Below are positions 1-64,000 of a stretch of DNA of 64,000 nt, one piece after another (the stretch's first letter is position 1; each line of letters starts with the position of its first letter). The DNA is from Chaetoderma sp. LZ-2023a (Eukaryota; Mollusca; Caudofoveata; Chaetodermatida; Chaetodermatidae): positions 62,001 to 126,000 of the forward strand of contig JAVVLW010001576.1 of the NCBI GenBank assembly GCA_034401795.1. The letters run 5' to 3'. The translations under genes and the position numbers were made by a program. Under the pieces are notes generated by a model. That model worked only from the letters and a program-made list of their open reading frames with translations, did not search any database and was not told where the DNA came from.

Positions 1-530
1 TCTCTGCTGCTGTGATGCCACCACCTAGCGTCATACAGACCTGTGGACATAAACAGAAAGAGAAATTAGCCTTAGGTAGCACCGAGTTGACATAAACCAA
101 CTAACCAAGGCGCTTATCACGGTAAATGCGAGTCCCGGAAACACAATACACCGGGCAAAAAACTCGCTAATTTTACTAGAAGTCACCTGATTCAAAGGTC
201 CTAGGTCCCCCTTTGGCGAAGTGATCCTTCCTGCCATCCTAATCAGTGACTATCACTCCAAAATAACACAACCAAGTTATGAAAACAGTTTAAGAGCAAG
301 GAAAAGCTATTGCACAAAAAAACATGTGTGATCCCTCTGCCAATAATCTAGCAAAGAGGAAGTGCTAGTCTGCGCATGCGCGGTGGTGGGGCTGGCATCC
401 GCCAGACTACGCTCTGACTCCCTGCCCAGTAGGGGCACCTAACTGTTTTTAATCTGAGTGTTTATTGAGTGAAAGCCAATATTTAGCAATATCAAAAGTA
501 TTAGGGAGGTAAGTATACTCTTGAAGTGAA
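1..530 (-). mobile_element. DIRS family 1 copy G, 5' terminal part only
   Basis: The sequence is nearly identical to 43268-43797, the 5' end of DIRS copy C. It holds the inverted terminal repeat (about 339-530, ending TTGAAGTGAAA), the ATG leader exon (187-237) and a leader splice-acceptor-like site near position 40. The element reads on the minus strand, so its body lies to the left of the window. Its end is about 10 bp from the splice donor of a host exon (541-669). This is a different copy from C because its flank differs. Confidence 0.85.
187..237 (-). CDS. DIRS Gag leader exon of copy G
   Basis: An ATG at 237 opens 17 codons (MAGRITSPKGDLGPLNQ) that end AATCAG followed by GTGACT, a good splice donor. 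The same small exon with the same end phase is present in copies A, C, B and D. It is inferred to join in phase 0 to the zinc-ribbon Gag exon, which for this copy lies outside the window. Splicing is inferred, not shown. Confidence 0.55.
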
Positions 531-540
531 ACAGCGATAC

Positions 541-669
541 CTTAGTGTTAGCGAGCTTGATTGACACCTCAAAAGGTGTGACAATATGCAATGAGAATGT
601 CTCTTCTTTGAAGCATGTACAGGTGATGGTCTGCTGGCCAGGAATGTCCACCTCAATGTCATACTGAAC
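541..669 (-). CDS. TRAPPC11: TRAPPC11-like exon 14 of 14 in this window
   Basis: Acceptor TTTATTCCACAAATACAAA-side sequence reads ..aaacag before GTTCAG, and the donor is AAG followed by gtatcg. The exon is 129 nt, phase 0 to phase 0, 43 codons from VQYDIEVDIPGQQ to VSIKLANTK. It contains the CTCF..EETFSLHIVTPFEV stretch, which matches in register the human CKCHKDET..FPFDVAVKF segment of the TRAPPC11 gryzun region as I remember it. A DIRS end (copy G) starts about 10 bp into the following intron. The downstream exons are outside the window. Confidence 0.85.
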
Positions 670-1806
670 CTGTTTATTCCACAAATACAAAATAAAGGTA
701 TTAAAGAATAAATCTACATAACCAACTTGTTATAAAAACCTACATTTTATAAACTTACAACAGAGCAAGCAAGTAAGTAAGAAGTGTTGTGACATCCAGA
801 GAGACAATTCTCAGCAAAATGTTAGTTAGAACTGAGCAACCCAACCCCTATATACTAACCAAATTGTTGCTCAATGGTACTGTTCCTATAAAACCTGTTT
901 ATAATATATCGGCTCATATATACATTGTATAATCTTTCAACAGGTACTGATGTGACTCAAATAAACAAACGAGAGCTATTGCAAGTACCAGTCAATCTGC
1001 TATCTTGTAACAAGTCGGCTCTCTCATCATGCAGCCATTGGATTATTGCTTTATGCATGAAATGTGTCCAATATAATGCTTAAATTCATAATATCTACAG
1101 CATTATATGCTAAGAAATCATGAAAGTCCATGAAAGGGAACATGGAAGCGTGTTCTGTAAAGTTAATTCACTCAGCTCATTAGAATAAAATAAGCTGATA
1201 ACGCAATCTCTCTTGAAAAATATTTTTGGAATTCAGAATAAAACCTATCAGTGAGTTATGTTTAAGTCAAGACAAATAATTTAATAAATTTCACAAGCAG
1301 AAAACACTTGTAAAAAGTACAAGAATGCGGTTGCAATGCAACTATGAAGCTTGTCTTTATGACGTTGCAATGATCTATGAAACTCAACTTCAAAATACAA
1401 TATTACTTACATAGACAGAGGCTAACTAGAGAAGGCCTATTAATACACCCATCATTGACCATTACGTTTGGCTTTTTTTACCCTAAAGTCATTGTGCCAT
1501 GCCTTCTTATTATAAGTGAGGGATATGTCCAAGTTTGAGTCGAGTATGTTTAACCAACGCTGAGATATAAATACACAATGTTATTGTTGAAAAGAAGTGT
1601 TTACCAAGGACAAGGTGACTTGACTTTTTTACAAGGTCATTGTGCCATACCCTCTCACTACAGGGAGACATGTGTCCAACTTTGGGTGTAATTTGATTAA
1701 CCATGACAAGATATGAACCCTTAACATAAAGGCTTTTTTTATTATTACACTGAATTTGACCTTCGACATTTTGGGTGGCATGGTGATTATGTCATGTCCA
1801 CTTGTT
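670..1806. other. Intron 13 sequence between exon 14 and the BEL element
   Basis: AT-rich intron DNA. I see no convincing gene, RNA or repeat unit here; short open frames lack codon structure. Confidence 0.6.
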
Positions 1807-1811
1807 ATCGG
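1807..1811. repeat. BEL/Pao target site duplication, left copy (ATCGG)
   Basis: ATCGG lies directly before the left LTR, and an identical ATCGG follows the right LTR at 9616-9620. A 5-bp duplication fits LTR retrotransposon integration. Confidence 0.9.
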
Positions 1812-2192
1812 TGTTCTGTCCGACTACTGAAGGGTACAAAGAACGACAGACAGTTAACCTCTGCATGCATGAGTATCGACTTTATTAGATTTCAAACACG
1901 ATGGATGCGTATACACTAATCTGTTGAGTGCATGTTGCGAGTGCATGAAAGCGTTGATTACGTTCGTTGCGTGTGTTCATGGAAACATGGATGCGTGGAT
2001 GCGGTAAAAAGACTGTGCTAGCCATTAGCTTAAGAAAATGGGTATAATTACGGCGAATTACGACATAATAAAAACAACGTGGTTTGTTTTCTTTTTGTTG
2101 TTGACTTGGAACCACGTACCGGGCACGAGCGTTCTGAAACGACACATCCAAACACGTTCAGAATCACGTACTGTCCTGTACAGGACAGAACA
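1812..2192 (-). repeat. 3' LTR of the BEL/Pao element
   Basis: Begins TGTTCTGTCC and ends GGACAGAACA, perfect 10-bp terminal inverted repeats with TG..CA ends. It is about 99.5% identical to 9235-9615. Confidence 0.95.
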
Positions 2193-2201
2193 CTCCCCGT
2201 C
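2193..2201 (-). promoter_or_regulatory. Polypurine tract of the BEL element
   Basis: On the minus strand ACGGGGAG lies directly against the 3' LTR, the expected place for the plus-strand primer. Confidence 0.6.
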
Positions 2202-2227
2202 TGATGGTTCTCTGAAGCATCACAAAC

Positions 2228-2320
2228 CGATGTACTGATTGATACGTTATATTGATTTATACGATACACCGATTGATACGATACACTTATTGATACGATA
2301 CACTGCTTAATACGACACAA
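2228..2320 (-). repeat. Short tandem repeats in the BEL 3' region
   Basis: Degenerate units around GATTGATACGATACAC repeat four to five times between the pol stop and the polypurine tract. Confidence 0.7.
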
Positions 2321-2366
2321 GTAAATGGTCAATTAATACCTCTTTAGATTTCTTATTTGAAGGTAA

Positions 2367-5300
2367 CTAGTTATTGGACAACAAAACTATCATTTCAGAG
2401 ATTGGACGAGTGTATGTGTTAACATTGCCTCCCTTAACTGTGCGAACAACCGCCTTGCGTATATTATCATCGCCTCCTGAAATGGGATTAAGGACAATTC
2501 CTACGGGCCAATCGTTCCTGTGACTGCCTTTCTCCTTAAGGAGAACCACATCATTCACTTTGATGTTGGGACAACTATCAGTCCATTTTCGTCTGATTTG
2601 CAATGTGTGTAGATATTCCTGTCGCCAGCGTTTCCAAAAGGTGTCGGCCAGTAATTGGACTCGTTTCCACTGAGCCTTATACATATCACTTTCATTGTAC
2701 TGACTCAGTGGCTCAATTGGCTGATTTGATTTTTGGGTAAGTAGTATGTTTGGAGTGAGTATAAATGGTGACTCGGAGTCTGTGGACACGGGTACCAGAG
2801 GACGAGAGTTGACTATGGCGCATACTTCAGCCATGAAGGTGACAAGAACATCATGAGTCAAGTTCTTTGATGCCACCTCCATCAGCATGGAATCAAGAAT
2901 ACGCCTAGTAACTCCTATCATCCGTTCCCATGATCCACCCATGTGTGATGAATGAGGAGGATTGAACAACCACTCTACTCCATTGTTATACAAGAAGTTA
3001 CTAACTGGGCCATCTTCAACGTTGATAGCATCTATCCCTAGATTATCAGTAGCCCCAGTAAAATTGGTTCCTCGATCTGACCGAAATTGTTTTACCTTAC
3101 CTCTGATAGAAAGAAGTCGTCTAAGAGCATTAATGAACGACGATGCGCTCATATCCTCTACTATCTCGATGTGAATTGCCCGTGTGGTAAGGCATGAAAA
3201 CATGATAGCCCATCGCTTACTATTAGCTGCACCTCCCCGGGTGCGACGGGTTATCACAGACCAATGGCCAAACGTGTCGACACCTACATACGTGAAAGGA
3301 GGAGCAGGAGATAAGCGGTCAGATGGCAAGTCAGCCATCTTTTGATGTGATTCAATTCCTCTCAACTTCCTACACCGCACACATTTATGACATATTGATG
3401 ACACCAGTCGTTTACATCCTATTACCCAGTAACCAGCTGCCCTGACTGCACCCTCAGTGAAGTGGCGCCCTTGATGTCTAACAGATTCGTGATAATGACG
3501 TACCAACAAGGTGGCAACATGGTGTTTTCCAGGGATAATGATCGGATGCTTTTCTTCTGTTGTTAGGCAGGTTTTGCTTAGACGTCCTCCGACTCGCAAA
3601 ATACCATCAGGATCGAGAATTGGGCTGAGGACACGAAGCTTGCTGTTTTTTGACAAATTCTGCTTATTGTTGATGCAATCAATTTCATCGTCATACATCT
3701 CATATTGCAGCTGCTTGATAATCAGTTGTTCAGCATCTACATAGGTAGCCACCGTTCTAGATTCTGAGCAGGTGTGCCATCCTTTACAATTTGTCTTGCC
3801 TTGATAAGTTTGTGTTATGTGCTTAAGACATGCAATAGTTTCAATGAGCCTACTCCAGGACGAAAATCTTTCGAAACGCTCTGACCCCAAGCAGACCGGA
3901 TTAGACAAGTTAGTTGTAAGGGTCACAACATCTGACTTAAGTTCCTTATCTTGATTAGGATTACAAAGAGGAAAGGACTGGGCTAGGGATTCACTAGGAA
4001 GCTGAGATGGGCCTAGAAGCCAAATGCTGTTATCTGTGTTAGTCAAAGATTTTGGACGTGTTGCAGAGTCAGCTGGGTTTAATTCGGTGGAAATGAAATT
4101 CCACTGATGAGGATCAGACGATCTTCTAATGCGCTGCACCCGATTACTGACGTACGTATGGAAACGTCTAGTCTGGTTGTGTAAGTATCCTAGTACAACT
4201 TTACTATCTGTAAAGAATTGAATAGATTTCAAATCTATGCTTAACTGATCGGATATTACTTCAGCAATTTCAATTGCCAAAACAGCTGCACATAGTTCTA
4301 GCCTAGGAATTGTATGCCCATGAACAGGTGCAACTTTATTTCTTCCTAATACAAAACCAACTTGTTGTTTCCCGTCTTTGTCGGTTGCCTTAATATATCC
4401 AACTGCAGCAATAGCTTCTTCGGAAGCATCACTGTAAATGAGAAGTTCCTGTTTAACAGGATTAGGCAGAGATATGAATGCGCGGGGAATGTGAAGTTGT
4501 TGCAAGGATTGGAGTGAATCCTTCCATTCGTCCCATTTTTGTTCACGATGGGATGGTAACGGATCATCCCAATCAAGAGTTCCGTGTACAAGTTCACGAG
4601 GCAGGACTTTACCCGTAGCAATGATTGGTGCCACAAAACCGATTGGATCGAAAAGGCTACTTATAGTTGATAAGACACCTCGTCGGGTAAAGGGTTTCTG
4701 TTCTGCTGGAACCTGAAATGTAAATGAATCTGTTTTCAGGTCCCAGCACATTCCCAAACTACGCTGCAGGGGGACAGTATCTGTACCTAAGTCTAAGTCT
4801 TTCAGATTAGTGGCATGATCACTTGAGGGAAATGCTTGCATCACTTCCTGACTATTTGAAGCAATTTTGTGCAATCGTATATTTCCCCCTGTCATCAAGG
4901 CTTGCTGAGCTTTCTTGAGCAAATCAATGGCTTGCTGCGACGTAGGCTGGGAGGTTAGGGCATCATCCACATAGAAATCCCGTTCAATGAAGTCTACTAC
5001 ATCATCACCAAGTTCATCAAAATTTGCTCCAACCCCCACTGCCCTCCGCAAACCATAAGTGGCAACAGCAGGAGATGGTCGATTGCCGAACACGTGAACT
5101 TTCATATGGTAATCAACCAGATTTTGGGAAATATCGTTGTCCTTGTACCATAGAAATCTTAGATATTTTCTATGGTCTTGCCTAACTTGAAAGCAGTAAA
5201 ACATTTGCTGTATGTCTGCGGTTACTGCTATCGTTCCTTTACGAAAGCGTAAGAGTACGCCCAAAAGGTTATTTGTCATGTCTGGTCCCTTAAGTAGTAC

Positions 5301-8126
5301 ATCGTTGAGGGATAGCCCTTCATGTTTTGCGGATGAATCAAAAACACCCCTGATTTGATTCGGTTTTTGAGGATGATATACCCCAAACAAGGGGAGATAC
5401 CAGCATTCTTCATTTTGATTCAATGGTGGAGCTAACTCTGCATGTCCACTATCATGAATGCCAGTCATGAATGTAAGGAAGTGTTGTCTCTTTACTGGGT
5501 TGGACATTAGACTGTTATGCAGTGTCTTTGCACGTCTCAAAGCCTGCGACCTGTTATTAGGAAGACGTTGTCTTGGAGTGCGAAAAGCAAGGGGAGCGAT
5601 CCAGTTTCCCTCTGGGGATCTGATGAATTCTGTGTCCATTATTTGGAGGAATTCTCTATCCTCTATAGATAGACCTGGCTTTTCGTCATCTTCGGTTCGT
5701 GTAAACACTGCTGACCCTAGGCTGTCATCTTTAGTGATGACTGATGAGAAATCATTGGATTTGTTCATAATTTGTTGGTCTTTTACATCCAGCTCATTTA
5801 CACAAGGCTGGAAGTGAGATGGACGACCGTTACTCAACAGGTGTGTTTTATTTACAGTGAAGTTGTTTGGTCTATGGGCACGACCTAGACATGTCTCACC
5901 AATTATTACCCAACCCAAACGAAGTCTCTGACCATAAGGCGAATTTGTTGGGCCGATACGTTGAGATAAAACATGGTGAGCGACTGGAACATCCCGACCT
6001 ATCAATAACAATATTTGAGAGTTTTCGTCTAAGGGTGGTATTTGGCTTGCAATATCAGCCAGATGGGGGTGACATTTAGCAACTTCTTGAGTGGGTATCT
6101 CCTCTCTGATGTCTGGAATTTGGTTGCATTCTATCAGAACGGGGAGATCTACCCGACCACTACCATTCAGTGCCTCAATTACATAATTATTTGCACGGCG
6201 ACCAGTTGTCTGTACACGGCCACCACAAGAAGACAGCGTGTATGGGGTCACTTGACCATGCTCATTGAAAAAATCAAAGAAATCTGATCTAGCTAATGAT
6301 ACATTACTTTGCTCGTCTAAAATTACATACATTCGCTTAGATTTATCAGGTTGTCCTCTAGGATACACATTTGCCAGGATGTTTTTGCTACATGATTTTC
6401 CATTGAAGGAGGGTCCACAAATTTGTGTGCATTTTGTGGTGCATGTGGCAGTATCACCCCTCTCCCCGCCGACAACTGACTCAGGAGGAGGGGCCTTTGA
6501 TTCTGCAGCTATCGGATTATTAAGGTGTAGTGCTGTTGCATGACGAGAGCTATTACACATGGTACATTTGACATTATCTTTACAGACCCGAGACATGTGT
6601 GCTGTGGAAAGACAACATCGAAAACAAATGCCATGTTCTTTAAGAAAGCTCCTACGTTCTTCTAAAGGTTTTATTTGGAAACCTCGACACTCATTAAGGG
6701 AGTGATTTGTTTTATGTATAGGGCACTTTGTAATAGTTCCTTTATCGTCCACAATTAAATCATTGGAGACGTCTGTTTTCTTAGAAGATACATGAATCTT
6801 CACATTTCCATACCCTGTGGCTTTACCTTTCTCTTGTTGATTGTATGAGATCATATCATAGGCAAAACTTGGATCATTCTGGATTTGACTCATCTCTCGA
6901 ATAAATTCCACAAAAACTGAAAATGGAGGGAATGAAACCTGATACATCTTCTTATATCTCGATGCATATGTCATCCACTTCTGCTGTAAGCCATACGTGA
7001 GCTTGTTTACAATTGGAATAATCCCGGCTGACGAGTCAAAATACGCTAGGAGGGTTCTATAGTTACCATCCTCTTTGGTAGACTCTATCTCTGATAGAAT
7101 ATCTGATAATTCGTACAAGCGTTTATTGTCTTTGTTTGTCATCTTCTGAAATCTGTCTAATTTAGATTTTAGTGCAGCTTCAACCATTTCAGGTGCCCCA
7201 AATCTCTCTTCTAATCGTTCCCAAATACGCCTAATTCCTCTCTCTGGATTGTTGGCATTTGCTGCTCTTATACTTAGTGCGTGCTTACCAGAATCTGGAC
7301 CTAACCATTTCACCAACAGGTCCATCTCTTCGTTAGCTGTTACGTTCAGTTCACTGGTAATGCTGAGAAAACCAGCTTTCCAACTTGCATAAGATTCAGG
7401 TTGATCATTATAGGCACTAAGCCTGGTTAAAAGGAGTTCTTTCTTTAGTAAGAATTTGGTTAGTTCAACAACGACTGTCGGACCACAGTTTTCATCAGGC
7501 TTTGGAGGAGGTCTCTCATTCCCTGATGGGTTTGGATTATAAGTTGGAGCATGTGGATTCAAGTTGAAGTTACGAGGTAGAAAAATACCATTAGAGTAAG
7601 GTTGAGGACCAACATTAAATTGATGCTGTGGTGGGTCCACATCAGGCTGAGAACCACCACCAGAGTAGGGCTGTGGACCAACACTAAATTGATGCTGTAG
7701 TGGGTCCACATGAGGCCGAGAACCACCACCAGAGTAAGGCTGTGGACCAACATTAAATTGATGTTGTGGTGGGTCCACAAGAGGCCGAGAACCACCATCA
7801 GAGTAAGGCTGTGGACCAACATTAAATTGATGTTGTGGTGGGTCCACAAGAGGCCGAGAACCACCATCAGAGTAAGGCTGCGGACCAACATTAAATTGAT
7901 GTTGTGGTGGGTCCACATGAGGCCGAGACCCACCACCAGAGTAGGGCTGTGGACCAACATTAAATTGATGTTGTGGTGGGTCCACATGAGGCCGAGAACC
8001 ACCACCAGAGTAAGGCTGCGGACCTACATTAAACTGATGCTGTGATAGGACCACATGAGGGCGAGGCTGATGGTGTGATACAAAATTAGGTTGATGTGGT
8101 ATAACATTGGAATGAGGTTGTACCAC
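2367..8126 (-). CDS. BEL/Pao pol polyprotein (DUF1759, zinc knuckles, protease, RT, RNase H, integrase)
   Basis: An open frame of 1919 codons. In order: a 23-residue tandem repeat (about 25-195, HQFNVGPQPYSGGGSRPHVD); a DUF1759-like capsid region (about 225-375); Cys/His knuckles ending CFRCCLSTAHMSRVC..CTMC; a DUF1758-like aspartic protease region with ILDEQSNVSL; reverse transcriptase with YVDD near residue 1050; RNase H with YSDASEEA, ELCAA and FFTDSK; a HHCC zinc domain; integrase with VGVDTFG, RSDRGTNF and GGSWERM (D, D, E); and a C-terminal DUF5641-like tail. The frame has no ATG start: position 8126 is a GTG and the frame is continuous with the upstream gag frame apart from one TGA at 8139-8141. 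It is therefore probably expressed as part of a Gag-Pol precursor, or was cut off by a recent nonsense mutation. The integrase and RT motifs are intact. Confidence 0.93.
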   Translation of the reverse strand: MVQPHSNVIPHQPNFVSHHQPRPHVVLSQHQFNVGPQPYSGGGSRPHVDPPQHQFNVGPQPYSGGGSRPHVDPPQHQFNVGPQPYSDGGSRPLVDPPQHQFNVGPQPYSDGGSRPLVDPPQHQFNVGPQPYSGGGSRPHVDPLQHQFSVGPQPYSGGGSQPDVDPPQHQFNVGPQPYSNGIFLPRNFNLNPHAPTYNPNPSGNERPPPKPDENCGPTVVVELTKFLLKKELLLTRLSAYNDQPESYASWKAGFLSITSELNVTANEEMDLLVKWLGPDSGKHALSIRAANANNPERGIRRIWERLEERFGAPEMVEAALKSKLDRFQKMTNKDNKRLYELSDILSEIESTKEDGNYRTLLAYFDSSAGIIPIVNKLTYGLQQKWMTYASRYKKMYQVSFPPFSVFVEFIREMSQIQNDPSFAYDMISYNQQEKGKATGYGNVKIHVSSKKTDVSNDLIVDDKGTITKCPIHKTNHSLNECRGFQIKPLEERRSFLKEHGICFRCCLSTAHMSRVCKDNVKCTMCNSSRHATALHLNNPIAAESKAPPPESVVGGERGDTATCTTKCTQICGPSFNGKSCSKNILANVYPRGQPDKSKRMYVILDEQSNVSLARSDFFDFFNEHGQVTPYTLSSCGGRVQTTGRRANNYVIEALNGSGRVDLPVLIECNQIPDIREEIPTQEVAKCHPHLADIASQIPPLDENSQILLLIGRDVPVAHHVLSQRIGPTNSPYGQRLRLGWVIIGETCLGRAHRPNNFTVNKTHLLSNGRPSHFQPCVNELDVKDQQIMNKSNDFSSVITKDDSLGSAVFTRTEDDEKPGLSIEDREFLQIMDTEFIRSPEGNWIAPLAFRTPRQRLPNNRSQALRRAKTLHNSLMSNPVKRQHFLTFMTGIHDSGHAELAPPLNQNEECWYLPLFGVYHPQKPNQIRGVFDSSAKHEGLSLNDVLLKGPDMTNNLLGVLLRFRKGTIAVTADIQQMFYCFQVRQDHRKYLRFLWYKDNDISQNLVDYHMKVHVFGNRPSPAVATYGLRRAVGVGANFDELGDDVVDFIERDFYVDDALTSQPTSQQAIDLLKKAQQALMTGGNIRLHKIASNSQEVMQAFPSSDHATNLKDLDLGTDTVPLQRSLGMCWDLKTDSFTFQVPAEQKPFTRRGVLSTISSLFDPIGFVAPIIATGKVLPRELVHGTLDWDDPLPSHREQKWDEWKDSLQSLQQLHIPRAFISLPNPVKQELLIYSDASEEAIAAVGYIKATDKDGKQQVGFVLGRNKVAPVHGHTIPRLELCAAVLAIEIAEVISDQLSIDLKSIQFFTDSKVVLGYLHNQTRRFHTYVSNRVQRIRRSSDPHQWNFISTELNPADSATRPKSLTNTDNSIWLLGPSQLPSESLAQSFPLCNPNQDKELKSDVVTLTTNLSNPVCLGSERFERFSSWSRLIETIACLKHITQTYQGKTNCKGWHTCSESRTVATYVDAEQLIIKQLQYEMYDDEIDCINNKQNLSKNSKLRVLSPILDPDGILRVGGRLSKTCLTTEEKHPIIIPGKHHVATLLVRHYHESVRHQGRHFTEGAVRAAGYWVIGCKRLVSSICHKCVRCRKLRGIESHQKMADLPSDRLSPAPPFTYVGVDTFGHWSVITRRTRGGAANSKRWAIMFSCLTTRAIHIEIVEDMSASSFINALRRLLSIRGKVKQFRSDRGTNFTGATDNLGIDAINVEDGPVSNFLYNNGVEWLFNPPHSSHMGGSWERMIGVTRRILDSMLMEVASKNLTHDVLVTFMAEVCAIVNSRPLVPVSTDSESPFILTPNILLTQKSNQPIEPLSQYNESDMYKAQWKRVQLLADTFWKRWRQEYLHTLQIRRKWTDSCPNIKVNDVVLLKEKGSHRNDWPVGIVLNPISGGDDNIRKAVVRTVKGGNVNTYTRPISEMIVLLSNN
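7570..8045 (-). repeat. 69-bp in-frame minisatellite in the BEL polyprotein
   Basis: Six full 69-bp units and a partial seventh encode HQFNVGPQPYS[GD]GGSRP[HL]VDPPQ, Pro/Gln/Gly-rich and probably disordered. Because the unit is a multiple of three, copy number changes keep the frame. Confidence 0.93.
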
Positions 8127-8138
8127 ATCAGAGTGAAA

Positions 8139-9047
8139 TCATGGCAAAAGATTAGGAGGAGGCAGTCTCATTACCTGAAGAAAAGGTACAATATTAGGAT
8201 GCGATTGTAATACATTAGGCGGTTGCAAGCAAATGTTAGGAGGAGACAAGGTTACAACATGACACCGGTTATCGTTTTCAGCTTTTATTGTTTGTTTTGG
8301 GTTCATATTTAAACCCAAAGAGGCATTGAGCTGATCCACATAGTTTTGTGTACGTTCACCAGGGTCCTCCTCGGGTAACGAAATATCTGGCGACTGATCA
8401 GAACTGTCACTATCCAGGTCGTTCATCGCTTGAAGTGCTTTGGCTTCTGCGTCTGTTTCAGCGGCTCGTTCTCGCGTTTTCAGAAGTCCTAAGTCAGCGT
8501 CAAGCTCGGCTTGCATTCTGGTTGTCTCTGCCGTGATGAGTTGTTGCTTCTGTACTAGATGCGCCTGTTGTTTAAGAATTTCTGCTTGTTTTTCAGCGAA
8601 AACGACACGAGCCTTAGCTGCTTCAGCTTCTGCCTTTTTTCTAGCTAAGATAGAACTGATGTTTGATACACGGCTGGATTTATTTGATTGTGAGTTTGGT
8701 TTAGAATTTGTGTCCGTACTGCAGTCTAATTTCGCTATAGCATTTTCAAATAATAGTCTATGCTTATTAATCACATGTTTATGTGTTTCTAAGTCTTCTC
8801 TGCTATCGATAGTGTTCTTTCTTGTTAGAAATTCACAGTACTCTTCAGAGATGGAAATATAATGATCATAATGACGAGATAGCTCGGTACGCAGTTGGCG
8901 CATGCCGGAACGACTAGCTGGAATTTCATGTTCGAGATTGAGTCCTTTCCAGACAGTTTCTAATTTTACTTGATATATATTTCGCGTTGATTCATAGAAT
9001 TCGGTACCCTTTTCGGTAAGCGATCTAGTCTGTCTTAGACGTGACAT
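8139..9047 (-). CDS. BEL/Pao N-terminal Gag region
   Basis: A 302-codon frame from an ATG at 9047 (MSRLRQTRSLTEKG), about 190 nt after the 5' LTR. It has an N-terminal helical region, a long Ala/Glu/Lys/Gln coiled coil (about residues 132-215, KKAEAEAAKARVVFAEKQAE) and a Pro/Asn-rich tail. It ends at TGA (8139-8141). The pol frame continues in the same phase, so this is the N-terminal part of the single BEL polyprotein interrupted by one stop codon. Most BEL elements have one uninterrupted frame. The stop could be read through or could be a C-to-T change at a CpG; the sequence alone does not decide. Confidence 0.85.
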   Translation of the reverse strand: MSRLRQTRSLTEKGTEFYESTRNIYQVKLETVWKGLNLEHEIPASRSGMRQLRTELSRHYDHYISISEEYCEFLTRKNTIDSREDLETHKHVINKHRLLFENAIAKLDCSTDTNSKPNSQSNKSSRVSNISSILARKKAEAEAAKARVVFAEKQAEILKQQAHLVQKQQLITAETTRMQAELDADLGLLKTRERAAETDAEAKALQAMNDLDSDSSDQSPDISLPEEDPGERTQNYVDQLNASLGLNMNPKQTIKAENDNRCHVVTLSPPNICLQPPNVLQSHPNIVPFLQVMRLPPPNLLP

Positions 9048-9234
9048 TGTTACGGATATTACGATGTAGTTGTACAGTTAATTGACAAAACACTGTAATA
9101 GACGGAAAACGGATGAATGTTGTCGTCGGGACGAAGACACCCGCTACTAGTCCAGAATGTTTTTCAATAGTATAGCTATTATGCAAATTGAGAGTCGGCA
9201 GTGCACTTTATGTTGGCTGATGAAGTCTTTTTAC

Positions 9235-9615
9235 TGTTCTGTCCGACTACTGAAGGGTACAAAGAACGACAGACAGTTAACCTCTGCATGCATGAGTATC
9301 GAATTTATTAGATTTCAAACACGATGGATGCGTATACACTAATCTGTTGAGTGCATGTTGCGAGTGCATGAAAGCGTTGATTACGTTCGTTGCGTGTGTT
9401 CATGGAAACATGGATGCGTGGATGCGGTAAAAAGACTGTGCTAGCCATTAGCTTAAGAAAATGGGTATAATTACGGCGAATTACGACATAATAAAAACAA
9501 CGTGGTTTGTTTTCTTCTTGTTGTTGACTTGGAACCACGTACCGGGCACGAGCGTTCTGAAACGACACATCCAAACACGTTCAGAATCACGTACTGTCCT
9601 GTACAGGACAGAACA
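9235..9615 (-). repeat. 5' LTR of the BEL/Pao element
   Basis: Matches 1812-2192 with two differences seen by eye. As the 5' LTR of a minus-strand element it should carry the promoter. I did not identify the primer binding tRNA. Confidence 0.95.
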
Positions 9616-9620
9616 ATCGG
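9616..9620. repeat. BEL/Pao target site duplication, right copy (ATCGG)
   Basis: Exact copy of 1807-1811. Confidence 0.9.
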
Positions 9621-9890
9621 GAAGCACAAAATTTTTGCTATATATCAAGCATGAGATATAAATTGCTAAGTTGAGCCAAAAGCAAAATGTTAATGGTGAA
9701 AACTAAGATTTTTTATCTAAGTCATAATGCCATTGACCTTACAACTGCTGACCACAATGCCACTGTGTCATGCCCAGTATAATGAACCACATATGAGATA
9801 TAAACATATTATATGTTAATGCGGAAAAAATAGGTTTTAACCATGGTCACAATGACTTTGACCTCAAGATCATTGTGTCATTGTGCCTAC

Positions 9891-10042
9891 CTTAGCTGTG
9901 ACGACTCGGACACCAGTCTGTGTGCTTTTCATGAAGAACTGCCGCTTGCACTGCTGACCAGGCAGCAGGTTCTCCATCGTCAGGCCAGACCTTTGTGGAA
10001 TGTCCTGCCCATCAAATTCAGCTACATCTACACTCACATGTG
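9891..10042 (-). CDS. TRAPPC11: TRAPPC11-like exon 13
   Basis: The acceptor is ctttttag before CACATGTG and the donor is GCTAAG before gtaggc. The exon is 152 nt (two bases finish the codon begun in exon 12, then 50 codons, ending phase 0). It reads HVSVDVAEFDGQDIP..LLPGQQCKRQFFMKS..VRVVTAK, matching the human THVTLHG..LHPGEQLEKMLYV segment in register. The BEL element lies in the intron that follows. Confidence 0.88.
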
Positions 10043-10591
10043 CTAAAAAGAGAAGAGTTACACTGCACTAGAATTATCTTACATGAACTGTATAAGCATT
10101 AACTATTTTATGACAGCACTGTTGCTGGTATGTAGTTGCTGGTGCACATTATGAAAATAGGGTTAGTACAAGCTGTTGCTGTTTCAGAAAATAAGTTGTC
10201 AGCAACGCTTTGATGATTAAAGGTCATATACTAGAAACAAGCTACAAGATTTAAAACATTTCAATAGTCTGAAAACATGTTAAGACAGTTTTACTTAGAA
10301 CTGTCATATTAACCAGGGTTCCTACAGCTGTCTGAGGTTTTCATTCAAGAACTTCAATGACTTTCCTGACTGTAATTTCAATATTTTCAAGGGCCTGATA
10401 CAAGGCTGGGAAATAAGGGGTGGGGGGATGTGATGGGAAATTCACTGACAATACACCTTATAAGGGGCTCAGAGTCTGCTAATGCAAAGATTTTAATGTT
10501 AGATGGAGAAAACAATCCTTTCATTTTGACTGATAATTCATGTCAACACTTTTGTGCTGAAATGTTAAATTTGAGGGCTTTTCAATGCATT
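10043..10591. other. Intron 12 segment before DIRS copy B
   Basis: AT-rich intron DNA. I see no gene or clear repeat. Confidence 0.5.
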
Positions 10592-10870
10592 AAAAGAAAT
10601 CATGGATTTCTTTTTACATGAGAGAGTTGATACTTACCTCCCAACCACTCTTTGATATTGCCAAACTCTCTACCTACACTCAATAAAAGCTCAGATTAAA
10701 AAAGTTAGGTGCCCCTACTGGGCCCGGAGTCACATGACAGCCGGGAAGATGTCGGCCCCACTCCGCGCATGTGCACGCTGTCACTTTCTTGACATAATTT
10801 ATTGGCTGACAATGCAACTATAACATGCCTAAAGACCGAGCCTCTGTAGGGTGGAGGCCGGGTCTGTGTT

Positions 10871-10941
10871 TGGGAGGTAAGTATGAACTCTCTTGTGAAA
10901 AAAGTAAGAGTATACTTACCTCACAAACACTTTGATATTGC
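10871..10941. repeat. ICR of copy B, internally deleted
   Basis: Has GGGAGGTAAGTATGAACTC and TATACTTACCTCAC but lacks the hairpin and end junction seen between these motifs in A, C and D. Confidence 0.7.
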
Positions 10942-11088
10942 CAGAATTTTTTAAGAGAATTGGGTGGGAGGGAGGCGAGGTCTACAAAACCTGCTCTTCC
11001 CTAGGCGAACCAATCTCCTTTTGCACTTAAGCACTCACATCTGAACTTGTGTGAAAAAACCCGCAACCAGGAAAGATAGAACATTGGT

Positions 11089-12060
11089 TTACAACCAATG
11101 TGTGAGAGTAATGCCCGTAGGGAAATCGGCTACTACCTGAATAGATGAATCCAATGGATTAATCCATCTTTCTGAGCACCATTCTGCAAATCTGTTGATT
11201 TTATAATTATATCCTCTGGAGGTTGACCCGCTTCTAGCTTTTGCCATAAACATGGCTGCTTGCTCAGAAAAGCCCTCTTTAATTGTGGATTCCTTGACAT
11301 CCACGTAGTCAATTTGAACATTGACAGGTTGTTGGTTGTTGTGAAGGACCTCGCCCTATAAGCTTGCTCAATTTGGGGCGATCAGACGCACTTGGCACTC
11401 CTCCTGCCTGATTTACTGAAGAATTTTTGGAATCCGCATTGCTGGCAGGTATGCGTATGCCTACATTCCCTCCCAACTGATAGCTAGCGCATCTGTTGCG
11501 ATAGCACTTGGATCTGGAATCGGAGAGACATACGTCATTATCATCGCGTTCTTTTTCGCTGTGAATAAATCTATGATGGGTTTGCCCCAGTGGTTGAACA
11601 GACGATCCGCCACACATTCATTTAGTTGCCATTCCGTAGGTAAAACACTCATCATTTGGCTCAATGAGTCTGCTAACAGATTTAACCTTCCCGGAATATG
11701 AACTGCTTTCAAGGTGACCGCATGATCCAGAGACCAGCAAAGCAGTTTCCATGCCATCATACAGAGTGGGCGACTTCGTTCCATCGTGGCAGTTTATTAA
11801 GTCACTACGGTTGAGTTATCTGATCGAACCAGAACTATCTTGCCCTGGACTTTCTCTAAGAAATGTACCAGGCCCTGGATTACTGCTCGTAATTCCAGCA
11901 GATTGATATGTTCCTGGGACTGATCCAGATTCCCAATCCCTGATACTGTGGCTTCTTCCAGGAAAGCTCCCCATCCCTCCATTAATGCATCCGTATACAT
12001 CATTATCTGAGGGTAGGGAGGGGTGAGCATCACCCCACCAGGAGATTTTCACTTTTCTTC
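11089..12060 (-). pseudogene. Degenerate RNase H and recombinase N-terminus of copy B
   Basis: Three frames with shifts show RNase H residues (VMMYTDALMEGWGAF, LLELRAVIQGL, LVRSDNSTVV), then HIPGRLNLLADSLS and VSPIPDPSA as in copies A and C, then the recombinase N-terminus (EGFSEQAAMFMAKA, YKINRFAEWC). The catalytic recombinase half is deleted: homology stops near 11089 and the ICR follows at once. Confidence 0.8.
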
Positions 12061-12182
12061 CACCATTGAAGGTGGTGAATAACAGGTTCCAACACTGACA
12101 CTGAGTCCAGCGATCCTGTACTCTGGATCCACTGTGTCATGAGAAATAACTGGATAGGTCCCCTTCGCAAAGCCGCCTGTGG

Positions 12183-12404
12183 AATAAACGAAATCTAGGA
12201 TTTCTTTTTTCACGAGAGAGTTGATACTTACCTCCCTAATACTTTTGATATTGCTAAATATTGGCTTTCACTCAATAAACACTCAGATTTAAAACAGTTA
12301 GGTGCCCCTACTGGGCAGGGAGTCAGAGCGTAGTCCGGCGGATGCCAGCCCCACCACCGCGCATGCGCAGACTAGCACTTCCTCTGACTAGATTATTGGC
12401 TGAC
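12183..12404 (-). repeat. 3' inverted terminal repeat of DIRS copy A
   Basis: Starts with a 15-nt palindrome GAAATCTAGGATTTC, then ATACTTACCTCCC. From there to about 12404 it is the inverted complement of 19039-19215. Confidence 0.9.
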
Positions 12405-12469
12405 ACACATGCAACTATTAAGAGCCTGAAGACCGAGCCTCTGTGGGGTGGAGAGGCCGGGTCCGTATC

Positions 12470-12570
12470 TAGGGAGGTAAGTATCAACTCTCTCGTGAAA
12501 AAAGAAATCCTAGATTTCGTTTATTTCACTTCAAGAGTATACTTACCTCCCTAATACTTTTGATATTGCC
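12470..12570. repeat. Internal complementary region (ICR) of DIRS copy A
   Basis: Contains the complement of the 3' terminus (AGGGAGGTAAGTATCAAC to GATTTCGTTTA) fused to the complement of the 5' terminus (TTTCACTTC to TACTTACCTCCCTAATAC). This is the arrangement known for DIRS-1, where the ICR is thought to template joining of the ends into a circle. Confidence 0.88.
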
Positions 12571-13099
12571 AGAATTCGAAAGTGAATCTGGCGGGAGGGA
12601 GGCGAGGTCAAAAGACCAGCTCATCCCTATACGCTTTTCTGCGTTTAAGGCACTAAAACTTCTGAAACTGTAAGAAAAAACAGTCAGGATTTGACTAACC
12701 ATCGGATAACACCACCGATGTATGAGAGATGACCGAATGTCATATGCGCTCCCCCCCCTCCTTCCTGGGAGGAAGAGTCGACTGACCTCAATGTCCTATA
12801 CGCTCTCTACGTACAAGTGCCATGTACTACAGGACAGAGACGAAAAAGCTCCATTTTCGTAACTCTCAACAATGAACCACACAAATACACAAACCATCAC
12901 CATATTAATAACGGGTAATCGTGACAAAACAATCAACAACGGACAACACATGAACAAGACTGACCTTGTTGACAATGGCTGCTGACATCATCTTCCCATC
13001 GGTAAAGACTGATGCAGGCCCAAAAATGTGGGTGTTTCCATAAATTAATTGTGATATATATAAGTAATGAGGAAATCACCTCAAAAAATATAAACCGAT
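12571..13099 (-). other. 3' untranslated region of DIRS copy A
   Basis: Non-coding stretch between the recombinase stop and the ICR, with a C-rich run near 12750. It is nearly identical to 37128-37664 in copy C. Confidence 0.7.
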
Positions 13100-14113
13100 T
13101 TATTTTTTCAAAACCGACAAGGCGAGAGGATTAGAGGTGTCACGGAGATAATGGTCTGTAAAACTTGACTCACAGTGCCACTGAGCCACCGACATAATAT
13201 CATCCACAGGGACCCCATTAAATAGGGCCGTGGATGTCACTACGCCGCGGACACTGTGAGCCTTGGCCACGTCAACCTGTTTCCCGGTGGCGGATTTATG
13301 GCAAAACTGAATGCATTCCACAATCCACCTGGAAATGGTGTCCTTAGAAGCCCTCCCATGGGGTTCAATATATGACAACCATAACGCTGACTGGTCGGTG
13401 CGCCATGCCGCCGTACGTTGTTTGTACCGGCGCAGCGCCCGGACGGGACACCATGCTTTAGAATTAGGATCATATCTAGTTAAAGCAGGCAAAATAATAG
13501 GTTGACCTGGATATTTCAACGACTGATTTTTAGCCAAGAAATTAATCCTAGGTAGCAGCTTAAGGCCTTCCCCTGAAACCACAAAACGGTCATCCTCGGC
13601 TGATAAGGCATGAATCTCACTCCTACGCCTAGCCGAGGCCGCAGCAATTAAAAACACAGTCTTCAGTGTTAATAGTTTCATAGAAATGGAACTAAGTGGT
13701 TCAAAAGGCTTATCACCTAGTACTTGAAGCACTAGCGATAAACTCCAAGACGGAATCACAGGAGGATTCCTTGGTCTTAGATTGCCCATGCCTTTAATTA
13801 ATACATTCAATGTATTTACTTCATCACTTCCCCTCTTAGCCAAGCAAGGAATAACAGACATTAATGCTGACTTATAACCAGCAATAGAGTTAGGCTTGAG
13901 GCTATAGGCATCATAGAGGTGACAGAGGAAATCAGCTACTACTTGAATAGATGAATCCATTGGATCAATACATCTTTTTGAGCACCATTCTGCAAATCTG
14001 TTGATTTTATAATTATATGCTCTGGAGGTTGACCCCCTCCTGGCTTTGGCCATAAACATGGCTGCTTGCTCAGAAAAGCCCTCCTTAATTCTAGATTCCT
14101 TGACAACATCCAC
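13100..14113 (-). CDS. DIRS tyrosine recombinase, copy A
   Basis: The frame ends at 13100 and stays open upstream to 16036, but only the last 340 or so codons look like protein; the rest overlaps the RT frame. An N-terminal SAM-like domain (GFSEQAAMFMAKARRG, YNYKINRFAEWC) precedes the catalytic domain with ASARRRSEIHAL (Arg I), AHSVRG (HxxR), QWHCESS and a Tyr in FTDHYLRD. The enzyme is expected to integrate a circular DNA intermediate without target duplication, which fits the A-in-B junctions. No ATG lies at the expected start (GTG at 14113). The frame is -1 relative to RT and the same as Gag, so frameshifting or a spliced message is likely. Confidence 0.88.
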   Translation of the reverse strand: MDVVKESRIKEGFSEQAAMFMAKARRGSTSRAYNYKINRFAEWCSKRCIDPMDSSIQVVADFLCHLYDAYSLKPNSIAGYKSALMSVIPCLAKRGSDEVNTLNVLIKGMGNLRPRNPPVIPSWSLSLVLQVLGDKPFEPLSSISMKLLTLKTVFLIAAASARRRSEIHALSAEDDRFVVSGEGLKLLPRINFLAKNQSLKYPGQPIILPALTRYDPNSKAWCPVRALRRYKQRTAAWRTDQSALWLSYIEPHGRASKDTISRWIVECIQFCHKSATGKQVDVAKAHSVRGVVTSTALFNGVPVDDIMSVAQWHCESSFTDHYLRDTSNPLALSVLKK

Positions 14114-16125
14114 GCAGTCAATCTGAACATTGACGGATTGTTGTGAAGGGCCTTGCCCTGGAAGATAATATCTTCCATCAGAGGCAGAGGAACCGGATTG
14201 CAGACCAGAAGGTCCAGCAGATCCGTATACCATGATCGGCTTGGCCAATCCGGGGCGATCAGAAGCACTTGGCATTCCTCTTGTCTGATTTTCTGAAGAA
14301 TTCTTGGAATCAGGATTGCTGGAGGGAATGCGTATGCATACATTCTCCCCCAGCTGATAGCTAACGCATCTGTTGCGAAAGCGCTTGGATCCGGAATCGG
14401 AGAGACGTACGTCGTCATCTTCGCATTCTTCTTTGTTGCGAACAAATCGATGTTGGGTTTCCCCCAATGGTCGAACAGACGATCCGCCACACATTGATTT
14501 AGTTGCCATTCCGTGGGTAAAACACTCATCCTTCGGCTCAATGAGTCTGCTAGCAGGTTTAACCTTCCCGGAATATGAACTGCTTTCAAGGTAATCTGGT
14601 GATCCAGACACCAACAAAGCAGTTTCCATGTCATCATACAGAGACTGGGCGACTTCGTTCCGCCCTGGCGGTTTATGTAAGTCACAACTGTTGAGTTGTC
14701 TGAACGAATAAGAACAATCTTGCCCTGAACTTTCTGTAAGAAATGTTCCAGGCCCAGGACTACTGCTCTTAGCTCCAGTAGATTTATATGTTCCTGTGAC
14801 TGTTCCAGATTCCAAAGCCCTGATATCGTGGAATCTTCCAGGCAAGCTCCCCAGCCCTCCATCGATGCATCTGTATACACAGTCACCTGAGGGTGGGGAG
14901 GGGTTAGCAAAACCCCCGGTAAGAGATTCTCTGTATTCAACCACCATTGCAGGTGGTGAATCAGAGGCGCCAACACTGACACACTCGAGTCCAGCGAACC
15001 TGTACTCTGGGTCCATTGTGTCATGAGAAACAACTGGATCGGCCGCCTGCGTAAGGCGGCCTGAGGAATGACTGGTTCCAACGAAACCATCAACCCCAGC
15101 ATTCTCAAGTAAACCCGTGCCAGGACATGACGACTGTCGCACACTGACTGAATCAACGAGATGAGTATTTGAACTCTCTCCTGAGTAGGATAAACATATC
15201 CTGTCTCCAGATCGAAGAACATCCCCAGGTAAACAAACTTCTGGGATGGAGTCAGCTCTGATTTTGGGAAATTGATCATCCAGCCCAAGTCTGTGAGAAT
15301 TTTCAAAACAATCTCCAGATTGGCGGACAAACTTTCCCGGGTGTGCGCTTTCAACAGCCAGTCGTCTATGTACGTGTGGACTGCTATGCTTCTCCTGCGG
15401 AGGTATGCTGTGATCGCAAGAACCACACGGGTGAAAACCCGAGGAGCCGTGGAAATTCCGAAGGGCAACACCCTGAATTCCCACTGTCTGCCCTGGAATG
15501 CAAATCTCAGGAAGCGACAGAAACTCCTGTGGATGGGGATGTGGAAATAAGCGTCCTTCAAATCTATCGACGCCGTCCACATCCCCCTCTCCAACCCCGC
15601 CAACACCGAGCGCACCGTTTCCATCTTGAAACTGGGCGTCTCGATGAACTTGTTCAACGGCTTGAGGTTGAGAATCGGTCTCCACCCACCGGTGCGTTTT
15701 GTTACCAAGAACAGGGTTGAATAGAAGCCCGGACACCTTTGTGCCGGCTGAATAGCTCCTTTTTGTACGAGGGAATTTATCTCCTCCTCGATACACAACC
15801 TTTGATCTGGATCTCTCGGAATGGGAGTCCAGACTGGCACCAGAGACAGTCGCGACGGCGGGCCTGTCATCCACTCTGGATGATACCCCACGGAAAGCCA
15901 TCGCAAGACTAAACGGTCCTGAGTTAACCGTTCCCACTCTTGCATGTGGTCGGCTAGCCGGCCTCCCACCGGTCCACCTAGGGACCGCGGTGGACACAAG
16001 GCATGCAAGAGCGGCACTGTCTCCGTCGCCATACACACCGGCGTGGTCCTTACCGCGGTAAGCGCCCTGTCAGGAACGATAACCACGCCCAGATCCTCGC
16101 GCGACCCGCCCCGCCCCGCGCGCAC
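13939..16125 (-). CDS. DIRS reverse transcriptase/RNase H frame, copy A
   Basis: 728 codons without an ATG at the 5' end (the frame opens at a GTG) and overlapping the Gag end by 56 nt, so expression by +1 frameshift or a fused message is inferred. RT motifs: GGWRPILNLKPLNKFI, SIDLKDAYFHIPI, LPFGIS, and HTYIDDWLLKA carrying the catalytic Asp pair. RNase H: VYTDASMEGWGA, LLELRAV, LIRSDNSTVV. Then HIPGRLNLLADSLSR and a region with IDLFATKKN and AYAFPPAILIP in the position where DIRS-1 has a methyltransferase-like domain; the usual NPPY-type motif is not evident. The last 90 or so codons overlap the recombinase N-terminus. No internal stops. Confidence 0.9.
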   Translation of the reverse strand: MRAGRGGSREDLGVVIVPDRALTAVRTTPVCMATETVPLLHALCPPRSLGGPVGGRLADHMQEWERLTQDRLVLRWLSVGYHPEWMTGPPSRLSLVPVWTPIPRDPDQRLCIEEEINSLVQKGAIQPAQRCPGFYSTLFLVTKRTGGWRPILNLKPLNKFIETPSFKMETVRSVLAGLERGMWTASIDLKDAYFHIPIHRSFCRFLRFAFQGRQWEFRVLPFGISTAPRVFTRVVLAITAYLRRRSIAVHTYIDDWLLKAHTRESLSANLEIVLKILTDLGWMINFPKSELTPSQKFVYLGMFFDLETGYVYPTQERVQILISLIQSVCDSRHVLARVYLRMLGLMVSLEPVIPQAALRRRPIQLFLMTQWTQSTGSLDSSVSVLAPLIHHLQWWLNTENLLPGVLLTPPHPQVTVYTDASMEGWGACLEDSTISGLWNLEQSQEHINLLELRAVVLGLEHFLQKVQGKIVLIRSDNSTVVTYINRQGGTKSPSLCMMTWKLLCWCLDHQITLKAVHIPGRLNLLADSLSRRMSVLPTEWQLNQCVADRLFDHWGKPNIDLFATKKNAKMTTYVSPIPDPSAFATDALAISWGRMYAYAFPPAILIPRILQKIRQEECQVLLIAPDWPSRSWYTDLLDLLVCNPVPLPLMEDIIFQGKALHNNPSMFRLTAWMLSRNLELRRAFLSKQPCLWPKPGGGQPPEHIIIKSTDLQNGAQKDVLIQWIHLFK

Positions 16126-18133
16126 CTCGGTGCACGGGCGGCTGCCTGGCTGACGGCGGCTGAGGAGCCTGCGCCCCCCTTACTGCTGGCCGAATCGCAC
16201 GCGGCCGAGGCCGGCGCTGCGACGGCGGCTGGCCTCTGACTTGGCCAACACCACCTCGAGCCTGCAGGGGACGATACGCAGGGGCCGCGGCGCGAACGTT
16301 AGCACGACGCAGTACCTCAAACTGTTCGCGCAGCGCCCTCTGGTTATTCACCAGGGTGACCGTCTCCTGGAGGTGGCGACATCCCTCACCTCCAAAAAGA
16401 CCAGGACCCGTCATCGGCGTACGGAGTAGCCTATTATACAGGTCCTGAGACGGGCACAGATTGTCCAGGGCAAATGTGCGTCTTGCCCTGACACTCCTGG
16501 TCACCGCCCGCGTCATACAGTCCAGCGCCAGGTTAATACCATCCTGGATGGTTCGCTGGACCGCGAGCGGGCCTGGCTGGCGCGATGCGGATGCCGTTAC
16601 TACCCCCTGTAACAGCTGGGAGACGTGGGACAGAGCGGCCATCGAAGCCCTCCCACTCTCCTCCGCATCACGCAACGCGGTATCCGCCGAACGCAACGCG
16701 TTCGCGCACAAGACCCCCGCGTCAGAACGGGAGCCTGGCCGCGTATCCTCACCCAAAGCCGCGCGGTCATCCACGCTGGGCTTGGGTACCACACCGTACC
16801 GCTGGTAGTCCAGGGGCACGATGCGACAACGCCTGGCCACCTCGCGAGGGGCCTTCGCGAGACGTCCACTCGTGTTAATGGACGCCTCCGCCGCCTTGAA
16901 CATGTCAACGACATGCTCCGCCAGCGGCAGAGAAGGCATAGCGTTAGCAGTTGGTTTCCCAGCTAACCACGGCGTGTGAACACGGTGGCTAGCCGACTGC
17001 TCCACGGGCAGATCAGGCCTAACGCTCACCAACCACTGGCAAGCGTCATACCAATCCTCCTCCGTGGCTAACTGCGAGCGCTCTACAAGACGGGGTCCTT
17101 CGTCTTCCTCCTGAGCGCAAGCAGTAGAGCTTGACGGCGGGTACGCTGATACACCTGGCAAGCCAGGGAAAACATGCGGGCCTGACAGCACCGGCATGAG
17201 AATATCACTGGTTTGACCAGGAGCAGGCACCGCGGTAGAGCGCGGGGTACATATAGCCCTACCACGGGCCCGGCCAGCACCAGCTACACTCTCGGCAAGC
17301 CGAGGTATGCGGTACCGCTGGCCATCAGCAGCGCCCTGGGCCACCACCTGAACCGCGGACCTTACTCCAGGGTGAGTAATACCGTGGAAAAAAGCGCCTG
17401 TATTCCCCGCGAGGGGAGCACAAACGTCTTCATCCATGTCCACGTCGTCAGACGGCGACCCTAGCAGGTAATCCTCATCACCCTGGTCAGAAAGATTAGA
17501 CCCCGGGTCAGCAAAGAGAGCTAACCCGGGCTGACCAGGAACGGTGCCATAGGAGGTACTGGCCACCGCGGCGTGCGGATACCCCTGGACTGATAAGCAG
17601 CCAGCGGGTTCCAGCGACAACCGTCCACGGTCCCCTATCGGCGCGGCAATAAGCCTGCTGCCAGGGCCGTGGAACGCCCCCTCTAATGGGGCCACCTCTG
17701 AATCGTCGGACAACGGAAGCGGACTAAGGAAAATCGATCCAGAGGCGGGGATTACCTGCTCCGAAGCCGATGATGAGGACAATAAAGGATCCGGTCCAGG
17801 AAGCATGCCACGAAGCAACCCTGGAACCAAATCTTTTATTGTCCTCTTCATCTCTCCCAACATCTCGGTCCGGAAGGTCTCCATATCCACCGCGGACGAG
17901 ACCTTCCCCTTACCCTTCCTACTTACAACCTCTCGTTTCCGCTTCTTCTTCCTCTCCTCCACTACCACCTTGTCCGTCGCCTGTAAGCAGCACAAGAATT
18001 CGGACATTAACACGCCCCCCCAGTGCTTACATATGTCACAATTAATCAATGGACCACAAGGGCTACATCGATAACACAGATGCGGCCAGAACTTTACATG
18101 TACAAAACGTCCACAGGACGCGCAACCCGGTCC
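16070..18133 (-). CDS. DIRS Gag main exon, copy A
   Basis: 688 codons, read from an acceptor-like site (CCCTGTTTCAG before GGACCGGG) at 18133. The first coding residues form a seven-cysteine zinc-ribbon-like pattern, C-x2-C-x12-C-x2-C-x2-C-x5-C-x2-C, kept with identical spacing in copies C and D. A basic Lys/Arg stretch (EERKKKRKREVVSRKGKG), a long acidic/Pro middle and an Arg/Gly/Pro-rich tail (RGARGAGRVARGSGRGYRS) follow. The first in-frame ATG is at 18007, inside the exon but after the cysteines. I favour the leader exon at 18896-18946 as the true start because phase and splice motifs agree. Function as nucleic acid binding Gag is inferred from position and composition. Confidence 0.75.
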   Translation of the reverse strand, partial: GPGCASCGRFVHVKFWPHLCYRCSPCGPLINCDICKHWGGVLMSEFLCCLQATDKVVVEERKKKRKREVVSRKGKGKVSSAVDMETFRTEMLGEMKRTIKDLVPGLLRGMLPGPDPLLSSSSASEQVIPASGSIFLSPLPLSDDSEVAPLEGAFHGPGSRLIAAPIGDRGRLSLEPAGCLSVQGYPHAAVASTSYGTVPGQPGLALFADPGSNLSDQGDEDYLLGSPSDDVDMDEDVCAPLAGNTGAFFHGITHPGVRSAVQVVAQGAADGQRYRIPRLAESVAGAGRARGRAICTPRSTAVPAPGQTSDILMPVLSGPHVFPGLPGVSAYPPSSSTACAQEEDEGPRLVERSQLATEEDWYDACQWLVSVRPDLPVEQSASHRVHTPWLAGKPTANAMPSLPLAEHVVDMFKAAEASINTSGRLAKAPREVARRCRIVPLDYQRYGVVPKPSVDDRAALGEDTRPGSRSDAGVLCANALRSADTALRDAEESGRASMAALSHVSQLLQGVVTASASRQPGPLAVQRTIQDGINLALDCMTRAVTRSVRARRTFALDNLCPSQDLYNRLLRTPMTGPGLFGGEGCRHLQETVTLVNNQRALREQFEVLRRANVRAAAPAYRPLQARGGVGQVRGQPPSQRRPRPRAIRPAVRGAQAPQPPSARQPPVHRGARGAGRVARGSGRGYRS

Positions 18134-18895
18134 CTGAAACAGGGCAAAGGACAAGGAGTATGAGCAACTAGTTAAGCTTAGAAACTCAATCCAACTCAAG
18201 GAGAAGGAAAACGATCATAAAGATCAATATACATCAAAAACCAGCATAGCGCTTGAATTGCTAATAAATACATAGCCAGCTGATTATGACGTCATTAATC
18301 CCGTGACAGGAAAAATTCGATCCCAACAAAACATCCAAGTGCAAAGACGAATTGTATGCTGAATGGATAAGTTGACTACACAACCATCAGATACATATAG
18401 ATAACTCTTGACTGGCAAAAATGTTAATTATCTCCCTTTGATTGTTTACAATAATTAACATCACCACATTATCAATAACTAGATACCTGACACTTTGTAT
18501 AGACAAACCATCCAACGTGACGAACCGGAAACTCCACCATCTGCACGCCTCTTAACTCTCTCCACCTCATGGGGAAGGAATTGGATCAAGAGGGCAAAGT
18601 GAGAAGACCTTTATACCAGGCCTCCAACTCACTGGACATAATTTTTCATTTGGTTAGATAACCTAACAGAGTTAGTAGGAAATGGAACCATGGTGGAGAG
18701 AATACTAATTCTCTGGTACTGTGACGTCACAACCTAGCGTCATACAGACCTGTGGACAGAAACAGAAAGAGAAATTAGTCCTAGGTAGCACCGAGTTGAC
18801 CTAAACCAACTAACTAAGGCGCTTATCACGGTAAACGCGAGTCCCGGAAACACAACACACCGGGAAGAAAACTCGCTAATTTTACTAGAAGTCAC

Positions 18896-18946
18896 CTGAT
18901 TTAAAGGTCCAACGTCCTCCGGTGGCGAAGTGTATCCTCCCGCCAT
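18896..18946 (-). CDS. DIRS Gag leader exon, copy A
   Basis: ATG at 18946, 17 codons (MAGGYTSPPEDVGPLNQ), donor AATCAG before GTGACT. It joins phase 0 to 18133 after removal of 762 nt. An alternative acceptor-like site (CTTTCTGTTTCTGTCCACAG) leads to 18749 and a frame that stops after 14 codons. Equivalent exons exist in copies G, C, B and D. Confidence 0.6.
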
Positions 18947-19038
18947 CCAAATCAGGTCTTATCACTTCCAAAATCACACCAATAAAAACGTTAATGAGCA
19001 AGAAAAGCTTATGACTGAAAAACATGTGTGTTCTCTTT

Positions 19039-19232
19039 GCCAATAATCTAGCAAAGAGGAAGTGCTAGTCTGCGCATGCGCGGTGGTGGGGCTGGCATCC
19101 GCCGGACTACACTCTGACTCCCTGCCCAGTAGGGGCACCTAACTGTTTTAAATCTGAGTGTTTATTGAGTGAAAGCCAATATTTAGCAATATCAAAAGTA
19201 TTAGGGAGGTAAGTATACTCTTGAAGTGAAAT
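19039..19232 (-). repeat. 5' inverted terminal repeat of DIRS copy A
   Basis: Runs from GCCAATAATCTAG to TTGAAGTGAAAT, the inverted complement of the left repeat. Contains AGGGAGGTAAGTATACTC 13 bp before the crossover. Confidence 0.9.
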
Positions 19233-20150
19233 GACTGGCTCTAGAGAGACCATCAATCCCAGCATTCTCAAGTAAACCTGTGCCAGCACAAAGCGACTGG
19301 TGCACACAGTCTGAATAACAGAAATGAGTATTTTTACTCTCTCCTGAGATGGGTAAACAAACCCAATCCCCAGATCAAAGAACATGCCCAAGTAAACAAA
19401 CTTCTGGGATCGAGTCAGCACTGATTTTTTAAAGTTGATTATCCAGCCTAAATCCGTGAGTGTTTGCAAAACTATTTCCAGATTGGCTGACAAACTTTCC
19501 TGATTGCATGCTTTTAACAGCCAGTCATCTATGTAAGTGTGGACTGCTATGCTTCTCCTGTGGAGATATGCTATGATAGCAAGAACCACCCGGGTGAAGA
19601 CCCGAGGAGGCGTCGAAACACCAAAGGGAAGAACTTTGAATTTCCACTGGCGGCCCTGAAACGCGAACCTCAGTACCGTAAAAAAAATTCTTCGCAATTG
19701 GAATGTGGAAATAAGCATCTTTCAGATCTATTGACACTGTCCACATTTCGTTTTCTAACACCGCCAACACCGTTTTGATTGTTTACCTTTTGAAACTCGG
19801 TGTGTCTATGAACTTGTTCAATGGCTTGAGGTTGAGAATTGGTCTCCCCCCCCCCCCTCCAGTTCTCTTTGTTACCAGAAACACAGTTGAGTAGAAGCCT
19901 GGGCAATTTTGTGCCGGTTGAATTGCTCCTTTTTGTATAAAATTATCTCCTCGATACACAACCGTTGATCTGGATCTCTTGGTTTTGAATCCAGATTGGG
20001 ACCAGAGACAGCTGCGATGGCGGGCCTACTGCCCAGTCAGGGGGACTGAAAACCATTGCAAGACTAAGCGGTCCCAAGTTAACCACTCCCACTCTTGCAT
20101 GTGGAAGGCCAAGCGACCACCGATGGGTCCACCTAGGGATAGAGGTGAAC
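19233..20150 (-). pseudogene. Degenerate RT of copy B
   Basis: Retains SIDLKDAYFHIPI, LPFGVS and HTYIDDWLLKA but in shifted frames (breaks near 19680 and 19860). The catalytic Asp pair is still present. Confidence 0.85.
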
Positions 20151-21927
20151 TTAAGTAATGCAAAAGCGGCACTGTCTCTGGTTCAAGTAGCACTGGAGTG
20201 GCTCCTGTGGTAACCAACCCATCACGCACGGTTACCATGACCAGATCCCTGCACACCTCGGCCAGGGCCACGCACACCTCTCTGCGCAGGCTGCTGCTTG
20301 ACGGCTGCGCCGGAGGAGCCTTTGCCTCCACTCCCACCACCACGGAACAAATTGCTCCCGTAGCGCCTTCTGATTATTCACCAGAGTGAGCCTCTTGGAG
20401 GTGCTTACATCCCTCCCCTCCAAAGAGATCAGGACCCAACATAGGCGTACACAGCAACCTATTGTAGAGATCCTGTGAAGTGATCCTGTCTAGCGTGAAC
20501 GTGCGCCTTGCCCTAACACTCCTAGTGACAGCCGGTGTCATGCAATCGAGAGCCAGGTTTATCCCATCCTGGATGGCTCTCTGGACTGTGACAGGGCTCG
20601 CTTGATGCGACACAGAAGCAGTAACCACCCCCTGTAGCATGTTAGAGACATGAAAGACTGTAGAAATTGCAGCTCTCCTCTGTCACATAATGCGGTATTC
20701 GCACTGCGCAGCACGCCTGTGCATAGTGCTCCCGTGTCAGCACAGGAGTCTGGCCGCATGTCCTCGCCTAGTGCAGCATGGTCATCCACACCAGGCTTAG
20801 CCACCTCGTGGGGGTGGGGTGGGGGTGTGCGGGGGGGGGGGGGGCTTCGCCAGGAGTCTCCATTCAGCTTGATTGACGCCTCAGCCGCTGTGAACATATC
20901 AGTGACATGCTCTGCTAATGGCACAGATGGCTTTCCCACCAACCACGGGCGCTGGTTAGCCGATGGTTCCACATTGATTTCTAGTCTAACGTTTACCATC
21001 CATTCACACACCAGCCCTCATCAGTGGCCACCTGCGAGTGATCAACCAGGCGCAGGCCTTTGTCGTCCTCAACAGCACTCGCAAGCGTAACGGTGGCTGG
21101 AGCAGTGGATGCACCTGGCAAAAACATGCAGGCCCGTGAGAGCTGGCAGGGTGTCAGCCATGGCTATACCAAGAGCCTAAGCCATGGTTCGGTGGGGGTT
21201 ATAAAATCCAACACCATGGTCCGGGGCTACCGTAGCGCATCCATTGGCATGCCATGGCATGTGGGATGGGCAGGCATTGGCTCCAACCCGGGCTACCATC
21301 TCAGCCGTGAAAGCTACTCATGTGTGAGCAACACCACGGACAACATCCGTGCTCGCCGTGAAGGGCCGGATGTTCGATTCCATGGCCATGGCTCCATCAG
21401 GAAACCGACAACAGATAGTCCTCTTCTTCCTGGCCAGAAAGATTAGGCTCTGGGTCAGCAAAGAAAGCTAACCCAGACTGGCCAGGAAAAGTATCGTAAG
21501 AGGGTACGGTACCATGAGTCTGATTGGAAAACGACTATCATAGAACTCAGACTCAGAGGCGGGGGCAGACGAAGAATGCAACGAATTACCTGCAAAGCAA
21601 CTCTGGTACATTTTTGTACAGGTCCTTAATCGTCTTCTTCATCGTCCACTTAACCTAACACAGGCCTCATGTCCTTGGACATGGTTGCCTTCCTCTTACA
21701 CTTTCCACCACTTACATCCTCGCATTCATTCTTGGGATGCTTCTCCTCGTCACTCGCCCTATCCTTCGCCTGCACTTTAACAAATTCAGAGAATAAGTCG
21801 TCACTCACCATTTACAAACATCACATTTAATGATGGGACCACAAGTACTGCATCTAGTATAGATATGGGGAGCAAACTTGGGATTGAGAAATTGCCCATA
21901 GGAGCATACTCCACAACCACTAGTCTT
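20151..21927 (-). pseudogene. Degenerate Gag of copy B
   Basis: Pieces such as GPDLFGGEGCKHLQE, DGINLALDCMT and SVRARRTFTLD match the Gag of A in several frames. The zinc-ribbon segment begins at 21927 after CTTTTCAG and keeps six of seven cysteines (one is Tyr). A G-run near 20830 and an odd palindromic GCCATGG-rich stretch at 21160-21400 interrupt it. Confidence 0.75.
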
Positions 21928-22695
21928 CTGAAAAGTTATAATATATGAAGATAATGAGTTTTTTAGTCATGGGCTAAAAATTACATAACACGGAGAAACA
22001 GTATATAAATTAATTCTTAATAATAAAGTTGCTAAAGATAAAAACAACCAGCTGATACATAATGAATTGTTGATAGTAAACAAAGGGCTGATAATAATGT
22101 CATCTCTTAATAATCAAGAAAGATAATCAGTACACGATGTAGACGAATTGTATTCAACACACAAGAGCATAATCAATGGTGATGAACAAAGCGATAACCA
22201 TATGCCAACCAACAGAGAACCAGAAGAAAGATTTTGGCAGCAGATTTTAACAATATTTTCAAATAGTTTAGAATGCCATAGCTTCATAATTCTAGAGTAA
22301 CTGCATCTTTAGCACAGGCATACTACCATATCCATCGCTCTTGAGTAATCCACCATTTCATATGCCTCTCCACCATTAATAATAAAGGGACCATGGGGAA
22401 GAGAGATAAGTTACAACTCATACGGCGAGCTCTCGACTCTCTAGGCATAAACATTCCTAACAGGGGAGGGGTGAAAGGTGGGGAGGGGTGAAAGGTGGAG
22501 AGAATTTCGTCACAAATCATTTCTATATCCATTCCATGTACCTGTGGACACAAAAACAAAGTGATTAGAAATTCAAGGCGCCAATATATAATTTTATCAG
22601 TTTACAAGGCACCAAAAACGTCTAAAACGAATACCGGAAACTCATAACACTGCGAAAGACCAGCGAAATTTAGATAAAATAATAATTAAAGACAC

Positions 22696-22728
22696 CTGAT
22701 TGCTTTGTCCCTGCACTCCATCTGGCAT
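22696..22728 (-). CDS. DIRS Gag leader exon, copy B
   Basis: ATG at 22728, 11 codons (MPDGVQGQSNQ), donor AATCAG before GTGTCT. Sequence differs from A but ATG, phase and the NQ end are kept. Confidence 0.5.
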
Positions 22729-22817
22729 TCTAGCGAACTAACATCTACATAACCAAGATTTCTACAAATGTCGAGTTGAAAAGAGCAAAATTAGCTTGGA
22801 AAACTAGAAAGCATGTT

Positions 22818-23012
22818 CCGGCCATTAAATTGAGAAGAGGACGTGACAGCCTGTGCATGCGCGGAGTGGGGCTGGCATCTGCCCGGCTGTCATCTGACTC
22901 CCCGCCCAGTAGGGGCACCTAACTTGTTTAATCTGAGCTTTTATTGAGGGTAGGTAGATATTTTGGGAATATCAAAGATTGTTTGCGAGGTAAGTATACT
23001 CTTGAAGTGAAA
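22818..23012 (-). repeat. 5' inverted terminal repeat of copy B
   Basis: Ends GCGAGGTAAGTATACTC..TTGAAGTGAAAT, diverged from A but with the terminal motifs intact. Confidence 0.8.
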
Positions 23013-23169
23013 TAATGCAATTTTCAAGTACTATTCAAATGAATTCTCAAATTTAAGGCTTTTCAAGTCACATGTCAAAATTCTAGTACTTTGTTTGCAA
23101 GAACCTTTTGCTAACCTTTTAACCATCATAGGGAAAAAATGACAAATACTTTATAATGCAAGGTATATT

Positions 23170-23285
23170 CTGTTGAATATTTTGAAACTAATTTGACTGT
23201 GAGCTGTTGCTGCTATATGGCAGTGCCCAGCTGCTATATGGCAGCAACAGGTTCCAGTCGAATTAGTTTCAAAATATTCAGCAGC
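23170..23285. repeat. Palindromic repeat P1
   Basis: CTGTTGAATATTTTGAAAC at the left arm, its complement at the right, with a GGCAGCAACAGG core. One of about eight copies in this window. Confidence 0.8.
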
Positions 23286-23999
23286 TTTGCAGAATAGCTG
23301 TCTTGAAATTGAGATACTGTCATTTCAAGGGTTAAATATTGTTGACGTAGAAAGAACCAGTATTAGCCAAATTATTAACAAAATACAGATAATTTCTTAT
23401 GTATACTGTATAGTTATTTATCATTTTTAGACATTATTCATGAGAATATCGCCCATAAGCTTACCCCCTCTATACATAGGCATAAACTCGCTCTGCACAC
23501 CACAATGATATAATTATTTCATCTCCCAACACAGTAACATTATATGCATAAACTCACTCGCCACGCCACAGCAATATATAGACATAACCTCACGTCACCT
23601 CTTAACACCCCCAGAACCTTATACATAAACAGACTCCATATCCCGGCAACTAATATTAGGAATTGTTTCGTGAACAATTATTGGTTTGACAATGTAATTG
23701 ATGATCGAATAATGATTGATTATTTCAATTTCCAGTTCTGCCATTGTTGGATCGAATAATGCATCATAGATGCCTAATGACTCTTGATAACAGATATGGA
23801 ATGATATAATAATCGCCTACAAGTAGAAAAGATTATCTCTTAGAGTGTCAATTCAGGAAAAATCATTCATAGTTTACTTCAGATGGCTGTATCATTGTCG
23901 AAATAACAAATACAACCAATCATAGACTTTGGAAAACCATGATCGATGTGTTAATTGAACAATCAAACCAATCAATCATCGATCAAAACAATTGGAACA

Positions 24000-24955
24000 T
24001 TGTTACCAGCAACATAGGCATAGGTTATCCCTCTACACCTCCCCACATCACAGCAACATAGGCATAAATTAGTATTTTACATCACACGACATCCCAGCAA
24101 CATTGGCATAAATTAGCCCTCTACACTTCACCAGATCCCAGCAACATAGGCATAAATTAGCCGTCTACACTTCCCCAGATCCCAGCAACATAGGCATAAA
24201 TTAGCCCTCTACACCTACCCCACATCCCATCAACATAGGCATAAATTAGCCCTCTACACCTCCCCACATCACAGCAACATAGGCATAAATTAGCCCTCTA
24301 CACCTCCCCAGATCACAGCAACATTGGCATAAATCAGCCTGCTACACCTCCCACATCCAAGCAACATTGGCATAAATTAGCCCTCTGCACTTCTCCACAT
24401 CCCAGCGACATAGGCAGAAATTAGCATTAGCCCCACATCCCAGCAACAAAGGCATAAATTAGCCCTCAACACCTCCCCACATCCCAGCAGCATAGACATC
24501 AACTAGTACTTTACATCGTACCACACCCTAATGGTGCAGACACAAACTGCCTCTCTTCATCTCCCCACATCCCAGCAACATAGGCATAAATTGGCCCTAT
24601 ACACCTCCCAGCAACATTGGCATAAATTAGCCCTTTACACTTCACCACATCCCAGCAACATAGGCATAAATTAGCCCTCTACACCTCCCCAAATCCCAGC
24701 AACATTGGCATAAATTAGCCCTCTACACCTCCCCACATCCCAGCAATATAGGCATAAATTAGCCTTCTATACCTCCCCAAATTACAGCAATATAGGCATA
24801 AATTTGTCCTCTACACCCCCCCCCCCCCCAGCAATATAGGTATAACTTAGACCTCGCCACCTCCCCCACATCCCAGCAATATAGGCATAAATTTGTAGTA
24901 CTCTTCACCTCCTCACATCCAAGCAATTTTGTCATAAACTCGCACTCTTCACCTC
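24000..24955. repeat. 44-bp minisatellite
   Basis: About twenty imperfect units of CAGCAACATAGGCATAAATT plus AGCCCTCTACACCTCCCCACATCC. Looser copies extend to about 23450. The units abut with no unique spacers. Confidence 0.9.
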
Positions 24956-25234
24956 CCTACTCTATGAAGTTTGTATAAACTGGATCAAGTTTCTCAGTAA
25001 GGGACTAAAGAATTCACTAAATCAAATGATTTCATAAAATCACCAACCAAATATTGTATAGTCTTAAGTGAGTAGAACAGAACCAAGCCTGCAGTTGAGT
25101 GTCACTAAAACACTAAAATTACTGTAGACCCTCATGGAAGGAAGACATAGGTTATTAATCTCAAGTCAATGATAGAATAGTTTATATAAGTGTAAGATAG
25201 TATGACATGTAGCATTAAAATCGCTAGAACATAC

Positions 25235-25284
25235 TTGTCTCCTCTGTTTCTTCATCCTGGTGTTGTTGTATCCCCAGTGATATG
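25235..25284 (-). CDS. TRAPPC11: TRAPPC11-like exon 12
   Basis: A 50-nt micro-exon. The acceptor is tttacattgcag before CATATCAC and the donor is ACAA before gtatgt. It finishes the codon begun in exon 11 and reads ISLGIQQHQDEETEET with one base over; exon 13 completes a Thr. It matches the human LTAGLKPGQDANLTQK segment. DIRS D precedes it and B/A follow it. Confidence 0.82.
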
Positions 25285-25654
25285 CTGCAATGTAAACAAA
25301 CACAGATACTTAATGAGAGTGACACAAGCTTCAGCTGATCATCTGCTACTACAAGATACTGGGTCATTAGGCTTACTGGTTGAAACAGCAAGTGTCTTAG
25401 CATATCACCATTTTGTGGTACTCTATGGCAGTTATATACTAGTTAACAGATAACTGGCACTACTGATCACTTTTTTATCAGCACTCCCAACAGCTCACAA
25501 ATGATTCACTATTAACTAAATAACAAGGGAAATAACAGCAGAAATCTTCAAGGGGAAACATTAATCTCTGATAATCTATTACTAGACTATTTTTCTTCAA
25601 TTATATCGTACCACTAGCTCGCTTCATTCCATATATTAAATGTATGTGTACACT
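25285..25654. other. Intron 11 segment between exon 12 and DIRS D
   Basis: AT-rich; nothing recognised. Confidence 0.5.
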
Positions 25655-25888
25655 AAGAAAATTTACCAATTACTAGTATATCGGCTCTAAGTTCAATAAT
25701 ATTCAGAATTATAAACGGTTAGGTGCCCCTAATGGACAGGGGATGTACACAGGCATGCACATGACAGACCCCACCTACTGCGCTAGCGCATACTGGTACT
25801 TCCGTTACTAAATATTGGCTGACATAGAAGCAACTATTTAAATAACCAAAGGACCAGGCCTCCGTGGGGTGGAGAGGCCGGGATCCTC

Positions 25889-25984
25889 TTAGGGAGGTAT
25901 GTCATCTCACTCGTGAAAAAGAAATTTGGTAAATTTTCTTATTTCACATCATGAGAACATACTTACCTCCCTAACACTCTTGAT
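25889..25984. repeat. ICR of DIRS copy D
   Basis: AGGGAGGTATGTCATC to AACATACTTACCTCCC enclosing a palindrome GAAATTTGGTAAATTTTC and the junction TATTTCACATC. Confidence 0.8.
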
Positions 25985-26589
25985 AAAAACCAGAATTTGA
26001 AAGTAAATTTGGTGGGAGGGAGGCAAGATCCTGAATACTAGCCCACCCTCGAAGAGACTAGGCTTTTTGAATTTTCAAGAGATTTAAAACATCTGAAACT
26101 GTGTCTGAAAACACAACCAGGAATAGAACTTTGCATCGGATAATCGACCGATGAAGAGAGATTGATCAAAAGGCAAATGCGCTCCCCCCCCCCCCCCCCC
26201 CCCCCCCCTCCCCCACCTCTTTCTGAGGAAGGTTAGGAAAAAACACTGCTCTAAATGACTAGCACGTTCTCTAATACTTGATGAAAGTATTACTAGACAT
26301 TGGAATAAAAAAGAATTGCTTCAATTTCAAAAACTCTCTGAAAGAACCACAATTAAGAGACAATTAACCATCACCATAATAATAAAATAAAAAATGACAC
26401 TATCACCAGGACAAAAAACAAAATGGTCATATATACTGACCTCTGATGTCTTGGGCGCCGCACTCATCTCTTTCCCCACCGGATGAAGAGAATTGTACCA
26501 GCTAATAGTAGGGATACCCCACCAACAAATGTGATATTTGTAAATAGCAGAGGAGGAAAACTAATTACAAATATATACCTCTACAATAT

Positions 26590-27640
26590 TTATTTTCTGA
26601 GGACTGAGACGGCGAGTGGGTAAGAAGTGTCACGAAGGTAATGGTCGGTAAAACTTGATTCACAGTGCCATTGGGCTACTGACATAATGTCTTCAATAGA
26701 AACGCCATTAAATAATGCCGTGGAAGTTACCACACCACGGACACTATGAGTCTTGGCTCTATCTACTTGAATTCCAGTGGCTGTCTTATGACAGAATTGA
26801 ATACATTCTACTATCCATCTGGAAATAGTGTCTCTTGATGCCCTACCATGGGGTTCAATATATGACAACCATAGGGAACATGGGTCTGTCCACCAGACCC
26901 GAGTTCTTTTCTTGTACTTATTTAAAGCACGGGAAGGACACCATGCTTTAGCACCAGTATCATATCTGGTTAAGGCAGGTAAAATAATAGGTTGACCCGG
27001 ATATTTTAAAGATTGATTCTTAGTCAAGAAATCCAATCTTGGTAGAAGCTTAAGGCCTTCACCTGTAACTATATAACAGTCAGGTTCAGCAGACAAGGCA
27101 TGAAGTTCACTCCTGCATCTGGCTGATGCTGCCGCAACAAAAAATAGTTTTAAGTGTCAATAATTTTACAGATATAGCACTAAGTGGTTCAAAAGGTTTA
27201 TCACTTAAAACTTGAAGAACCAGAGAAAGACTCCATGACGGTGTCAGTGGAGGATTTCTCGGTCTGAGATTGCTCATACCTTTAATAAGAGTATTTAAAA
27301 CACTTATTTCATCACTTCCCCTCTTTGCCCAGCAAGGGATAACAGTCATTAATGCTGATTTATATCCAGCAATAGAATTAGGCTTAAGACTATAGGCATC
27401 ATACAGGTGACAGAGAAAATCAGCTACTACCTGATTTGATGCATCTCTTTGAGCACCATTCTGCAAATCTGTTGATTTTATAATTATATGCTCTGGAGGT
27501 TGATCCCCTTCTGGCTCTGGCAATGAAATTGGCTGCTTGCTCAGAAAAGCCCTCCTTAATCGCAGATTTTTTGACAACATCCATGCAGTCAATTGAAACA
27601 TTGAGAGATTGTTGTGAAGGGTCTTGCCCTGGAAGATAAT
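26590..27640 (-). pseudogene. Frameshifted tyrosine recombinase of DIRS D
   Basis: The N-terminal half (GFSEQAANFIARARRG, YNYKINRFAEWC, LLTLKTIF) and the C-terminal half (KTHSVRG, QWHCESSFTDHYLRD) are in different frames, broken near 27100-27150 where the first catalytic Arg region lies. Part of the segment around 27430 is also short relative to copy A. Confidence 0.85.
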
Positions 27641-29625
27641 ATTGTCCATCAGAGGCAGAGGAACCGGATTGCAAACCAGAACGTCCAGCAGATCCGTAAA
27701 CCATGATCAGCTTGGCCAATTCTGGGTGATCAGAAGCACTTGGCATTCCTCCTGCTTGATCTTCTGAAGAATCTTTGGAATCAGGATTGTTGGAGGGTAT
27801 GCGTATGCATACATTCCATTCCAACTGATAGCTAGTGCATCTATTGCGATAGCGCTTGGATCTGGAATCGGAGAAACGTACGTTGTCATCTTCGCATTCT
27901 TCTTCATTGTGAACAAATCTGTTGGGCTTTTCCGAATGATTGAACAGGTGATCCGCCACGCATTGATTTAGTTGCCATTCTGTAGGCAGAATACTCATCC
28001 TTCGGCTCAATGAGTCTGCTAACAGATTCAGCCTTCCCGGAATATGACCTGCTTTCAAGGTGATCATATGATCCATGCACCAGCAAAGCAGCTTCCATGT
28101 CATCATACAGACTGGGCGACCATTCTACCACTGTAGAGTTGTCTGAACGTATCATCACAAATTTCCCTCCACTTCTTTTAAGAAGTGTTCCAGGCCTAGA
28201 ATTACAGCCCGTAATTCTAGCATGTTGATATGTTCCATTGACTGTTCCAGCTTCCAAAGCCCGGATATCGTGGATTCTTCCAGGCAAGCTCCCCACCCCT
28301 CCATCGAGGCATCTGTATACACAGTTACCTGAGGGTGAGGAGGGGTTAGCATAACCCCCACCAGGAGATTCTCTGTCTCATTGCAGGTGGTGAATTAGAG
28401 GCGCCAACACTGACACTTTCGAGTCCAGTGAACCTGTACTCTGGGTCCATTGCGTCATGAGAAATAACTGGATCGGCCGCCTGCGTAAGGCGGCCTGAGG
28501 AATGAATGGTTCCAAAGAAACCATCAACCCCAGTATTCTCAAGTAACCCCGTGCCAGGACATGACGACTGTCGCACACTGACTGTATTACTGAGATGAGT
28601 CTCTGAACCCTTTACTGAGTAGGATAAACATATCCTGTCTCTAGATCGAAGAACATCCCCAGGTAAACAAACTTCTGGGATGGAGTCAGCTTTGATTTTT
28701 GGAAATTGATCACCCAGCCTAAGTCTGTGAGAGTCTTCAAAACAATCTCCAGATTGGCTGATAAACTTTACTGCGTGTGTGCCTTTAACAGCCAGTCGCC
28801 TATGTACGTGTGGACTGCTATGCTTCTCCTGCGGAGGTATGCAGTAATCGCAAGAACCACTCTGGTGAAAACCCGAGGAGCCGTGGAAATTCCGAAGGGT
28901 AACACCCTGAATTCCCACTGTCTGCCCTGGAATGCAAATCTCAGGAAGCGACGGAAACTCCTCGCTATGGGGATGTGGAAATAAGCATCCTTCAAATCTA
29001 TTGAAGCTGTCCACATTCCCCTCTCTAACCCCGCCAACACTGACCGCACAGTCTCCATCTTTAAACTGGGCGTCTCTATGAACTTGTTCAATGGCTTGAG
29101 GTTGAGAATTGGTCTCCACCCTCCGGTGTTTTTTGTCACTAAGCACACGGTTGAATAGAAGCCCGGACACTTCTGTGCCGCTGAATTGCTCCTTTTTGTA
29201 TGAGGGAGTTTATTTCCTCCTCGATACACAACCTTTGATCTGGATCTCTTGGATTTGGAGTCCAGATTGGCACCAGAGACAGTCGCGATGGTGGGCCTGT
29301 TATCCAATCGGGATGATACCTGACTGAAAGCCATCGCAAGACTAAACGGTCCTGAGTCAACCGTTCCCACTCTTGCATGTAGTCGGCCAGCGGGCCTCCC
29401 ACCGGTCCACCTAGGGAGAGAGGTGGACATAAGGAGTGCAAGAGTGGCACTGTCTCCTTTGCCAGAAACACCGGAGTGGTTCTCACCGCGGTAACCGGCC
29501 CATCAGGCACGATTACCATGACCAGATCTTCGCGCACCACGACCAGCACCACGGTGCGCGGGTGGCTGCCTGCGCCTGAGGAGCCTGCGCCCTCCTCACT
29601 GCTGGCCGAATCGCAGCCAGGTCGA
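27641..29625 (-). pseudogene. Broken RT/RNase H frame of DIRS D
   Basis: Carries GGWRPILNLKPLNKFIE, SIDLKDAYFHIPI and VYTDASMEGWGA but the active site reads HTYIGDWLLKA, so the first catalytic Asp is Gly. Stops and shifts follow near 28768, 28620 and 28130. Confidence 0.87.
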
Positions 29626-29967
29626 TGTGCAGGAAGTTGAAACACCTGTGCCCGGCAACATGCATAAGGTATCAGATCTTTCAGTCCTGTGCATCTCACT
29701 CACTAGCTCAACCTTGAAGGCCTTGAGCTCACCCTTCCCAGGGGCCTTCTTCTTACCCTCCTTCTTTGCCTTCTTGCCCTCCTCAACCATCAGCTTAACC
29801 TGTAAAGCAAAGAATTCAGAGGTTAGATCCCCCCTCCCCCCCCCCCCCCCCCCCCGCCCCTCTTTACAAATGACACATTTTCTAGACAGCTTACAAACTG
29901 TACAAAGATGGCAAGGGTGGGGGAAGAATCTAGCCTTCATGGGCTTGAAGCATGACGGACATGACTT
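29626..29967 (-). pseudogene. Gag remnant of DIRS D with zinc-ribbon exon
   Basis: Begins at an acceptor-like CCTTCCCTTTTCAG. SCPSCFKPMKARFFPHPC and CHLCTVCKLSRKCVIC keep the seven-cysteine spacing of copy A exactly. A G-run and a Lys-rich stretch follow, then the frame drifts; most of Gag is deleted before the RT. Confidence 0.75.
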
Positions 29968-30902
29968 CTGAAAGGGAAGGCATACGAAGACAATGAGTAT
30001 TATAGTTTGCAAAACCTTGTTATTTGACTATTAGTACAAAACAAGAACAAACTCGAGAGAACCCACCCACTTATTACAGACAACCCTGATGGGACAGCTG
30101 ACTTCTCTTGTTAATAATAACAAATCACAACCATGATCTCAAATTAAGAATGAGAAAAAATTATTGACTATCTAGATATCTCTCCACATTCATAATAAAG
30201 GGTGATAAAAACATCAAAAATATTTCTCTAAACTATAGATTATGACATCAAGGAAAGAGTAAAAACTCTGGTTGATTATGACATCAAACCTCAATGCAAC
30301 AGCTCCTTCAAGGAGAGGGGACATCAGAAATGAATGCAAGAAATATCTAGTGACTAGACATTCATTACTCCCGAATAATATAATATTAAATTATATATAT
30401 TCGAGAACCCTAGCACATACAAGAGAGAATACAGTGCAATAACAAAATGGCAGCAGAAATTTGTGAATATTTTCAAATAATTATGTGCCATAACTAATAA
30501 ACTCCCTTAGCCTGAGCACAGGCAAAACCATCCTCTTGTGAAGGAGAACACGTCCATCCATCTGCCGAGACTCTTCTTTCTGAAGAACTGATGAGGGGGA
30601 TGGGACAAAAGGAAGGAGATATTTCTTTTATTTATTTACTATATCTCCAACCCTTAGACATATCACAATGATAAGTAAAAAAAGAGACGTGAACAACCTT
30701 TGAGGGAAGAACAGGAACCCTTACACATCCATAAGTTGAACCTGTGAACACAAAGCACAAGGGATTAATAGCCCTAGGCGCTGGGAGAAATTTAACAAGG
30801 CTTCCCAGCGCCTGAAATTGCGGTAACGTCAAAACGGCCGTGAACGAAAACCGGTAACATATAAAAGTTACAAGTCTAAATTAATAAATGGAACAATATC
30901 AC

Positions 30903-30950
30903 CGTAACAGATGATGAGGAAGCTTCCTCTGCAGACTTTGAATCAGCCAT
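30903..30950 (-). CDS. DIRS Gag leader exon, copy D
   Basis: ATG at 30950, 16 codons (MADSKSAEEASSSSVT), donor GTTACG before GTGATA, phase 0. The sequence differs from A and C but position, ATG and phase match. Confidence 0.45.
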
Positions 30951-31017
30951 TAATCCAAATACAAATATTAAAAATTCTCAAAAAGAGACTGGGAAAGTTT
31001 TCCACATATAGCTTGTC

Positions 31018-31211
31018 AGCCAATATATTAGAAAACAGAAGTACCAGTACGCGCATGCGCAGTAGGTGGGGTCTGTCATGGGCATGCCTGTGTACATCCC
31101 CTGCCCATTAGGGTCACCTAACCTTTTATAATTCAGAATATTATTGAACTTAGAGCCGATATACTAGTATCTCTAGTGTTAGGGAGGTAAGTATGTTCTC
31201 AAAATGTGAAA
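31018..31211 (-). repeat. 5' inverted terminal repeat of DIRS D
   Basis: Contains GTTAGGGAGGTAAGTATG near the end; inverted match to 25674-25815. Confidence 0.8.
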
Positions 31212-31303
31212 ATTATAAAACCTTATTATATAGACATATTGATGATCGCAACTAATACAAAACTCTTGTTTAAACCTTTTTAAAAATTCACTTTTGTACG
31301 TAC

Positions 31304-31429
31304 ATGACTTCTGTAATATTTGCTTCTTCACGATTGGTGACAGACATGGTAATGGGATAGACCTCATTTAGCAGACTAGGTGGGTTATGTTGCATCTGGA
31401 CTACTACATTCGCAGACCGATGAGTAATG
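31304..31429 (-). CDS. TRAPPC11: TRAPPC11-like exon 11
   Basis: 126 nt. The acceptor is ctttttatag before CATTACTC and the donor is GTCAT before gtacgt. It reads ITHRSANVVVQMQHNPPSL then LNEVYPITMSVTNREEA and matches the human [20 protein letters not shown] segment. Phases fit exons 10 and 12 (Ser and Ile codons split across the junctions). DIRS D ends 93 bp past the donor. Confidence 0.87.
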
Positions 31430-31639
31430 CTATAAAAAGTACACATAATGAAATATGCATTCAAAGGCAACTACATGAAGCATGTACATTTATAATGCAG
31501 AGTACAGAGTGCAAAAACAACATGAGCACATACATGATAGTCATGATGGATGCTGCTTGTCAAAAATGTCAACATTGACAACCAGCTGAGACTGACAGAC
31601 CAATATACAGATTGCTGCTGCAGCTTTCTTATAATGAAC

Positions 31640-31714
<75 letters not shown>

Positions 31715-31963
31715 ACTTGAATTGCAGAGTAAATTGTACAACAAACTGGCATATGAATAACAAGAGCAATCAGTGATTTCATGCCATCACCCAACACCTG
31801 CATATTTTATATTTGGTCACCTAAAACACATGAGGACCCACCCACAAACCCATGCATGCATGCATGTGCACACACACATGCACGCACGCGCACACACACA
31901 CATATACAGTGAATTGAAATATTCTCAATAAGTAAATGCAGGGATGAGTGTAATGATAAATAC
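31430..31963. other. Intron 10
   Basis: Contains an (AAT)n/(ATT)n run and short (CA)n runs; no gene seen. Confidence 0.6.
31638..31712. repeat. (AAT)n then (ATT)n inverted microsatellite
   Basis: About twelve AAT units run straight into about twelve ATT units, forming a potential perfect hairpin. Confidence 0.95.
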
Positions 31964-32157
31964 CTTGCATTTGAATATAGCTTAATCTGGTCCCACTCTA
32001 TAACTGATGAAGTGTCCATGGTTGTCTTCTTTTGTTTTAGAACTGGCTTCTGCTTTGTAATTGTTTGAGCTGTGATGGTGTCTCCACCTGCTCCTTGCCA
32101 ATGAAGGATAGCACATCTCTCAGACATAGAACCAAGCTCAAGTATCACAGAATTAAT
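31964..32157 (-). CDS. TRAPPC11: TRAPPC11-like exon 10
   Basis: 194 nt. The acceptor is cgttacag before ATTAATTC and the donor is GCAAG before gtattt. It reads INSVILELGSMSERCAILHW, QGAGGDTITAQ and SSVIEWDQIKLYSNA. The LELG..LNWQGGGGD and VHWDSI pattern of human TRAPPC11 is clear. Confidence 0.9.
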
Positions 32158-33232
32158 CTGTAACGAAGTAGCATATCATCATTATGTTATGTTTACATGA
32201 TACATTTAAACTCTGTGCAACAACTTAGTATCTATAATACATTAAAACTAAGAGAACATCTGTGTTGATGCCTGATGCTATCTTAGATTGAGAGTGAGAA
32301 AGAAACACACACTACCAAGAGAGAAAGACTGGTAAAACGTGATAAAACACGACGCTGAAGTATACCTGACGCTTGTCTTCTGTTGGAGGATGAAAGCCGT
32401 GTCAGGTATATTTCAGTGTCGTGGCATATCACGTTTTTACCAGCTGAAATTAATCAGCAAATTATGGTAGGAGCCAATACAGACAATCTCCAACAAGAGA
32501 TAATCCTGCCACCCTCCACCCCCCCACCCCCACCCCAAACCCATTTCAAAGCCATTTTTCTCACAGAAGTAGCATGCGATGGGGACGATAGGTACTTCGC
32601 CCCATCTTCCCGACCAACATAAATGTAAGAGAAACACGATTTCAAACTGAATAGTCAGGAGCAGTACAGGGATGTCCAAACAGACTAACCCACAGCTCAG
32701 CACTTTACTTTCCTAAGACTTATGTAGAGTAAACAAAAGGACTCGTTAAACTGAGGAACTACCTAACCTTTGGATGGAGCATGCTTCTTACCGCATGACC
32801 AAGGTTCTAAGAGGGGATCCTTGTGCAAACATAAACCCTCGAATCAGGAGAAAAAGGAAGCGTACAGGATATATAATCTCCACACCAGTCATATGGTTAA
32901 GGAGCCCTTAGCCAGTAGGCTGTCCCCCTACCCCTCTGTCGGCCCCCCCCCCCCACCCCTCCCACCCCATCACACATAATAAACTCTTCAAGAGAGGAGA
33001 AAGATAATGGGGGTAATGAGGGCGTGAGGGACAGAGAGAGAGGGGATAGGAGGATGCAAACTGAAGATAGTGAAAGAGAGGGAGAGAGGAGAGGTCGAAG
33101 CTGATTTGACTGATGATATACTATAGTATTGCTGAAAAGACAGCCACTTTACAATTCTTCATTTATGCAAAGAAAGTGGGATAATTTATATCTATTTCAT
33201 ATTTTATTTTAATAAAATATTCATAAAATTAC
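32158..33232. other. Intron 9
   Basis: Contains a foldback repeat (32329-32443) and CCCCACCC-type low-complexity runs near 32520 and 32950; no gene seen. Confidence 0.6.
32329..32443. repeat. Foldback repeat
   Basis: Left arm CTGGTAAAACGTGATAAAAC and a right arm that is its near complement, with CAGGTATA/TATACCTG inside. Related words recur near 49935. Could be a short non-autonomous DNA element. Confidence 0.7.
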
Positions 33233-33403
33233 CTGTAATTGTGATCCCACATCATCGCCAGTTGGCATGAAGGAGAATTTGTAATGTTTCACCTGACCAG
33301 GTACAAGATAGAGGTCAGCACTGCTGGAGCTTACTGCTTCTGACTCCACTGCTGCTGCCGATATACCCTGACGATCAGCGACGACACATGACTGATTATA
33401 GAA
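33233..33403 (-). CDS. TRAPPC11: TRAPPC11-like exon 9
   Basis: 171 nt, phase 0 both ends. The acceptor is cttatttcag before TTCTATAATC and the donor is TTACAG before gtaatt. It reads FYNQSCVVADRQG..SADLYLVPGQVKHYKFSFMP and matches human EYNQFCVIEE..MCLVPGKTRKLLFKF. Confidence 0.92.
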
Positions 33404-33601
33404 CTGAAATAAGCAACGTGTATTCAATAAACATGCGTAAACTTAATCTTTTAATCAGCTCCTACGGAATAGATGAGTCCAGTTTTACCTATGCCCCACC
33501 CATTCCTAGCTAAGCTCCACCCATACTTTGTCTGTGTTGAGATCAACCTATTAAACGCTTAACTCCCTGATTCTTAATTTCTAGCAAACTATACAGGTAA
33601 G

Positions 33602-33700
33602 CTGTTCAATATTTTGAAACTAATGACTGGGTGATGTTGCTGCCTGCCTATGGCAGCAACAGCGCTCAGTCAAATTACAATGTAGTTTCAAATTATTCAA
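33602..33700. repeat. Palindromic repeat P1
   Basis: CTGTTCAATATTTTGAAAC left arm, GTAGTTTCAAATTATTCAA right arm, GGCAGCAACAG core. Preceded by AAACTATACAGGTAAG. Confidence 0.75.
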
Positions 33701-33829
33701 TTGAATGTTTATTAAATAGTAACGACACAATTCGTACAACTTGCCAGACTATTAAGCGTTTATGATGTACCTAGATTCTGCATACACGTTCTGAGGCACA
33801 CCAGCCTAGGGTCTTATCAGCCAAGCCAA

Positions 33830-34138
33830 TTTCCACTAAATTTTTCATACAATTGAAGATTTTTAGCCCAAAGATTTACAGATCAAAATTATGTATACCA
33901 GTTCTGAAGCCTATACCCATAGGGTTGTTCCAGCCACCTTAGCTTGAAATCTGCCAATCGGTTAATGAGGAGTAAAGTTTTGACACTTTCCGATAAATTT
34001 TTCATAAAATCTAAGATTTTCACCCAAAATATTAATCACGTACCATTGTGAATATAAGTTATTAGGATACTCCAATAGGGGCCTTCCAACGCAATTAGGT
34101 TGAAATCCGTCAACCTGTTAATGAGGAGTAGTGTTTTA
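33830..34138. repeat. 157-bp tandem duplication
   Basis: Two diverged units, each with TAAATTTTTCATA, AAGATTTT and a closing GTTAATGAGGAGTA. Confidence 0.8.
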
Positions 34139-34358
34139 AAGGAAAAGTTGATGATGGACAGATGACGGAGGGATGACTAGACTGAAGGATGGACAGACAG
34201 ACAGATGGTCACCATGCCATAAGCTCACTGAAAGTCCTGGTGAGCTAATAATGATTATATTTTAGCTAACTTGCAACGTTGAAAGCATTAGTATTGAAAT
34301 TGATAATTATGACACTGGGCAGACTGATACAAGATGTTTATCATTAGATGACACGCAC

Positions 34359-34416
34359 CTGGTTGCTGAGCATGATACACAGTTTGGAGAATCTAATGGG
34401 AAACTGGCAATGTGAT
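34359..34416 (-). CDS. TRAPPC11: TRAPPC11-like exon 8
   Basis: 58 nt. The acceptor is caatgtttcag before ATCACATTGC and the donor is AACCAG before gtgcgt. It completes Arg from exon 7, then reads SHCQFPIRFSKLCIMLSNQ, very close to human DCPHPIRFSKLCVSFNNQ. Confidence 0.92.
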
Positions 34417-34678
34417 CTGAAACATTGTAATATACAGAGCAGTGATTATCAAATACATAAATAAATATTTGAAGAATTTTGTGTCTCAGCGCGCGCACGC
34501 ACGCACACACACACACACTTTACTGGGATTAAGGGTGTCCAATTAAAGTGTTACTACTTCAATCTGCAGTTGTTACTCGAAAATGTGAAAGCTTTCACCA
34601 AAAGGAAATTTGTAGCTTTTTTAGAAGCTAAACATCGTTAAAAATTTCATAAACAAGTTTATTTGATTCTAAACTATA
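34417..34678. other. Intron 7 segment with a (GCAC)n/(AC)n run
   Basis: Short microsatellite at 34490-34517; nothing else seen. Confidence 0.6.
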
Positions 34679-36333
34679 CACATGTGCAAAAGTTAAGCAC
34701 CACCCTATTTTTACGCACATGCGAGGGTATATTCATGTGCTATGAAGAAAGCAATAGCATAAACATTTATGTACCCATCCATCTTAGTGCAAGAGGTAAT
34801 AATGCAACTAGAGGAATGCTGATTATGATGGTGGGGAAACACTGTATGTTTTTGTTTGAACTTGAAAACGAGGCCTGAATATGGTTACGTTGACACAACT
34901 GACAACTATTGCCCTACAGTTGACACACGTGGCTAGATTGTCATTAATGGTGTCTGAAAACTAAGTTTAACATCTGTGCACGAGTTTGAGACTGTCATTA
35001 TTAATACCGGGTATATCCACCTTGTGCCTGGATGACGGCCTGGACACGACGTCTCATGCTGGTCACCAACCGACTGATACACCATTGTGGTATTCGTTGC
35101 CATTCAAGATGGAGTGCGTCTGTTAATTCCTGTAGGTTCTGCACAGGAGGATCCCTCCTTCTCACCATGTTTCCCAGAATGTCCCAGATATGCTCAATAG
35201 GGTTCATGTCAGGGCTCCTTGCTGGCCATGGTAGGGTTTCGATGGCATTCTGGCGGAGGTATTCATGCACAGCTCTAGCACGATGTGGTCGGGCGTTGTC
35301 ATCCATGAATATAGGGTGGGTTCCAGGTGCATGATTTACAAAATGAGGGACCACAACTCTATCCAGTATGGAATCTTGATATCTTTGTCCATTTAGTGTT
35401 CCAGGTACAGTCAACAGATCCAGCTTACAATCAAATGAGATGCACCCCCATATCATAACGGAACCTCCACCAAATGGAACTTCTTCCATGATGTTACGTT
35501 GGTCGTACGCCGTGCGTCTGGACATCCATACACGAGTTCGACCATCTGTGGCATGAAGCAGGAACCGACTTTCATCGGACCAGTGTACCCGTCTCCAGGA
35601 TCTCATGTTCCAGTGTCTTCTTTCGTTGCACCACCTCAGACGCTCCTCTTTGTGGTGTGCAGTGAGGAGAGGACGTCTGACAGGTCTCCTAGCTTTCATG
35701 CCAGCAGCACAGTCTCCTTTTGACGGTAGACATTGACACTCTATTGCGCGTTTCCAATTGCTGGCTGAGCACTCTGCTGTTGGTGAATGGAGATCTCCTA
35801 ACAAGGCGTACTAGGGCTCGATCATCACGGGCAGTAGTCTTCTTCGGTCTTCCAGATCTAGGTCTGTCCTTCACCTCGTTAGTTTGCCCATGTTTTGCAA
35901 TCAAACGACTGATTACAGTATGGTTAATGTTCAGCTGTCTGCCAATCTCTCTGCATGACATACCAGTGGTATGCATGCCTATGATTTGCCATTTCACACG
36001 ATCACTTAACCTTCGTCTTGCCATAGCGGTTCACAATCATGAGCTAATTCTCTCTGTACAAATAAACCACGGTCATGAACACAAAATTCCTAATCTTGTC
36101 GTCTAAATCTGTATGTAATGTTCTACACCTCAAACTGGACTTTTACATAACTGAACACATGTGCTGTTTCCCGCCACGCACGGACATCAAGCGGCGTGAA
36201 GTCATGCATGCATGTGCATTTCGTACTTGGAATTATGTCAGCTAACGCGGGGACAAAAAGTATGGCAGCCTAGTTGTACCATCATGTTTCTACGTTCTAT
36301 TGTTTTTGCTGGTGCTTAACTTTTGCACAGGTG
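34679..36333 (-). mobile_element. Tc1-like DNA transposon
   Basis: About 1.65 kb with 24-bp terminal inverted repeats (CACATGTGCAAAAGTTAAGC and complement, one mismatch) flanked by TA on both sides. It carries a DD34E transposase broken by a frameshift. It lies in intron 7, same orientation as the host gene. Confidence 0.93.
35001..36024 (-). pseudogene. Tc1-like transposase, frameshifted
   Basis: ATG at 36024 (MARRRLSDRVKWQIIGMHTT). The N-terminal paired helix-turn-helix with the GRPKKT linker is intact to about 35715, then the frame shifts near 35705-35715. The catalytic part continues in another frame: HWSDESRF (first Asp), FMDDNARPH (second Asp) and SPDMNPIEHIWD (Glu), i.e. DD34E. It ends VIQAQGGYTRY. 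All three catalytic acids remain. Length would be about 340 residues, normal for Tc1. Confidence 0.92.
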
Positions 36334-36364
36334 TATATATGATAAATATTTAGTATAGTTTTAC

Positions 36365-36437
36365 CTGAGATAAACATCAATGCAGACTTGATTATCAGCA
36401 CTGAATGACATGGAACAGAATGTGGCTTTACATTCAA
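36365..36437 (-). CDS. TRAPPC11: TRAPPC11-like exon 7
   Basis: 73 nt. The acceptor is tatatttcag before TTGAATGT and the donor is CTCAG before gtaaaa. It completes Val from exon 6, then reads ECKATFCSMSFSADNQVCID and VYL, corresponding to human QCKAKF..DIYLK. Confidence 0.87.
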
Positions 36438-36740
36438 CTGAAATATAAACATTATGTTAAGGTTAGCTGAGGCAATCATAAGACTGAATAAGTGATTAAT
36501 ATGGGAACACAATACTTTTCAACGGACTTATCTCTAAAAGGTCAGAAATCACAAATTCTGTTAAATATTCTGAAACCAATTTCACTAGGAGCTATTGTTG
36601 TAGTGAAAATAGTTTCAAAATATTCAAAGGCTTTCCTTGAAATTGCGACATTGGAATTTCAAAGGTTAAAAGCATATAGAGAAATTCATGCACAAAAACA
36701 CTACATTTCTGTATACCCTAAAACAAACTATTCTTGGTGA
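36438..36740. other. Intron 6 segment with a P1 hairpin
   Basis: A short P1 copy at 36558-36630 (TAAATATTCTGAAACCAATT and complement). DIRS C follows. Confidence 0.65.
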
Positions 36741-36965
36741 AATAAACGAAATCTAGGATTTCTTTTTTCACGAGAGAGTTGATACTTACCTCCCTAATAC
36801 TTTTGATATTGCTAAATATTGGCTTTCACTCAATAAACACTCAGATTAAAACAGTTAGGTGCCCCTACTGGGCAGGGAGTCAGAGCGTAGTCTGGCGGAT
36901 GCCAGCCCCACCACCGCGCATGCGCAGACTAGCACTTCCTCTGACTAGATTATTGGCTGACACAC
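36741..36965 (-). repeat. 3' inverted terminal repeat of DIRS C
   Basis: Begins AAACGAAATCTAGGATTTC, virtually identical to 12183-12404. Confidence 0.9.
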
Positions 36966-37025
36966 ATGCAACTATTAAGAGCCTGAAGACCGAGCCTCTG
37001 TGGGGTGGAGAGGCCGGGTCCGTAT

Positions 37026-37127
37026 CTAGGGAGGTAAGTATCAACTCTCTCGTGAAAAAAGAAATCCTAGATTTCGTTTATTTCACTTCAAGAGTATACT
37101 TACCTCCCTAATACTTTTGATATTGCC
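37026..37127. repeat. ICR of DIRS C
   Basis: Fused complements of both element ends, identical in layout to 12470-12570. Confidence 0.88.
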
Positions 37128-37664
37128 AGAATTCGAAAGTGAATCTGGCGGGAGGGAGGCGAGGTCAAAAGACCAGCTCATCCCTATACGCTTTTCTGCG
37201 TTTAAGGCACTTAAACTTCTGAAACTGTACGAAAAACAGTCAGGATTTGACTAACCATCGGATAACACCACCGATGTATGAGAGATGACCGAATGTCATA
37301 TGCGCTCCCCCCCCCCCCCCCTCCTTCCTGGGAGGAAGAGTCGACTGACCTCAATGTCCTATACGCTCTCTACGTACAAGTGCCATGTACTACAGGACAG
37401 AGACGAAAAAGCTCCATTTTCGTAAACTCTCAACAATGAACCACACAAATACACAAACCATCACCATATTAATAACGGGTAACGTGACAATACAATCAAC
37501 AACGGACAACACATGAACAAGACTGACCTTGTTGAAATGGCTGCTGACATCATCTTCCCATTGGTGAAGACTGATGCAGGCCCAAAAAAGTGGGTGTTTC
37601 CATAAATTAATTGTGAAATATATAAGCAATGAGGAAAAAACCTCCTCAAAAAATATAAACCGAG
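37128..37664 (-). other. 3' untranslated region of DIRS C
   Basis: Equivalent to 12571-13099, with a longer C-run near 37307. Confidence 0.7.
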
Positions 37665-38678
37665 TTATTTTTTCAAAATCGACAAGGCGAGAGGATTAGA
37701 GATGTCACGGAGATAATGGTCTGTAAAACTTGACTCACAGTGCCACTGAGCCACCGACATAATATCATCCACAGGGACCCCATTAAATAGGGCAGTGGAT
37801 GTCACTACGCCGCGGACACTGTGAGCCTTGGCCACGTCAACCTGCTTCCCGGTGGTGGATTTATGGCAAAACTGAATGCATTCTACAATCCACCTGGAAA
37901 TGGTGTCCTTAGAAGCCCTGCCATGGGGTTCAATATATGACAACCATAACGCTGACTGATCGGTGCGCCACTCCGCCATACGTTGCTTGTACCGGCAAAG
38001 CGCCTGGACAGGACACCATGCTTTAGAATTAGGATCATATCTAGTTAAAGCAGGCAAAATAATAGGTTGACCTGGATATTTCAACGACTGATTTTTAGCC
38101 AAGAAATTAATCCTAGGTAGCAGCTTAAGGCCTTCCCCTGAAACCACAAAACGGTCATCCTCGGCTGATAAGGCATGAATTTCACTCCTACGCCTAGCCG
38201 AGGCCGCAGCAATTAAAAACACAGTCTTCAGTGTTAATAGTTTCATAGAAATGGAACTAAGTGGTTCAAAAGGCTTATCACCTAGTACTTGAAGCACTAG
38301 CGATAAACTCCAAGACGGAATCACCGGTGGATTCCTTGGTCTTAGATTGCCCATGCCTTTAACTAATACATTTAATGTATTTACTTCATCACTTCCCCTC
38401 TTAGCCAAGCAAGGAATAACAGACATTAATGCTGACTTATAACCAGCAATAGAGTTAGGCTTGAGGCTATAGGCATCATAGAGGTGACAGAGGAAATCAG
38501 CTACTACTTGAATAGATGAATCCATTGGATCAATACATCTTTTTGAGCACCATTCTGCAAATCTGTTGATTTTATAATTATATGCTCTGGAGGTTGACCC
38601 CCTCCTGGCTTTGGCCATAAACATGGCTGCTTGCTCAGAAAAGCCCTCCTTAATTCTAGATTCCTTGACAACATCCAC
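37665..38678 (-). CDS. DIRS tyrosine recombinase, copy C
   Basis: Same organisation as in copy A: GFSEQAAMFMAKARRG, YKINRFAEWC, ASARRRSEIHAL, AHSVRG, QWHCESS, FTDHYLRD. No internal stops; catalytic Arg, His, Arg, His and Tyr all present. The frame stays open to 40562 but overlaps RT above about 38678. It ends LALSILKK. Confidence 0.88.
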   Translation of the reverse strand: MDVVKESRIKEGFSEQAAMFMAKARRGSTSRAYNYKINRFAEWCSKRCIDPMDSSIQVVADFLCHLYDAYSLKPNSIAGYKSALMSVIPCLAKRGSDEVNTLNVLVKGMGNLRPRNPPVIPSWSLSLVLQVLGDKPFEPLSSISMKLLTLKTVFLIAAASARRRSEIHALSAEDDRFVVSGEGLKLLPRINFLAKNQSLKYPGQPIILPALTRYDPNSKAWCPVQALCRYKQRMAEWRTDQSALWLSYIEPHGRASKDTISRWIVECIQFCHKSTTGKQVDVAKAHSVRGVVTSTALFNGVPVDDIMSVAQWHCESSFTDHYLRDISNPLALSILKK

Positions 38679-40885
38679 GCAGTCAATCTGAACATTGACG
38701 GATTGTTGTGAAGGACCTTGCCCTGGAAGATAATATCGTCCATCAGAGGCAGAGGAACCGGATTGCAGACCAGAAGGTCCAGCAGATCCGTATACCATGA
38801 TCGGCTTGGCCAATCCGGGGCGATCAGAAGCACTTGGCATTCCTCTTGTCTGATTTTCTGAAGAATTTTTGGAATCAGGATTGCTGGAGGGAATGCGTAT
38901 GCATACATTCTCCCCCAGCTGATAGCTAACGCATCTGTTGCGAAAGCGCTTGGATCCGGAATCGGAGAGACGTACGTCGTCATCTTCGCATTCTTCTTCG
39001 TTGCGAACAAATCGATGTTGGGTTTCCCCCAATGGTCGAACAGACGATCCGCCACACATTGATTTAGTTGCCATTCCGTGGGTAAAACACTCATCCTTCG
39101 GCTCAATGAGTCTGCTAGCAGGTTTAACCTTCCCGGAATATGAACTGCTTTCAAGGTAATCTGGTGATCCAGACACCAACAAAGCAGTCTCCATGTCATC
39201 ATACAGAGACTGGGCGACTTCGTTCCGCCCTGGCGGTTTATGTAAGTCACAACTGTTGAGTTGTCTGAACGAATAAGAACAATCTTGCCCTGAACTTTCT
39301 GTAAGAAATGTTCCAGGCCCAGGACTACTGCTCTTAGCTCCAGTAGATTTATATGTTCCTTTGACTGTTCCAGATTCCAAAGCCCTGATATCGTGGACTC
39401 TTCCAGGCAAGCCCCCCAGCCCTCCATCGATGCATCTGTATACACAGTCACCTGAGGGTGGGGAGGGGTCAGCATAACCCCCACCAAGAGATTCTCTGTG
39501 AGCAACCACCATTGCAGGTGGTGAATCAGAGGCGCCAACACTGACACGTTCGAGTCCAGCGAACCTGTACTCTGGGTCCATTGTGTCATGAGAAACAACT
39601 GGATCGGCCGCCTGCGTAAGGCGGCCTGAGGAATGACTGGTTCCAAAGAAACCATCAACCCCAGCATTCTCAAGTAAACCCGTGCCAGGACATGACGACT
39701 GTCGCACACTGACTGAATTAACGAGATGAGTTTCTGCACTCTCTCTTGAGTAGGATAAACATATCCCGTCTCCAGATCGAAGAACATTCCCAGGTAAACA
39801 AACCTCTGGGATGGAGTCAGCTCTGATTTCGGAAAATTTATCATCCAGCCCAAATCCGAGAGAGTTTTCAAAACAATCACCAGATTGGCCGATAAAGCTT
39901 CCTTGTCGTGTGCCTTTAACAACCAGTCGTCTATGTACGTGTGGACTGCTATGCTTCTCCTGCGGAGGTATGCTGTGATCGCAAGAACCACACGGGTGAA
40001 AACCCGAGGAGCCATGGAAATTCCGAAGGGCAACACCCTGAATTCCCACTGTCTGCCCTGGAATGCAAATCTCAGGAAGCGACAGAAACTCCTGTGGATG
40101 GGGATGTGGAAATAAGCGTCCTTCAAATCTATCGACGCCGTCCACATCCCCCTCTCCAACCCCGCCAACACCGAGCGCACCGTTTCCATCTTGAAACTGG
40201 GCGTCTCGATGAACTTGTTCAATGGCTTGAGGTTGAGAATCGGTCTCCACCCTCCGGTGCGTTTTGTTACTAAGAACAGGGTTGAATAGAAGCCCGGACA
40301 CCTTTGTGCCGGCTGAATAGCTCCCTTTTGTACGAGGGAATCTATCTCCTCCTCGATACACAACCTTTGCTCTGGATCTCTCGGAATGGGAGTCCAGACT
40401 GGCACTAGAGACAGTCGCGACGGCGGGCCTGTCATCCACTCTGGATGATACCCGACGGAAAGCCATCGCAAGACTAAACGGTCCTGAGTTAACCGTTCCC
40501 ACTCTTGCATGTGGTCGGCTAGCCGGCCTCCCACCGGTCCACCTAGGGACAGAGGTGGACACGAGGCATGCAAGAGCGGCACTGTCCCCGTCGCCATAAA
40601 CACCGGAGTGGTTCTTACCGCGGTAACCGTCCCGTCAGGACCGATAACCACGCCCAGATCCTCGCGCGCCCCGCCCCGCCCCGCGCGCACCTCGGTGCGC
40701 GGGCGGCTGCCTGGCTGACGGCGCCTGAGGAACCTGCGCCCCCCTCGCTGCTGGCCGAATCGCACGCGGCCGAGGCCGACGCTGCGACGGTGGCTGGCCT
40801 CTGACTTGGCCAGCACCACCTCGAGCCTGCAGGGGACGATACGCAGGGGGCGCGGCGCGAACGTTAGCACGACGCAGCACCTCAA
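38504..40885 (-). CDS. DIRS reverse transcriptase/RNase H frame, copy C
   Basis: 793 open codons. The extra 5' codons compared with A overlap the Gag end in another frame and are probably not translated as such. RT motifs SIDLKDAYFHIPI, LPFGIS and HTYIDDWLLKA, RNase H VYTDASMEGWGA and LIRSDNSTVV, then the degenerate methyltransferase-like stretch with AYAFPPAILIP. No ATG start in the expected place; frame relations to Gag (+1) and recombinase (-1) are as in copy A. Confidence 0.9.
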   Translation of the reverse strand: MRCCVVLTFAPRPLRIVPCRLEVVLAKSEASHRRSVGLGRVRFGQQRGGRRFLRRRQPGSRPRTEVRAGRGGAREDLGVVIGPDGTVTAVRTTPVFMATGTVPLLHASCPPLSLGGPVGGRLADHMQEWERLTQDRLVLRWLSVGYHPEWMTGPPSRLSLVPVWTPIPRDPEQRLCIEEEIDSLVQKGAIQPAQRCPGFYSTLFLVTKRTGGWRPILNLKPLNKFIETPSFKMETVRSVLAGLERGMWTASIDLKDAYFHIPIHRSFCRFLRFAFQGRQWEFRVLPFGISMAPRVFTRVVLAITAYLRRRSIAVHTYIDDWLLKAHDKEALSANLVIVLKTLSDLGWMINFPKSELTPSQRFVYLGMFFDLETGYVYPTQERVQKLISLIQSVCDSRHVLARVYLRMLGLMVSLEPVIPQAALRRRPIQLFLMTQWTQSTGSLDSNVSVLAPLIHHLQWWLLTENLLVGVMLTPPHPQVTVYTDASMEGWGACLEESTISGLWNLEQSKEHINLLELRAVVLGLEHFLQKVQGKIVLIRSDNSTVVTYINRQGGTKSPSLCMMTWRLLCWCLDHQITLKAVHIPGRLNLLADSLSRRMSVLPTEWQLNQCVADRLFDHWGKPNIDLFATKKNAKMTTYVSPIPDPSAFATDALAISWGRMYAYAFPPAILIPKILQKIRQEECQVLLIAPDWPSRSWYTDLLDLLVCNPVPLPLMDDIIFQGKVLHNNPSMFRLTAWMLSRNLELRRAFLSKQPCLWPKPGGGQPPEHIIIKSTDLQNGAQKDVLIQWIHLFK

Positions 40886-42694
40886 ACTGCTCGCGCAGCG
40901 CCCTCTGGTTATTCACCAGGGTGACCGTCTCCTGGAGGTGTCGACATCCCTCACCTCCAAAAAGACCAGGACCCGTCATAGGCGTCGCAGTAGCCTATTG
41001 TACAGGTCCTGAGACGGGCACAGATTGTCCAGGGCAAACGTGCGTCTTGCCCGGACACTCCTGGTCACCGCCCGAGTCATACAGTCCAGCGCCAGGTTAA
41101 TACCATCCTGGATGGCTCGCTGGACCGTGACCGGACTTGGCTGGCGCGACGCGGATGCCGTTACTACCCCCTGTAACAGCTGGGAGACGTGGGACAGAGC
41201 GGCAATCGAAGCCCTCCCACTCTCCTCCGCATCACGCAACGCGGTATTCGCCGAACGCAACGCGTTCGAGCACAAGACCCCCGTGTCAGAACGGGAGCCT
41301 GGCCGCGCATCCTCACCCAAAGCCGCGCGGTCATCCACGCTGGGCTTGGGTACCACACCGTACCGCTGGTAATCCAGGGGCACGATGCGACAACGCCTGG
41401 CCACCTCGCGAGGGGCCTTCGCGAGACGTCCACTCGACTTAATGGACGACTCCGCCGCCTCGAACATGTCAACGACATGCTCCGCCAGCGGCAGAGAAGG
41501 CATAGCGTTAGCAGTCGGTTTCCCAGCTAACCACGGCCTGTGGTCACGCTGGCTAGTCGACTGCTCCACGGGCAGATCAGGCCTAACGCTCACCAACCAC
41601 TGGCAAGCGTCAGACCAATCCTCCTCCGTGGCTAACTGCGAGCGCTCTACAAGACGGGGGCCTTCGTCTTCCTCCTGAGCGCAAGCAGCAGAGCTTGACG
41701 GCGGGTACGCTGATACACCTGGCAAGCCAGGGAAAACATGCGGGCCTGACAGCACCGGCATGACAATATCACTGGTTTGACCAGGAGCAGGCGCCGTGGC
41801 AGAGCGCGGGGCACATACCGCCCCACCACGGGCCCGGCCAGCACCAGCAACACCCTCGGCAAGCCGAGGTATGCGGTACCGCTGGCCATCAGCAGCGCCC
41901 TGGGCCACCACCTGAGCCGCGGACTCTACTCCAGGGTGAGTAAAACCGTGGAAGAAGCCGCCTGTATTCCCCGCGAGGGGTGCACAAACGTCTTCATCCA
42001 TGTCCACGTCGTCAGACGGCGACCCTAGCAGGTAATCTTCATCACCCTGGTCAGAAAGATTAGACCCCGGGTCAGCAAAGAGAGCTAACCCGGGCTGACC
42101 AGGAACGGTGCCATTGGAGGTACTGGCCACCGCGGCGTGCGGATACCCCTGGACTGATAAGCAGCCCGCGGGTTCCAGCGACAGCCGTCCACGGTCCCCT
42201 ATCGGCGCGGCAATAAGCCTGCTGCCAGGGTCGTGGAACGCCCCCTCTAATGGGGCCACCTCTGAATCGTCGAACAACGGAAGCGGTCTAAGGAAAACCG
42301 ATCCAGAGGCGGGGATTACCTGCTCCGAAGCCGATGATGAGGACAGTAAAGGATTTGGTCCAGGAAGCATGCCACGAAGCAACTCTGGAACCAAATCCTT
42401 TATTGTCCTCTTCATCTCTCCCAACATCTCGGTCCGGAAGGCCTCCATATCCACCGCGGACGAGGCCTTCCCCTTACCCTTCCTACTTACAACCTCTCGT
42501 TTCCGCTTCTTCTTCTTCTCCTCCTCTACCACCTTGTCCGTCGCCTGCAAGCACAAGAATTCGGACATTAACTCGCCCCCCCAGTGCTTACATATCTCAC
42601 AATTACCCGAGGGACCACAAGGGCTACATTGATAGCAAAGATGAGGCAAGAACTTATCATGCAGAAATCGTCCACAGGACGCGCAACCCGGTCC
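40635..42694 (-). pseudogene. DIRS Gag main exon, copy C, with one frameshift
   Basis: Opens at an acceptor-like CCCTGTTTCAG (42694) with the same zinc-ribbon cysteines as A (CASCGRF, CYQCSPCGPSGNCEIC). It runs to 40976, where a 1-nt deletion relative to copy A near 40985 gives a stop after YNRLLRRL. The tail (GPGLFGGEGCRHLQETV to RGSGRGYRS) continues in another frame. Otherwise intact, so the loss is recent. Confidence 0.82.
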
Positions 42695-43453
42695 CTGAAA
42701 CAGGGCAAAGGACGAGGAGTATGAGCAAACTAGTTAAGCTTAGACACTCAAACCAACTCAAAGAGAAGGAAAACGATCATAAAGATCAATATACATCAGA
42801 AACCAGCATTGCAACTTGAATTGCTGATAAATACATAGCCAGGCTGATTATGACGTCATTAATCCCGTGACAGGAAAAAATCGATCCCAACAAACATCCA
42901 AGTGCGAGGACGAATTGTATGCTGAATGGATACGTCGACTACACAACCATCAGATACACATAGATAACTCTTTTCTGGCAAAAATGTTAATTATCTCCCT
43001 TTGCTTACTATAATTAACATCACCACATTATCAATAACTAGATACCTGACACCTTGTATAGACAAACCATCCAACGTGACGAACTGGAGTACTCCACCAC
43101 CTGCACGCCTCTTAACTCTCTCCACCTCATGGGGAAGGAATTGGATCAAGAGGGCAAAGCGAGAAGACCTTTATACTAGGCCTCCAACTCACTGGACATA
43201 AATCATTTGGTTAGATAACCTAACAGTGTTAGTAGGAAATGGAACCATGGTGGAGAGAAAACTAACTCTCTGCTGCTGTGATGCCACCACCTAGCGTCAT
43301 ACAGACCTGTGGACATAAACAGAAAGAGAAATTAGCCTTAGGTAGCACCGAGTTGACATAAACCAACTAACCAAGGCGCTTATCACGGTAAACGCGAGTC
43401 CCGGAAACACAATACACCGGGAAAGAAAACTCGCTAATTTTACTAGAAGTCAC

Positions 43454-43504
43454 CTGATTCAAAGGTCCTAGGTCCCCCTTTGGCGAAGTGATCCTTCCTG
43501 CCAT
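43454..43504 (-). CDS. DIRS Gag leader exon, copy C
   Basis: ATG at 43504, 17 codons identical in protein to copy G (MAGRITSPKGDLGPLNQ), donor AATCAG before GTGACT, phase 0 to 42694. Confidence 0.6.
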
Positions 43505-43605
43505 CCTAATCAGTGACTATCACTCCAAAATAACACAACCAAGTTATGAAAACAGTTTAAGAGCAAGGAAAAGCTTTTGCACAAAAAAACATGTGTGATC
43601 TCTCT

Positions 43606-43797
43606 GCCAATAATCTAGCAAAGAGGAAGTGCTAGTCTGCGCATGCGCGGTGGTGGGGCTGGCATCCGCCAGACTACGCTCTGACTCCCTGCCCAGTAGG
43701 GGCACCTAACTGTTTTAATCTGAGTGTTTATTGAGTGAAAGCCAATATTTAGCAATATCAAAAGTATTAGGGAGGTAAGTATACTCTTGAAGTGAAA
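43606..43797 (-). repeat. 5' inverted terminal repeat of DIRS C
   Basis: GCCAATAATCTAG to TTGAAGTGAAA, inverted complement of the left repeat. Confidence 0.9.
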
Positions 43798-44957
43798 TGA
43801 GGAGTGAAAATAACCAATAGGGTCTTTATCGATTTATAAAATCTGACAATATACACATGTAACATGTACCAGAAAGTGTGTATGTTGCATTTGTTACATT
43901 GATAGTTGTGCGCTTATATTATCATCATGAATTGTTGACCAACAACACATTCTCTAACAATCATGCCTGACCTGGTACATCACTTAACAAGACTATCGTT
44001 AGCTACACAAATATGTGATTCTTTAATGTCTTTTATAACACAAGAAGTTAACTGAAAACATCTAAGCAATATTAACATTATGAGGTCTTTTCTCCGCAAG
44101 CCTAACCCTTTAATGGTCATACCAGCCAAAACCGGCATCGGTTATCATCCTGTGGAATGTCAATTTACAGCTCAAGAGATTACAATTTTTGAAAATTTAC
44201 CATTGGAGACTGGCTCGATAACTGTGCTAGTCATTCCAGGCATAAATTGTCAAAAATCTTATTCTCTTGGCTTGTAAATGTACATTCAGTAGGCAGATAT
44301 TAAAATTTTCTTGACCAAATTTGACCATTAAAGCGCTAAAACACAAATCACACTATAATACACTATTGCTTGTCATGCATAGTCTTATACAGACCAATAA
44401 ACCTATGGAGAACTCATTCTGAATGTATTAAAGACTGGAATATTGAAAATATGATGTCAATTAGCAATTTTATAAACACTACAAGCATATATAAGTGTAT
44501 ACACCTAGACAAATAGACCATTCTATGTTTGACAACCACATCAATAAATGCTTACATGAAAACAGATAATCGCATTACAATTTAATGTAAGACATAAACA
44601 AGGAAATACAGCCTTACACCGCTTTCAAAATAGACACTGGCTAGCATTTAAGAGAAGCAACATGAACAGAGGCAAGCTGACAGATCATCAATAAAAAGAT
44701 ACAATTCCATAAGAGTACACATTCAAACATGTAGTTCCAGTATATCAATTCCATGTCAACTCTACATGTCAAGTAAGCTGTGGAATATTTTAAAACTAAT
44801 TTGGCTGGAAATCAATTGTGGCTTAGATAGCAATAATAGATTACAGTCAGATTAGTTTAAAACATATTCGACAGAAAAGCTCTCAATTGCAATGAATTCA
44901 TTATATCTGGTCTGTAGGGTTAAAAGTTAATAACTAAAGGGGGAGAATGAAACTCAC
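43798..44957. other. Intron 6 segment right of DIRS C
   Basis: AT-rich with a P1 copy at 44777-44873. A 65-codon open frame at 44080-44277 has no recognisable homology. Confidence 0.6.
44777..44873. repeat. Palindromic repeat P1, diverged
   Basis: GCTGTGGAATATTTTAAAAC left arm; AGTTTAAAACATATTCGACAG-like right arm. Confidence 0.7.
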
Positions 44958-45087
44958 CAAAGGCTACAATGTTCTGCATATCAATGTCAAACATATTGTC
45001 CTCTTGTCCTCCTCGTTCTGACCACAATTTCTTGGCATCCTCAATGGAAGCGTGATCAAGTCCTGGCTCTGGCTCAGGATTAGCTTT
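44958..45087 (-). CDS. TRAPPC11: TRAPPC11-like exon 6
   Basis: 130 nt. The acceptor is ctgtattacag before AAAGCTAATC and the donor is TTTG before gtgagt. It reads KANPEPEPGLDHASIEDAKK, LWSERGGQEDNMFDID and MQNIVAF, matching human SPDPEPDCDI..AQKLWADR and the DFVPF segment that opens the gryzun region. Confidence 0.9.
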
Positions 45088-45327
45088 CTGTAATACAGGA
45101 AAAATTATACAAGTCAAGATTGAACAATGTCCGAGAAAATTTATGCTAAATAAGAACATTCACGAGCAAAGAATTTGGTTAAAAATTCACCAATAGCTTA
45201 TTAAGGAAATCGTAACTTATACAATCATGGAAGCATGCATGCACGCGCGCGCACACGCACACACCCACACCCACACACACACTTATGTATACACACATGC
45301 ATGCACACACATGCACGCAGGCACACA

Positions 45328-45383
<56 letters not shown>

Positions 45384-45527
45384 CACACACACATATGCCC
45401 ATGAACGCCGAACACTAACATATCAATAGCCTTCAACAAAATTATTTTAAAATAATCTGCAAGTTTCATAGTTGCTTCCCATAAGAGGATGAAGAAGCAT
45501 ATGAAGAAAATGGTTAATCATACTCAC
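45088..45527. other. Intron 5 with an (ACGC)n/(AC)n microsatellite
   Basis: The microsatellite fills 45235-45395; nothing else seen. Confidence 0.7.
45235..45395. repeat. (ACGC)n/(AC)n microsatellite
   Basis: A core of about fifteen ACGC units flanked by AC runs. It creates spurious open frames on both strands. Confidence 0.95.
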
Positions 45528-45595
45528 TGACATAACTCGTATGAGGTTCATCTGAATTCTCATCTTATCCTCAGGCACTATATCTGAATCTGAGT
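45528..45595 (-). CDS. TRAPPC11: TRAPPC11-like exon 5
   Basis: 68 nt. The acceptor is cttgacacag before ACTCAGATTC and the donor is ATGTCA before gtgagt. It completes a Tyr from exon 4, then reads SDSDIVPEDKMRIQMNLIRV and MS, fitting human KDDQKSRIEKNLINVL. Confidence 0.83.
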
Positions 45596-46697
45596 CTGTG
45601 TCAAGGATAATAAACTAATAGCACACTAATAGCCATTGAAAGATTGCATGGACAACTTTTCTGAGTAGACAGCAGCTTGACTATATCATGCACATATACA
45701 TCTATAGAATTAACTTGCACAAACATTGTGCCCAAGGCCTGGTCAGGACAGCTATCCAGTATACGTTGTACATCTAGCTTATGAGCTAATACAGAGCTTG
45801 ATAATGAAAGCAGGTTAAAACGTACCAATTTAGAAATCAGTTAGATGACCTGTCCATCATTTCAACAGTGCCATGATCATATCCTTGGTGGGAACTTCCA
45901 TAATTCGGTAAACAAGTCAATAATCTTTAACTCACAAATGCAATGGACTTTTCCAGTTTATCTATCAATGATGACATCATAATCAACTATGTGACATTAG
46001 GATGATGTCATAAGCAATGACGTCAGGAATGACATAGATAAGTTCATCAAGAATGCTTAATTGATTACAGACTAAGCGTTGGAGTACGAATTGTATGTCT
46101 TTACAATCTAATAAAGATGCTGTTGAATATTTCGAAACTAATTTGACTGGGTGCTGTTGCCAAATTAGTTTTCAAAATATTCAAAAGCTTACCTGTATAA
46201 TTTTCTGGAAATTGAGTCAGGCAGTTCATGGATCGATTGATCCTAACATGGCGAGGTGTGAGTGGAGCTTATCTAAAGATGGATTCCTCCATAGGGGTCT
46301 TGGACCCACAAAGGCACCTTGCAGGTTGGTGAAGATCTATTCAAATGTTTTCGAGTTATCTTCTAGAAACAAACTTTCCATAATTATGTCACTTTCACCA
46401 GGAGCTTTTGATTCTCGAAAATTAGTATAGGTTTGCCTGCCCAATGGCAACATCAGGGTAACTTTTTGTGTGGAAGCAACATCTGTGTAATTAGGTCAGT
46501 ACAACCTTGATCTTGTGAGACCACAGATAAACCTCACGTTATGCTTTGTGAACACTTTCTGCAGAAAATGAGTTAACATCCAAGAATGTAGTCTGTAACC
46601 TCTGACCATTTAATCTCCAATACGTGCATGCATGTATGGGTGAGCATGTCTGTGCTCACATGTGCGTGATACATATTCCAGTACATTAAAGGGATAC
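45596..46697. other. Intron 4
   Basis: Contains a short P1 copy (46119-46188) and part of the dispersed repeat shared with 33470-33600 and 48780-48900, here inverted. Confidence 0.65.
46119..46188. repeat. Palindromic repeat P1, short form
   Basis: GCTGTTGAATATTTCGAAAC arm, GTGCTGTTGCC core, CAAAATATTCAAAAGC arm. Confidence 0.75.
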
Positions 46698-46843
46698 ATT
46701 TTCCTATCAGTTCTAGGCATATAGTGATATATTCTTGTATTTTAGCAATAAGATAGGCAGATTTGAGTGATGTTTCCAGGATTGAGGTTAACAGAGACCA
46801 CCAGCATTCACAGCGATAATCTACTGTCACTTTACTCAACATC
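46698..46843 (-). CDS. TRAPPC11: TRAPPC11-like exon 4
   Basis: 146 nt. The acceptor is ttcttctgcag before GATGTTGAG and the donor is AAAAT before gtatcc. It reads MLSKVTVDYRCECWWSLLTS, ILETSLKSAYLIAKIQEYIT, ICLELIGK. The YR.E.WW.LLTS and SYL.A..DYI..SLELLG pattern of the foie gras domain is unmistakable. Confidence 0.93.
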
Positions 46844-47682
46844 CTGCAGAAGAAGAAAATAACAAAAACATTGTTATAGGTTAGGTCTTTATTGTTTAAT
46901 ATTTTCCAAGAAAATTTTCCTCAATTTGTATTTGCAGACAAAGAAAGGTATATTTTAGAAAGCTTATCACTGGAATGACGACCAGCTTACACCTGCAAAT
47001 TGACATTTTAACTAGATTTTGCTACTTCCATCTTTTGTCATTAATAACATAACATCTCCAACAACCATTACTAGTTAATCCTTTAGCACTACTTTCTTTT
47101 ATTACGATCAATAATATTTTACATCACACTATGTACTTTATTCACTGCATTAGGCAAGGGAAAGAGCCGGGGGGGGGGGGGGGTGTTTTGTTGATGTCTG
47201 GCTATTTAACTATTTTAGTCATATAAAGACCAGATACAACTATGTTTCTGACAATGCAACAAATATTCTGTTGAAAATGGTAGCAACAAGTTCCAGTAAA
47301 ACCATTTCGAAAAACACTGCATGGCAGGTTCCAAATTGTGCTATGGTATTAATATCCAGATGGTTAAACCAGCGGAAAGAAGCCTGTATCTAGTGTTTGT
47401 TGGATGTATATGGAAGGGCTAATAAGATCAGCAATTAGAGCAATTTGGTTCACAATAATAACCCTCATGCACGGCAAACACAAACCAAATGATATGAGAG
47501 CTGTTTTGATTGATAACAGAGAGCATTAATTGTGAGAATGGTGCTGATGAAAGAGGGGCAGACCCACTGCAGTTAATACCATTCATTCAAATGAATAAGA
47601 AATGTCACAATAAACTATCAATAATTAACCATTACAGGCCGGAAACGACAATTTTTTTATCAAGCTTACGACGTAAGGGCTA

Positions 47683-47758
47683 TTCTCATAAATATTTTGA
47701 AACAAATTTGACTGGGAGCTGTTGCTTCCGATAGCAGAAACAGGTTCCATTTGAACTA
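47683..47758. repeat. Palindromic repeat P1, diverged
   Basis: AAATATTTTGAAACAAATTT arm with GGGAGCTGTTGC and AACAGGTTCC core; right arm decayed. Confidence 0.65.
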
Positions 47759-47960
47759 GATGATATAAATCAAATAATCCCCCCCACAACGGCAGCCATG
47801 TTCATGGGATGACATAATCCCACTGATTTGGATAGACATATGGATGGATACACAGACAAATGGGAGCTAATAATTATAAACTAGCCACATGAGATTACTA
47901 ACCTATTCAATAACACATTCATGTAGAAGGTTTAGTTATTGAATGATAATAACCAATGTT

Positions 47961-48400
47961 CCCATGAAGCTTCCTCACAATACTCCAAGCAAAGATAAAG
48001 TTATTGAAGGAAAACCAAAAATTTGCACAGAAGGATTGACACAAATTCAGAGACAAAGGGATGGATGGATGGAGGGACAGGCTGACTGACCCTCAAACTA
48101 AGGTGCATTTCCCTACTACCCTACTACCCTAGCCTACCTTCCCATGAAGTTTCGTCACAACACTCCAAGCCAAGATAAAGTTATTGAACGAAAACCCTAA
48201 ATTTGCACGGACGGACTGACACAAATTCAGAGACAAAGGGATGGATGGGCGGAGGGACATGCTGATTACCCTAAAACTAAGGTGCATTTGCCTACTACCA
48301 CAGCCAACCTTTCCATGAAATGTTGTCACAATATTCCAAGCAAAAGTAGTTATCGAAAGAAAACCTGTGTGTGTGTGACGGATGCACGGATGGACGGCAT
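47961..48400. repeat. About 180-bp tandem repeat, 2.5 units
   Basis: Units start near 47961, 48141 and 48312 with CCATGAA, then CACAA.A.TCCAAGC and AAGTTATTGAA, and end in GGATGGATGG-type words. Confidence 0.85.
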
Positions 48401-48610
48401 TGGACGCACATACGGATGGATGGACAGAAGTGAGAACATAATCCCCCCTCTTTTCGCTAAAGCGGGGCGATAATTAGTTTCACACTATTCAGCAGCCTTC
48501 CTTGATAGTTCTCTTGAAATTGAGACATTAGCATTTCAAAGGTCCAATGTTTAACCATTACCACTCTGGTGTCAACATTCTATCCTTTTTATGGTGCCAG
48601 TAGCAAAGAA

Positions 48611-48701
48611 ACTGGTGTACATTTTAAAACAATTTTGGTGGATGATGTTGCTGTCTATGACAGCACCATCTTCCACCAATTTTGTTTAAGAATGAGTACC
48701 A
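48611..48701. repeat. Palindromic repeat P2
   Basis: ACTGGTGTACATTTT arm, ATGTTGCTGTC/GACAGCACCAT core, complement arm AATGAGTACCAGT. A second copy lies at 51397-51490. Confidence 0.75.
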
Positions 48702-48899
48702 GTTCATCTTAAAATTTAAAACTTTGACATCAGAGTGCTAAGACGTTTAACAGTACAAGTGAAAACTTACGCTAATGGATGAATCCAGTTTTAACCATGC
48801 CCCACCCATCTCTAGCTAAGCTCTGCCCACATTTTGTCTGTGTTGGGATCAATCAAACCCTGAACTCTAATCTCAATTTCCAGAAAACTATACCGGCAA

Positions 48900-48981
48900 G
48901 CTGTTGAATATTTTGAAAGTATTTTGACTGGGTGCAAGCAGCAACCGACCCCATTCAGATTAGTTTCAAAATATTCAAAAG
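48900..48981. repeat. Palindromic repeat P1
   Basis: GCTGTTGAATATTTTGAAAG arm and TTAGTTTCAAAATATTCAAA arm. Confidence 0.8.
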
Positions 48982-49176
48982 AATATTTATTAAATAATAA
49001 AGACATACAATTCAAACAGCTTGATAGAGTAGTAAGCATTTATGATGGACTTAGATAAGTCATTCATGACATAATTGGTGACATCAGCCTATATGTGACG
49101 TAATTGATTATGACATCATATACTTGATTTACAGACTGGATTGCTCTATTCACATTTAAGATTGGTATATACTCAC

Positions 49177-49231
49177 GCCAAGGCCTTCACATACTCCTTT
49201 CCATGGTGATATTCTTCACCCATTTGAACCA
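49177..49231 (-). CDS. TRAPPC11: TRAPPC11-like exon 3
   Basis: 55 nt. The acceptor is tttttacacag before TGGTTCAAAT and the donor is TTGGC before gtgagt. It completes Met from exon 2, then reads VQMGEEYHHGKEYVKAL; the split Ala is completed by exon 4. Human reads VQMGEEYYYAKDYTKAL. Confidence 0.93.
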
Positions 49232-50339
49232 CTGTGTAAAAATCATAGCCAGAAATAACTAACAAATGTAGACTAGCGGCAGAAGCATGAATATCTTTAC
49301 AAGAACTGATACATAGACAACATTTATAATGAAATGAAGTTCAACTTCACAATATAGGCATGTTAAGTCTGGAGTCACACACATGTAATGGATGCAGAAC
49401 TCGCAGAAGTGTAGTTGCTTTTATTATGCCATAATTGTGTGGCTATGGCAATAAGTTGTTTTTTTATTTCACAATCGATTAAACCTTACAAACCAGAAAT
49501 TACAAATTCTTTTATGATGTAAGGAATATTCTGGTAAATATTTTAAAACTAATTTTACCGGGTGGCGTTGCTGCATATGGCAGCACCAGGTTCCAATCAA
49601 ATTAGTTTCTTGTCTATCCGAACAGAGTACAATCAAAGGCCTGGCTGACATCACTAACTGGTTAAGGAAAGCTGGCATGCATTAGAGTTATATAAATCAA
49701 GTTTAGGCATGTTTAAATACATTGAAAATATTATTCTGATTCATTTTGTTAGCAATCAACAGCATGTAATAGTTATCTTGTCTCTATTTCATAGCTTATT
49801 TGGAGTTATCTCCCTTTAGGTAGAAGTTCAGATGTGATTGTCTCGCATGGGCAAGGGGAGTTTCCTGTTGCCTCATCGTTTTTAGCTGCTAAATTTAGCT
49901 GTATTCTATATATTATTTATTTGGATTTGTATACCTGATGCTTGTCCTGAAGGTTTAGGATGAGAGTCGGATGCCTGACACTGTGTTTGTGTCCCCTATT
50001 TATAGGCTTTGGGTCCGGCTTTGGGTCCCATTTTGCACATGCTCCGTGATTGTTCTTCCTTTGGCATTGACCATATTGGATAAAGACTCATAACAAGCCC
50101 CCATCCCTCTCCCAATGTTATAACAACCTGTATTTTATATAGATGTCTTCAGATGATTTGAGGATTTAGTCATTGCAGCAGTTTCTTATGGTGCTATTAC
50201 ATCTTCAAGTAGATTCAATTCCAATAAAACTGGTGAATTATATTTTTTTTTCACCCCTCCGTTTTATTAATAAATATAGTGACACATATTCAACTATTAT
50301 ATTATTATTATTATTATTTTTATTAATGTTCTAACTCAC
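49232..50339. other. Intron 2
   Basis: One P1 copy at 49531-49609 and an (ATT)n run near 50298; no gene seen. Confidence 0.6.
49531..49609. repeat. Palindromic repeat P1
   Basis: GGTAAATATTTTAAAACTAA arm, GCTGCATATGGCAGC core, TCAAATTAGTTTC arm. Confidence 0.75.
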
Positions 50340-50418
50340 TGAGATATCGCTTCATTCTTGGTGACTTGTACTTCTTGAACTGACTCACTGCACTACTTAG
50401 CAATGGTATAATCAGGCC
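50340..50418 (-). CDS. TRAPPC11: TRAPPC11-like exon 2
   Basis: 79 nt. The acceptor is attccttaaag before GGCCTGATT and the donor is CTCA before gtgagt. It reads GLIIPLLSSAVSQFKKYKSP and RMKRYL, matching human [20 protein letters not shown]. Confidence 0.93.
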
Positions 50419-51396
50419 CTTTAAGGAATTAGAAAATAAACATTCTGATTTAACAGTAGGTCTGGGAAGTCCAGGGGATTAAATAGAATTCTATACAGCA
50501 CCTAGGCAGTAATCTACTGAACATTTCAACCATTTTAATTTCTAACTACATTCAGTAGCCATCATGTACAGGTGTCACGAGATTTCAATATTAGGATATC
50601 ATGGACTAAATGTTTCATGTTAGTTGTTACCAGTGCCATGATAGTTGATCTTATGAAAGCGTATGCAATAAATAAATATTATTACATACTAAGCTGCATA
50701 TATGCACAAGTATTTCACTCAATATTCTAACAGTTTCAATATTTGCCCGCGTGAGAAAGATGAGTGTAACTATGTGATTAGGCATGGCATAGCATATTTG
50801 TTTCATTTGTTATTTTTTAAAGGTATAACAGTAGGCTTTACCAGCATCCAGTGGTCTAGTGGCAAATTCTGAGGTGCAGGAGTTGATTTTGCAATAGCTG
50901 GGTGAGGTTATGGGGTAAATATCTTGGATTTCTGGTGTAAAAAGAGGACCCACTGTGTGGATTGAGGAGCTAAGCTCTTGTGCCCCACTGCTGCAATCAA
51001 GTTATAGAAGCATAGGCTCTACATACGGTTCACATTGTTTTTCTTAGTGGTGCACATTTCACCAACCATACAATGTTAACCATAATTTTAAAACAATCAC
51101 TATGTTTATTCGTCACATAGCCAATCCATCAATAATTCTCTATTAGTGTTAGTGTCATTTCAACATTATTATTTGGCAAGCCAGACCTGTGGATATCAGA
51201 GAAAGCTATCAACAAATTAAAACTTCAAGCGTTAATGTTAAAGTTATCTATAATTCTACTAAAATTTATGACAAACCAGTACAATCAGAGATTACAAACC
51301 TCCACTCTCCAGTTTTTGCCAGATTTATAAAATTTTGATTTTAACTTAGCATTCTGATGTCAATGGTCTATCTTTTACCACGCCAATAGCAAAGAA

Positions 51397-51490
51397 TCTG
51401 GTGTACATTTTCCAACAATTTCGATGGAAGATGTTGTTGTCATCAACAGCACCATCTTCCACCAAATTTGTTGAAAAATAAACACCAGTT
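51397..51490. repeat. Palindromic repeat P2
   Basis: CTGGTGTACATTTTCCAACA arm, GATGTTGTTGTC/AACAGCACCATC core, complement right arm ending ACACCAG. Confidence 0.78.
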
Positions 51491-51828
51491 CATCTTTTAT
51501 ATTTAAAAATGTTAACTTTTGACATCAGACTGGTAAGGGTTAAGTATTTCTTCTGATTTTCTCCTTGGATCATGGCCAAATGTGGAGAATTCTAGTGTGC
51601 CATCCCAATGTTTCTTGTGTTAAAATTTCAGCTAAATTAATTCACTAGTTTCTGAGATATCCATAAACACAGACTTTGACCCAATACGGACACCAGGTTT
51701 TTAAAATTCAAATCATGTCTGAAGTCTGAAATCCACTAGTGTTAAAATTTAGGCCAACTATATAGGTATAGGCCAACTAGAAAATGTTGTTTGACTCAGA
51801 GGGCCCCCGCAGTCATTGGATATAAATT

Positions 51829-52375
51829 GACAAAAATTGTATGTTTTTGCATTAAAACGCACATTTTCACCCAAAATATTGGACCTATAAAGATGAATCC
51901 TCTAAAAGGCACGTCTACCCATCACAAAGAAGCTACTGACTAAGTTTCATTCAATTATTTTAAGCAATTCCATATGATATGCCGTTTACAAGAATATCGA
52001 CAAAAATTGTGAGTTTTGCATTAAAAAGCCTATTTTCACCAAAAATATTGACCCTATAAAGGGCAATCCTTTAAAAGGCACATCTAGCCATTGTAAATAA
52101 GCCACCTGTCATGTGTCATTAAATTACTTTAAGCGATTCTGTATGATATGGTGCTTATGAGGAAATTGACACAAATCATGAGTTTGTGCATTAAAAAAAC
52201 CCTTTTCACCCAAAATATTTAACATATAAAGGTGAACCCTACAAAAGGCACAGCTAGCTATCATAAAGAAGCCACTGGCAAAGTTTCACTAAAATATTTT
52301 AAGCGATTCTGTATGATATCGTGTTTACGAGGGTATTGACCAAAATCATGAGTTTTTGCATTAAAAGCCAATTTT
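51829..52375. repeat. 170-bp tandem repeat
   Basis: Units start at 51829, 51999, 52168 and 52338 (GAC.AAAAT..TGAGTTTT.GCATTAAAA), spacing 170, 169, 170; the fourth is partial. Confidence 0.92.
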
Positions 52376-52997
52376 TTATATTTCATATATTTAGTTGGGT
52401 TACCATAAAACTGAGATTGGTTGAAACTGAGTGAAATGCAAAATATAAGCAAATTTGGAGTGTGATGCTGCATCTGTCTCTCATTTCTTTTACTTCATAA
52501 GGGAAATTTAAAGAAACATTTATGATAGAAGTTCTGATCAATTTATGCGTAAACCCAATCAGTTGGTAGCCAGCAGGAACAGTAGGATTTAAAAAGCTAC
52601 TTGTCTCTTTGAAAATCTACTGGTCAACCCTGATAATTGAACCCATGTGGAAATAATGTAAAATTTACAAAGTAATAGGGGGATGTGTTCCAATAATGGC
52701 ATACGCTTAATTTTGTTGCAATTCATGTAAAACATATTCAAATTATATACTGGTAGTGGCTGACTGCCACAATACACAGATAAAACACTCATGTTTAATT
52801 ATGCAATTTAAAATGACAATTACTACTCGCCAGTCCGACCCGTGACTGGGACCGAGTTCAGCAATCCTGCTCATCCGTCAGCAATTCTACTATAAGACAA
52901 AATAGTATCCTACTAATTAAGTTTGAGACAGATTTTCTAAAATCGTTATTACATATCGTGCTATGCTATATCAATGCAGGGAGATGCATATTCTTAC

Positions 52998-53077
52998 AGA
53001 ATGGTTGACAGCGAGCTCTTTATTCTGCAGAGCTAACATTCCTTCCTTCTCCTTTGGAACATCCAGTGGCTCAATAC
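52998..53077 (-). CDS. TRAPPC11: TRAPPC11-like exon 1 of this window
   Basis: 80 nt. The acceptor is ttttgtgtttag before GTATTGAGCC and the donor is CATTCT before gtaaga. It reads IEPLDVPKEKEGMLALQNKE and LAVNHS, corresponding to human [20 protein letters not shown]..VVHS. Two bases finish a codon started in an exon to the right, outside the window or hidden by the DIRS cluster. Confidence 0.88.
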
Positions 53078-53883
53078 CTAAACACAAAATAAACTCAACA
53101 TATACTGGCTATTGTATCATTAATACTCAGATATAGAACCACAGAATGTAAAATAAGTACACTGATCTTATTTAGAAAGTGTATTCTTGCTTTACAGTGA
53201 AAGCAAAATAGAAACTACTGCATCCCGCATGTCGAGAGCCTTTCTGCTGTTCCACATATCACACACTATATATGGTGGTGACAATATGGATTTCTTAAAA
53301 TAGCATAAGCCCTTGATGTATCAAATGTCTATTGAAAAGCTTTAACAGTCTTCTAATTCTTAGCTTAAAAGGAGACAAATCACCCACAATTCACCTCTCC
53401 AGAGTATCCATCTATCATCAGACATCGTGCAACAGCGCCCAGTCAAATTAGTTTCAAAATACTCAACAGCTTACCTGTGTAGTTTTTTGGAAATTGATAG
53501 TCAGTGTGTTCAGAGATCGGTCGATCCCAACACGAGTGAGGTGTGGGTGGAGCTTAGCTAGAGATGGGCAGGGCACAGCTAAAACTGGAAAAGTCCATTA
53601 AACTATGTTAAATCGCCTATTCATAACCGCATCCTTAATAGAAGTGGCATGCATATTTTCAAGATTCAGCCATCTTAATTTCTTAGCAGTTTTATAACAG
53701 CAACTATATCTAATAGAAGTCGCATCCAAATTTCAGCAGTTTATGTAAAAAAACTTTTTTGAGAGTTAAATAACTTAATATATAAATGTTAAATAAAAAG
53801 AGATTTGAAACAAAATTTTGCAATAACTTCGCAGAAATACCATTGAAATTATGTCACTTCCTTGTATGATACAACTACAAATG
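53078..53883. other. Intron sequence upstream of exon 1
   Basis: Has half of a P1 repeat (53425-53475) joined to the dispersed repeat shared with 48780-48900; no exon recognised. Confidence 0.55.
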
Positions 53884-54409
53884 AAGTTATTTTAATGGGT
53901 ACCAATTATGCGGATCGGATTGAATGTATAATACGTGGTTACCATCATGTAATGATTTTATATATAGAGTACATTAAACAAAATCACGGATTTCTTTTTT
54001 CACGAGAGTTGATACTTACTTCCCTAACACTGATATTCCCAAATATCGATTTTCACTCAATAAACACTGATTAAAAAGGTTAGGTGGTCAGGTAGTCAGA
54101 TGACAGTCCGGCGGATGCCAGCCCCAACCTCGTGCATGCGCAGACAAGTTATTTTAATGGGTACCAATTATGCGGATCGGATTGAATGTATAATACGTGG
54201 TTACCATCATGTAATGATTTTATATATAGAGTACATTAAACAAAATCACGGATTTCTTTTTTCACGAGAGTTGATACTTACTTCCCTAACACTCTGATAT
54301 TCCCAAATATCGATTTTCACTCAATAAACACTGATTAAAAAGGTTAGGTGGTCAGGTAGTCAGATGACAGTCCGGCGGATGCCAGCCCCAACCTCGTGCA
54401 TGCGCAGAC
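53884..54409. repeat. Tandem duplication of about 263 bp spanning a DIRS end
   Basis: 53884-54145 and 54146-54409 are nearly identical (a CT indel at 54293). Each unit holds about 90 bp of flank (AAGTTATTTTAATGGGTACC) followed by the 3' end of DIRS F up to GCATGCGCAGAC. Confidence 0.93.
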
Positions 54410-55040
54410 TAGCACTTCCTCTGACTAATTTATTGGCTGACACAATGCAACTTAAGGAAGCCTTAAGACCGAGCCTTTGTGGGGCAGAGAGGTTGGGTCT
54501 GTGCTAGGAGGTAGTATCAACTCTCTCGTGAAAAAAGAAATCCGTGATTTCGTTTATTTCACTTAAAGAGTATACTTACCTCCCTAACACTCTTTGATAT
54601 TGCCAGAATTCATAAGAGAATTTGGCGGGAAGGAGGCGAGGTCAAAAGACCAGCTCTTCCTTATGCGCTTTTCTGCGTTTAAGGCACTTAAACTTCTGAA
54701 ATTGTGTGAGACCACAACCAGGGAATGACTTGAACATCGGATAACACAACCGATGGCTATGAGAAGACCATATGTCATATGCGCTCACACCTCCCCCTTT
54801 TCTTGGGAGGGAGACAGAATGACCTCAATGTCCCATACGCTCTCTATGGACAAGTGCCATGTACTATAGGCCATAAGACGAAAAGGCTACATTTTCCTAT
54901 ATTCTCAAGAATGAACCACATAAAACATGTACCATCACCATATTAGAACGAAGGGTTACTTGACAAATACAATCAACAACACATAGACAAGACTGACCTT
55001 GTGAATTGCTTGTTGCCATCATCATGTGTCCATTAGTGAA
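54237..55040 (-). mobile_element. DIRS family 1 copy F, 3' end
   Basis: AAAATCACGGATTTC hairpin, terminal repeat, ICR (54505-54601) and the start of the 3' untranslated region, similar to 12183-12980. It is cut at 55040 by E1. Its body, if present, lies beyond the right edge. A partial duplicate of its end lies at 53974-54145. Confidence 0.88.
54505..54601. repeat. ICR of DIRS F
   Basis: GTATCAACTCTCTCGTG to TACTTACCTCCCTAAC with GAAATCCGTGATTTC and the TATTTCACTT junction. Confidence 0.82.
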
Positions 55041-55316
55041 TCAAAAAAGCATCCGCTTTTGTTTCTACGAGAATTCTTAATACTTACCAGATGTACTATT
55101 ATGATAATGTCTATTATCTAGTCTAGCTCAAAATAAACAATTAAAACTCCGCACTCTCCTGGTCCTGCCCATACTGTGTCCGGGAATACCATAGCCGCAG
55201 GTACCGAGTCTATTCCCAATCACAGTCAGATTCGTCTTATATTTGCCTTGGCAAACTGCGAAAGCAGCTCAGCCTCACCTCAGCGGGGCGGCTGAGGAAG
55301 GGCCATAGTACATCTG
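55041..55316 (-). repeat. 3' terminal repeat of DIRS E1
   Basis: TCAAAAAAGCATCCGCTTTT hairpin, then AATACTTACCAGATGTAC. Confidence 0.8.
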
Positions 55317-55404
55317 GTAAGTATTAAGAATTCTCGTAGAAACAAAAGCGGATGCTTTTTTGATTCTACTTCGAATAATACTTACCAGATGTACTATTAT
55401 GATA
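55307..55404. repeat. ICR of DIRS E1
   Basis: GTACATCTGGTAAGTATT, then the complement of the hairpin end, GATTCTACTTCGAATAA and TACTTACCAGATGTAC. Confidence 0.85.
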
Positions 55405-56022
55405 AACTCCGGATTTCGACAGCCAGGAAATGCCGGTGGGAGGAGGTGAGGCTCGAACCAGCACTCATCAACCATCCAACAGAGAAGGTTGTGAAGAGAC
55501 TAAAACCCTGGCATACGCTTGGGTTCTGCTATCTGACTCATAGTGCTAAACTTCCATGGTCTAGACCGCGCTCCCCCCCCCCCCCCCCCCCTCTTTTGTC
55601 CGCACAAAACCAGAGGGATATCCATGGGGATGCAACACCCACCAGACCCGTGTCAGCCCCAAGTCTCAGCTAGGGCAGTCCAGTAGAGTGCAAAGAAGCT
55701 ACTACAACTTCAAATCTTTGAAAAAACTATCAGTATATCGATTAGATTTTCAAATTGGAATGAGTCTCATGTCTGTATGAGAGGATAAATATACTCTTGT
55801 ACCAGACTATTCACTTACTCAGTCTGGTATTTCGACTGGAAGTAAACATATTTATAGTCACTTAATTAATGTAAACACTCACCATTTTTGAGTGGTCGAT
55901 CTGTTCTTGATCATCACAGGAGCTAGGCCCAATCCACGGTCGTACTCAGTCATGTGCATAGCGCTTGGTCAGTGTAGGCGGAAGGCTTTTGTGATGTGTG
56001 CGAAGTAGTGGTCGGACGTGGC
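55405..56022 (-). other. 3' untranslated region of DIRS E1
   Basis: Non-coding, with a C-run near 55573 that is longer than its counterpart in E2. Confidence 0.7.
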
Positions 56023-57048
56023 TTAGTTTAGGTTCGACAGATTGGTGACGGCTACTGGATTAAGTGTGCTGGAGATGTCTCGAAGGTAGAAATCAGTGAA
56101 TGACGACTCGGCATGCCATTGTGCTACAGACATCACCTGCTCTAAAGAGACACCCTTATAAAGGGCCGATGATGCTGCTAGTGCTCGGACCTCATGGGCA
56201 TTCGCACGATCAATCTGCTTTCCTGTAGCGATCTTGTGCGACATCTGAATAGCGTCAACTATCCAACGAGAAATAGTATCTTTCGAAGCACGTAAATGGG
56301 GAGCTTTGAGACATAACCACAGAGATTTCGGGTCGTCTCTCCACTCAGAAGTACGTTTCTTATACATCTTTAGACATCTGACAGGACACCAAGCACAAGA
56401 ATTTGGGTCATGTCTAGTTAAACTTGGCAAATTGATCGGCTGTCCTGGATATTTAAGTGACTGATTCTTTGCCAGGAAACAAAGACGTGGAAGTAATCTT
56501 AAACCTTCACCCGTGACGACAAAACGGTCTTGTTCGGCAGAAAGCGCATGAATCTCGCTTCTCCTTCTCGCCGACGCTGCTGCAACCAAGAAAACTGATT
56601 TAATAGTTAACAGTTTAATGTCAATAGATCTAATCGGTTCAAAGGGAGCATGCCCTAAAACCTGTAGAACAAGAGATAGATTCCATGATGGGATAGGAAT
56701 TGGCTGTCTAGGTCGCAGATTGCTCATTCCTTTGATAACTTCATTCAAGGTGTCATTCTCCACTCCCCCAATGGTGAGACTAGGAATGACAGAAGCTAAT
56801 GCAGACTTATATGCTGCTAGGGTAGAAGGTACAAGTTTGTCAACTTCGTATAAATGACAGATAAAATCTGCTACGTGTTGAACAGATGCAGAAAAGGGAT
56901 CAATATCTCTTCTCTCACACCACTGTGCAAATTTGTTGATTCTATAATTATATGTTTTTGTGGTCGAAACTCTTCTGGCCGAAGCAACAAACTTCGCTGC
57001 TTGCTCAGAAAAGCCACCCTCAATTGCACGCTGCTTGACAACATCCAT
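56023..57048 (-). CDS. DIRS tyrosine recombinase, copy E1
   Basis: 342 codons from an ATG at 57048 (MDVVKQRAIEGGFSEQAAKF), a credible start that copy A lacks. N-terminal core-binding domain (YNYRINKFAQWC), catalytic domain with ASARRRSEIHAL, AHEVRALA (HxxR), QWHAESS and Tyr in FTDFYLRD. It ends AVTNLSNLN. The frame stays open upstream to 58851 over the RT but there it is a shadow. It is -1 relative to the RT frame. All catalytic residues present. Confidence 0.9.
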   Translation of the reverse strand: MDVVKQRAIEGGFSEQAAKFVASARRVSTTKTYNYRINKFAQWCERRDIDPFSASVQHVADFICHLYEVDKLVPSTLAAYKSALASVIPSLTIGGVENDTLNEVIKGMSNLRPRQPIPIPSWNLSLVLQVLGHAPFEPIRSIDIKLLTIKSVFLVAAASARRRSEIHALSAEQDRFVVTGEGLRLLPRLCFLAKNQSLKYPGQPINLPSLTRHDPNSCAWCPVRCLKMYKKRTSEWRDDPKSLWLCLKAPHLRASKDTISRWIVDAIQMSHKIATGKQIDRANAHEVRALAASSALYKGVSLEQVMSVAQWHAESSFTDFYLRDISSTLNPVAVTNLSNLN

Positions 57049-60000
57049 GCAGTCAATTTGAACATTTCTGGTCTGTCGTGAAGGTACAGACCCTTGTTCT
57101 GAGAGATTACATCTCTTGTGTCTGGAAGAGGGATTGGACTGCAGACCAGAAGGTCCAGCAGATCCGTAAACCATGATCGGCCTGGCCAATAAGGAGCGAT
57201 CAGTAGTACTTGGCACATCCCCTCTCTTATCTTTGCCAGAACTTTCGGGATGAGAATTGTTGGAGGATACGCATACGCGTACATTCCCTTCCAACTTATC
57301 GCCAGTGCGTCTACTGCTAGAGCTAACGGGTGCGGGATCGGTGACACGTACGTGACCATCTTTGCGTTTTTCTTCATTGCAAATAGGTCGACATTTGGCT
57401 TGCCCCATTGTTTGAATAGAACCTCCGCTACCACTTGGTTGAGCTGCCATTCCGTCGGACGACAAACCGTCCTTCGACTGAGAGCATCCGCTAAGATGTT
57501 CAATCTTCCTGGAATGTGTGCTGCTCGAAGAATAATATTCCTCTCTTGGCACCACAGCAGAAGGTTCCAAACCATCATACACAACTCCGGTGATCTTGTC
57601 CCGCCTTGGCGGTTCAAATAAGACACCACTGTTGAGTTGTCTGTCCTTACTAGGACAATTTTGTCTTGAACTAGACTCTCGAACTTCTGCAGTGCTAATA
57701 CCACCGCTAATAGCTCGAGCACATTGATATGTTTCTGCGCATTGGTCCGATCCCATTCCCCTGACACTGACTGATTGTCCAATACCGCTCCCCAACCTGT
57801 CAACGATGCATCCGTGAATATGGACATCTGAGGTTGAGGAGGTTGTAGAGGAACACCTCGCAGGAGATTCTGTTCCGACAACCACCACTGAAGGTGGAAT
57901 ATCAATGGTTCTTTTACTGGTATTCTCAGAGATAACGGATCTGTTCTCTGTGACCAGAACGACATCAAATACATCTGAATCGGCCTGCGCCTGAGCGCCG
58001 CATATGGCACCACCTTCTCCAGAGATACTAGTAAACCGAGTATTCTGAGAAATTGACGCGCCGTCAGATAGGCTCCTAGAGAAACTGACTCCAATACTGC
58101 AATCAGGCTTCTGACTCTGCTCTCCGCCGGAAAAGCTACGCCATCCCTGAGATTGAAAAAAATTCCCAGATAAACAAACTCCTGGGATGGAGTCAGTTCT
58201 GATTTCTCTAGATTCACAATCCATCCTAGCTTCTTTAATAAGTCTAGGACTACCTTCAGATTGCTGCGCAGAGTGACTGGATTCCCCGCCTTTAGCAGCC
58301 AGTCGTCTATGTAAGTGTGAACAGCTATGTTTCTCCTGCGAAGTAAAGAAGTCATGGCGAGAACCACCTTGGTGAAGACCCTCGGAGCCGTGGTCAGGCC
58401 GAATGGAAGAGCATTGAATTCCCAAACATTGTCTTGGAATGCAAATCGCAGGTACTTCTGAAAGGGAATTGACATTGGAATATGAAAATAAGCATCCTTC
58501 AGATCTATTGATACCGCCCACATGCCTTTCCTGAGCCCTGTCATCACCGCTGCTACCGTCTCCATCTGAAATCTGGGAGAAAGAATAAATTTGTTCAACG
58601 GTTTGAGATTGAGAATTGGTCTCCACCCTCCGGTACGCTTCGGAACTAGGAACATAATCGAATAGAAGCCCAGTGATGACTGATCGGCGACCAGGTGAAT
58701 CGCCTTCTTCTGACGAAGCGATTCTATCTCTGACTGAATGGCAACTAGACGGTCTAATTCCCTTGGAATAGGAGTCCATATTGGAGTCGAGGTTAACGGA
58801 ACTAACGATTGATGGATGAGCCAGTCCGGATCGTAGCCGTTTCTTATCCACTGACAGACTAAATAGTCACGCACGACCTGTTCCCATTGGCTTAGGCATA
58901 GCTGAAGTCTGCCTCCGACGGAAGGAATCTGCACACAGTTGTCGGTCGAGATTAGCCGACAAGACGCTACATCGCTTGGGTGAAGATTCTCGACTCCATT
59001 TGTTTCCAAAGCCGCCGGTATTGATTCCGCCGGAAACCCGTCAGGAACGAGCCCCACGGCCGCCCCGCGGCTTCTTGTGGTATGACGGTCCGGAACCGCC
59101 GCCACGACTATCCTTACGGTAGCCGCCACGGCCCGAACCGCCACCCTTCCTGTCGTCCTCATACGGCCTCTTACTAGAGGGCTTGTATGCGGACGAACGG
59201 CCAGGCCCTTGTGCTCCGGATGGCCTATGGGCATCACACGGGCAGAAGGACGGAAGGGCGATCTAGGACGCTGCCTCTGCTGCTCCTGCCTGTGTTGACG
59301 GTAGGACTGTTGCGGCTGAGTCCTCTTGGTCGACTTCCACGACTTGCCGACCACCTCTTGCTCCGCCACCATCGATGCAACTTTAGAAAGCGCTTGTCGT
59401 GCCGAGCCGCCGAACAAGCCTGGACCTATGAAAGGCGCAGAAGATAACGCTGCCCTCATCTCCGGTCCTGGTTCCACACAATCGAGAACCATTCTCCGTC
59501 GCTCTGCTAAAGTTCTTGTGATCACCCTGGCCAGGCAATCCTGAGACAGGCGCATGGTGTCCCGAACAACTCCGGGAGCAGCCTCTGGCACCTGTCCGCC
59601 TTCCGCCGTGCAGTTCAGCATACCCTGCAAGACGGTACACCCGTGCGACAGCGCAGCCATGGCTGCCCTAGCCGCATCCTCAATGAGCGTGAGCTCATTA
59701 AACGGGTCTTTGTTGGTCTGAGAAACCAAGGGACGTGACCGTCCCTTGGCCTTGCCAGCCAACGGCCTATTCAGCGCCTCACGTTCCGCAACGGAAAGCC
59801 ATGGAACGCTGGCGTACTGATGATAAGCCTGCTCCGGAAAACGGACCCTACTCCTTATCCCCTTCGGGGCCTTGGGCAACGCATAGTCTGGCTGAACCAG
59901 ACGATATGCCGCAACTTCCAACATGTCAGAAGTCTGCGTGTCCAAGGGGAGTGTAGGCATGGCCGAAGAGCCACTGGACAGAGCGCTAGCCGCACGCTCT

Positions 60001-60350
60001 GACATCCGCTCCATCGCCGGATCGCGCTGAGATCCTAGATCCGATGCCAACCCGAGACGATTGGTCATCCATCCAAGGACCTGCACCCATTCAGCTTCGG
60101 TGCAAAAAGCGGAATCATCCATTAAAGAACTCCCGTTTTCATCCTCCCTCTCTCCCTTAGATGAGAGGGCCACCGACGATCCTTGCTGAACGCTACGATA
60201 TACGTCTCTGCCAGGACAGAGCGCATCCATAGCGCGACTACCAGCAGCACCAGTATCCAACGAATCGCCGGATACGGATTCTCCGCAGTCCATCGGCTCC
60301 AACACGGGATCCGGGACTACGACCGCCTCAATCACGGCTGGCACTGTCAC
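56871..60350 (-). CDS. DIRS Gag-RT-RNase H fusion frame, copy E1 (5' truncated)
   Basis: 1159 codons in one frame. About 440 residues of Gag-like sequence (LPLDTQTSDMLEVAAYRLVQ, GPGLFGGSARQALSK, Arg/Gly-rich stretch) run without a stop into RT (GGWRPILNLKPLNKFI, SIDLKDAYFHIPM, LPFGLT, HTYIDDWLLKA), RNase H (IFTDASLTGWGA, LLELAV-like LELLAVVLAL, VRTDNSTVV) and a tail with VDLFAMKKN and AYAYPPTILIP. The first codon is a GTG next to the E2 insertion, so the true start is beyond E2. In family 1 the same Gag and RT regions are in different frames. Confidence 0.9.
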   Translation of the reverse strand: MTVPAVIEAVVVPDPVLEPMDCGESVSGDSLDTGAAGSRAMDALCPGRDVYRSVQQGSSVALSSKGEREDENGSSLMDDSAFCTEAEWVQVLGWMTNRLGLASDLGSQRDPAMERMSERAASALSSGSSAMPTLPLDTQTSDMLEVAAYRLVQPDYALPKAPKGIRSRVRFPEQAYHQYASVPWLSVAEREALNRPLAGKAKGRSRPLVSQTNKDPFNELTLIEDAARAAMAALSHGCTVLQGMLNCTAEGGQVPEAAPGVVRDTMRLSQDCLARVITRTLAERRRMVLDCVEPGPEMRAALSSAPFIGPGLFGGSARQALSKVASMVAEQEVVGKSWKSTKRTQPQQSYRQHRQEQQRQRPRSPFRPSARVMPIGHPEHKGLAVRPHTSPLVRGRMRTTGRVAVRAVAATVRIVVAAVPDRHTTRSRGAAVGLVPDGFPAESIPAALETNGVENLHPSDVASCRLISTDNCVQIPSVGGRLQLCLSQWEQVVRDYLVCQWIRNGYDPDWLIHQSLVPLTSTPIWTPIPRELDRLVAIQSEIESLRQKKAIHLVADQSSLGFYSIMFLVPKRTGGWRPILNLKPLNKFILSPRFQMETVAAVMTGLRKGMWAVSIDLKDAYFHIPMSIPFQKYLRFAFQDNVWEFNALPFGLTTAPRVFTKVVLAMTSLLRRRNIAVHTYIDDWLLKAGNPVTLRSNLKVVLDLLKKLGWIVNLEKSELTPSQEFVYLGIFFNLRDGVAFPAESRVRSLIAVLESVSLGAYLTARQFLRILGLLVSLEKVVPYAALRRRPIQMYLMSFWSQRTDPLSLRIPVKEPLIFHLQWWLSEQNLLRGVPLQPPQPQMSIFTDASLTGWGAVLDNQSVSGEWDRTNAQKHINVLELLAVVLALQKFESLVQDKIVLVRTDNSTVVSYLNRQGGTRSPELCMMVWNLLLWCQERNIILRAAHIPGRLNILADALSRRTVCRPTEWQLNQVVAEVLFKQWGKPNVDLFAMKKNAKMVTYVSPIPHPLALAVDALAISWKGMYAYAYPPTILIPKVLAKIREGMCQVLLIAPYWPGRSWFTDLLDLLVCSPIPLPDTRDVISQNKGLYLHDRPEMFKLTAWMLSSSVQLRVAFLSKQRSLLLRPEEFRPQKHIIIESTNLHSGVREEILIPFLHLFNT

Positions 60351-60356
60351 TCCGAT

Positions 60357-60632
60357 TCAAAAAAGCATCCGCTTTTGTTTCTACGAGAATTCTTAATACT
60401 TACCAGATGTACTATTATGATAATGTCTATTATCTAGTCTAGCTCAAAATAAACAATTAAAACTCCGCACTCTCCTGGTCCTGCCCATACTGTGTCCGGG
60501 AATACCATAGCCGCAGGTACCGAGTCTATTCCCAATCACAGTCAGATTCGTCTTATATTTGCCTTGGCAAACTGCGAAAGCAGCTCAGCCTCACCTCAGC
60601 GGGGCGGCTGAGGCAGGGCCATAGTACATCTG
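60357..60632 (-). repeat. 3' terminal repeat of DIRS E2
   Basis: Near-identical to 55041-55316. Confidence 0.82.
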
Positions 60633-60720
60633 GTAAGTATTAAGAATTCTCGTAGAAACAAAAGCGGATGCTTTTTTGATTCTACTTCGAATAATACTTA
60701 CCAGATGTACTATTATGATA
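60623..60720. repeat. ICR of DIRS E2
   Basis: Same fused-end layout as 55307-55404. Confidence 0.85.
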
Positions 60721-61334
60721 AACTCCGGATTTCGACAGCCAGGAAATGCCGGTGGGAGGAGGTGAGGCTCGAACCAGCACTCATCAACCATCCAACAGAG
60801 AAGGTTGTGAAGAGACTAAAACCCTGGCATACGCTTGGGTTCTGCTATCTGACTCATAGAGTGCTAAACTTCCATGGTCTAGACCGCGCTCCCCCCCCCC
60901 CTCTTTTGTCCGCACAAAACCAGAGGGATGTCCATGGGGATGCAACACCCACCAGACCCGTGTCAGCCCCAAGTCTCAGCTAGGGCAGTCCAGTAGAGTG
61001 CAAAGAAGCTACTACAACTTCAAATCTTTGAAAAAAACCTATCAGTATATCGATTAGATTTTCAAATTGGAATGAGTCTCATGTCTGTATGAGAGGATAA
61101 ATATACTCTTGTACCAGACTATTCACTTACTCAGTCTGGTATTTCGACTGGAAGTAAACATATTTATAGTCACTTAATTAATGTAAACACTCACCATTTT
61201 TGAGTGGTCGATCTGTTCTTGATCATCACAGGAGCTAGGCCCAATCCACGGTCGTACTCAGTCATGTGCATAGCGCTTGGTCAGTGTAGGCGGAAGGCTT
61301 TTGTGATGTGTGCGAAGTAGTGGTCGGACGTGGC
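60721..61334 (-). other. 3' untranslated region of DIRS E2
   Basis: Matches 55405-56022; the C-run near 60892 is shorter than in E1. Confidence 0.7.
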
Positions 61335-62360
61335 TTAGTTTAGGTTCGACAGATTGGCGACGGCTACTGGATTAAGTGTGCTGGAGATGTCTCGAAGGTA
61401 GAAATCAGTGAATGACGACTCGGCATGCCATTGTGCTACAGACATCACCTGCTCTAAAGAGACACCCTTATAAAGGGCCGATGATGCTGCTAGTGCTCGG
61501 ACCTCATGGGCATTCGCACGATCAATCTGCTTTCCTGTAGCGATCTTGTGCGACATCTGAATAGCGTCAACTATCCAACGAGAAATAGTATCTTTCGAAG
61601 CACGTAAATGGGGAGCTTTGAGACATAACCACAGAGATTTCGGGTCGTCTCTCCACTCAGAAGTACGTTTCTTATACATCTTTAGACATCTGACAGGACA
61701 CCAAGCACAAGAATTTGGGTCATGTCTAATTAAACTTGGCAAATTGATCGGCTGTCCTGGATATTTAAGTGACTGATTCTTTGCCAGGAAACAAAGACGT
61801 GGAAGTAATCTTAAACCTTCACCCGTGACGACAAAACGGTCTTGTTCGGCAGAAAGCGCATGAATCTCGCTTCTCCTTCTCGCCGACGCTGCTGCAACCA
61901 AGAAAACTGATTTAATAGTTAACAGTTTAATGTCAATAGATCTAATCGGTTCAAAGGGAGCATGCCCTAAAACCTGTAGAACAAGAGATAGATTCCATGA
62001 TGGGATAGGAATTGGCTGTCTAGGTCGCAGATTGCTCATTCCTTTGATAACTTCATTCATGGTGTCATTCTCCACTCCCCCAATGGTGAGACTAGGAATG
62101 ACAGAAGCTAATGCAGACTTATATGCTGCTAGGGTAGAAGGTACAAGTTTGTCAACTTCGTATAAATGACAGATAAAATCTGCTACGTGTTGAACAGATG
62201 CAGAAAAGGGATCAATATCTCTTCTCTCACACCACTGTGCAAATTTGTTGATTCTATAATTATATGTTTTTGTGGTCGAAACTCTTCTGGCCGAAGCAAC
62301 AAACTTCGCTGCTTGCTCAGAAAAGCCACCCTCAATTGCACGCTGCTTGACAACATCCAT
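61335..62360 (-). CDS. DIRS tyrosine recombinase, copy E2
   Basis: 342 codons from an ATG at 62360, nearly identical to the E1 enzyme and of equal length, with ASARRRSEIHAL, AHEVRALA, QWHAESS and FTDFYLRD intact. It ends AVANLSNLN. Differences from E1 include Met for Leu in NDTMNEVIKG and Ile for Thr in LPSLIRHD. Confidence 0.9.
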   Translation of the reverse strand: MDVVKQRAIEGGFSEQAAKFVASARRVSTTKTYNYRINKFAQWCERRDIDPFSASVQHVADFICHLYEVDKLVPSTLAAYKSALASVIPSLTIGGVENDTMNEVIKGMSNLRPRQPIPIPSWNLSLVLQVLGHAPFEPIRSIDIKLLTIKSVFLVAAASARRRSEIHALSAEQDRFVVTGEGLRLLPRLCFLAKNQSLKYPGQPINLPSLIRHDPNSCAWCPVRCLKMYKKRTSEWRDDPKSLWLCLKAPHLRASKDTISRWIVDAIQMSHKIATGKQIDRANAHEVRALAASSALYKGVSLEQVMSVAQWHAESSFTDFYLRDISSTLNPVAVANLSNLN

Positions 62361-64000
62361 GCAGACAATTTGAACATTTCTGGTCTGTCGTGAAGGTACA
62401 GACCCTTGTTCTGAGAGATTACATCTCTTGTGTCTGGAAGAGGGATTGGACTGCAGACCAGAAGGTCCAGCATGTCCGTAAACCATGATCGGCCTGGCCA
62501 ATAAGGAGCGATCAGTAGTACTTGGCACATCCCCTCTCTTATCTTTGCCAGAACTTTCGGGATGAGAATTGTTGGAGGATACGCATACGCGTACATTCCC
62601 TTCCAACTTATCGCCAGTGCGTCTACTGCTAGAGCTAACGGGTCCGGGATCGGTGACACGTACGTGACCATCTTTGCGTTTTTCTTCATTGCAAATAGGT
62701 CGACATTTGGCTTGCCCCATTGTTTGAATAGAACCTCCGCTACCACTTGGTTGAGCTGCCATTCCGTCGGACGACAAACCGTCCTTCGACTGAGAGCATC
62801 CGCTAAGATGTTCAATCTTCCTGGAATGTGTGCTGCCCGAAGAATAATATTCCTCTCTTGGCACCACAGCAGAAGGTTCCAAACCATCATACACAACTCC
62901 GGTGATCTTGTCCCGCCTTGGCGGTTCAAATAAGACACCACTGTTGAGTTGTCTGTCCTTACTAGGACAATTTTGTCTTGAACTAGACTCTCGAACTTCT
63001 GCAGTGCTAATACCACCGCTAATAGCTCGAGCACATTGATATGTTTCTGCGCATTGGTCCGATCCCATTCCCCTGACACTGACTGATTGTCCAATACCGC
63101 TCCCCAACCTGTCAACGATGCATCCGTGAATATGGACATCTGAGGTTGAGGAGGTTGTAGAGGAACACCTCGCAGGAGATTCTGTTCCGACAACCACCAC
63201 TGAAGGTGGAATATCAATGGTTCTTTTACTGGTATTCTCAGAGATAACGGATCTGTTCTCTGTGACCAGAACGACATCAAATACATCTGAATCGGCCTGC
63301 GCCTGAGCGCCGCATATGGCACCACCTTCTCCAGAGATACTAGTAAACCGAGTATTCTGAGAAATTGACGCGCCGTCAGATAGGCTCCTAGAGAAACTGA
63401 CTCCAATACTGCAATCAGGCTTCTGACTCTGCTCTCCGCCGGAAAAGCTACGCCGTCCCTGAGATTGAAAAAAATTCCCAGATAAACAAACTCCTGGGAT
63501 GGAGTCAGTTCTGATTTCTCTAGATTCACAATCCATCCTAGCTTCTTTAATAAGTCTAGGACTACCTTCAGATTGCTGCGCAGAGTGACTGGATTCCCCG
63601 CCTTTAGCAGCCAGTCGTCTATGTAAGTGTGAACAGCTATGTTTCTCCTGCGAAGTAAGGAAGTCATGGCGAGAACCACCTTGGTGAAGACCCTCGGAGC
63701 CGTGGTCAGGCCGAATGGAAGAGCATTGAATTCCCAAACATTGTCTTGGAATGCAAATCGCAGGTACTTCTGAAAGGGAATTGACATTGGAATATGAAAA
63801 TAAGCATCCTTCAGATCTATTGATACCGCCCACATGCCTTTCCTGAGCCCTGTCATCACCGCTGCTACCGTCTCCATCTGAAATCTGGGAGAAAGAATAA
63901 ATTTGTTCAACGGTTTGAGATTGAGAATTGGTCTCCACCCTCCGGTACGCTTCGGAACTAGGAACATAATCGAATAGAAGCCCAGTGATGACTGATCGGC
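62183..64000 (-). CDS. DIRS RT/RNase H frame, copy E2 (runs off the window)
   Basis: Open from the right edge to 62183 (the ATG at 63967 is internal). Contains GGWRPILNLKPLNKFI, SIDLKDAYFHIPM, HTYIDDWLLKA, IFTDASLTGWGA and VRTDNSTVV, all as in E1. The Gag portion is outside the window. Confidence 0.92.
   Translation of the reverse strand, partial: ADQSSLGFYSIMFLVPKRTGGWRPILNLKPLNKFILSPRFQMETVAAVMTGLRKGMWAVSIDLKDAYFHIPMSIPFQKYLRFAFQDNVWEFNALPFGLTTAPRVFTKVVLAMTSLLRRRNIAVHTYIDDWLLKAGNPVTLRSNLKVVLDLLKKLGWIVNLEKSELTPSQEFVYLGIFFNLRDGVAFPAESRVRSLIAVLESVSLGAYLTARQFLRILGLLVSLEKVVPYAALRRRPIQMYLMSFWSQRTDPLSLRIPVKEPLIFHLQWWLSEQNLLRGVPLQPPQPQMSIFTDASLTGWGAVLDNQSVSGEWDRTNAQKHINVLELLAVVLALQKFESLVQDKIVLVRTDNSTVVSYLNRQGGTRSPELCMMVWNLLLWCQERNIILRAAHIPGRLNILADALSRRTVCRPTEWQLNQVVAEVLFKQWGKPNVDLFAMKKNAKMVTYVSPIPDPLALAVDALAISWKGMYAYAYPPTILIPKVLAKIREGMCQVLLIAPYWPGRSWFTDMLDLLVCSPIPLPDTRDVISQNKGLYLHDRPEMFKLSAWMLSSSVQLRVAFLSKQRSLLLRPEEFRPQKHIIIESTNLHSGVREEILIPFLHLFNT

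Follow-up and report, generated by a model that had tools for sequence, protein, structure and literature searches.

A putative two-exon Gag in DIRS1-like retroelements of Chaetoderma sp. LZ-2023a

Results

The window, a stretch of 64,000 nucleotides from contig JAVVLW010001576.1, contains several DIRS1-like elements, all on the minus strand. Two are full length at about 7.05 kb: element A (12183..19232), whose ends are consistent with ATT, and element C (36741..43798), whose end was placed by analogy with A. Copy B, an older copy running from 23013 to about 10580, has its RT region interrupted by A; copy D, also old, runs from about 31231, and copy G (531-1) is cut by the window edge. Since A and C are 95.7% identical and the leaders of C and G (see below) are identical, the five copies appear to represent about three independent lineages. 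The ITR of A (12224-12385/19055-19216) spans 162 nt at 99% identity; across A and C, ITRs measure 161-162 nt, the lICR is identical to the left end over 47 nt, and the right ICR comprises 60 nt at 98-100%. At the one insertion examined, A lies in the B RT region as CCAGTC-ATT...ATT-CC, and the intact target, read in A's own RT, is CCAGTCATTCC. A is nested cleanly in the B RT gene at ATT, without target duplication (19230-19235 and 12178-12185).

Five frames were scanned against Pfam. The RT/RNase H/Dam-like frame of A (13939..16125, open from 16179) matched RVT_1 (E 3.3e-22), RT_RNaseH under the curated cut-off (1.7e-4; the corresponding frame of a second family, family 2, was over it) and, weakly, the methyltransferase model Dam (E 0.0053, 16.9 bits vs a cut-off of 28.1). 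Of the two RT frames scanned, that of A alone gave the Dam match. The tyrosine recombinase domain (13100..14092 in A), aligned with C and family 2, is 66-67% identical between the two families, with HSVR/HEVR and the terminal Tyr region recognizable by eye, and the region gave Pfam SAM-like matches under cut-off in A. This combination of an RT/RNase H frame, a recombinase frame and a weak Dam-like match identified the element as DIRS1-like. It shares with described DIRS1-like elements (PMC3266345) the Gag, RT/RNase H and tyrosine recombinase frames, ITRs, two ICRs and ATT ends, and differs in a likely intron before the main Gag exon and in length, about 7.05 kb for A and C vs 3793-6283 bp; both exceed all 28 elements tabulated there, the longest being 6283 bp. 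When the RT alignment was used as query in one scan per contig collection, viral and genome contigs returned 141 and 62 pattern matches, respectively, with 0 confirmed relatives; statements on conservation rest on the copies in the window.

The RT frame of A overlaps the end of Gag by 110 nt (16070-16179) in a different frame, and its first ATG lies only at 16032, so that RT would need a frameshift, reinitiation or another route. A leader common to Gag and RT or recombinase was considered and set aside, as the best acceptor near RT (16261 in A; 40826 in C) is, in A, in the Gag frame and not in the RT frame.

The main Gag exon covers 16070..18133 in A (687 residues) and 40976..42694 in C (572 residues, with its own early stop). 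It opens with a Cys-rich segment, which contains seven cysteines in A (18011..18133), continues for 40 codons before a stop in B (21808..21927), and is recognizable by in-frame similarity in D (29854..29967). Directly before it stands a TTTCAG acceptor, with the first exon base at 18133 (A), 42694 (C), 21927 (B) and 29967 (D); each of these opens the Cys segment in phase 0 (4/4), exactly where the sequence-only reading had placed them. The G acceptor falls beyond the window edge, and acceptor counts cover A, C, B and D.

That reading had further proposed that Gag starts in a separate leader exon, and the coordinates and phase 0 of all five leaders were exact. In A (18896..18946), C (43454..43504) and G (187..237) an ATG opens 17 codons (51 nt) ending at the donor CAG/GTGACT, the G leader being identical to that of C. 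The B leader (22696..22728) has 11 codons (33 nt) and the donor CAG/GTGTCT, and the D leader (30903..30950) has 16 codons (48 nt) and the weak donor ACG/GTGATA; the distance from ATG to donor is a multiple of 3 in every case. The proposed introns measure 762 nt in A (18134..18895), 759 nt in C (42695..43453), 768 nt in B (21928..22695) and 935 nt in D (29968..30902).

Splice sites were scored with approximate generic metazoan frequency matrices, which rank sites only and are not calibrated for this host. On this ranking the leader donor came second of 113 GT sites of the 5' region in A, second of 109 in C, fourth of 81 in B and fifth of 97 in D. No leader donor carries G at +5 (C, C and T in the three donor sequences), and scores were weak in B (1.6) and D (0.8). 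Read directly across the donor junction, A and B are identical at 12 of 13 bases (AATCAG/GTGnCTT). Leader sequences are barely alignable between lineages (z 0.1-2.5), and the D leader bears no clear likeness to the others. The start-codon context is mixed, and the leader ATG is preceded, counting from the ITR start, by 3 other ATGs in A, C and G, by 7 in B and by 6 in D. Because a comparable ATG-donor pair arose on shuffling (300 trials) at a rate of 13% for A and for C, 34% for B and 62% for D, the leader taken alone exceeds chance only modestly.

The sequence-only reading recognized a single acceptor and overlooked a second, inner one, here called AG1, which scores higher in 4/4 copies. In A, the stretch from the leader donor to AG1 (CACAG/GT) occupies 18750..18895, with the first exon base at 18749; the corresponding bases are 43306 (C), 22541 (B) and 30741 (D). 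AG1 is the highest-scoring acceptor of the 5' region in all four copies scanned, and in the whole elements AG1 and the Gag acceptor rank first and second among 455 (A) and 475 (C) AG sites. Its motif, TGTYCACAG/GT, is found in 5/5 copies, preceded by CTAAT (A, C, G and B) or ATTAAT (D). The donor-AG1 segment is conserved between lineages (z 3.9-6.9), and the remaining intron retains some similarity (z 2.2-8.1). With the leader joined to AG1, its frame reaches a stop after 14 codons in A and C, 6 codons in D and 72 codons in B, and leaves the window after 13 codons in G. These tails have no peptide common to the lineages; AG1 therefore cannot yield Gag. Since it is nonetheless the top acceptor in 4/4 copies, a splice choice is likely, in which AG1 would serve as a putative alternative, Gag-less splice competing with the Gag acceptor.

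The prominence of AG1 lends itself to another reading, that Gag is spliced from a start exon elsewhere upstream, possibly a host exon that the strong acceptors capture, and that the leader is only a 5' untranslated exon or small upstream frame, as a rule joined to AG1. AG1 lies at a usual intron length from the leader donor (146-161 nt, alike in 5/5 copies), and the divergence of the leader and its far from small chance frequency fit this arrangement. Against it, in 4/4 copies tested no ATG-GT pair open in phase 0 between element start and acceptor, other than the leader itself, has a donor that equals or exceeds the leader's, and a captured host exon would not be passed on together with the element. 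We therefore regard a start exon elsewhere as unlikely, and the leader described here remains our candidate first exon.

The folding energy of the donor-AG1 segment was not unusual (z from -0.4 to -1.5) in A, C, G and B and reached z -2.8 in D. Directly before AG1, a stem of at least 6 pairs can be drawn in 5/5 copies, and two of its pairs change on both sides between lineages (by eye); such a stem also formed on shuffling (400 trials), at a rate of 39% for A, 41% for B and 25% for D, and the hairpin is kept as a suggestion. Recursive splicing through AG1 (AG/GT) is allowed by score in A, C, G and B (1.9-2.1) and not in D (-3.0). The A and C introns also contain ATGACGTCATAATCAG (18310-18280 in A), partly kept in B and D, which we take to resemble a CRE/ATF site and which may be regulatory.

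The Gag acceptor ranked second of 86 AG sites of the 5' region in A, second of 96 in C, tenth of 68 in B, where its score is only 0.8, and fourth of 90 in D. Of the signals of a U2-type intron, GT and AG at the ends are present in all four copies, with scores from good (A and C) to weak (B and D). In-frame similarity of the 38-residue segments following the acceptor was 114 for A-B, 73 for A-D and 42 for B-D, compared with 6.5 to 24 for these pairs in the other two frames (22-24 for A-B); the values for C-B were 100 in frame vs 31 and 30.5 out of frame, and for C-D 79 vs 7.5 and 8.5. The 38 codons directly upstream of the acceptor scored at background (A-B 10.5, A-D -5, B-D 3). Residue shuffles reached the observed score in 0/2000 cases for A-B and A-D and in 2/2000 for B-D. 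The Cys segment is coding, with its onset at the acceptor, far beyond chance. Six of its cysteines are shared by all four copies, and the seventh is Tyr in B (by reading the alignment). A third site resembling an acceptor, at 17980 in A, 42544 in C and 29799 in D, would bypass the segment; the stretch skipped is also coding.

In all four copies an in-frame stop lies 42-84 nt before the acceptor with no ATG between. With the frame closed and no ATG upstream, translation of the Cys segment needs a start from elsewhere, for which splicing is the simplest route. One could instead suppose that no splicing takes place, that Gag starts either directly upstream of the Cys segment, at a non-AUG codon, or from an ATG further downstream, and that the acceptor motif is incidental: ahead of the acceptor the frame stays open over 13-27 codons, and an in-frame ATG occurs at codon index 42 in both A and C, in A as the first of the main exon. 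This fails to explain why protein similarity ends at the acceptor and does not extend into the open frame upstream, when the Cys segment itself is conserved as protein. A downstream start is likewise hard to reconcile with D, whose first ATG (index 9) falls inside the Cys segment, and with B, where the stop at codon index 40 comes before any ATG. Unspliced initiation therefore seems to us quite improbable. Two of the Gag frames are damaged, that of B by its stop at index 40 and that of C by its early stop. That the leaders of B and D arose by chance as mini-frames, with no more than the A/C/G leader being real, would suit their shuffle frequencies and the unlikeness of the D leader, and is rendered very improbable by the shared donor-AG1 spacing and the near-identical A-B donor junction.

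No intron-less junction was found in the window, where the best match has 5-7 mismatches in 24. A Pfam scan of the Cys segment (4 pieces) gave one sub-threshold match, to PHF5 (E 0.054), in C only, and homology to PHF5 was not accepted on that basis. An AlphaFold2 model of the Cys region from a 4-row alignment (mean pLDDT 53.6, pTM 0.20) was not used.

Divergence between A and C was compared along the element. Synonymous divergence (dS) was 0.067 in the Gag body and 0.07 in the recombinase, 0.42 in the leader (4 changes) and 0.30 in the first 41 codons of the Cys exon (6.5 changes). The intron, at 4.1 and 5.4% whatever the gap settings, is close to the synonymous level and carries indels, and on these grounds behaves as neutral, non-coding DNA. 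The Cys segment differs at 16 of 123 positions independently of gap settings; the leader differs at 7/50 to 11/51 positions, and the 5' untranslated region shows 9-15 substitutions in 107-108 positions with 5-10 indels, both depending on those settings. Relative to a rate of 5%, the excess was significant for the Cys segment (P 0.00044) and the leader (P 0.012) and not for the 5' untranslated region (P 0.088).

In one alignment, divergent A-C tracts were 19017-18902 (37/116), 15357-15265 in RT (20/93) and 18107-18045 (14/63); the first of these, like a 26% divergence of the 5' untranslated region, is inflated by alignment gap settings. The tract in RT (20/93 vs about 4% elsewhere) suggests exchange with another subfamily, and the faster exon ends may have the same origin. 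Recombination with a spliced copy was considered and dropped as evidence, as the 5' tract shrank on realignment and one tract lies in RT.

A second DIRS family extends from 55038 to beyond 64000 as head-to-tail units with a spacing of 5312-5316, about 99% identical and with a single ITR between them. Its Gag and RT share one frame (60350-56871), and the head-to-tail units could be the trace of a circular or multimeric intermediate. The Gag frame opens at the ITR edge (60350) without a leader or Cys segment, and similarity to A Gag begins 336 residues into the A main exon. An intact family without the leader ATG or donor had been named beforehand as a case that would refute the spliced leader. 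Family 2 does lack the leader; given the head-to-tail arrangement of its units, separated by a single ITR, its 5' part may be missing, and it counts neither for nor against.

The strongest donor-like sites, GAG/GTAAGT, lie in the right ITR and ICR (A 12232 and 12547; C 36790 and 37104). Where copies are tandem or circular, these donors could allow splicing into the following unit.

Discussion

Overall, we conclude that the N-terminus of Gag in these elements very probably comes from a spliced upstream exon of some kind. The coding signal begins at the acceptor, and a stop without an intervening ATG lies upstream in 4/4 copies, so that a spliced start is strongly implied. The sites, their phases, the coding onset and the absent start codon are present in the DNA itself and recur in three lineages; splicing as such is what we infer from them. 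To this extent the earlier proposal of a spliced Gag stands, and its choice of the leader as partner exon is plausible rather than proven. On balance, we consider it probable that this DIRS1-like element has a two-exon Gag with the leader described here as first exon.

In the arrangement we favor, a tiny 5' exon would supply the ATG and the first 11-17 residues of Gag, and a zinc-finger-like segment rich in Cys would begin the main exon. Removal of an intron of about 760-935 nt by the host spliceosome would give the Gag mRNA. Unspliced RNA, on which Gag cannot be initiated, would serve as template for reverse transcription and perhaps also as the messenger for RT and recombinase, a division of labor that we infer from the same features. 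Weak donors and the competing AG1 may hold splicing back and so set the ratio of capsid protein to genome. A stronger version, in which capsid is made from spliced RNA only, AG1 and the Gag acceptor (AG2) together with the hairpin form a switch between capsid and replication, and the donor-AG1 segment marks genomic RNA, is doubtful; if true, that segment would resemble a packaging signal located behind a splice donor.

The sequence-only reading had called a spliced Gag mRNA unusual for a retroelement whose RNA must also be kept unspliced. Such an RNA is not unique among retroelements. As described in PMC3735527, Drosophila copia and barley BARE1 produce Gag from a spliced RNA and keep unspliced RNA for replication. 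In Arabidopsis Ty1/Copia elements, such as EVADE, the shGAG RNA is a spliced, Gag-only transcript that is translated more than the full-length RNA, the latter being mostly nuclear (PMC8892269). The present case does look different, in that the start of Gag would be impossible on unspliced RNA. The copia/BARE1 intron removes pol or ends the frame after Gag, at or downstream of the gag end, and unspliced RNA also encodes Gag (PMC3735527), whereas here the intron would lie between the start codon and the main Gag exon. The Arabidopsis elements are LTR elements, and their intron is downstream of the Gag start and coupled to early polyadenylation (PMC8892269).

Penelope-like elements, as described in PMC3846280, offer a precedent for a retroelement that keeps a spliceosomal intron through retrotransposition. 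They belong to another RT class with a different integration enzyme, and an antisense template was proposed there for intron retention. Penelope-like elements usually combine the Penelope RT with a GIY-YIG endonuclease. The RT described here matches RVT_1 and is accompanied by RNase H and a recombinase frame, and the Pfam matches listed for the five scanned frames include no GIY-YIG.

A word search found neither "intron" nor "splic" in the main text of PMC3266345, PMC9210276, PMC2685390 and PMC3783388. The main text of PMC6681497 has no "intron" and one "splic", which refers to trypanosome trans-splicing, and that of PMC4157794 has no "intron" and two "splic", general in the passage of that paper available. 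No title on introns in DIRS elements, and no description of a spliced Gag RNA in such an element, was found in the literature searched, the scope of which ended short of subscription papers and Repbase.

If the two-exon reading is correct, a DIRS group would join copia, BARE and other Ty1/Copia elements in relying on host splicing to make Gag. The reading would also carry a warning for annotation, as a search demanding an uninterrupted ATG-to-stop Gag would miss the N-terminus. To our knowledge, how DIRS elements apportion Gag, RT and recombinase from one transcript has not been worked out. A start-codon exon before a retained intron would be a concrete, testable answer for one DIRS lineage.

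The window has other residents. A BEL/Pao retrotransposon lies at 2367-9047 (Peptidase_A17, E 2.4e-44) and includes an in-frame 69-bp tandem repeat at 7593-8065. A Tc1/mariner-like transposase frame occupies 35001-35804 (DDE_3, E 1.6e-11); going by the title of a paper, Tc1-like elements with spliceosomal introns have reportedly been described in molluscs. Finally, a tandem array with a 44-bp unit in about 22 copies extends over 24006-24957.
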